A stretch of 37,187 nt of DNA, taken from positions 1-37,187 of IMG/VR virus record IMGVR_UViG_3300027971_000112; one strand, written 5' to 3'. Made by a program: the position numbers and the translations under genes. Shown one piece after another: positions 1 to 37,187 of this stretch; within the stretch, counting starts at the first letter, position 1, and each line of letters opens with the position of its first letter. Under the pieces are notes generated by a model that did no database searches, was not told the DNA's origin, and worked only from the letters and a program-made list of their open reading frames with translations. The stretch is from a virus.

Positions 1-2043
1 ATTGATTCTGTAATAAATCACGAGAATGATTACAATTTTGATTATTTTGCGTGGAAATCATTGCAAGAAATGTATTTGTTAAAAAATCCTGAAGGTAGAG
101 TAATTGAAAGACCTCAACATATGTATATGAGAGTTGCTCTATGGGTAACTAAATCATATGAAGAAGCTGTTGAGTACTACAATTCATTATCAAATCAAGT
201 TATATCTCCTGCGACACCAATTATGATTAATGCGGGAACTAAAACACCTCAACTAGCGTCTTGTGTATTAAAATACAATCACGGAGATTCAAGAGAAGGG
301 TTATTACAAACATTCAACGACATTTCAACATATTCGTCTGACGCTGCTGGTATTGGACTATGTATGTCTAACATTCGTAGTAAAGAAAGTCGTATTAACT
401 CGTCAGGAGGATTTGCGGGTGGTTTATTGAAGTACTTAAAGATTGTTAATGAAGGATTGAGATTCTTCAACCAACAAGGTAGAAGACCCGGTAGTGCGGC
501 TATCTACATTGAACCTTGGCATAAAGACATTATGGACTTACTTGAAATCAAAAAGAATACGGGGGCTGAGGAATTGAGAGCAAAAGATTTGTTTACTTCA
601 ATTTGGTTACCGGACAACTTTATGAATGCGGTTAAGAACAACGATGATTGGTATTTATTCTGTCCTAATGACATTATCAAAGCGGGTATCAAACCATTAC
701 AAGAGGCTTATGGTGATGAGTATGAATCAAACTATAACAAAGCGGTTGAACTTGGACTTGGTAAAAAAGTGAAAGCACAAACAATTTGGAATAAAATTAT
801 TGAATCTCAGGTTGAAACCGGAGTTCCTTACTTATGTTCTAAAGATAGTGCGAACAGAAAAACAAACCATCAAAACATTGGGGTGATTAAACAATCTAAC
901 CTATGTAATGAGATTTACCAATATACTGATGAGAACACAACAGCAATCTGTACGTTATCATCTATGGTGTTGAAAAACTTTATTGTTAAAGGTGAATTTG
1001 ATTTTAAATTACTTTATAGTGAAGTTAGAAAGGTTGTTAGAGCACTTAACAAAGTTGTTGATATTAATAGTTACTCAACGGAACAAGGTAGAAAAGGTGG
1101 GTTAGAACAAAGAGCAATTGCGATTGGAACTCAAGGTCTTGCTGACGTATTTTTCTTAATGGATTATATCTTCACAACTGAAGAAGCTAAAAAACTTAAT
1201 AAAGAGATTTTTGAAACCATCTATTTCGCGGCAATCACCGAAAGTATGAACCTATGTAAAACAGGGGAATACAAACCATACAAATTCTTTAAAGGGTCAC
1301 CAATGTCAAAAGGTATATTCCAATTTGATATGTGGGGGTTAGATTACGAAGGATTAGGTAGAATGTGGGATTGGGACGCACTTAAATTAGAAGTGTCTAA
1401 TCACGGGGTTTGTAATTCGTTATTCACGGCTCAGATGCCAGTTGCGTCTTCAGCTAAAATTACAGGTTCATTTGAAATGACAGAACCGGCTCACTCGGCA
1501 TTATTTAATCGTCGTGTAGTTGGGGGAGAAATTTTAATTGTAAACAAATACTTAATTAACGATTTTGAAAAGTTAGGTGTTTGGTGTGAGGATTTAAAAA
1601 ATGAGATTATAATGAATGAAGGTTCTGTTCAGAATATTAATTTTAATAATTATTTAGACCCTGAAGACAAGAATTACAATAAGAAAGTTAAGAGAATAGA
1701 ACATTTAATTCCAAAATATAGAACAATTTGGGAGATATCTCAAAGAGAATTAATTGATATGGCGGCAGATAGAGCACCATTTATTGACCAATCACAGTCT
1801 ATGAATATCTATATGTCTGAACCAACATTATCGAAGATTTCATCGTCACACTTCCACTCTTGGGGTAAAGGATTGAAAACTCTTTGTTATTATGTTAGAA
1901 CAAAGGCGATATCAACCGGAGCTAAACACTTAGCTGTAGACATCTCTAAAGTGGGTCAACCAAAATCAATTGAAAAACCAACAGTTGATTTAACACAAAA
2001 ACCAACAGATACGGAATTTGAATGTTTCGGATGTGGTTCTTAA
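1..2043 (+). CDS. nrdA: Ribonucleoside-diphosphate reductase large subunit, class I (5'-truncated by window)
   Basis: Reduces ribonucleotides to deoxyribonucleotides for phage DNA synthesis, working with a small NrdB radical subunit not present here. The frame is open from base 1, so the true start lies upstream; the TTG at 61 is internal. Seen directly: the ASCVL motif with the first active-site Cys (codon at 262), SNLCNEI with the second Cys and catalytic Glu (codons at 904 and 910), ICTLSS with the partner Cys (codon at 949), the MPVASSAKITGSFE block, the Tyr-Tyr radical-transfer pair in LCYYVRT (about 1885-1893), and a C-terminal CFGC redox pair two residues from the end. These match NrdA/class Ia enzymes, so catalysis looks intact. 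The N-terminal part, including any ATP cone, is outside the window. It is followed by a strong terminator, separating it from the structural operon. Confidence 0.95.
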   Translation: MDSVINHENDYNFDYFAWKSLQEMYLLKNPEGRVIERPQHMYMRVALWVTKSYEEAVEYYNSLSNQVISPATPIMINAGTKTPQLASCVLKYNHGDSREGLLQTFNDISTYSSDAAGIGLCMSNIRSKESRINSSGGFAGGLLKYLKIVNEGLRFFNQQGRRPGSAAIYIEPWHKDIMDLLEIKKNTGAEELRAKDLFTSIWLPDNFMNAVKNNDDWYLFCPNDIIKAGIKPLQEAYGDEYESNYNKAVELGLGKKVKAQTIWNKIIESQVETGVPYLCSKDSANRKTNHQNIGVIKQSNLCNEIYQYTDENTTAICTLSSMVLKNFIVKGEFDFKLLYSEVRKVVRALNKVVDINSYSTEQGRKGGLEQRAIAIGTQGLADVFFLMDYIFTTEEAKKLNKEIFETIYFAAITESMNLCKTGEYKPYKFFKGSPMSKGIFQFDMWGLDYEGLGRMWDWDALKLEVSNHGVCNSLFTAQMPVASSAKITGSFEMTEPAHSALFNRRVVGGEILIVNKYLINDFEKLGVWCEDLKNEIIMNEGSVQNINFNNYLDPEDKNYNKKVKRIEHLIPKYRTIWEISQRELIDMAADRAPFIDQSQSMNIYMSEPTLSKISSSHFHSWGKGLKTLCYYVRTKAISTGAKHLAVDISKVGQPKSIEKPTVDLTQKPTDTEFECFGCGS

Positions 2044-2052
2044 TTAGAATAT

Positions 2053-2079
2053 AAATCACGACTTTGGTCGTGATTTTTT
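2053..2079 (+). terminator. Rho-independent terminator after nrdA
   Basis: A perfect 10-bp stem (AAATCACGAC pairing with GTCGTGATTT) with a four-base loop TTTG, running into a T tract, starts 9 bases after the nrdA stop codon. It should insulate nrdA from the late structural genes. Confidence 0.85.
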
Positions 2080-2091
2080 ATTTTAGGGGTA

Positions 2092-2122
2092 TTTATAAAA
2101 AATAGTTACGACACTATATTTA
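2092..2122 (+). promoter_or_regulatory. Candidate late promoter of the baseplate/tail operon
   Basis: TTTA (2092-2095), 19 bases, then TATATTTA (2115-2122), followed by TAG. This is the Bacteroidota TTTG-N19-TAnnTTTG layout with A replacing G in both boxes. The downstream box ends 5 bases before the ATG at 2128, so a transcript would be leaderless or nearly so. It lies between the nrdA terminator and the first structural gene, where a promoter is needed. The AT-rich background makes chance matches possible. Confidence 0.4.
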
Positions 2123-2127
2123 TAGTT

Positions 2128-2586
2128 ATGGCAGATGGAACAACATACGGTTTAACTTTTCCTTTCAGAGATTCTTTTGAAGGGAAATATTTAGATTTAT
2201 CTAATACAACGGAAAAAGAAATCAGAAATAATTTAATACATCTTTTGTTAACAAGAAAAGGTACAAGATATTATTTACCGGATTTTGGAACAAGATTATA
2301 CGAATTTCTTTTTGACCCATTGGACGCACCTACGTTTTCACAAATAGAATCTGAAATACGTGACGCTGTTGACCTATATATGCCAAATTTAAAACTTACA
2401 AGTATTAATATAACAGCGGCATCAGACGGACAAGAAGATAAAGGGTCTTATGTTAATGGTGAGAACGATAGAGTTTTTAGAGTACCTGGTATTGCTCAAT
2501 TAGAACATACCGCTAAAGTTAGAATTGATTATGTTATAACAGATGATGTATTTAATTCTAGTGATTTTGTAATAATTAATATATAA
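2128..2586 (+). CDS. Baseplate wedge protein, T4 gp25/GPW family
   Basis: Small structural component of the contractile-tail baseplate wedge; in T4 the homologous gp25 sits at the sheath-baseplate interface. At 152 aa it has the family's usual length. Around residues 25-70 it shows the typical arrangement: a helical stretch (EKEIRNNLIHLLLTRKGTR), then a Tyr-Leu-Pro turn and the DFGTRLYEFLFDPLD block that marks gp25-like proteins, then a helix (IESEIRDAVDLYMP) and a beta-rich C terminus. It is the first gene of the late plus-strand operon, 4 bp upstream of the gp6-like gene, and the gp25-gp6 pairing is common in myoviruses. The ATG is 2 bases after a TATTTATAG element and no Shine-Dalgarno sequence is visible. 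The family call is confident; detailed placement in the particle is inferred from homology. Confidence 0.88.
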   Translation: MADGTTYGLTFPFRDSFEGKYLDLSNTTEKEIRNNLIHLLLTRKGTRYYLPDFGTRLYEFLFDPLDAPTFSQIESEIRDAVDLYMPNLKLTSINITAASDGQEDKGSYVNGENDRVFRVPGIAQLEHTAKVRIDYVITDDVFNSSDFVIINI

Positions 2587-2590
2587 TATT

Positions 2591-4429
2591 ATGGCTAATA
2601 AAAAGATTTCATATACAACTAGAGATTTCCAATCAATAAGAACGGAACTTATAAATTTCACTAAAACTTATTATCCTGAAACTGTTCAGAATTTTAATGA
2701 CGCATCAGTATTCTCGGTTTTATTGGACCTTAATGCTGCGGTAACAGATAACTTACAATTTAATATTGATAGAAGTATTCAAGAGACAGTATTACAATAC
2801 GCTCAACAAAGGTCTTCAGTGTTTAATATTGCAAAAACTTATGGATTAAAAATACCGGGAATGAGACCATCGGTTTCTTTGGTTGACTTTTCAATTACGG
2901 TTCCTGCGTATGGTGATAAAGAAGATTTAAGTTATTGTGGTGTATTAAGAAGAGGGTCTCAATTTAATGGTGCTGGGCAAGTTTTTGAAACAGTGTATGA
3001 AATTGATTTTGCGTCACCAATTAATTCAGAAGGATTTCCTAATAGATTAAAAATACCAAATTTTGATTCAAATAATAAGTTATTAAATTACACTATAACT
3101 AAGAGAGAAACTGTTGTTAACGGGATGACTAAAGTATTTAAAAAAGTTATAACACCAAACGATGTTAGACCTTTTTATGAATTATTTTTACCTGAAAAAA
3201 ATGTGTTAGGTATTACAGGTGTTTTATTAAAAGACGGAACACAATACAGTAATGTACCTTCATCTCAAGAATTTTTAAGTACGGATAATAAATGGTACGA
3301 GGTTCAGGCTTTAGCCGAAGACCGAGTTTTTATAGAAGACCCAACAAAAGTATCGGATAGTCCTGGTATTAAAGTTGGAAAATATGTTCAGACAAGTAAT
3401 AAATTTATTTCGGAATTTACTCCGGAAGGATTTTTAAAAATGACTTTTGGTGGTGGTAATCAATCTGCTGATGAACAATTAAGAGAATTTGCCGCAAATG
3501 GGTTTATGTTAAATTTAAACAAATACTCAAATAATTTAGGTTTAGGTAGTACGTTGAAAGCAAACACGACACTATTTGTTCAATATAGAGTTGGTGGGGG
3601 AACAGGAAGTAACTTAGGGGTTAATACTATTACTCAAGTAGGTACAATATCATTTTTTGTTAATGGTCCTTCTGAGAGTATGAATACAACAGTGGTTAAC
3701 TCGTTAAGATGTACAAACGTTGTGGCTGCCATAGGTGGTGCTGACTTCCCAACAACGGAAGAAGTAAGAAATTTAGTTTCTTATAATTTTTCTTCTCAAA
3801 ATAGAGCGGTTACGGTTAATGACTATGAGTCTATTATTAGAACAATGCCATCTCAATATGGAGCACCCGCAAAAGTTTCAATTACTGAAAACAACAATAA
3901 AATTATTGTACAGATGTTATCGTATGATGAATCCGGGGCATTAACGGAAGTTGTTTCAAACACTTTAAAAAATAATGTTGCTAATTACCTATCTAATTAT
4001 CGAATGATAAATGATTATGTTTCAGTTCAAAGTGCTAACGTAATTGATTTAAGTGTGAATGTGGATGTTGTATTAGATAACTCTCAAAATCAAGGAACAG
4101 TTATATCTCAGTTAATAACGGTAGTTTCTGATTATTTTAGTCCGTCAAATAGACAAATGGGTGAAAATGTTAATGTTTCTGATTTAAAAAGGTTATTACA
4201 AAATGAAAATGGTGTTATAACTATATCTGACGTACAATTCTTTAATAATGTTGGTGGACAATATTCTTCATCTCAAACATCTCAAAAGTATTCAGACCCA
4301 ACAACAAAACAAATTCAGTTGATTGATGAGACCATTTATGCGGAACCAACACAGAGTTATCAAATCAGATATTCTAACAAAGATATTAACATTAGAGTTA
4401 AAAATCTTAAAACGGTTAATTTCTCATAA
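2591..4429 (+). CDS. Baseplate wedge protein, T4 gp6/gpJ-like
   Basis: Probable main wedge protein that dimerises to form the inner baseplate ring. The N terminus (ISYTTRDFQSIRTELINFTK, residues about 6-25), followed by a helical segment with DASVFSVLLDLNAAVTDNL, is characteristic of T4 gp6-like proteins of marine and Bacteroidota myoviruses. The middle is beta-rich. The segment FPTTEEVRNLVSYNFSSQNRAV through DYESIIR (about 390-420) is the usual gpJ/gp6 C-terminal core, in which wedge proteins contact one another. Length (612 aa) is close to T4 gp6 (660 aa). It starts 4 bp after the gp25-like gene, indicating co-transcription and probably translational coupling. A 72-bp AT-rich gap follows, the largest inside this operon. 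Confidence 0.85.
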   Translation: MANKKISYTTRDFQSIRTELINFTKTYYPETVQNFNDASVFSVLLDLNAAVTDNLQFNIDRSIQETVLQYAQQRSSVFNIAKTYGLKIPGMRPSVSLVDFSITVPAYGDKEDLSYCGVLRRGSQFNGAGQVFETVYEIDFASPINSEGFPNRLKIPNFDSNNKLLNYTITKRETVVNGMTKVFKKVITPNDVRPFYELFLPEKNVLGITGVLLKDGTQYSNVPSSQEFLSTDNKWYEVQALAEDRVFIEDPTKVSDSPGIKVGKYVQTSNKFISEFTPEGFLKMTFGGGNQSADEQLREFAANGFMLNLNKYSNNLGLGSTLKANTTLFVQYRVGGGTGSNLGVNTITQVGTISFFVNGPSESMNTTVVNSLRCTNVVAAIGGADFPTTEEVRNLVSYNFSSQNRAVTVNDYESIIRTMPSQYGAPAKVSITENNNKIIVQMLSYDESGALTEVVSNTLKNNVANYLSNYRMINDYVSVQSANVIDLSVNVDVVLDNSQNQGTVISQLITVVSDYFSPSNRQMGENVNVSDLKRLLQNENGVITISDVQFFNNVGGQYSSSQTSQKYSDPTTKQIQLIDETIYAEPTQSYQIRYSNKDINIRVKNLKTVNFS

Positions 4430-4501
4430 TAATTTATTTTAAATAATAATGAATTATCTTTTAAAAATAGTGTATAAACTATTTATTAAAAAAGATAATA
4501 T

Positions 4502-7500
4502 ATGTCAAATTCTTATAGAATAAGAACTCAGGTTGGTGTAGACACCTCATTAAAGGTGATGATTGACCAAGAGTTCGAGTATTTAGAAATTCTATCCTTA
4601 AAAATCCTCCAAAGTGATATCTACACACGACAATGTGCCGATTATGGTGTTGTTGTTGGTAGAGTTAGTGTAAATAATGGTTTTGGTATTCCAAATGCTA
4701 AAGTATCAATCTTCATTCCTTTAGATGAGATTGATAAAGAAGACCCTGTAACTTCAAATATATATCCATATACTAATTTATATGATGTTAATGATGATGG
4801 GTATAGATATAATCTATTACCTTACAAACCTTCTTATAGTGCTCACGTACCGACCGGTACTTTTTTTACTCGTAGAGATGTGTTATTAAGTCCCGTTCTT
4901 GGTGACATTTATGACAAATACTATAAATATAATGCAGTGACCAATCAAAGTGGTGACTATATGATTTTTGGGGTTCCCGTTGGTTCTCATACAATTGTGG
5001 TAGATGTTGATTTATCAGATATTGGGGAATTCTCGTTATCTCCTCAGGATTTAATTAGAATGGGTGTTGCGAGTGAAAATCAAGTTGACGGCACCAAATT
5101 TAGGGCTTCAAGTAATTTAGGTGAATTACCTCAAATTGTTAGTTTTAAAAGAACCATTGAAATTGAACCATTATGGGGACAACCTGAAATATGTAATTTA
5201 GGTATAACTAGAACAGATTTTGATTTAACAGGTGAGGCTAATATTGATATACGACCTACAGCGATATTTATGGGGTCAATTATTTCTGATAGTGATAGTA
5301 ACGCAATTAGAAAAAACTGTAACCCAACTAGAGATTCCGGATTTTTATGTAATTTAATTGCTGGCTCTGGAGAAATATTGGCAATTAGACAAACAATTTT
5401 TCACGATGCAGATGGTCGACCTATTCTTGAATCTTATGGTTTAGACGGCGGTGGTACAATTATAGATACACAAGGTACTTGGTTAGTTGATGTTCCTATG
5501 AATTTAGATTATTACATAACTAATGAATTTGGTGAACAAGTTTTATCTCCTGACCCACATAAAGGAATTCCAACAAAAGGTAAATATAGGTTTAAAGTTA
5601 AGTGGGCTCAATCCCCTTCGAGTTCTGCCGAAACTAAAAGAGCTCATTTTTTAGTGCCAAACATTAAACAATGGAGTGATGTTCAAAAATCATACGCTTT
5701 TAGTCTTGATTGGGATGATTATTGGGATTTAAGTACTGATGAAATGTTGCAGGAAGCGATTGATTGTAAAGATAAATTTTATCTTATGCAATATAATAAA
5801 GTTTATACTGTATCTCAATTTATTGGTGAAAGTCGTGGTAGTGGTGGTTATCAACAATTTACAGGTATTAAAAATATATTAGATGAAGCGTGTGAAAGTG
5901 AAAATAATAGATATCCAACAAATGATGGGTATTTTAGATTTGATTTCTTTTATGTGTTATTTTCGTTTTTAAGTATAATTCTAACGCCAGTTTTCTTTGC
6001 TCTAATACTTCTTTTACATTTATTGTATTTTGTAATATGGATATTGAGGGTTGCTTATATACCTTATCTAATAATTTATTATACAATATTCTCTATAGAT
6101 TCGTTTGTTGGGGCATTTGCCGTTGGTTTTGGTGCGACATTTAGTGCGGGTATTTTTGCAATGGGGTTTTTGTATTTGTTAGTTGTTGCTCTTTTAGTTT
6201 ATATTTTAATTCAGTTATGGAAAATGAATTTAGCGGGTATACAAGTTCCAATATTAACATATCCTGATTGTAGTATGTGTGCTTGTAATCAAGGACAAGG
6301 TGTTGATGAAAATCCGGATGAAGATAATGGGTTAAAAGATGTTGAGACAGGTAACGAGGATATTGTTCCTTGTAGTTATATTACTAGTGATGGTACATCC
6401 GCATCCGCTCTTACTTTAGGTAAACCCGTTGCGATAGTATCGTCAATGGGGGGTTTTAAAGTTCCAAAAACAGGGTACACAACAACTAATTTTGTTTATC
6501 TTACATCACCTAAAGGTCCTTATAACTTAAAAGATTCGGGGACGCGTTCAATGATTGCGACTCAATTTACGGGTAAACAATTTGATGGTCAAACAGCTAA
6601 TCCTGGATATGGTGTCCCATCACCATATTTGGTAAATAATGGTACAGCTGCGTCTGTTTGGACAACAACCGCATTACCAATTGCGGATAGAATAAATTTA
6701 TTTAATGTTAAAGCAAAATATTTCAATAGTAGTCTTGATAATCCTGGTGGGGGTGTTAATAGAATAACTGTTAAATATGACCCAATAAGAAATACAGGTG
6801 CTAATCAAATACATTATGATAATACGGTTGTAATTCTTTGTGATAAGTCAAGTCTTAAAAAATATGTTTCAGGTCAAATGATTGCATTTCAAAACCCATC
6901 ATATAGTAAAGACCCAAATTTAAATAGTCCAATTATTAATAAAGCGGGTAATTATGCGATTACTGGTGTTACGGTTACGGGTTTAACTACTGTAAATGTT
7001 CCATACGCAAATTATGATGGGTCAGGAACTAATCCTGGACCAACATATAACGTATTTTTAACCGGAAATACTAAATATAATTATCTATATAGATTCCCTA
7101 CTGATGTGGAGTATTTTCAAGTTATTACGGGAATGACCTATGATTCTTTTATTGCTCAGTGTAGTAATCAATTAGGTTATACCTCACTAAATAATAGGTA
7201 TATTAGTAACAAAACCACATTTTGGAGACAAGAATGGTCGGGAGATAATGTAGGGCGTGCGGATTCAAACTCAATGGTTTTAAAAGCGGTTGATTCAATT
7301 AAGAATCACAATTTAATGGGTGTTGTTATTTTAAATAGGGGGGTTGACCCATATACTGATAAAATAGAGATTGAGTATGGGTTAGGTAAATTATTTGGAT
7401 ATTCTAGTGAAAGTAGTATGACAATTAAAACTAAATGTAGGATGAATATACCTATACAGGGTAAATTTTTAAACATAAGTCACGCTAGTGGTGACTATCT

Positions 7501-9745
7501 ACAAACAACAGTTAACGGTATTACGGCGGGTAGTAACGTTGGTGCGGATTTATTATATAGTAATACTAATCAAAAATTATATTTTAATTCATTCTCGTTT
7601 ACACCTCAACCATTGGACATATCTGGTGATACTATACAATATCAAGCAGATATGTCAACAGCTTATACTTGGACATTTTTATCTGCGGGATATAGTGGGT
7701 TTAACTCTGATTTAATAAGTTATTATTCAAAATTAGATAATAGGTCAGGTAGTTTTAGTTTACAGTGTAATAATGAGGGTGAAACTAACCCATCAATTAC
7801 TAGTGGGGGAAAAAACACACCACAAGGATTTTCGGTTAAAGGTGGTAATAATTGGTTTACTCGAATTCCAAGAACACAGTATGCGAATTCAATTGGGAAT
7901 TATTTGGTAATTGATAGTACTAACTTATATAATATTAATTTTAATAATGAGGGGTACATCCCGAATGAGGTTGTTGAAGGTTCGGCAATAATGAATTTAA
8001 GAGGTAGCATTGGTGTGCCGTGGATTCATTGTTATTGTTGTCACTATTGTTCAATGCCTTGGGCTAGTGATTGTTGTGATTGGCAACCACCTGCTAACCC
8101 TGTAGATACGTTAAAACCATATTATTGGTCACCAACATATAACTCTACTGGAAACACATTAAATTTTACAACAGGAACGAATGGTAATCAAATAGTGATG
8201 AGGGGTGATAGATTACCAACATCAACAGTGGCTCAAGAGTTTTGTTGTAATTCTTGGGTATTACAAAAGAATGCAAATTTACAAGTTTATTTAATTCCTG
8301 AAAAAGGTGTTGTAGGGATTACTTCAACAGCGGGGTCGTTTGGTGTTGTCGGTGGGGGTAACTCAGTTAGTTTAAGTCAAAATCAGAAACACATTAATGG
8401 GTTATTTAATACATTTACCTGTAAAGGTTCTGTTAATTTAGAGTGTTACGATTGTAAAAGACAAACTATAAATGGTGCCATTAATGGGACAGTTAAGGTT
8501 AACTACGAGTATCAATATTCTGCAGGTAAAAGAATATTTAATAAAGGATGTTATATTTTTATAACAAGAATGTTTTTATCTTTAATTAGAGATTGGGAGT
8601 TAATGGCTGAATGGATTTCAAGAAATATGGTTATGTTAGGTGCTTGTCGAAATGTTTTTTCACATACATTTAATAATAATTGGGTTAACGGTAATTTATA
8701 CGCATTATCGTTTAAAAATGATATTGTTGGTTATTCATCTCCAACATCTAATCCTCCAAACGCACCGATTAATCAATATTGTTCGAGTCCAAATTCGCCG
8801 ATTATTTATCATATTGCCACTAAATCATTTTATTATAGATGTGCACCATTTGATGGTGATGATTTTACAGCTATTAATTACCCAACAACTATGATGGATT
8901 TAGGACCAAGAAGTTCTTTTTTACAAGAAATAATAATGTCGGATGAATATGACGGATATATTGCAAATAAATTAAATTCTTCTAGTTTTTCACACGTTGA
9001 TGAAATACTTAATTTATTTATTATTAGTAGATTTTTAGATAATGGATTTATTCAAAATTTACTAGCGGGGGCTAATATTTTAGCGTATTTCCAACAAGAT
9101 GGGGACCCTAGAGGAAATATGAAAATTGATGGGGATTACGCTCAATTAATTTCAATTAATTCTGAATTAGGTGTTGCGGCATTCCAAGCGTCAAATTACC
9201 CTGATGATAATGACCCAAATAAACAAAGTCCTATATTTTTTGATTGTCAGTATTTGGGTATTTTTTATTCATCTGATACTCAAACTAGAGACTTTGTGAC
9301 ACCTAAAAGAACAATAATTGACCCAACTGCGTTAGTTACTAATCAATCGTGTGCGTTCAGTAATTTCCCAGTGTATTCTCAAGTTGTACCATTATCTCAA
9401 TGGGAAATTAAAGGTACGTCAAGTATTTTTGGTAATGAAGAAAATAATTGGGATTATGCAACAATATATAAGTCAAAATATCAATCGTTAGATAGATTAA
9501 ACTCTAATTCAAGATATTTTAGGAATGATGGGATATCGGTGATTGATGATAAAGGATATATTTATGCGGTAAATTCGGCTGGTGATTTAAGCGCGGGAGT
9601 CTCAAATTGGACACATAATAATCCGGACCCTCAAATGGTTACCGTTGGTGCTCCTTTCCATTTTTATTTTGGTCTAAAACGTGGTAAATCGGCGTATGAT
9701 AGATTTAGAAGTAAATGGGTTAATACTGAAATAACAACAACATAA
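4502..9745 (+). CDS. Giant baseplate/tail protein with a multi-pass hydrophobic block
   Basis: 1747 aa, no confident family match by eye. Residues about 45-185 look like a carboxypeptidase-regulatory/Cna-B-type beta sandwich (VVVGRVSVNNGFGIPNAKVSI, then a DYMIFGVPVGSHTIVVDV strand pair). Residues about 480-571 form a long hydrophobic block with room for about four membrane-spanning helices, which is unusual in a virion structural protein. After it come an acidic linker with CSMCAC and a long beta-rich region. Six cysteines fall within 16 residues at 1177-1192 (C1177, 1179, 1180, 1183, 1191, 1192). Its position directly after the gp6-like gene and co-orientation with tail genes suggest a baseplate-associated role, perhaps in envelope contact or penetration; that role is inference. 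The start is the ATG after a 72-bp gap containing TATTTATTA. No frameshift is seen. Confidence 0.7.
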   Translation: MSNSYRIRTQVGVDTSLKVMIDQEFEYLEILSLKILQSDIYTRQCADYGVVVGRVSVNNGFGIPNAKVSIFIPLDEIDKEDPVTSNIYPYTNLYDVNDDGYRYNLLPYKPSYSAHVPTGTFFTRRDVLLSPVLGDIYDKYYKYNAVTNQSGDYMIFGVPVGSHTIVVDVDLSDIGEFSLSPQDLIRMGVASENQVDGTKFRASSNLGELPQIVSFKRTIEIEPLWGQPEICNLGITRTDFDLTGEANIDIRPTAIFMGSIISDSDSNAIRKNCNPTRDSGFLCNLIAGSGEILAIRQTIFHDADGRPILESYGLDGGGTIIDTQGTWLVDVPMNLDYYITNEFGEQVLSPDPHKGIPTKGKYRFKVKWAQSPSSSAETKRAHFLVPNIKQWSDVQKSYAFSLDWDDYWDLSTDEMLQEAIDCKDKFYLMQYNKVYTVSQFIGESRGSGGYQQFTGIKNILDEACESENNRYPTNDGYFRFDFFYVLFSFLSIILTPVFFALILLLHLLYFVIWILRVAYIPYLIIYYTIFSIDSFVGAFAVGFGATFSAGIFAMGFLYLLVVALLVYILIQLWKMNLAGIQVPILTYPDCSMCACNQGQGVDENPDEDNGLKDVETGNEDIVPCSYITSDGTSASALTLGKPVAIVSSMGGFKVPKTGYTTTNFVYLTSPKGPYNLKDSGTRSMIATQFTGKQFDGQTANPGYGVPSPYLVNNGTAASVWTTTALPIADRINLFNVKAKYFNSSLDNPGGGVNRITVKYDPIRNTGANQIHYDNTVVILCDKSSLKKYVSGQMIAFQNPSYSKDPNLNSPIINKAGNYAITGVTVTGLTTVNVPYANYDGSGTNPGPTYNVFLTGNTKYNYLYRFPTDVEYFQVITGMTYDSFIAQCSNQLGYTSLNNRYISNKTTFWRQEWSGDNVGRADSNSMVLKAVDSIKNHNLMGVVILNRGVDPYTDKIEIEYGLGKLFGYSSESSMTIKTKCRMNIPIQGKFLNISHASGDYLQTTVNGITAGSNVGADLLYSNTNQKLYFNSFSFTPQPLDISGDTIQYQADMSTAYTWTFLSAGYSGFNSDLISYYSKLDNRSGSFSLQCNNEGETNPSITSGGKNTPQGFSVKGGNNWFTRIPRTQYANSIGNYLVIDSTNLYNINFNNEGYIPNEVVEGSAIMNLRGSIGVPWIHCYCCHYCSMPWASDCCDWQPPANPVDTLKPYYWSPTYNSTGNTLNFTTGTNGNQIVMRGDRLPTSTVAQEFCCNSWVLQKNANLQVYLIPEKGVVGITSTAGSFGVVGGGNSVSLSQNQKHINGLFNTFTCKGSVNLECYDCKRQTINGAINGTVKVNYEYQYSAGKRIFNKGCYIFITRMFLSLIRDWELMAEWISRNMVMLGACRNVFSHTFNNNWVNGNLYALSFKNDIVGYSSPTSNPPNAPINQYCSSPNSPIIYHIATKSFYYRCAPFDGDDFTAINYPTTMMDLGPRSSFLQEIIMSDEYDGYIANKLNSSSFSHVDEILNLFIISRFLDNGFIQNLLAGANILAYFQQDGDPRGNMKIDGDYAQLISINSELGVAAFQASNYPDDNDPNKQSPIFFDCQYLGIFYSSDTQTRDFVTPKRTIIDPTALVTNQSCAFSNFPVYSQVVPLSQWEIKGTSSIFGNEENNWDYATIYKSKYQSLDRLNSNSRYFRNDGISVIDDKGYIYAVNSAGDLSAGVSNWTHNNPDPQMVTVGAPFHFYFGLKRGKSAYDRFRSKWVNTEITTT

Positions 9746-9746
9746 G

Positions 9747-11612
9747 ATGGGTAATAGAGATGATATAAGAATAGTTTTAGGTTCATTACGATATAAGACA
9801 GCGACAAATACTAATTTGTCTATCCCAACACCTTTAGTCCAAACAGCTAAAACTTTACAAGAGTTTGATAGGAGTATTGACATTAATCTGGCTCAATTAT
9901 TTCACGATGAGAGAGAAAAATCTACGGTGTTTAGACCTGTATGTAAATTTGCATTAATCTTTGATAATGCGTATTCAGGTAAAACAAATTACCCACCATT
10001 AGAGAATAATTTGTTTTATATAAATGAAACTCAAAACACTATTGACCAATGTAAAACAAATCCGGATTCGGTTAAATGGGAGGGTTACCCGCAGTATAAC
10101 GAATTTGATTTTATAAGGAACGATTATAATACTTCGGGATATACTACACCTGATAGTAATGGTATGGTTCACGTAAATTTTGTTACTAAAAGTGCCTCCA
10201 CATATAATTGGAATCATTTTATTAGTTATCCATATATGAATCTGCCTGGTAAGATATTACAATATTCTGATGACACGACAAGTCCACCAACATTTAATCC
10301 ATTTAGGGCTTATGAAGGTATCCCATTTATAGTTAGAATTGATGATAGTAATAGTAGTAGTATTGTGCCGGGAAATGATTTAATGATAAACGGGAATCGA
10401 GTTATTGAATTTAGATGTCCAATTAAACACGGATTATCTGTTGGGGAATATGTAAAAATTAAACTTAAGGCTAGTGGTTTTGAAGAAACGTATCAAGTGT
10501 ATGCTTTAGGGAATGGGTTGCCGGGATATGACGAATACGTATTTAATATATATAACATAGGGTTTAATCCAAATCCGTTTTCTCAAGATGATTATGGTAA
10601 TTTCAGAAGAATAATAAATAATGAAAACCCTGATGATACTATATCGGAATATTACGTTATTAGGCATAAAATAATAACAAATGTTAATGACAGTGTTTTA
10701 ACCAATTCGGGGTTTGAACAAAATATATTTGGGGATAATAGAAAATTTGAAAGTTCTGCATATACCCCAAATAAAATTAGTAGAGTTTCTTATAAAGAAG
10801 GTGCTAAATCATATTCATTATCATTTAACCGTGATATTGATGTTAGTGCTTTAAGAGATAACCATAAACGACCAATTAGTGAATTATTTGTTACAACTAT
10901 TTGGAAAGGTTATTTTGGGTTAATGTTTAATAATGGTGTTAAATTAAAGCAAGGTTTGGAGATTAATTTACCGTTAAAAACCTCATTATCTCCAAATAAC
11001 TGGTGGCAAACTACATTGTCAGATATTCCTGATGTTACTATGAATAATTATATTGGACCTAATTATAGTACACAAAACCCTGGTACAATTCAGTTTAATT
11101 ATATTAGGTCACTTCAAAGTGGGGATACAATTGATGGTGGTTTTTATGAGTGGAATAATTTTGAACAAAAAGAAAGATTATTAAGTGACATTTATCATAA
11201 AATGATATATAATGATGATGTGTTTAATGTTCCGATAGTTCCTCATAAAAATGACCCTGATACAAGATATGGAAGATATGGTTATTTTTATCAACCACAT
11301 AGAAAATTAACTCTTAGAGTTTTTTCTGATTACATCGAAACCGGTGATATTAGAAATACTGTTGATATACCGGATTATTCATATTTCTCAACAACCTATA
11401 ATTCCTTTATATGGAGAGACATATATGAATATGGGTTTAAAGATGCTGAAGGTGATGGGGTTGATTACCCATTTTTAAATGGTACTCATTATCCTTATGG
11501 TAATTTTATTTTTAGAATAATACCGGAAGGTACTAATTATAGAGAGAGTGATATGAACTATTACGCGACACTTTACGGTGCTGCGGAACCTAAAAACGAT
11601 GGTTGTGAATAA
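9747..11612 (+). CDS. Structural protein of the baseplate/tail operon, function unknown
   Basis: 621 aa, not recognised. It begins 1 base after the preceding stop (TAA-G-ATG), so it is almost certainly co-translated with the 1747-aa protein. The sequence is rich in Asn, Tyr, Asp and Gly with alternating beta-strand character, has no signal peptide or membrane helix, and few Cys, all consistent with a virion structural protein. Residues about 385-540 include an aromatic-rich segment (WKGYFGLMFNNGVKLKQGLEI) typical of beta-sandwich or beta-helix folds. The following gene overlaps its end by 14 bases. A wedge, spike or fibre-attachment role is suggested by position only. Confidence 0.6.
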   Translation: MGNRDDIRIVLGSLRYKTATNTNLSIPTPLVQTAKTLQEFDRSIDINLAQLFHDEREKSTVFRPVCKFALIFDNAYSGKTNYPPLENNLFYINETQNTIDQCKTNPDSVKWEGYPQYNEFDFIRNDYNTSGYTTPDSNGMVHVNFVTKSASTYNWNHFISYPYMNLPGKILQYSDDTTSPPTFNPFRAYEGIPFIVRIDDSNSSSIVPGNDLMINGNRVIEFRCPIKHGLSVGEYVKIKLKASGFEETYQVYALGNGLPGYDEYVFNIYNIGFNPNPFSQDDYGNFRRIINNENPDDTISEYYVIRHKIITNVNDSVLTNSGFEQNIFGDNRKFESSAYTPNKISRVSYKEGAKSYSLSFNRDIDVSALRDNHKRPISELFVTTIWKGYFGLMFNNGVKLKQGLEINLPLKTSLSPNNWWQTTLSDIPDVTMNNYIGPNYSTQNPGTIQFNYIRSLQSGDTIDGGFYEWNNFEQKERLLSDIYHKMIYNDDVFNVPIVPHKNDPDTRYGRYGYFYQPHRKLTLRVFSDYIETGDIRNTVDIPDYSYFSTTYNSFIWRDIYEYGFKDAEGDGVDYPFLNGTHYPYGNFIFRIIPEGTNYRESDMNYYATLYGAAEPKNDGCE

Positions 11613-12486
11613 TAAGTACAAATTTACATTACCGAAAGGTGACGACAAGTATATTAATCTACCTGTAGAAATCAAATGGGATTTTTTAGGTAGAACAGAT
11701 GCTGTTGATGAATATCAAGAATACGCTGTTGAACGAGTTACAGGTGTAGCGGACGATTTTGAAATTTTAAGGTTTGCTCACGCGGGTTATGGTCGTAATG
11801 GTAGTACTGACGTTAAATATGATTTTCATTTTTTTAGTGTGTTACTACCTGATGATAATGGTGATTTAGTACCAACAGTACCACCAAACCCATCTTTGGA
11901 TATTACAACTGCGGTTGCTTCAGATTGGAAAATAAGTTATATACCGGAAGGTTTTACAACCTATGACATATATTACTATACAAAACCTTTTACAAAATCA
12001 TTTTTTAAATTGGATTTTTACGATAAAAAAGATTCTGCAACTCAGACTAATTATTTTACAACAATAATACCGGTACAACAAGGATTCACGGTGACAGGTA
12101 TAACATCAACGTTAATGCCACCGGTTAACATTAAAATACCATCATTTAAATTAGATTATGTTGGTGATAAGGAAGGGTTCTTTTTGTATTGGTTAAGAAA
12201 AAAAAAATTTTTAAATATTAATCCTGACCCAACAAATACTACCGAAACTTTTTATATGACGGCTAAATTTTTTGACGCTAGATTAGGAATTTTTGTTAAA
12301 ATGATGACAACACCTCAAGTATTACCTTTAGTTCCGTCACTATTTCAATTTAAACCGGAAGAACATTTCTATTATAAAGTTGTGTTGGATTATACCGATT
12401 ACACTTATAAAATATTTGATAATATTAGTGGTAATAGAGTTGGTGACGTAAGTTCCATAAAATGGTATGAATATATTAACCCTTAA
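11599..12486 (+). CDS. Structural protein of the baseplate/tail operon, function unknown
   Basis: 295 aa from the ATG at 11599, which overlaps the previous gene by 14 bases; a GTG 21 bases further upstream is in frame but less likely. No family is recognised. The N terminus (KYKFTLPKGDDKYINLPVEIKWDF) and the alternation of aromatic and charged residues suggest beta-sandwich structure. The middle carries a Tyr-rich run (YDIYYYTKPF, about residue 130) and the C terminus is rich in Tyr and Lys. No signal peptide or transmembrane helix. The overlap and orientation place it in the same assembly pathway as its neighbours; a specific role cannot be read from the sequence. Confidence 0.6.
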   Translation: MVVNNKYKFTLPKGDDKYINLPVEIKWDFLGRTDAVDEYQEYAVERVTGVADDFEILRFAHAGYGRNGSTDVKYDFHFFSVLLPDDNGDLVPTVPPNPSLDITTAVASDWKISYIPEGFTTYDIYYYTKPFTKSFFKLDFYDKKDSATQTNYFTTIIPVQQGFTVTGITSTLMPPVNIKIPSFKLDYVGDKEGFFLYWLRKKKFLNINPDPTNTTETFYMTAKFFDARLGIFVKMMTTPQVLPLVPSLFQFKPEEHFYYKVVLDYTDYTYKIFDNISGNRVGDVSSIKWYEYINP

Positions 12487-12488
12487 TT

Positions 12489-13673
12489 ATGATAGATAAA
12501 AATTATAGTATAAAGATTTCACCTGGTGTGATTAGTGGTGATATATTTAAAGTTAATTATAACGGAGCCACTATTACGGGAACATCGTATTCTAAGGAAT
12601 GTTGTGTTCTTAAATCAAAAATGATTGAAATAAAAGTGACAGGTTCAACGTATGCGTATTCCGCAATGACTGAAGTGCTATCGGGAGGGACTTATAATAC
12701 AGGTACCACACAATATAATTCATTATTAACAGGTTTAACGGTGCCAATTTTACTTACAGAAAATACGGTTGATATTGGGTATTATTCAGTGTTTGACGGT
12801 ATGGTTGTACAAAAAGATACAATGTTGAATTTTTTATTTTCAGCAACAACTTTATACCCCCAAAGAGTTTATTTTTATAATACATCTGATGTTGAATTTA
12901 AGAAATACTTACAGTTTTCAATATATAAAGTTGATTGGGGGGATGGTTCAGTACCTCAATCTATAACATCAACGGCTCAAATATATCACGATTATACTTT
13001 TACAGGTGAAACTCAAATTACTATGTCAGGTATGAGTCCGTGGGGTACAAATACAATAACTAAAACAGTTCAACTTCCGTTTACAGGAACAACAATATCT
13101 AATCCAAAAGGTGAGGCATTCTTTACTCCTATGGGTGGTAATTGGAGTGGTATATTAGTTCCTTATGATTATATATTCAGTGGTGATAGTAATTGTGAAT
13201 CAACAACACAAGATATAACTCAATTTACAACGGTACCTTTTTTAATTACGGGGTATACAACATCATCATTAACTGATTTAAAACAATATGGTCCTACACC
13301 TTATTCAGTAACTACGTATGATATAACAGGAAACACTGGATTTATTGGTAGATACTTGGGTGTGTTTGATAGTGGGTTATATACCGCCTATACAATTAAC
13401 GATATTACCTACTATGATTATAACAATGGTACAACACTTTTTATTGCCAAATCTTCAGGTTTAACCACCGATACAGTAATTTGTCAACCAATAGTTAAAA
13501 ATGAATTATTATTAGGAATAATTGATGAAGCAGAAGTGCAAAGCAATGTATTTATAGAACGAGGGAAGAACTCAGCCTTAGAGAGTATTGAAAGACTTGG
13601 TGAGGTTAATAGTGTCGGTAGTTTAGAAAAGTACGGATATAAATTTTTTAACATAATTAACGCAACAACATAA
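12489..13673 (+). CDS. Tail-associated protein with a PKD-like domain
   Basis: 394 aa. Residues about 145-195 contain VDWGDGS, then an H-D-Y (HDYTFTGETQITMSG) motif, the hallmark of PKD (polycystic kidney disease) beta-sandwich domains that bind surfaces or other proteins. The flanks are beta-rich and Thr/Gly-rich. The C terminus is quite different: about 35 residues of charged helix (ERGKNSALESIERLGEVNSV, then LEKYGYKFF), which could be a docking segment to the baseplate. The gene starts 2 bases after the previous stop and ends 1 base before the next ATG. The same WGDG motif occurs in two of the minus-strand adhesins, linking this gene to the adsorption machinery. PKD call is firm, virion position inferred. 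Confidence 0.6.
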   Translation: MIDKNYSIKISPGVISGDIFKVNYNGATITGTSYSKECCVLKSKMIEIKVTGSTYAYSAMTEVLSGGTYNTGTTQYNSLLTGLTVPILLTENTVDIGYYSVFDGMVVQKDTMLNFLFSATTLYPQRVYFYNTSDVEFKKYLQFSIYKVDWGDGSVPQSITSTAQIYHDYTFTGETQITMSGMSPWGTNTITKTVQLPFTGTTISNPKGEAFFTPMGGNWSGILVPYDYIFSGDSNCESTTQDITQFTTVPFLITGYTTSSLTDLKQYGPTPYSVTTYDITGNTGFIGRYLGVFDSGLYTAYTINDITYYDYNNGTTLFIAKSSGLTTDTVICQPIVKNELLLGIIDEAEVQSNVFIERGKNSALESIERLGEVNSVGSLEKYGYKFFNIINATT

Positions 13674-13674
13674 G

Positions 13675-14583
13675 ATGGCAACAGGAACCTATGGAACAAT
13701 AAGACCGGCAGACGTAAGTCCGGAAGATGTGGAGATAATATTGAATTATACTCCAACAAGAGATGAGACAAACAACTTTGTTTTAACAAAATTGGATGCG
13801 TTATCTGTATTAACCCCTTATTACAATAATGACGTAACAGGTGTTAACTCTAATATTGAAATTTTAGGTGGATTATACAATTTAAGACTACCTGCTGAAC
13901 AATTTAATAAAATAGGTATCTATACCTTATTTCTTAGACCGGCTCAAATTAGAACCACTATATTAGATTGTGGTGTGTTATCTTCATTACCTAATGTTAA
14001 AGGTTTAGTAATTGATTTGAATGCTGTTCCGTCAAATTATAGAAACAAATTTGTTAGTCAAGGTTTGGTTGGTTTTAGAATTGAATATCTAAATTCTGAT
14101 GGGACAAAAATACCTAATTTCTTTAGAATTATTACATCGTCATTCTTTTGTGAACCGGTTGTTCAAAATTTAACAAATTCATCACAAAAGGCTATTAGAT
14201 ATCGTTATACTAACAACAATACAAATTTATTATTTTGTACAGTATCACCGTCTTCATCACCAACAAATAATCCGAATGCGACACCATATATTGGACAGCC
14301 AAATCAGAATATTATAATTACTAACACTTTTTTTAATCCTATTAGTTTGGATATTGAGATTGCGGAACACGATATTTCAACATTGGCTATTGCTCTATAT
14401 GGTAATCAAACTAAATCTATTGATGACGGTATCTACACTCTATACGATACAAGTAATAACATTTACAAACAATACAACTTATACGAAATTAGAGACCAAT
14501 TTAATACTTTATTATATGAAGTTAGACAAGATAGAGGAAATAATATTGATTTCAGTAAAAACTTTACAAATATAACACAATAA
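13675..14583 (+). CDS. Structural protein of the baseplate/tail operon, function unknown
   Basis: 302 aa, not recognised. Starts 1 base after the preceding stop (TAA-G-ATG) and ends 1 base before the next start. The N-terminal third has a regular beta pattern (IEILGGLYNLRLPAEQF, then IGIYTLFLRPAQI), typical of small tail or fibre-connector domains. A Ser/Pro/Asn-rich stretch (SPSSSPTNNPNATP, about residues 197-210) is a short flexible linker, reminiscent of the much longer Pro-Thr linkers downstream. The C-terminal segment repeats Tyr and Asn-rich strands and ends in a short charged helix (YEIRDQFNTLLYEVRQDRG). Probably a small connector between baseplate and fibres, by position. Confidence 0.55.
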   Translation: MATGTYGTIRPADVSPEDVEIILNYTPTRDETNNFVLTKLDALSVLTPYYNNDVTGVNSNIEILGGLYNLRLPAEQFNKIGIYTLFLRPAQIRTTILDCGVLSSLPNVKGLVIDLNAVPSNYRNKFVSQGLVGFRIEYLNSDGTKIPNFFRIITSSFFCEPVVQNLTNSSQKAIRYRYTNNNTNLLFCTVSPSSSPTNNPNATPYIGQPNQNIIITNTFFNPISLDIEIAEHDISTLAIALYGNQTKSIDDGIYTLYDTSNNIYKQYNLYEIRDQFNTLLYEVRQDRGNNIDFSKNFTNITQ

Positions 14584-14584
14584 A

Positions 14585-17500
14585 ATGGCAAATCAAAATT
14601 TTACTTGTCCACCACAACCAGCAACAGGTGCGGGTACGTTTTCAGACAATTTAGTTGGGTTCCAACTAATTGCTGGAGGTGGATTAACGCAAGGTAATTT
14701 TGAATTCACCACGGCTTTAAGTGAAAAAGTTAATAGAACGTTTTCAACGGGAACATTTTCAAGTCCGGTGAATTTAGAGGGTTTAGGACTTTCGAGTGTT
14801 GACCAATCAAGAGCGATATTTGAAAACAACTTTAAAGTTTATCCTAATTTTGATTTAACCGAAGTTACAAATTTTACAACTTACGGGTCAATGGTTAAAA
14901 GAATTTCAACATCTGTTGAGACCATTATTAGTAAATTTCCTGCGGCTTTAGAAGTCACTTTTATGGATGAAAGCTATAAGACTGGTGATACAGCGACAAA
15001 TATAGTTTATAATCAGATAACAAATGAAACTAATTTTGATTTAATTGTTAGTAGAATTAGAAATCCTTTTGATATTGATTTTTCTGTTAACGCTACAAGA
15101 AATTTACAATTAAGAGAAATACAAGTTTCAGAGTTACGTAATATGACGACTCAATACGCTAAGTATTCTTTATATTATAATGGTGTTGGGTATGACGTTA
15201 AACAAATTGTACCAACTAACTCAACATCGTCAGGTACTCTTAAAATTTTTGTAAATGGTAATCCGTTTTCAGGACAAACAAGCTCTATTGATGATATTAT
15301 AGTTAGACCTAATGACCACGAAGTTAATCGTGTGTTTAGTGTTGATTTAGATGAGGTACAACGATTTTTGTTAAATAGAAATATATCACCAATATACACG
15401 GCAGTGTTTAAAGTTCCAATGGAAAGTGAGGATGGTTCATATTATATTAATAATGAAAATGTTACTTGGCCTTTAATGGGTGTTTGGAATTTAGATATTT
15501 TGACAAATTCGTTTACGGTTTATTTGACAACATTAAATGACATTAGTGCGTCTTTTGATAGTTACCAAACAAATCTTGTGTCAAGATTTTTAACGACAGA
15601 TTCATTTAGAGAATTTGACACTGTTGACCAAAAGGTACAAAAAGTTTTACAAATATATGGTAGAAGTTTTGATGAGACTAAAAAATTCATTAATGCTTTA
15701 GCGTATATGAATTCCGTAAATTATAATTCGGGAAATGATATCCCATCTCAATTATTAAAAAACTTGGCTCAAACATTAGGTTGGGCAACAAATATAACAC
15801 CAATCTCTAATGATGATTTTTTAAACTCAGTTTTTGGGCAAAAAAATAATGATAGTTCATCATTTGCGGGTGTTTCACAATCTCAAACACCTGATGAATT
15901 AAATTACAATTATTACAATAATTTAATACTTAACTCGGCTTATTTATTCAAATCTAAAGGGACTAGAAAATCAATTGAAACATTAATGAGAATGATTGGG
16001 GCTCCGGACGCTTTAGTTGAATTTAATGAATACATTTATTTAGCCGACCAAAAAATTAATATAAATGAGTTTAATACTCAATTTGCTAATATTTCGGGGG
16101 GTACATATTCAAAAAGTGTTCCTGTTTTAGACCCAACATATGTTTTCACAATTCAAGGGAGTGGGTATACGGGATTTACAACAAGTACATCATTAAGTGA
16201 TTCTAATGTAACCATTTCGGATTATCCTATTGATAATTTTGGTTATCCAAAATCTCCGTCAAATACAGATTCTTATTTCTTTCAAATGGGTAGTGGTTGG
16301 TTTGAATCAACACCTAAACATAGGTCTTTAGAACAAGTTGATTTAACAACTAGTGTATTCACAGGGTCTAATCCTAATTATCAAACTAAATTAACACCAT
16401 TTAGTTATGGTCAAGATTTTTTAAATGTTTATAGACAATTACCGTATACCACATTAGGGTTTAACTTAAGACCGGCAATAGATAATAATAAAAGTTGGGT
16501 AAATACTGAAGTCGGTACTAGGTCTAATTTTGACGGAGGGTTTGATTCTTTTTATAATACTGATAACGATAACTTAGTAATCAATGTTAAAAATGTTGAT
16601 TTGTTTTTAAATCCAAGTCAGGGGTTAGTATATGATGTTTGGGTTATGTCAAATCAATATAATTATCCAATTCCAAATGAAGGTTTAAATTATGTTCCAC
16701 CAACATATTGCGACCCTAATCCGGTTTCAATATATCCTAGTAAAGGTGATATTGATTGGACAGTAATTAATCCACAACCAAAGAATAAATCATTCTTTGA
16801 GTTTGCTCAAACATTTTGGAAAAATACGATTAATGTTAGAAATAGACAATTTGCTACTGATGGTGGAACAAGTGGTTATCCAACATTACAATCAATTTAT
16901 TGGAGATACTTAGAATCTGAAAACATTATAGGGATTGCAAATGATAATTTTACCTATGAAACTATGACACAATATGTTGATGGTTTGGGGGATTATTGGA
17001 TTCGTTTGGTTGAACAAATGATACCAGCAAGTACTATTTGGAATACTGGTGTTAAATTAGAAAATTCAATCTTTCACAGACAAAAATTTGTTTGGAGAAG
17101 ACAAAGAGGTTGTCAATTTGTACCGGTTCCTTGTAGACCGTGTGAATTAACTACCACAATATATAATACCGATTGTCCTCGTCAATCAAAAGAATGTAAC
17201 GTTTATCCGTTTGGTCGTAATGTGTCTAATTTTAATGGTGTTTTAAATTCAGTTATTAGTTCTTATATGGTAGATAATGAATTGGTTGATTGTGAAAGTA
17301 GTAGTGTGACATCTCAATGGTATGTTAATGTTACGTTTAATAACACATTAATAATAAATGATTGGTTCTTTAGTGGCTCTGCGGTTAATGAAATTTATAG
17401 TGCACCTACTAATGAAAAGTGGGTAACATCTTTAAGATACTCTTTAAATGGTTTACTCCCAATAGGGCTTGATTATTATTTTAACGAAAACTATACAACC

Positions 17501-17593
17501 GTAACAATATTTAATACAAACTGTGCAGATAAAGACTTAGGGTGGAATATAAAAATAGATGTAGGAATAAACTTTACAATTAGTTGCTCATAA
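14585..17593 (+). CDS. Large tail/baseplate protein with a gpI-like fibre-connector region
   Basis: 1002 aa. The middle resembles phage tail protein I (P2 gpI) and related baseplate-fibre connectors: a helical block [13 protein letters not shown] near residue 335, [15 protein letters not shown] near 388-400, and the diagnostic [16 protein letters not shown] at about 455-473, where gpI proteins carry a ‘stop of variable helices then KGT-x-xSIE' motif. The N-terminal ~300 residues are beta-rich. The C-terminal third is fibre-like and includes a Cys-rich patch at about 842-872 (CxxxPVPCRPC and DCPRQSKEC) that may be stabilised by disulfides or metal. It sits one base after the previous gene and one base before the SprB-repeat adhesin, fitting a role in anchoring fibres to the baseplate. 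The gpI relationship is recognised from pattern, not from a search. Confidence 0.65.
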
Positions 17594-17594
17594 A

Positions 17595-20500
17595 ATGGCG
17601 TGTAATTTAACATATAATATTAGTATAACAGGTGATTGTGCTAACTCTTTTGCGGGGGGATTTACTATTGATATACCAGGGGTTGCACCACCATATACGA
17701 TACAATGGGTTAGCCCTTTTAATGATATAATTCCTTTACCTAGTGTATCGGGAGTTTCATATTACAGTAAGATTTTCTTAACTGCGGGGACGTACTCATT
17801 TAATATAATTGATAGTTGTTCACCTAATACGGTTTTACCGGTGAATGTTTTAATATCTAGTGGTACTTGTACTTCAATAGATAGTCATACTGATACATTA
17901 TGTGGTTTGAATAATGGTTCAATAACCGCGTCAACAACGTATTCATATGGAAATGCGATATTTTCTTTATATGAGACTACGTCAGGATTTATTACATATT
18001 CTTCACCTTACTCAAATGTCGCGGAATTCAAATTTTTAAGTCCTGGTACATATTATGTAGTTGCGGACGATGGTGCCGGATGTACAGGTATGTCAGAAAC
18101 TTGTATTGTAAAAACTTCCACAACAATTAACTATGATTTATATGTGGTTAATGATGCTGGATGTACAACTAATTCAGGTAAAATATTTATAAGTGGTTTA
18201 ACGGGTAATCCACCATACTCATACTTATGGTCAAATGGTCAAACGGGGGATTCATTAACTGGGTTAACTGAGGGAACATATAGTGTTACTGTAACGGATA
18301 ATAGTGGATGTGGTGTCCTTAAAAGTGCTGATGTTATGTTGGTGCGTCCTGTAATAATTGGGTCGTTATTTGTGAGTCAGCCAAATTGTTTTATCGCTGA
18401 TGGTGAGGTAACTGTGGTTGTTGCAGATGGGACAGCACCATTTTATTATTTAGCCTCTAATGGTGAGTCAATAATAACATTCGATAGAACGGTTGTTTTT
18501 ACAAATTTATCACCTGGTGGGTTTAGTGTTGAGGTAACTGATGCGGGATTATGTAAGGCCAGCTCTTCAACAACATTATTAGCACCTGCGGGAATATCAA
18601 GTGTGTCGGTTAATATAACAAATTCAAAATGTAATGATTTATCGGGTGTTTTAGGTCCAATCACAGTATTAGGTGGAACACCACCATATACATATACATT
18701 AACAGATTCTAACGGTAATATAACAACAAATACTGTAAATTTTAATGTTTGGCAGTTTCAAAACTTATCATCAGGTAACTATACTTTAGGTGTGACGGAT
18801 TTAGGTCCTTGTACTTATTCAAGTACCTATACAATTAATAATGATGTTTTATTTGGTTTAACTACGTCAACTACCGGAACTACCGGTGGAGAAAATAACG
18901 GAAGTGTTACATTGTATATCACTAGTGGAGGTACTCCTCCATATACTTATAGTATTAACTCTCAATCATTAACAACTTCTGTAACGTCATACACTTTTAA
19001 TAATTTAACCTCAGGGAATTATCTTGCTAGTGTGGTTGATAGTACTAAATGTTATCAATCATCACCATTTACAATTGACAATTCGGTGGCTGTTGATTTC
19101 CACTTATCAAGTAGTGAGTTTGCGGTTAATTCGGATGGTGAAATATCTGCGTATGTTTTAGATGGTAAACCACCTTTTGAATTTATATGGTCAAATGGAG
19201 ATACTGGTATGACGGTTAATAATTTATCCGCAGGTACGTACTCTCTTAGAGTAGTTGATGCGGATGGTTTCTCAAAAACAAAACAAATTGTTATTAAAGG
19301 TAATAATACCTATAATGGTTCAGGGACTTATAGTGTTTGTAGTGGTAATTTAACATTGGGTAAAAATCCTGTGATTGTTAAAACAGGTCCTAGAGAAATG
19401 TTAAATGAAGGGTTTTATGATTTAACGTCAGGATTTACAAATTGTGTATTAAATAATGCTGTTTTTACTCTTAATGTTACCGTAGGAGATTTTGTTACAT
19501 CTAGTGTAATTTACACAGGATATAATTTAAATGATTACCCAAAAGATAATGTTTTTTATTATTGGGTTAAAACATTAATTGAAAGTTCCCCACAAATTGG
19601 CGCGGGAAATGTTGAAACTTATCCGGATAACACAATTTACATTAAAACTAATTGTAACCCTGAATCGTTGCATAATACATCAGTAACGGTTAGTACAACA
19701 ATTAACTATGATATTTCTTGTGAATATTGTGGACCAGTACCAAGTTCTTCGCCTACCCCAACGCCAACATTAACACCTACAATAACTCAAACACCTACTA
19801 ACACTCCTATATCTACATTAACACCAACACCGACATTGACACCAGTGCCAACATTAACACCAACAAATACTCCAACTCCTACATTAACACCAACACCGGG
19901 TGCGTCAGTTACGCCAACACCAACATTAACTCCAACGCCGGGAGCTTCAGTTACGCCAACACCAACATTAACTCCAACACCAACATTAACTCCAACAAAT
20001 ACACCAACAAATACATTAACACCAACAAATACGTTAACACTAACACCTACATTAACTCAAACCTCAACTAATACTCCAACACCAACATTAACTCAGACAC
20101 CAACTAATACTCCAACACCTACGTTAACATCAACACCAACACCGTCACCTTTAACAACATATTACGCTTATAGAGAGTGTGGTGGTAATAGAGACTCACT
20201 AGTGATTTTACAAACTATGTTGGCTATAGAAGGAATGGTATTAGGTGATACTATATTATTTACGGATAATAGAGGAAATAAAACTTGTTGGGAATTAATT
20301 GGTAATACATCGACCTTAAATCAATACTTAGGTTTATATATAAACACTTTTGATTCAGGTAATGTTAATTATTTTACAACTATTGATGGAGAAATTTATA
20401 ATTGTGAGAAATGTCTTGATACTATAAAATCATTAACTAATCCAATTGGGTTAAAATGTCCGTTAGATTTTAAATTTAGTAATAGATGTAGAGTTGAAGG

Positions 20501-20795
20501 AAACGGTTCTGTTTTATTAAACAATGTTGTTCTTTATTCTTGGGTTGGTAATTTAATAACAACTTATGGTGATGTATACAGTGTGAATGACGGTGATACT
20601 ATAATAATTAAAGTAGATTATATAGGTCAAGATAATTATTTAGTTATGGATATTCAAAGTAATGATGGTTTAGGTGAGGCCCTTGCCCCTGTATCTAACA
20701 CAATTTATGGTGTTGTTCAAAATTATCAATATTCATATAAAGTTGGGTGTGGTAAAGCACGAAATACTTTAGTTTTAACTAATAAATGTAAATAA
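17595..20795 (+). CDS. SprB-repeat adhesin/tail fibre with Pro-Thr linker
   Basis: 1066 aa. Residues 1 to about 580 consist of roughly seven SprB-type repeats of 75-90 aa, each with a (T/N)PPYTY core followed by L(S/T)xGxYxxxVxD; the clearest start near residues 200, 360, 450 and 520. SprB repeats are known from Flavobacterium cell-surface gliding adhesins. A unique domain (about 580-715) follows, then a Pro-Thr linker of PTLTPTPT type (about 716-852) and a C-terminal Cys-containing beta domain (YRECGGNRD, later KTCWEL and NCEKC). The N terminus has no signal peptide, as expected for a virion protein. Last gene of the plus-strand late operon, one base after the gpI-like gene, so it is probably the fibre attached through that protein. 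Fibre assignment is inference; repeat and linker calls are direct. Confidence 0.75.
19740..20151 (+). repeat. Pro-Thr low-complexity coding repeat
   Basis: About 410 bases of degenerate CCAACA/CCAACACCAACATTAACT units encoding PTLTPTPT-type linker. It is related in inverted orientation to tracts in the minus-strand genes at 23158-23290, 31588-31862, 32284-32356 and 32943-33050. Confidence 0.85.
19896..19979 (+). repeat. 42-bp tandem duplication inside the Pro-Thr linker
   Basis: Two copies of a 42-base unit beginning CCGGG (19896-19937 and 19938-19979) encode [14 protein letters not shown] twice. Copies differ at a few third positions, so the duplication is not brand new. Confidence 0.85.
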
Positions 20796-20800
20796 TAAAA

Positions 20801-20827
20801 AACCCCCAATTAAGGGGGTTATTTTTT
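20801..20827. terminator. Bidirectional terminator between converging operons
   Basis: Stem AACCCCC (20801-20807) and GGGGGTT (20814-20820) around loop AATTAA, with an A run on the left and a T run on the right. It can therefore end both the plus-strand late operon (stop at 20795) and the minus-strand block, whose last gene stops at 20826. Confidence 0.88.
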
Positions 20828-21425
20828 ACCATATATTTTCTTGTCTCATATGACCTAAAACACAACAATAAGCGTCTGTTTGGTCAAAGTTCTCTTTTTT
20901 GAGGGTATTGTTTCTTGTGTATTGCCAAGTGATTTGAGGTTCTTTTTTGGCAATTAAATCCCAAATAATTTGTTTCTTATCAATATCCTTTGGAAGACCT
21001 CCAAATAGTACAAATTTACCTTTGTCATTTTCTTTAACTAATTCAGGGAAGGCAAACTTACGAGAATTGTATGTAGATATGAAGTCAGGAACCACCCCTA
21101 AAACATCATAAATTTCTTTTGTGACCAAAGTATTGAACCTTAGTAATGTTTGGACTGTATACACGTTATTTGAGTTTAATAGAGGTTCCTCAATAATTAC
21201 TTTAGTAATCCCCATATCTTTATATTCTAAAAGTTTAGTTCTAAAGATTTCACCTTTAAGAAGTAATTCTTTTATTTTGTTATCTTCCTTTGGTTTTGGA
21301 GTTGGTGATACGTGGGTTAGTTCTAATAATTCTCTACTTTGTATGTCAAATAATGCCCATCCAATAGTTTTGGTGGAAACATCAAGCCCTAAAACTTTAG
21401 GGCTTTCTTTTAATGTTTTTTTCAT
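20826..21425 (-). CDS. RuvC-like Holliday junction resolvase
   Basis: 199 aa with an RNase H-like fold. GLDVSTKTIGWAL gives the first catalytic Asp (D15); VIIEEP supplies the second acid (E79 or E80); FDQTDAY supplies D181 and D184, with the same three-residue spacing as D138/D141 of E. coli RuvC. All four acids of a RuvC-family resolvase are therefore present. Such enzymes cut recombination or branched replication intermediates before packaging. The gene is the last of the minus-strand fibre block, 9 bases downstream of the tail-collar-like gene, and its stop overlaps the bidirectional terminator. Finding a DNA-processing gene among fibre genes is unusual; it would be expressed late, when DNA is debranched for packaging. 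Assignment to the RuvC superfamily is strong; substrate is inferred. Confidence 0.85.
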   Translation of the reverse strand: MKKTLKESPKVLGLDVSTKTIGWALFDIQSRELLELTHVSPTPKPKEDNKIKELLLKGEIFRTKLLEYKDMGITKVIIEEPLLNSNNVYTVQTLLRFNTLVTKEIYDVLGVVPDFISTYNSRKFAFPELVKENDKGKFVLFGGLPKDIDKKQIIWDLIAKKEPQITWQYTRNNTLKKENFDQTDAYCCVLGHMRQENIW

Positions 21426-21434
21426 ATGTTTGTT

Positions 21435-23852
21435 TTAGAAATCAAATTTAACTAAAAACTGTTGAATACCCTGTCTAAGAACAGGAGATTGTAGCTTTGA
21501 TACAATCATAAGATTCATTTCGTCATCGTAAAGACCAATTTCAGTAATATACGAATTTGTGTTGGCTGACCAACTTGGGTTTGAGGATGCTTGGAACTCT
21601 GCTTGACCAAGATTTAACTTATATTTCATCTCATAAATGGTAGCTTGAATGTCAGTTTCTAACGAACCGTAGAAATAATATTCATCTCCAAAATTAAGAG
21701 TTGTGTTCGATGTTGTTCCGGTTGGCAAATCAATATAGTCATTTAAGTTATATGTATTACCGCTAGCGGAATTATATAAATCATTAGTTATAATAAATGT
21801 GTTACCTGTAAGACCTGATTGTGTAATATACCCATTAACATTTGTTGATGTTAATTCATTACTAAAATCAATTAATCTCCATTCAGAAGATACCGGTCTA
21901 GTGTCGCCGGTTACTTTTTGACAAATTATTTGAAAAGTGTCCGCTAAATAACCTGTTGGTATGGTAGTAGTATTAGTTACTTTATTTAAACAATTAAATT
22001 CACCGTTAAATCTAACCGCCACATTTTGTGTCCCAATATTATTACAATCATTAAAAGGTCCAACAATGTTTGAGTAATAATTACAATGTAATGAGTTAGT
22101 TGCTCCTGACGATGTGTTAGTAAGTAAGTATGATACATACATACTTTCATCAGGATTTGTTAAAACACCTATGTTAGATGATTGAGTATTACAGGTGTTT
22201 GGTGTTATTAAGGATGTTGTTGCTGCCGGTAAAGTCCAGTTACGATTTGATTTATATGAAAGAGCCGCAACTAATTCATCATCATCAATTACTATAATTT
22301 TTTGGTCAGGAAATACCTTACCAACTCTATTTGGTTGTGATAAATTATTTTTGGATGGGTATGTGTCCCATAAATTATAGTAACGAATACCGGGGTCATT
22401 CATATCAGCATTTTTAGTTGATTGAATGTAGTATGGTGTTAATAATTTAGATTCAACAAATTCATCGTTAGGTGGGTCAACATAAAATGTTTCACCTATA
22501 CAACAATTTGGTGATTTGTGCCACATTAACCAAGGAATGTGTAATTTAAAGTTTCTTGCGTCACCTGTTGTATCGTCAGGTGTTAATGTACTATAAGGTT
22601 CCATAGCAAATTTTTCACCATAAAAAAAGTCTATAGTTTGATTTGTATAGTGAATAATTGCGATAGCTTTTTGGTCTTCAGGTTTTACTATAATTTTGTT
22701 TCCAAAAGTATCGGAATAATATGTAGGGTCGATTACATCTTTGTTACTATCAACAAATGTTTGACCACTGATTGTCATATACCCTAAGTATTCTTTTGTT
22801 CCTAAATAAGTTGATGATGTAAAGTTTTTAAATCCGATGTTTTGGTCGTCAAATAATCCAGCAGGATTTTCTGACCAAGGAATATTCATATTCCAAACTT
22901 TAACATCAAATTGGTCTGTATTACAAACAGATTCATAATTAATAACGTCAGGACTCCAATGTTGTAATGGTGTTACACTATCGTAAAGTGATGTCATATT
23001 TGGTGGATAAACTAATATTCTTGAATATGAACATCCTGAGGTGATATATGAAAAATCAGGTGTGACTCTATCTAATGTAATTACGTCTAAACAAATATCA
23101 ACAATTCTATAAGTTAACATACTATAACAACTACTCATAGACATTACATATTGTTGAGTAGGTGTTGGTGTACACCCTGTTGGTGTCACCACACAACAAG
23201 TTGCCGATGGAGTCGGTGTTGGTGGAGGTAAAGCACAAGCATCGTAAGATGGTGTTACCGTTGGTGTTGGTGTTGGGGTAGGTGTTGTAGGTGTTGCGGC
23301 TAAACCACAATCCGTAGCACCATTACCATCATAATAAATGGTGATAAAATCACCTTTGGCTGGTAGTCTAACAATATTTGTGTTACAACCTGAATAAATT
23401 ATCTTTATTGTTGTACCACCTGTTAGAGAATTCATATCAACAACAAAATTTGAGTTAATAACATATGAATTACTTGTTATTGCGCTCCAAGTATTTAACG
23501 TAGTATTACCTGAAAAAAATCCTCTAATTGCTGCTGTATTATAAATTGGTGCGACTTCAGAAGACATAAATGGGATACCGTAAGTATTACCATTTGTACC
23601 ATCTACATAATATGGGTACTTAATATTTTGTTTATTAGTTTGTCCCTGAGCAGAATTTTGTGAATTAAAATTAGGTTCTAAAATGTTTGTTCTTGTTTGA
23701 TTGTAATTGGTTGCTAATGTATTGTAAGACACTTCACTATCTCCAATTTGGAAATATGAAATGTTAAAATTACCTTGAGACAGTTTCAATCTACCTGTAT
23801 CAGTTAATCTTGTATTTACTAAACCCGATGTATTTTTAAGTATATATGCCAT
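21435..23852 (-). CDS. Tail fibre with split tail-collar-like domain and Pro-Thr linker
   Basis: 805 aa. The first ~46 residues (LVNTRLTDTGRLKLSQGNF, then YFQIGDSE) resemble the first half of a phage tail-collar fibre N-terminal domain. The last ~90 residues (SYITEIGLYDDEMNLMIVSK, then a short tail) resemble its second half, whose signature is IxEIGLYDxxGNL. Between lie about 670 residues, including a Pro-Thr linker at about 187-232 (PTPTPTPTVTP and CVVTPTGCTPTPTQ) and Asn/Thr-rich beta regions. The simplest reading is one attachment domain carrying a large inserted receptor-binding arm, but two separate domains are possible. A TATTTATAC element lies just before the ATG. The RuvC-like gene follows 9 bases downstream. 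Confidence 0.65.
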   Translation of the reverse strand: MAYILKNTSGLVNTRLTDTGRLKLSQGNFNISYFQIGDSEVSYNTLATNYNQTRTNILEPNFNSQNSAQGQTNKQNIKYPYYVDGTNGNTYGIPFMSSEVAPIYNTAAIRGFFSGNTTLNTWSAITSNSYVINSNFVVDMNSLTGGTTIKIIYSGCNTNIVRLPAKGDFITIYYDGNGATDCGLAATPTTPTPTPTPTVTPSYDACALPPPTPTPSATCCVVTPTGCTPTPTQQYVMSMSSCYSMLTYRIVDICLDVITLDRVTPDFSYITSGCSYSRILVYPPNMTSLYDSVTPLQHWSPDVINYESVCNTDQFDVKVWNMNIPWSENPAGLFDDQNIGFKNFTSSTYLGTKEYLGYMTISGQTFVDSNKDVIDPTYYSDTFGNKIIVKPEDQKAIAIIHYTNQTIDFFYGEKFAMEPYSTLTPDDTTGDARNFKLHIPWLMWHKSPNCCIGETFYVDPPNDEFVESKLLTPYYIQSTKNADMNDPGIRYYNLWDTYPSKNNLSQPNRVGKVFPDQKIIVIDDDELVAALSYKSNRNWTLPAATTSLITPNTCNTQSSNIGVLTNPDESMYVSYLLTNTSSGATNSLHCNYYSNIVGPFNDCNNIGTQNVAVRFNGEFNCLNKVTNTTTIPTGYLADTFQIICQKVTGDTRPVSSEWRLIDFSNELTSTNVNGYITQSGLTGNTFIITNDLYNSASGNTYNLNDYIDLPTGTTSNTTLNFGDEYYFYGSLETDIQATIYEMKYKLNLGQAEFQASSNPSWSANTNSYITEIGLYDDEMNLMIVSKLQSPVLRQGIQQFLVKFDF
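23158..23290 (-). repeat. Pro-Thr low-complexity coding repeat
   Basis: On the plus strand this reads as GTTGGTGTTGG/GGTGTTGTAGG units. It encodes the PTPTPTP linker in the tail-collar-like gene. Confidence 0.75.
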
Positions 23853-23876
23853 ACTGTATAAATATTATAATTTTGA

Positions 23877-25211
23877 TTATGTGTTAATTAATATTGAACA
23901 ACAATCACAACCTACTATACGAGCATTGGTGATTGAGTATGAATCGTTACTATATCCAACAACACAAGTTCCTAATGTAGTTTTATCTACTCTTGTTGAT
24001 GTGGTAATGGTAATAATGTCTGTATTTGTTAATTCTAATGAATTCCAAGAGTCTGACGTACTATATTGATATATTGTTGTATTTTGACAACCTGGTGATG
24101 TATTAATCGATGTTGAATTACCACTAAATGTTGTTGATAACGGAATAGATATTTCATTTTTGTATAATAATGTACCTGTAGTTAATATTGATGTACCACT
24201 TAATGGTCCTGAGTAAAAACTATTGTTGTGTACAAAATCAAAATATAATGTAGTACCATCCGGTAGTTCCGGTGTTACTAAAATAGTTGTCTCGTAAGTT
24301 TTAGAGATAGTCGTTGGATTATTAATTTGAGTACTTGGGGTGGTATTCAAAGATAATGTATATGTTGTTGCGAGTGTTGGTTCATCTAAAGTAATTGTTT
24401 TAACAAAATTATTACCTAATGAATCTAAAATAGATAAACTATATATTCCTGAACATAATTTTGAGAATAAAGGTGAATCGCTGTATGTAACACCATTATT
24501 AATTGAATATGTATATGGTGGATTATCCAAACTAGGGTTAAATGAAATACTTCCATCACATAAACAAGTTGGTTGGTTAATACTAACAGGGTATGATTGT
24601 CTCAAATATGTTTCTGAAGGACAATTACCTTCTCTCGTTGTAATATTAAGTCTTTCGTTTCTATTGTTACCAATTACACCCCAACCCTCTAATGGTGGGT
24701 TTGAAGTGACATTAGTAGATGATGTTATTGTGACTGGAAATGATGTTCCGTATGGTTGATAACCGGATAAAACCCAAATACTTCCATCCCATCTAATTTG
24801 AATCCCCTCGTCTGTTTCATCAACCCAATAAGGTGTGTTATTAATAGTATTTGTATCACCATAAATAAATTGTATTCTGTTAAAAATAGTACTATTTTCA
24901 AACGACATACAAAAATCTTTATAAACAATATTGTTAGTTGGTACTAATGTAATTGTATTTTCAGGGCAAAGTTGATTGTATAGATATAAAACTGTTGTCG
25001 AAATTGGAACCTCAACAATAATTCCCTCACCCGTTAATTCATCTATATCTAAATTTTGAGCGTATACCGGAGGTGTGGTGATAGGGTAAACCTTTGGAAC
25101 AATAGATGACGCTGATGGTGGATTAGTAGGGAATACACCGTAGTAAACCGTGTATGGACCTGGCGATGTTCCACCGGTTATTTGAATTGTGTAATATTTT
25201 TTTGTACTCAT
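23877..25211 (-). CDS. Fibre/adhesin with an SprB-type repeat
   Basis: 444 aa. Residues 1 to about 95 form a small beta-rich domain with PGPYTVYYG near the start and EVPISTTVLYLYN later, similar in outline to the N termini of the neighbouring 738-, 573- and 185-aa proteins. An Asn-rich middle segment follows. Residues about 205-285 are a single SprB-type repeat (CDGSISFNPSLDNPPYTYSI, then LCSGIYSLSILDSLG). The C terminus is beta-rich and Thr-rich and ends with CDCCSILIN. It lies between two minus-strand fibre genes with 24 and 2 bases of spacing and has no signal peptide. A receptor-binding or decorating role is inferred from modules and context; the repeat call is direct. Confidence 0.65.
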   Translation of the reverse strand: MSTKKYYTIQITGGTSPGPYTVYYGVFPTNPPSASSIVPKVYPITTPPVYAQNLDIDELTGEGIIVEVPISTTVLYLYNQLCPENTITLVPTNNIVYKDFCMSFENSTIFNRIQFIYGDTNTINNTPYWVDETDEGIQIRWDGSIWVLSGYQPYGTSFPVTITSSTNVTSNPPLEGWGVIGNNRNERLNITTREGNCPSETYLRQSYPVSINQPTCLCDGSISFNPSLDNPPYTYSINNGVTYSDSPLFSKLCSGIYSLSILDSLGNNFVKTITLDEPTLATTYTLSLNTTPSTQINNPTTISKTYETTILVTPELPDGTTLYFDFVHNNSFYSGPLSGTSILTTGTLLYKNEISIPLSTTFSGNSTSINTSPGCQNTTIYQYSTSDSWNSLELTNTDIITITTSTRVDKTTLGTCVVGYSNDSYSITNARIVGCDCCSILINT

Positions 25212-25213
25212 AA

Positions 25214-27430
25214 CTATATAATATATGTTGGGTTAGAAGTTGTTACTGTTCCACCTGAAAATCTGTAAGCTAAAACTAAATTAGTTGTGTCTGCGCTATA
25301 ATTAACTATAGGTGCTGCCCAAATTTCAAAATCATTTTGATTTAATAAATTTGGTAATCGACATTGGTAATACCATTTATAGTGGCGAAATTTTTGATAA
25401 CTTCCAGGATTGTCCAATGAACCTGATTGGTTATAATTACATACAGTTCCGGATAATGATGGAATTATTGTTGACGGGTTACCCGAAAATGGGTATGTAT
25501 TACCAATGGATGTTGAACTTCTGAAATAACCATATGCGGCTCCAGTTAGTTTTGAGTAGGAGTTTTCATAAATATAATAAGTGTATGTCGAACCTGTATA
25601 GTAAATACCTATTGGTGAAAAAACTCTGTTCGTTCCCATATAAGTTGAGGTTGTCCCTGTTGAATAATTGTTTACGTTGATAACAATACTGTCAATATTA
25701 CCTTGACAACCAGAGTTACAACCCGCAGGTGCAGTTGGATATTGGTTTGTAATTGTATTTGCTGTTAATTTCAAATAATATTGGCTACCTGTTATTCCTG
25801 TAACAATAGTAGATGTAGGGTGTAAATAAATTTCTTTAGTTCTTGTCCCAACAAAATCCCCACAATCATTCGGTGCTGTCGATGATGGAATGACCATTAT
25901 CGTATATCTGTAATAACTAAGACTTGTCGGTAATGTACCATCAACCCAACATAAGGATTTTGCGGTTACCCAATCATTATAATATGATGAAATAAATTGA
26001 CTTGACCCTGTAAAACCAAAAACACCTTTACCATCAAGTGAAAATGTTTTATCGTATGATGTTGGGGTCGCGTCCTCAGTACAACTAGGTAGTACTACGT
26101 AATTACAATACCCAGCAAAACAAGTAAATTTAGGTAAATAAAGACCGAAATTATTACTAATGGTCGAAAGGTTTGAGGTTGTATATTCGTCAATAGAGTT
26201 GTAATTACCGTAAAATCCGTAGTATTTATATAGGTCACTATTGTCTTGGTCAATTTGAGAACAACCACTAACTGAAAATACTATGTCGTTAGAGCCACAA
26301 TTACCGGTTGTTGAGGTAATTGTTGAACCAATTATTTTATTTGTGGTGTTAGTTGTTAAACAATCGTCACAGTCAAAATCATTTAAACAAGTGATGTATA
26401 AGTTCCATAATGTATTTTGAGTTGTCGGTTGTACCTTAATTTCAATATTATCGTTATTATTAATAGTTAACCCTGTTAAAGTTGTTATTTTTCTATAATA
26501 ATAAATACTATTACCGGTGTTGGCTGATTTAGGGTATATGTTTGGGGTTAAATTAGTAACAAGACCAATATTTGAACCAATTAATATATCCTCTAACCCT
26601 ATTTTCGTTGTACCATAAGTGGCCCCACTGAGAGTTATCGTTAATCTATCCGGTCTTTCATAACCTAAAAATGACCAAGCAAGATATTTGGTACTTGCAG
26701 ATATTTTAAAAGTTGATTCAACAGTTTGTGGGCTGCTTGATGAAATGTCTAAACTTAAAAAATGTGTGTATCCAGTAAATAATCCGGTGTTGTTTGTTCT
26801 AAAATCACAAGTTAATGGTAATACGTTTGTTGTTGGTAAACAATTTAAAAAACTCGTAGGTATATTATTAGTACCACCCGTATTAGAATATGTATATCCA
26901 TTAATTTTAACCTTTTCAATGATTGGTGTATAAACACCCGCAATTGAAGGGATTGAACGACCAGGTCCTGATAATGGGTGTGTGTAAGTACTTACAGGAT
27001 TCGCATATACTCCACCACCTGAAGAAAATGCAAATGTTGTTGTATTGTCAGGTCCGTACCAATTTATTTTATAATCAACTATTGGCGTTTGACAAGACCC
27101 TGTTAATACTCCCGCAGTAATTACCGCCGATGTTGATGCCGAATATAGTGATAAACCTAAATTACAAGTTTGACATATGTTGTTATCTTGAACCGGAATA
27201 CTAATACAATAACTAGTTGGTATGTCTTTAAAATTAATAACCGTTGTCCCTGTAGGAACTTCAATTATATAAGGACAACTACTACCTGAAATCTGAGATA
27301 AGTTAATAGGGGTTAGATTGTATGGTGGGACATCATAGTTGTTGTTTAAATAAATGTCGAAAGGACCTGTTGCCGGTACAGGACCAGGATTATATGTTAT
27401 ACAAGTTGCGGCTGAAAATGTTGCTGGCAT
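25214..27430 (-). CDS. Fibre/adhesin-like structural protein
   Basis: 738 aa. The N-terminal ~85 residues (GPFDIYLNNN, then IIEVPTGTTVINF) resemble the putative attachment domain of neighbouring minus-strand genes. The remainder is Thr, Ser, Asn, Tyr and Gly-rich with regular beta strands and several Cys pairs (CDCDDC-like stretch LNDFDCDDCL near residue 345; CNSGCQ near 570), as in extended fibres. No recognisable SprB, PKD or BspA unit is seen in the body, so the binding specificity cannot be guessed. It ends on a TAG codon 2 bases before the next gene. No membrane helix or signal peptide. Call rests on composition, N-terminal similarity and position. Confidence 0.55.
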   Translation of the reverse strand: MPATFSAATCITYNPGPVPATGPFDIYLNNNYDVPPYNLTPINLSQISGSSCPYIIEVPTGTTVINFKDIPTSYCISIPVQDNNICQTCNLGLSLYSASTSAVITAGVLTGSCQTPIVDYKINWYGPDNTTTFAFSSGGGVYANPVSTYTHPLSGPGRSIPSIAGVYTPIIEKVKINGYTYSNTGGTNNIPTSFLNCLPTTNVLPLTCDFRTNNTGLFTGYTHFLSLDISSSSPQTVESTFKISASTKYLAWSFLGYERPDRLTITLSGATYGTTKIGLEDILIGSNIGLVTNLTPNIYPKSANTGNSIYYYRKITTLTGLTINNNDNIEIKVQPTTQNTLWNLYITCLNDFDCDDCLTTNTTNKIIGSTITSTTGNCGSNDIVFSVSGCSQIDQDNSDLYKYYGFYGNYNSIDEYTTSNLSTISNNFGLYLPKFTCFAGYCNYVVLPSCTEDATPTSYDKTFSLDGKGVFGFTGSSQFISSYYNDWVTAKSLCWVDGTLPTSLSYYRYTIMVIPSSTAPNDCGDFVGTRTKEIYLHPTSTIVTGITGSQYYLKLTANTITNQYPTAPAGCNSGCQGNIDSIVINVNNYSTGTTSTYMGTNRVFSPIGIYYTGSTYTYYIYENSYSKLTGAAYGYFRSSTSIGNTYPFSGNPSTIIPSLSGTVCNYNQSGSLDNPGSYQKFRHYKWYYQCRLPNLLNQNDFEIWAAPIVNYSADTTNLVLAYRFSGGTVTTSNPTYII

Positions 27431-27439
27431 ATGTTTATA

Positions 27440-28111
27440 TTATGTTATGTCAAATGTATATCCGGAGATGTTATTAGGGATACATTCAATTACAATGTAT
27501 TCTGTTATAGATGCGCCAAAAGAACAATCTTTGTCTGTAAATATTGTACAATAAACTGTTTCTGTAAAATCTCCGTAAGAATCTACAACAGTTGCTGCGT
27601 AAGTACCGTTTGGTATATTATTTAATGCGGGGTGGATACCCATACTTGGGTTTGTTGATGAAGACCAATAAACCGTATATGGTGGCGTCCCACCTGTAAT
27701 TGATACTGAGACTTCACCATCTGACGATTGTATTGATGATGGGTTACTATTAACACACACAACGTCCATAGGCATAATTGTGATAACGCCACATTCATTT
27801 ATTTGTCCTGTTATTATAGGAATATTAACAGGGGCTGGAGTAAAACACGGAAATATCTCTATACAAGTACTACAATCATAAGAGTAAAATGTTGGTGTTG
27901 AATTATAGATTGTTAATCCTTCTAATGGAGTTGAAGTAACACCACTATATGTTACACAACCTGAGAATAATCCATCTAAAACAACCGCGTATTGATTCCC
28001 GACTGTTGGTGTAAAATTAGTCCAAGGCGTTGTTGTTTCACCACTTGATATTCCAAAAGATGATATATTTTGGCAACAAGCCGAAAAGTAATATATGTTA
28101 TTCCCTACCAT
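27440..28111 (-). CDS. Short fibre/adhesin with an SprB-type repeat
   Basis: 223 aa. Residues about 1-90 form a Cys-containing beta domain (YFSACCQN, later GCVTYSGVTSTPLEGL and DCSTC) resembling the Cys domains that follow Pro-Thr linkers in the neighbouring adhesins. Residues about 128-190 are one SprB-type repeat (DGEVSVSITGGTPPYTVYWS, then IPNGTYAATVVDSYGD). First gene of this part of the minus-strand cluster, preceded by a divergent intergenic region with TATTTATAG elements on both strands. It lies 9 bases upstream of the 738-aa gene. Likely a short decoration or receptor-binding protein; the SprB call is direct and the role inferred. Confidence 0.65.
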   Translation of the reverse strand: MVGNNIYYFSACCQNISSFGISSGETTTPWTNFTPTVGNQYAVVLDGLFSGCVTYSGVTSTPLEGLTIYNSTPTFYSYDCSTCIEIFPCFTPAPVNIPIITGQINECGVITIMPMDVVCVNSNPSSIQSSDGEVSVSITGGTPPYTVYWSSSTNPSMGIHPALNNIPNGTYAATVVDSYGDFTETVYCTIFTDKDCSFGASITEYIVIECIPNNISGYTFDIT

Positions 28112-28132
28112 TTTATATTTGTTATTTTACTA

Positions 28133-28161
28133 TAAATAATCTAAAGTTTGATTTTATTAAA
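28133..28161 (-). promoter_or_regulatory. Candidate late promoter for the SprB/fibre sub-operon
   Basis: On the minus strand: TTTA, 17 bases, ATTATTTA followed by TAG, located 21 bases before the ATG at 28111. It has the same layout as the candidates before 2128 and 33275. Unverified and in AT-rich DNA. Confidence 0.3.
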
Positions 28162-28179
28162 ATATAATTGACATTTACT

Positions 28180-28209
28180 TTTAATAAATGGTGTGATTGG
28201 TGATATTTA
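28180..28209 (+). promoter_or_regulatory. Candidate promoter of the 60-aa gene
   Basis: TTTA (28180-28183), 18 bases, then GATATTTA (28202-28209) followed by TAG, 5 bases before the ATG at 28215. The spacing and flank copy the candidate at 2092-2122. Confidence 0.3.
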
Positions 28210-28214
28210 TAGAT

Positions 28215-28397
28215 ATGAAACTTATAAGTACCATATCAAATATTGTTACAGAAGCTAAAGAACTATATGAATTGGCTTGTGATAAAGGTGTTCCGGAAAA
28301 AGAATTGGAACGTCTTGAGAAAAATTATTATGAATCCTTAAAACTTCTAAGGATATATGAAAACTTGGGTAAATCGCCTAAGAAATTAACAGATTAA
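28215..28397 (+). CDS. Small charged helical protein, function unknown
   Basis: 60 aa from the ATG at 28215; an in-frame TTG 18 bases upstream is a poorer start because it would overlap the promoter-like element. The sequence is mostly amphipathic helix with heptad-like hydrophobics (MKLISTISNIVTEAKELYEL, then KELERLEKNYYESLKLLRI) and many Lys and Glu, so it may dimerise or bind nucleic acid or a partner protein. It is the only plus-strand gene within a 12-kb minus-strand block. Its stop TAA and that of the converging BspA-repeat gene share the bases TTAA (28394-28397). No family recognised. It may regulate the flanking fibre genes or be an unrelated insertion. Confidence 0.6.
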   Translation: MKLISTISNIVTEAKELYELACDKGVPEKELERLEKNYYESLKLLRIYENLGKSPKKLTD

Positions 28398-30115
28398 ATA
28401 CCACCATCGTAAATTGTCCAACCATACGTTCCTGTTAGAATTGATTTTCCCGCAGAACCTCCGGAAGTATATTTTATATTTCCAAAATTAATGGTTATAC
28501 CTGAATGAAGAGATGGTAATGAGCTCCACCCATTGTATATTGCGTCTAAGTTTGTTGTTGAGAAGTCAGTATAACTTTTACCATACATAAATTGATTAAA
28601 GTTTGTAACTCCGGTAACGTTCCAAGAACCAATATTTTGGTTAAATGCTCCGGAACCAAACATACTTTGCATATTTGTTACATTTCCAACATCCCAAGAA
28701 CCTATAGGTTGATTAAACATTGTGTCACCAACAAACATATTTGACATACTTGTTACACCTGATACAATCCAACCACTTATGTTTTGATTGAAGATTGTTG
28801 CACCGGCAAACATACTTTGCATATTTGTTACACTTGAAGTGTTCCAAGATGTAATATTTCCGTTAAAATTATAACACAAGAAAAACATATAATGCAAATA
28901 TTCTACATTACTAGTGTCCCACAAATTAAGATTTTGATTAAATGATTGGTTAAAAAAGAACATAGATGACATATTTATAACATTACTAACATCCCAAGAA
29001 TTTATATCTTGATTAAATGATGTTATTGAAAACATACTATCCATATTTGTAACCCCGGATACATTCCAACCACCAATGGATTGGTTAAAATTAGAATAAT
29101 AGAACATATACTCCATACCTGTAACACTTGAAACATTCCAGTTATCAATAGGTTGGTTAAATTGTGTGTTACTAAACATATATCCCATACCTGTAACGTT
29201 AGAAACGTTCCATCCTGATAATGGTTGATTAAATATTGTTGCACTGTTAAACATTGAAGACATATTTGTTACGTTACTAACATCCCAAGAACTAATATCC
29301 GAATTAAATGAAGAACATCCTGCAAACATATAATTCATATCTATAATATTCGATGTGTTCCAAGAACTAATGTCTGAATTAAAATTTAAACAATTATTGA
29401 AGGTTGCAACAAATGATTGAATATTTGAGACATCCCAAAGATTTGAGTTATTAATTGTTGTTAGAGAATAACACCCATCGAATGTATTGTTAAAACCGTT
29501 TGAATATGTTAAATTTGGAATATCGTTGACTGTTGATAAGTCTAAATTTGAACAATTATAAAAAGTTTGAGTTTCATATTGACCAAATTGTAAACATCCC
29601 CACTGTGTGATAGATAGTATTTTATCTGAATCGGGAACTAACGCGGCACCAAATGACCAATCAGATATTGTACCTGTGATGGTTAATGTATATATACCTG
29701 GTGTGGGGTAGGTATGTAGTGTTTCAGGTTGATTCCAAGATGATATTTTTTCAACGGTACCATCACCCCAATCTATGTCAAAATAATATGTTACTCCATT
29801 AACTAATGGTAATTGTATTTGATTACTTAAACTAGACCCACCTGAAGTATTTGTTGTATCCCAAATTGAGATAAAGGGAGGGATTACAGAATAACAATCA
29901 ATTACTCTAAATCTTTCACAACCATCTAATGTGATAACTTTAATCCCAACGGATGAAACCATATCAAATTGGGGTGGTAATAATATCGTATTACTTGGTG
30001 GAATACTTGTAAAAACTGTTGATAATAATATGCAATTGTTACCATAGATATCACACACATAAATGTCGTATGGATAACTTAATCCTATTATATTTGTGAT
30101 ATCGATTGTTGTCAT
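28394..30115 (-). CDS. BspA-type (DUF285) repeat adhesin with PKD-like domain
   Basis: 573 aa. Residues 1 to about 75 are the putative cluster attachment domain (YPYDIYVCDIYGNNC). Residues about 105-150 are PKD-like (YYFDIDWGDGT, then LHTYPTPGIYTLTITG). From about 190 to 510 come twelve BspA-type leucine-rich/DUF285 repeats of 23-26 aa, each carrying W(D/N)(V/T)S(N/S)(V/I)xxMxxMF. The last ~60 residues form the typical C-terminal cap of flavobacterial BspA-like surface proteins (GWSSL, IKYTSGGSAGKSILTGTYGW, then a short end). BspA proteins bind host or surface ligands; in a phage this suggests a receptor-binding fibre captured from Bacteroidota. No signal peptide. It begins 11 bases after the next gene upstream and overlaps its convergent neighbour by 4 bases. 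Confidence 0.8.
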   Translation of the reverse strand: MTTIDITNIIGLSYPYDIYVCDIYGNNCILLSTVFTSIPPSNTILLPPQFDMVSSVGIKVITLDGCERFRVIDCYSVIPPFISIWDTTNTSGGSSLSNQIQLPLVNGVTYYFDIDWGDGTVEKISSWNQPETLHTYPTPGIYTLTITGTISDWSFGAALVPDSDKILSITQWGCLQFGQYETQTFYNCSNLDLSTVNDIPNLTYSNGFNNTFDGCYSLTTINNSNLWDVSNIQSFVATFNNCLNFNSDISSWNTSNIIDMNYMFAGCSSFNSDISSWDVSNVTNMSSMFNSATIFNQPLSGWNVSNVTGMGYMFSNTQFNQPIDNWNVSSVTGMEYMFYYSNFNQSIGGWNVSGVTNMDSMFSITSFNQDINSWDVSNVINMSSMFFFNQSFNQNLNLWDTSNVEYLHYMFFLCYNFNGNITSWNTSSVTNMQSMFAGATIFNQNISGWIVSGVTSMSNMFVGDTMFNQPIGSWDVGNVTNMQSMFGSGAFNQNIGSWNVTGVTNFNQFMYGKSYTDFSTTNLDAIYNGWSSLPSLHSGITINFGNIKYTSGGSAGKSILTGTYGWTIYDGGI

Positions 30116-30126
30116 AATTAATTTAT

Positions 30127-32685
30127 TTACACACCACTATCTCCGGTTATTACCCAATTTTTAGTTGTTGTTAAATATGTTCTACTAGCTCCTGCTGTTG
30201 AAATTGTGTATTGTAATCCCGTTGCTCCCATTACAATAGATGATTGTAATCCTGGTAAAGATGACCAATTGATTAACATATTACTGTAATTTAATGTATT
30301 TAAACCACAATAATTAAATGCTTGGTTTAATCCTGTGGAAGAGATATTAACGTATGTTAATCCGGTTACAATCCAATTACTAATGTTTTGGTTAAAAGAT
30401 GTGGCGCTAAAAAATATTGAGTTCATTTGTGTAACATTTGAAACATTCCAACCTGATAATGGTTGGTTAAATAGTGTGGCGTTGTTAAACATACTAGACA
30501 TATTTGTTACATTATAAACATTCCAATTGGTTATACCTGTTGAACCACCGTTATTAAATGATGAGTTGACAAACATTAAACTTGTATCGGTATTGTTTTG
30601 CATATTCCAATTGGATATGTTTTGATTAAATATTGTACCATAAAACATTTGAGTTGTGGCGGTTACACTAGAAAGGGTGGAGAGATTAGGTGATGTTCTT
30701 TCCCAATTATTAATTGGTTGATTAAACGATGCCGCTCCTCGAAACATCAATAACATACTATTTACGGAGTTAAGGGTCCATCCACTAATTGATGTTGTTC
30801 CGTTATTATTGAATGACGTTGCGCTAAAAAACATACCTTCCGTCGTTGTAACATTTGACATATCCCAATTTCCTAAGTCTTGATTAAAGTTAAAAGCTTC
30901 ACTAAAAGTGCTTGAAGTGTTTAATAATGACGTTGTTGTCCAATCTCCAATAGGTTGGTTAAATAATTGACATTTACCAAATGTTAACCTCATATCAGTG
31001 ACATTTGAAACGGACCAATATCGAATACTATCGGACCCACCATTATTGAATACCAAACATCCGTAAAACATACCAAATAAAACTGTTGAGTTTGTCATAT
31101 CCCAATCACCAATGTTTTGGTTAAAACTAGTACATCCTCTAAAAAGGTACTTAAATGTTGAAACATTTGATACTAACCAAGAATTTAAATTATTGATAGT
31201 AGTTATTGATGAACAATCTCTAAAAAATCCTTCCATTGAATTATTTAGATAAACAGGTGTATCGGTAACTCCGGTTAATACTAAGTTACTACATCCGTAG
31301 AATGCGTTAATACTGGTATCGGTGTCAAATTGACCCCAATGTATTATTTCTCTAATTTTTAGTTTATTTCCAATATTATTAAAACTCCACCCTTGTAGAG
31401 GTCCATCAATTGTTATAGTATAATCTCCGGCAACTGCGTAAGTATGTGTTCTATTTGCGTATGAACTAATAGATACGTTCCCGTCTCCCCAATCAATTTC
31501 TCCACCATATGTTCCGCTAACACTATATGGTAAGGTAACGCTCTCTGATGATGTTGTTGTTCTCCATACTGACGTGAAAAAAGTTGGTGCTAAAGATGGT
31601 GTAGGTGTTGGGGTTGGTGTTGAGGTTGGTGTGTATGTTGGTGTTGGAGTATATGTTGGGGTATATGTTGGTGTAGGTGTGTTAGTTGAAGTTTGAGTTG
31701 GTGTTTGAGTTAGGGTTGGTGTTTGAGTTGGTGTAGGTGTTTTAGTACCTCCTGGAGTGTTTGTTGGGGTATATGTTGGTGTGGGAGTGTTTGTAGGTGT
31801 TTTTGTTGGAATAATGGTTTGTGTTGGTGTTTGTGTTGGTGTTGGTGTTTGTGTTGGAGGTACATAATCTTCACATTCAAGGCATTTACCGTTATTGACA
31901 TTACCAAATGAAACTGTTTCAATAATAATTTCATTTGTGTTAATATCTACATCATTATTAGAGTTACCAATATATGCAATACAGTTAGAACTATTGTCAA
32001 CTAATGCTCCATATACTTGATATAGTTCTAACGATTGTTCTGGTAATAATGACACATTAGAACAATAAAATAATTCGTTATCGTAACAATTTTGGAATGT
32101 TAAAATGCTTGAACACTCAATATTGTCATTAATTAGAAAAAAAGTAACTTCTTGAGTAAAATCACAATTAGTGATTGATAAAGGTTCGAATACCTGTAAT
32201 GGGGGATTATTCTCAACCATTAACGGTAATGTTTGAGGTAATCTATATGCTACCGCGTCAATTCCAATAATAGAACAAGGGTTTGTTGCCGTTGGTGTTA
32301 TTGTCGGTGTTGGGGTAATAGTTGAGGTTGGTGTTATTGTTGGTGTTGGAATAAACTCACAATCAAATACTGCGTTAAAATCTAAAACGCTACAATTATT
32401 TGTTGGTGTTGGGGTTGGAGTAGGGCAAACCCCTGAATAAACATACGAGGTACTTAAATCAGGGCAAGAACTAAAACAAGGTGTTTTTCCTGCTAACGAA
32501 CAACTTCCACTAAAAGTGTCAGATAGACACCACTGACTAGTTGTTCCGGTTGAATAAAAGATTACCCACCCATTAGTTTGTCCCGACCAATATGTGTAGC
32601 CATTATGGGTTCCACCTGTTATATAGGTGTCGTCGGCTCCAACTAAACCGGTGTTATTTATACAGTATATTGAACTACAAGGCAT
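30127..32685 (-). CDS. Multi-domain BspA-type/PKD adhesin with Pro-Thr linkers
   Basis: 852 aa. The N-terminal ~85 residues form a Cys-containing carbohydrate-domain-like module (ITGGTHNGYTYWSGQTNGW, then WCLSDTFSGSC). Three Pro-Thr tracts follow at about 86-96, 110-134 and 275-366, separated by a Cys-bearing beta region (about 135-270). Residues about 380-430 are PKD-like (GGEIDWGDGN, then THTYAVAGDYTITIDG). From about 455 to 790 come BspA/DUF285 repeats with more divergent W-x-x-S cores than the neighbouring 573-aa protein, and the C-terminal cap (INWSSLPGLQSSI, then SRTYLTTTKNWVITGD) matches that protein's cap. This is the most elaborate adhesin of the block, probably a long flexible fibre. 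No signal peptide. Spacing to the next gene is 11 bases. Confidence 0.8.
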   Translation of the reverse strand: MPCSSIYCINNTGLVGADDTYITGGTHNGYTYWSGQTNGWVIFYSTGTTSQWCLSDTFSGSCSLAGKTPCFSSCPDLSTSYVYSGVCPTPTPTPTNNCSVLDFNAVFDCEFIPTPTITPTSTITPTPTITPTATNPCSIIGIDAVAYRLPQTLPLMVENNPPLQVFEPLSITNCDFTQEVTFFLINDNIECSSILTFQNCYDNELFYCSNVSLLPEQSLELYQVYGALVDNSSNCIAYIGNSNNDVDINTNEIIIETVSFGNVNNGKCLECEDYVPPTQTPTPTQTPTQTIIPTKTPTNTPTPTYTPTNTPGGTKTPTPTQTPTLTQTPTQTSTNTPTPTYTPTYTPTPTYTPTSTPTPTPTPSLAPTFFTSVWRTTTSSESVTLPYSVSGTYGGEIDWGDGNVSISSYANRTHTYAVAGDYTITIDGPLQGWSFNNIGNKLKIREIIHWGQFDTDTSINAFYGCSNLVLTGVTDTPVYLNNSMEGFFRDCSSITTINNLNSWLVSNVSTFKYLFRGCTSFNQNIGDWDMTNSTVLFGMFYGCLVFNNGGSDSIRYWSVSNVTDMRLTFGKCQLFNQPIGDWTTTSLLNTSSTFSEAFNFNQDLGNWDMSNVTTTEGMFFSATSFNNNGTTSISGWTLNSVNSMLLMFRGAASFNQPINNWERTSPNLSTLSSVTATTQMFYGTIFNQNISNWNMQNNTDTSLMFVNSSFNNGGSTGITNWNVYNVTNMSSMFNNATLFNQPLSGWNVSNVTQMNSIFFSATSFNQNISNWIVTGLTYVNISSTGLNQAFNYCGLNTLNYSNMLINWSSLPGLQSSIVMGATGLQYTISTAGASRTYLTTTKNWVITGDSGV
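31588..31862 (-). repeat. Long Pro-Thr low-complexity coding repeat
   Basis: About 275 bases of degenerate GTTGGTGTTGG / GTATATGTTGG units (plus-strand reading) encoding the longest PTPTYTPT/PTQTPT linker in the 852-aa gene. Smaller tracts of the same gene lie at 32284-32356 and 32399-32431. Confidence 0.85.
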
Positions 32686-32717
32686 ATTATTTTTTTATTT
32701 TAATTATTCTCATTTAA

Positions 32718-33275
32718 TTATGGACAACCACCAAAGATTATTAACCAAGTACTACAGTCATTATAGTTTGTGTAGTCAATAATACTAATTGTCGGTATAC
32801 CACTAATTGCAATACCTGTCACTACTTCATAAGGTAAACCATTTGTTGCCGTATATGTACTCGGTAATGATGTAAAAATAGGATTATAGGCAACATATTG
32901 AGTTGTTAAATCACAACATCCGTATAATTCTAAAACTAATACAGCGGGTGTTGTAGTTGGGGTTACAGTTGGGGTTACAGTTGGGGTTACAGTTGGGGTT
33001 AAAGTATTTGTTGGGGTTATAGTTGGTGTTGGTGTTGGGGTGCTACTAGCTATAATAACATTAAGATTTTGATAAAAGACACAACTATTACTGTCGACAA
33101 CTTTTAAACTAAACGAAGATTGACTTCCCATTATAACCGGAACTACAAAATTGTAAGGTAATGACGACGAAGGTATGGTATCAATATAGATACAAGTAAT
33201 ATTTGATGGGTCACATAAATAAATGTTAAATGGTGATGCTCCCGATATGTTGTTAATTAAAATGTTCGTTGTCAT
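32718..33275 (-). CDS. Short fibre/adhesin with Pro-Thr linker, first gene of the minus-strand block
   Basis: 185 aa in three parts. Residues 1 to about 75 are the putative attachment domain (MTTNILINNISGASPFNIYL, then CDPSN), clearly similar to the start of the 573-aa protein. Residues about 76-110 are a Pro-Thr linker (PTPTPTITPTNT, then TVTP repeats). Residues about 113-185 are a small Cys-containing beta domain (LELYGCCDLTTQYVAYNP, ending WLIIFGGCP), which resembles the C-terminal domain of the plus-strand 1066-aa adhesin. It is the minimal example of the domain-linker-domain plan of the cluster. A TATATTTAT element lies upstream; the next gene is 32 bases downstream. Role as fibre or decoration protein is inferred. 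Confidence 0.65.
   Translation of the reverse strand: MTTNILINNISGASPFNIYLCDPSNITCIYIDTIPSSSLPYNFVVPVIMGSQSSFSLKVVDSNSCVFYQNLNVIIASSTPTPTPTITPTNTLTPTVTPTVTPTVTPTTTPAVLVLELYGCCDLTTQYVAYNPIFTSLPSTYTATNGLPYEVVTGIAISGIPTISIIDYTNYNDCSTWLIIFGGCP
32956..33001 (-). repeat. 12-bp tandem repeat, nearly four copies
   Basis: Nearly four identical copies of GTTGGGGTTACA (plus-strand reading), encoding Thr-Val-Thr-Pro repeats in the 185-aa protein. Perfect identity suggests recent expansion by slippage; each unit adds four residues and keeps the reading frame. Confidence 0.9.
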
Positions 33276-33295
33276 TTAATGAAATGTTATTATCA

Positions 33296-33325
33296 TAAAT
33301 ATAGGGGGATTAAAAAACTAATAAA
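33296..33325 (-). promoter_or_regulatory. Candidate late promoter of the minus-strand fibre block
   Basis: On the minus strand: TTTA (33325-33322), 18 bases, then TATATTTA (33303-33296) followed by TGA, 20 bases before the ATG at 33275. It abuts the divergent primase promoter. Confidence 0.4.
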
Positions 33326-33327
33326 GT

Positions 33328-33358
33328 TTTGATAATAATAATTTTATTCGTATATTTG
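33328..33358 (+). promoter_or_regulatory. Bacteroidota-type promoter of the primase operon
   Basis: TTTG (33328-33331), 19 bases, then TATATTTG (33351-33358). This is an exact match to the published Bacteroidota consensus TTTG/TAnnTTTG. The ATG at 33363 is only 4 bases further on, and the next in-frame Met lies beyond the zinc-finger Cys pair, so this start is forced. The transcript is therefore probably leaderless or nearly so. Confidence 0.6.
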
Positions 33359-33362
33359 ACTT

Positions 33363-34262
33363 ATGTCAGATGATGCGGAAATTTTATTGGAGATACTACA
33401 CGATATCTTAGGGGATGAGAAACTTCACTATGAGTCAAAGGGTCAAATATCTTTTGACTGTCCGATATGCGATGAAGACCAGCACAAGGGAAATATGGAG
33501 GTGAACTACTTTGAACACGTCTACAAGTGTTGGAGTTGTGGGGATGAAAACAATACCAAAGGGCCTCTTGGAAAACTTATAGATAATTTTGGTAATAAGA
33601 AACAGAAAAAAATCTACAACCTACTTCAACCGGAAAATCACAAACCAAAAGAAAAACGAGTAACTAAATTAAAACTACCTGAAGGATTTACCAAATTCAA
33701 AGATAGTAGTTTAGTTTATCCGGTTCGTCGTCAGGCATACAATTACTTAACCCAACGAGGAATAACTGATAAGATTATTGAAAAGTATGGAATTGGGTTC
33801 TGTGACCAAGGTACGTTCTCAGGAAGGATTATTATACCATCCTATGATAGTAAGGATGAGTTGAACTATTTTATTGCCCGAAGTTGGGACCCAAATAGTC
33901 GGGCCAAATACAAAAATCCTGAGGCATCAAAAGATGAGATAATTTTTTTTGAGAGCACAATCAATTGGAATGCGGACATTCATCTTTGTGAAGGAGCGTT
34001 TGACGCTATCTTCCTACCAAATAGTATTGCTATGTTGGGAAAACATATGTCGGAGTTGTTACTTAATACATTATACGAGAAAGCGAATGGTAATATAATT
34101 ATATGTCTTGATGCTGATGCGTGGCAAGATGCTGTAAAACTATATCACAACTTAAATGGGGGTAGATTATATGGTAAGGTTAAAATAATAAAATTAACGG
34201 GTGATGCCGATGTTGCCGATTTAAGGGGTGATATAAATAATCATTTTTATACAATGAAATAG
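33363..34262 (+). CDS. DNA primase with zinc finger and TOPRIM domain
   Basis: Synthesises RNA primers at the replication fork. Seen directly: an N-terminal zinc-binding domain with CPIC (C33, C36) and CWSC (C56, C59), spaced as in DnaG/CHC2-type primases. A core follows, then a TOPRIM domain with catalytic CEGAFDA (E210) and LDADAW (D250, D252). The 299-aa length is shorter than DnaG (about 580 aa) and close to phage primases such as T4 gp61 (about 340 aa); the C-terminal helicase-binding part is short or absent. No separate helicase lies in the window. It is the first gene of the right-hand replication operon; the nuclease gene follows with no spacing. Function assignment is strong; partner helicase unknown. 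Confidence 0.9.
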   Translation: MSDDAEILLEILHDILGDEKLHYESKGQISFDCPICDEDQHKGNMEVNYFEHVYKCWSCGDENNTKGPLGKLIDNFGNKKQKKIYNLLQPENHKPKEKRVTKLKLPEGFTKFKDSSLVYPVRRQAYNYLTQRGITDKIIEKYGIGFCDQGTFSGRIIIPSYDSKDELNYFIARSWDPNSRAKYKNPEASKDEIIFFESTINWNADIHLCEGAFDAIFLPNSIAMLGKHMSELLLNTLYEKANGNIIICLDADAWQDAVKLYHNLNGGRLYGKVKIIKLTGDADVADLRGDINNHFYTMK

Positions 34263-35126
34263 ATGATAGATTTAAATGAGGTTGCGAAAGAAATAAGGGG
34301 GTTGTTAGATAAACGAAGAGAGGACCTTGAGTTAACATTCGTTGAGGACACCCACACTTATTATATGAAGGATGAGACCGGGGTAATCCGAAGTGATTAT
34401 CCGTCTGTTAGTAAAGTAATGAAATACTTCTATGAAGAGTTTGATACTGAAGGTATCTCACTAAAGAAAGCTAAAGGTGACCCTGAGGTACAACAACAAC
34501 TCTTGGATGAGTGGAAGGCGGCCGGAGATTACTCAACCAATATGGGAAGTAGGGTTCACTATATGTTGGAGAAGAAAACCATTGAGATGTTTGGGGATTA
34601 CAAAGAAGTGAGACAACCCATCTTTGAATGTGACTTTACACAAATTTTAAAGGGGGATAGTATGATATCTGCCGGAACGGCTTACTTAGAACTTATGGTT
34701 GAGAGAGGAGCTGTGTTATTGGATACGGAGATTGTGTTGGGTGACCCTGAACTAGCTTACACCGGACAACCGGATAAGGTATGGCTCATAATGAATAAAG
34801 AACAAACTGAGTTTGGTTTGGTAATAACAGACTGGAAAAGTAATAAGCCAAAGAATTTTGAGGAATCGTTCTTCACTAAAAAAATGTACTATCCGTTTGA
34901 TAAGTTACCAAATAATGCGTTGGGTCACTACTTTACTCAACTACCATTTTATGGGAAACTTTTAATTAAAATGTTACAAGGAACTAAATACGAAAACATT
35001 AAATTGTATGGGTGTGTGATTGTTCTTGTGAAGGAAATAGGTCAATATGAAGAGTTCCGTGTTCCTAAGTCAGTTCAAGATACTATCTTGGAAATGGATG
35101 TGAAAAAGTATTTGACTAAGAAGTAA
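34263..35126 (+). CDS. PD-(D/E)XK nuclease (RecB/Cas4-like)
   Basis: 287 aa. The RecB-type PD-(D/E)XK signature is visible in order: GSRVHYMLE (H99), LLDTEIVLG (E156), YTGQPDKV (D171), ITDWKSNK (D190, K192). All essential residues are present, so it should be an active metal-dependent nuclease or exonuclease acting on DNA ends, perhaps degrading host DNA or processing recombination intermediates. The N terminus (DTHTYYMKDETG, PSVSKVMKYF) is typical of phage exonucleases of this type. It starts immediately after the primase TAG stop with no gap, which implies translational coupling. Family call is strong; substrate (double-strand end, single strand) is not resolvable. Confidence 0.85.
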   Translation: MIDLNEVAKEIRGLLDKRREDLELTFVEDTHTYYMKDETGVIRSDYPSVSKVMKYFYEEFDTEGISLKKAKGDPEVQQQLLDEWKAAGDYSTNMGSRVHYMLEKKTIEMFGDYKEVRQPIFECDFTQILKGDSMISAGTAYLELMVERGAVLLDTEIVLGDPELAYTGQPDKVWLIMNKEQTEFGLVITDWKSNKPKNFEESFFTKKMYYPFDKLPNNALGHYFTQLPFYGKLLIKMLQGTKYENIKLYGCVIVLVKEIGQYEEFRVPKSVQDTILEMDVKKYLTKK

Positions 35127-35142
35127 AAATAAACTAAATTTA
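35111..35142 (+). promoter_or_regulatory. Candidate promoter before the zinc-ribbon gene
   Basis: TTTG (35111-35114), 20 bases, TAAATTTA (35135-35142), 12 bases before the ATG at 35155. A mixed form of the host-type and late-type boxes. The first box lies inside the end of the nuclease gene. Confidence 0.25.
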
Positions 35143-35154
35143 TAAAAAAAGAAT

Positions 35155-35370
35155 ATGGACGATTTATTAAAACCAAAGATTGATTTAAAAAAACAACCTA
35201 CTGTAGTATGTGAGGAGTGTGATTGTGTCTACTTTAAAGAAGTTGTGATGGTTAAGAAAGTTAACAAATTGTTAACAGGAAGTCAGGAAGATACTATAGT
35301 GCCTTTCCCTACGTACAGATGTGACGATTGCGGTCACGTAAATGAAGATTTTAAAATATTTGACAAATAA
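35155..35370 (+). CDS. Small zinc-ribbon protein
   Basis: 71 aa with CEECDC (C19, C22, C24) and CDDCGHV (C56, C59), so two CxxC knuckles about 33 residues apart form a zinc-ribbon. The segment between is Lys-rich and beta-prone. Such proteins bind nucleic acid or act as subunits of transcription or repair complexes; no family is recognised. It starts 28 bases after the nuclease gene and ends 1 base before the Mre11-like start, so it belongs to this replication/recombination operon. Confidence 0.75.
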   Translation: MDDLLKPKIDLKKQPTVVCEECDCVYFKEVVMVKKVNKLLTGSQEDTIVPFPTYRCDDCGHVNEDFKIFDK

Positions 35371-35371
35371 G

Positions 35372-36160
35372 ATGATTAAAAAATTAGTTCACTTCAGTGA
35401 CTTACACATACGATTATTCAAAGACCACGACCTATATCGAGGTATATTGAATGATATGTTGGAACAATTCAGAGAGATTGGTCCGGACAGGATTGTATTC
35501 ACCGGAGATTTAGTTCATTCTAAGAACCAAATGACACCTGAACTTATTGAGTTTGTTGCTTGGATTCTTACGGAATGTTCTAAGATTACCAAAACCATTG
35601 TTATAATAGGTAATCACGATTTTTTGGAGTCCAACTCTTCAAGGTTGGATGCTCTAACACCTGTAATTGATTCCTTAAAGAACGACAACATTGTTTATTT
35701 AAAGAACAGAGGTGAATACGAGGATGATAATGTTGATTGGGTGGTGTATTCATTACTTGACCATAACATTCCACCTGAGATTGAAAAAACGGGTAGATTA
35801 AAGATTGGATTATTTCACGGACCAGTTCAGGGATTAACTACAGATATCGGATATAAGTTTGAAACCGGATTTGAGACTGATAAGTTTAACGGATGTGATT
35901 TGGTATTATGTGGTGATATTCACAAAAGACAAATCTTTAACATTCCGGGTGGTAAGAAAGCGTATATGGTGGGTTCAACAATTCAACAGAATTATGGTGA
36001 GACAATAACCAAACACGGATTTGGAATATATAATGTTGAGACAGATGATTATTCATTTGTTGATTTAGATAATCCAAAACCTTTCTTATCATTTAAGATG
36101 AAATCATTTGATGATATTATAAACGGAACAGAAAAATTAGTTAACAGTGGGAAATCTTAG
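35372..36160 (+). CDS. Mre11/SbcD/T4 gp47-like recombination nuclease
   Basis: 262 aa from the ATG at 35372; an upstream in-frame ATG at 35342 would overlap the zinc-ribbon gene by 29 bases and add ten residues before the conserved start. Calcineurin-type metallophosphoesterase motifs are complete: DLH (D10, H12), GDLVH (D46), GNHD (N81, H82), FHGP (H149), GDIH (D182, H184). These place it in the Mre11/SbcD/gp47 family, the nuclease half of the SbcCD/gp46-gp47 complex that processes DNA ends for recombination-dependent replication. It is shorter than T4 gp47 (339 aa). The partner Rad50/gp46 ATPase is not seen; it may lie beyond the window edge. The C terminus overlaps a 34-aa ORF. Confidence 0.9.
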   Translation: MIKKLVHFSDLHIRLFKDHDLYRGILNDMLEQFREIGPDRIVFTGDLVHSKNQMTPELIEFVAWILTECSKITKTIVIIGNHDFLESNSSRLDALTPVIDSLKNDNIVYLKNRGEYEDDNVDWVVYSLLDHNIPPEIEKTGRLKIGLFHGPVQGLTTDIGYKFETGFETDKFNGCDLVLCGDIHKRQIFNIPGGKKAYMVGSTIQQNYGETITKHGFGIYNVETDDYSFVDLDNPKPFLSFKMKSFDDIINGTEKLVNSGKS

Positions 36161-36251
36161 AGACAAATTCTCCGATGAGGAGTGGGAAGAATTACTTAAA
36201 AAAATAGAACAAGAAGATAAAGAGCGTGAAGCGAATCGAGTTAACAAGTAG
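36147..36251 (+). CDS. 34-aa charged ORF overlapping both neighbours
   Basis: GTG-started ORF of 34 aa (KFSDEEWEELLKKIEQEDKE core), very rich in Glu and Lys and likely a single helix. It overlaps the end of the Mre11-like gene by 14 bases and the start of the next gene by 26 bases; a stop codon lies two codons upstream of the GTG, so no longer start exists. Overlaps at both ends fit translational coupling in a compact operon. No family recognised, and a GTG start with no clear ribosome site makes this a tentative call. Confidence 0.4.
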   Translation: MGNLRDKFSDEEWEELLKKIEQEDKEREANRVNK

Positions 36252-36939
36252 TCAATTAAGTAGCGTCAATGAATATTGTAAATTAAACAATATTGATGAT
36301 GTGGACAAGTTTATTGCCAAATGTTATGTCGATGGGTTTAATATAAAAAAATATGGTTTACTTGGTGATGATTCAGGAAAAACGGGTATTGTTGGTGAAA
36401 AACAGGTGGAAATTGAAGTAATCCGTGAAATACGGGTGGAAGTTCCGGTCGAAGTTATTAAAGAAGTTGAGGTAGTTAAAGAAATAATCCGAGAAGTTGA
36501 GGTTATTAAGGAAGTTATAGTGGAAGTTCCTGTCCCAAATATAGATAAAATTGGGGACAAAAATAAAATAAATGAACTGTTGTTAAAAATACAACAGTTG
36601 GAAAATCAAGAACCAATTATTAAAGAAGTTATGGTGGAAGTTCCTGTCACAAATTTAGACAATATTTGTGACAAACCTGAACCAATAATTGTTGAAAAAA
36701 TTGTGGAGGTTATCAAAGAAGTTCCGGTTGAAACTATTGTGGAAAGAATAGTTGAAGTTGAAAAACCAAATGATAAGGTATTACTTCTTCAAGAAACTTT
36801 ACAGAAACTTAGAAAAGAACTATCTTTAAAGAACACAAGGATTGAAGACCTTGAAAACATAAATAAACAATTGGAATCAATTAAAATCAGTCAAGGGGCT
36901 GTTTATATGAAAGGTTCCAACATAAATGAAACAATGTAA
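36226..36939 (+). CDS. Protein of VEV/KEV repeats with C-terminal coiled coil
   Basis: 237 aa, GTG start. Residues about 1-45 are a small helical domain. From about 55 to 180 the sequence is low-complexity: short units such as VEVPVEVIKEVEVVKEI and EVIKEVIVEVPV recur at roughly 6-8-residue spacing, in two blocks separated by a helical, Asn/Asp-containing segment (KNKINELLLKIQQLENQ). Residues about 185-220 form a predicted coiled coil (LQETLQKLRKELSLKNTRIE). Alternating hydrophobic/charged residues suggest an extended beta or beta-helical array. Similar Glu-Val repeats occur in Bacteroidota and phage proteins of unknown function. It overlaps the 34-aa ORF and precedes the membrane protein by 1 base. 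Confidence 0.6.
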   Translation: MKRIELTSSQLSSVNEYCKLNNIDDVDKFIAKCYVDGFNIKKYGLLGDDSGKTGIVGEKQVEIEVIREIRVEVPVEVIKEVEVVKEIIREVEVIKEVIVEVPVPNIDKIGDKNKINELLLKIQQLENQEPIIKEVMVEVPVTNLDNICDKPEPIIVEKIVEVIKEVPVETIVERIVEVEKPNDKVLLLQETLQKLRKELSLKNTRIEDLENINKQLESIKISQGAVYMKGSNINETM

Positions 36940-36940
36940 T

Positions 36941-37187
36941 ATGATAACACAATTATTATTATGGATGATTATGGCTTATGGGATGACCAACATAATCGTT
37001 TACGGAAGTATCTTTAATGGACCGAGAAATTCCATTAACAAATCATCAAACACACCAAATTTTCCTTTTAGAGGGTTTTTTATATTTTTGAGTGATATGA
37101 TTAAATGTATGATGTGTGCATCGGTATGGATAGGGTTCTTTTTTGGTCTTGTCTTATATTCACCAGTACACGAAATGTTAGGGGTTC
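36941..37187 (+). CDS. Small membrane protein with MCxxCxxxW motif (3'-truncated by window)
   Basis: 82 residues from the ATG, 1 base after the previous stop; continues past the window. The first ~25 residues are hydrophobic (LLLWMIMAYGMTNIIVYGSI), and a second hydrophobic stretch follows KCMMCASVWIGFFFGLVLYS. The region between is basic and carries the Cys pair. The CMMCxxxW pattern recalls small membrane proteins widespread in phages of Bacteroidota and related hosts. Two or more membrane passes are likely. Possible roles include lysis or membrane-linked processes, but nothing in the sequence decides this. Confidence 0.6.
   Translation, partial: MITQLLLWMIMAYGMTNIIVYGSIFNGPRNSINKSSNTPNFPFRGFFIFLSDMIKCMMCASVWIGFFFGLVLYSPVHEMLGV

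Follow-up and report, generated by a model that had tools for sequence, protein, structure and literature searches.

A gene block with a RuvC-like resolvase has inverted repeatedly between two fibre-like units at a probable adsorption locus of large aquatic phages

Why should a run of adhesin-like genes lie on the minus strand between the plus-strand structural and replication genes of a phage, and does such a run form a single cassette? The question is raised by the 37-kb virus record IMGVR_UViG_3300027971_000112, whose full length of 37,187 nucleotides is the window analysed here and which is a fragment relative to the records of its relatives (up to 322 kb). The left part of the window carries, on the plus strand, a ribonucleotide reductase gene and gp25-type and gp6-type baseplate wedge genes, followed by mostly tightly packed large genes up to g10; primase and exonuclease genes lie on the same strand to the right of m8. 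Between them, at 20826-33275, are eight long minus-strand ORFs, a RuvC-like gene (m1) and seven adhesin- or fibre-like genes (m2 to m8, numbered left to right). A sequence-only reading had located this run correctly, between structural and replication genes and ending in the RuvC-like gene. Its description of the seven genes as consecutive does not hold, since they are interrupted by a conserved plus-strand gene of 60 codons, k1 (28215-28397).

The comparisons presented here suggest that the run consists of two units: a flipping block A (k1 and m5-m4-m3-m2-RuvC) and a unit B (m8-m7, in the window with m6) which normally adjoins the primase gene. The fixed flank of block A is g10 (17595-20795, plus strand), the final gene of the structural run, encoding a protein of 1066 residues with seven SprB-like repeats, a Pro-Thr linker and an exchangeable C-terminal tip. 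At the RuvC end of the block, a symmetrical terminator-like hairpin facing both directions and flanked on either side by T runs (20801-20820) lies between g10 and m1 (20826-21425), the final gene of the block. It is followed by m2 (21435-23852; 805 residues), the conserved core of the block; m3 (23877-25211; 444 residues), with an SprB-like repeat and a conserved C-terminal region; m4 (25214-27430; 738 residues), in which an N-terminal domain A precedes a beta-rich body; and m5 (27440-28111; 223 residues), with its own N-terminal domain and an SprB-like repeat, which is the first gene of the block in the window. The 282-base gap between m5 and m6 holds k1, at the outer edge of the block, whose stop codon overlaps that of m6, and a divergent intergenic region (28112-28214) where the divergent layout and an AT-rich motif before k1 point to the transcription start or starts of block A. 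Unit B comprises m8 (32718-33275; 185 residues), its first gene, with domain A, a Pro-Thr linker and a short C-terminal domain; m7 (30127-32685; 852 residues), with a conserved N-terminal carrier of about 275 residues, Pro-Thr linkers and a tip of PKD-like and DUF285 modules; and m6 (28394-30115; 573 residues), its last gene in the window, with domain A, a PKD-like domain and DUF285/PARCEL repeats. Transcription of unit B would start in the 87 bases between m8 and the primase gene (33276-33362), an equal divergent layout being present in 79 loci. Over the whole region, hairpins do not exceed those in shuffled sequences (10 versus 7.4), and sigma-70-like sites are fewer than in shuffles (75 versus 86.6). 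Further to the right, a plus-strand ORF of 237 residues (36226-36939) contains repeated Lys/Glu/Val-rich units with direct repeats D7 and D10 and has relatives in 22 of 79 loci.

The modules attributed to these proteins by the sequence-only reading were recovered for the most part, at differing strength. DUF285/BspA repeats (the 26-residue PARCEL repeats of NCBIfam) are found in m6 (E 1e-119; 393.6 bits) and m7 (E 5.4e-65; 217 bits) against a curated cut-off of 25. SprB (PF13573) exceeds its cut-off of 28 in g10 (74.1 bits) and remains below it in m3 (16.6) and m5 (22.4), and the PKD-like domain of m6 (17.8 bits) is below the Pfam cut-off of 23.5; grown profiles recover both, joining m3, m5 and seven segments of g10 into one SprB-like family and showing the PKD-like domain to be common to m6, m7 and the structural-run gene g07. 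An N-terminal domain A of about 70 residues is likewise common by profile to m4, m6 and m8. It is the sole such domain of m4, which has none of the modules named earlier, and in most relatives m8 is domain A alone (71-84 residues). Pro-Thr linkers are present in m2, m7, m8 and g10, and modules of the minus-strand run also occur beyond the terminator, in the plus-strand g10. The view that these modules are typical of Flavobacteriia surface adhesins needs qualifying for DUF285: of 50,697 phage records, 114 hold a relative of m6, including 43 from Synechococcus phages, so that DUF285 alone is no mark of host origin.

Relatives were collected by scanning IMG/VR with m2, which gave 249 relatives, of which 79 loci were kept, and by five more scans with m2 from other clades, which brought the set to 302 loci including the window and to 144 after removal of identical stretches. 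Among the 50,697 phage records, m2, g09 and the m7 carrier have no match at E 1e-3, while the N-terminal part of g10 matches one record and m4 matches two, all of them uncultured. Distant relatives of m2 occur in one Bacteroidota MAG and one Ca. Wolfebacteria MAG. Neither AGGA nor GGAG occurs within 20 bases upstream of any of the 19 genes of the window, which presumably fits a Bacteroidota host; TANNTTTG is not clearly enriched (70 versus 61.7 expected, 16 of 100 shuffles being as high). The host is probably a member of the Bacteroidota. The largest records of relatives span 308-322 kb, indicating a genome above 200 kb. Among 10 large relatives, the 3 largest encode DnaK, and 2 others have a match to glutamine synthetase. 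The best explanation proposed is a myovirus of a large, mostly uncultured freshwater or aquatic group with records of up to 322 kb. The group is probably that of the moraphages, an assignment made from core genes, DnaK, glutamine synthetase and genome size.

The orientation of m2 relative to the structural and replication flank bears directly on the cassette question. Among the 144 non-identical loci, window included, m2 is on the same strand as the flank ('+') in 102 and on the opposite strand ('-') in 41, one locus being unclear. The other genes of the block turn with it: where both are present, the strand agrees with that of m2 for RuvC in 142 of 142 loci, for the m3 C-terminal family in 136 of 136 and for a gene of about 325 codons in 98 of 98, and the outer flanks of block A agree with each other in 83 of 85. 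The m7 gene lies on the other strand from the flank in 87 of 93 loci. Of the remaining loci, L084 departs genuinely, and some owe their place to g10 genes picked up by the m7 profile. In the divergent L084, m7 and m8 are on the plus strand, upstream of m3-m2-RuvC, and do not adjoin the primase gene. Domain-A genes like m6, as well as m4, lie on either side of block A depending on the relative, which means that the border between the two units shifts. In a distant relative (L162) and for the relatives of the m2 C-terminus in three deposited phages, the gene is on the strand of the structural genes, and the orientation of block A in the window is therefore probably the derived one.

A single unit, that is, a co-inherited seven-gene cassette of virion adhesins binding several receptors or mucus, as had first been supposed, is consistent with the window and its closest kin, in which all seven genes are on one strand, and with modules that are differently built and tips that are exchangeable. 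However, m1-m3 are reversed in most relatives while m7-m8 are not, and k1 splits the run, which makes one cassette unlikely. In the orientation found in the window, block A would simply be aligned with unit B, so that two units mimic one cassette of seven genes.

Unit B, which would begin beside the primase gene, includes the fibre-like m7 with its conserved carrier and swappable tip, and g10, on the other side of block A, would be a second carrier of this kind. Among pairs of loci, which are not independent, and with the count restricted to proteins that have both a Pro-Thr linker and a 50-residue tip (73 of 102 m7 and 59 of 134 g10), those with m2 60-85% identical have a detectable m7 carrier in 1538 of 1539 cases versus a detectable tip in 151, and a detectable g10 carrier in 852 of 852 versus a tip in 165. 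For pairs with m2 at least 85% identical, the corresponding figures are 86 of 86 versus 44 for m7 and 78 of 78 versus 60 for g10. The m7 tip of the window, PKD-like and DUF285, is replaced by a different repeat protein in L006 and L062, whose m2 is 96% and 95% identical, and by yet another in L008 (90%), while the g10 tips are still related (60-83%); the m7 tip thus turns over faster than the g10 tip in this clade. Across phages, 17 of 73 m7 tips and 16 of 59 g10 tips are shared between the two carriers (62 matches, none within one locus), which suggests that both draw on an overlapping pool. Relatives have more differently built genes at the locus. Conserved carriers with exchangeable tips are a trait that receptor-binding genes tend to show, and this supports a fibre or adhesin locus. 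An association of the '-' orientation with a g10 tip looked strong (37 of 41 versus 41 of 93) but lost its support after correction for relatedness, which left about 6 independent pairs (median p 1).

The main reason for reading the locus as adsorption machinery is its position. The nearest deposited relatives by gp6 and primase, at 26-34% identity, keep the order gp25-gp6 ... primase, and in Flavobacterium phage immuto the interval from gp25-gp6 to the primase-exonuclease holds genes annotated as tail fibre and tail spike, three of these genes matching PHROG tail or virion families. Moreover, among 159 ORFs the last 60 or so residues of m2 have one match each in immuto, in Microcystis phage Mel-JY01 and in LR756508 (E 2e-6 to 2e-4), and the gene concerned in immuto lies two genes before the first annotated fibre. 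This synteny and the one shared domain suggest that the proteins are located in the virion and act as fibres. Use of several receptors may be envisaged. That virion parts are encoded here is also hinted at by a relative whose block contains a member of a virion structural family (L137:4804-6018, plus strand; phrog_1645, E 3.6e-50), and a protease-family gene (phrog_20754, E 5e-20) lies amid the minus-strand fibre-like genes of another (L070:19277-20497, minus strand). Position and tips thus uphold the fibre or adhesin reading of the locus; one protein may depart from it, as m5 has a single, weak PHROG match (E 1.9e-5), which falls in a family of Hoc-like head decoration proteins, so that a place on the head, as a decoration protein, is possible for m5. 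Structure prediction gave models of mean pLDDT 70.9 for m2 and 75.8 for m4. Fold searches were middling for both: the best Z for m2 was 7.6, with several phage tail components ranking high, and that for m4 was 7.8, to unrelated proteins and mostly over one beta-rich stretch (about 159-406). Foldseek with m2 returned nothing below E 0.001 from the PDB and three rows from BFVD, the best being an uncharacterised protein of an uncultured phage at 42% identity, and a PDB profile search with m2 gave a Pro-Thr low-complexity match only. Pfam lent no support to a suspected likeness between m2 and a split tail-collar domain (DUF3751).

The same modules are found in bacterial surface proteins, and the products might accordingly be placed on the infected cell, or leave it, with roles in exclusion or biofilm rather than in the virion. 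Yet none of the N termini is signal-peptide-like by a simple hydropathy check, in agreement with what had been noticed from the sequence (m6 has a hydrophobic stretch at 28-38 and no K or R among its first eight residues); no type IX sorting domain is above its cut-off, with one weak internal match in g10; and the genes lie among baseplate genes, in synteny with annotated fibres. Such a destination is distinctly improbable, and a virion adsorption locus is retained as the preferred reading.

How often does block A turn? On FastTree phylogenies, at least 7 changes of orientation, 6 of them forced by starred branches, are needed for g09, a gene outside the block (125 rows), and for m2 within it (144 rows); a small RuvC tree, also by FastTree, requires 6, of which 3 are forced. 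The orientation label is strongly clustered on the trees, none of 500 shuffles being as low, which indicates that the inversion is recurrent but slow. Repeated inversion between fibre-like genes recalls a phase-variable switch of the Gin, Cin or Ein kind, in which an invertase often flips the block within populations and alters host range. This tree clustering argues against it, as does the single opposite-orientation pair versus 23 same-orientation pairs above 95% identity among the first 80 sequences. Furthermore, all 10 large relatives searched (121-322 kb, records that are perhaps incomplete) lacked matches to serine or tyrosine recombinase families (PF00239, PF00589), with positive controls. 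A switch of this kind is therefore very improbable. Reverse transcriptase (PF00078) was also found in none of the 10, with controls positive in 3 of 14.

The edges of the reversed part can be followed in individual pairs of loci. In BLAST comparisons of ten opposite pairs, several of which share one event, block homology is reversed and flank homology direct in all ten. Between L139 or L072 and L130, the reversed part stretches from the g10 stop codon as far as that of the following minus-strand gene. For L063/L121 and L095/L100 its limit is the m7 stop codon; the remaining pairs have greater divergence or less sharp edges. In the one close pair, L066 and L068 (96-97% identical), a 5.7-kb segment is reversed between collinear flanks; L068 has at the breaks a 60-base, 75% inverted repeat derived from a duplicated m7 end and has lost its g10 tip, and its contig ends about 200 bases past the break, so that this pair is weak alone. 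The notion that both orientations are assembly errors at repetitive Pro-Thr coding DNA, which could appeal to the mutual inversion of this DNA between g10 and m7 and to the contig end of L068, is the least probable of the alternatives, given whole clades with one orientation across many metagenomes, rigid co-orientation of the block genes and several pairs with block homology reversed between collinear flanks.

The inversion would instead proceed by general recombination or break repair and not by an invertase. Repeats at the edges are Pro-Thr coding repeats in the window and L066, and in the window this DNA is inverted between g10 and m7. A crossover between the g10 and m7 linkers, by which inversion itself would swap tips, finds no support in the one close pair, whose break is at the 3' ends. 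The resolvase carried by the block is a possible participant. It matches a PHROG RuvC family (E 1.2e-5) with no Pfam match at E 0.1, and its acidic residues D15, E79/E80, D181 and D184, which are probably catalytic, are conserved in 98% or more of 140 rows. The RuvC of the block is the only match to that of the window in each of the 10 large relatives. RuvC-like resolvases do other work in phages, and a part in the inversion of the block is possible.

The layout of the block suggests how it might be turned round without losing expression. Of the 144 loci, window included, a profile detected k1 in 37 and tblastn in 38; a detectable k1 is thus absent from the majority, and the layout with k1 is not general. 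Wherever k1 was detected, its strand is opposite to that of m2: in all 37 profile-detected loci, of which 24 are '-' and 13 '+', and in all 38 found with tblastn. In each of the 37 it diverges from the gene at its back and converges with the abutting gene, which is g10 or another gene in '+' and m6 or another gene in '-' loci. Its product is Lys/Glu-rich, 46-98% identical in 37 other loci, and is perhaps, as a guess, a small assembly helper. At the opposite end, within 110 bases, a hairpin of at least 7 pairs, including 3 G-C, follows RuvC in 101 of 141 loci versus 0.7 expected from shuffles; by the same rule it follows m2 in 25 of 142, m3 in 0 of 134 and g09 in 1 of 106. It is present in 64 of 99 '+' and 37 of 41 '-' loci, the 40 of 141 in which it is absent by this rule being mostly '+'.

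The motif TATTTAT occurs within 60 bases upstream, on the strand of the gene, in 108 of 122 distinct regions for m2 and 30 of 31 for k1, against a background of 0.024 per 60 bases. The corresponding counts are 58 of 128 for short domain-A genes, 31 of 65 for g08 and 38 of 156 for g10-type genes, and the motif is nearly absent upstream of g07 (0 of 44), g09 (0 of 78), RuvC (1 of 113) and the exonuclease gene (0 of 69). It is strand-specific, often ATATTTATA, and lies from a few to some 20 bases before the start codon; in the window it stands before 23852, 28215 and 33275, ahead of m2, k1 and m8. Its closeness to the k1 and m2 start codons leaves room for readings other than a promoter. Block A thus looks self-contained, being divergent inside, usually ended by a hairpin after RuvC and faced at both edges by the 3' ends of its neighbours. 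With this layout it could invert without being cut off from expression, and the flip may be neutral for transcription; in the group, the block has turned at least six to seven times.

Taken together, an adsorption locus of two units, with a repeatedly inverting block A, exchangeable tips and no invertase found, is a fairly probable reading of these data. Gene order, co-orientation, the repeated inversion, the contrast between carriers and tips and the hairpin are read directly from the DNA. A bolder version is unlikely: block A might be a self-contained invertible host-recognition module with its own starts, its terminator and k1 as a helper, possibly a fibre-assembly chaperone, in which the only RuvC-like resolvase of the phage helps to resolve the inverting crossovers, so that the adsorption core is rewired between two fibre operons without an invertase.

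Other genes at these loci deserve mention. A BLAST-linked set of cassette genes comprises 45 ORFs in 40 of 122 loci (for example L042:4299-8315 and L049:3749-7048); 38 of the 45 lie directly 3' of a domain-A gene, the L042 member has YadA-head-like repeats, and the members tried have no Pfam or PHROG match. The gene of about 325 codons (L066:7657-8628, plus strand, with relatives in 98 of 144 loci), which heads block A in many loci and was not detected in the window, belongs to phrog_4417, with relatives in 74 phage records including Lactobacillus, Enterococcus and Staphylococcus phages. Its motif HDADIIF suggests a glycosyltransferase, which could glycosylate the neighbouring Pro-Thr linkers. 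This activity is supported neither by a PDB profile search, which found nothing credible, nor by Pfam, where relaxing the threshold to E 10 yielded no more than an assortment of weak families, among them Nucleotid_trans (E 0.1) in 1 of 30 members.

The comparison with immuto (vB_FspM_immuto, MW353175) is closest in position: both loci lie between gp25-gp6 and the primase-exonuclease, and gp6, primase and the m2 C-terminal domain are common to both. In contrast, all genes of immuto are on one strand, no flip is seen in the one record viewed, and its fibre genes do not match m3-m8 of the window. With moraphages, as described in the sections examined of PMC12619734, the present phages share a freshwater jumbo-phage character, gp25, gp6 and primase, and DnaK and glutamine synthetase in some members. 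That paper, which probably concerns the same group, notes inversions and variable islands, calls for their study and leaves them open; its sections examined do not describe the present locus, one such place being resolved here gene by gene. The locus also provides a test bed for how large phages alter host recognition where no invertase or retroelement was found, and a warning that a co-oriented 'cassette' seen in one genome can be two units.

Inversion beside fibre genes whose N-terminal parts are conserved and whose C-terminal parts vary is a property of the Gin system of Mu and the Cin system of P1. The carotovoricin fibres of Pectobacterium, inverted by Ein, are a known case alike in these respects, to judge from the portions of PMC13195805 available. 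PARCEL/DUF285 repeats are described in the available portions of PMC2996958 and, in jumbo phage pir03, of PMC7765460; m6 and m7 carry such repeats, here as tips behind domain A or the m7 carrier and as one among several alternatives. A diversity-generating retroelement would call for a reverse transcriptase, and none was found in the 10 large relatives. A multi-gene block with RuvC and a countergene, repeatedly flipping between two fibre-like units with no invertase found, was not found described in the open-licence papers covered, among them the moraphage sections and portions of a jumbo-phage review (PMC13282480). Carrier and tip modularity and fibre inversion are already known kinds (PMC13195805, in the portions available), and unlike the Ein, Gin and Cin systems, where an invertase acts, the present locus turns several genes together, RuvC among them, with no invertase found and in a slow, tree-clustered manner.
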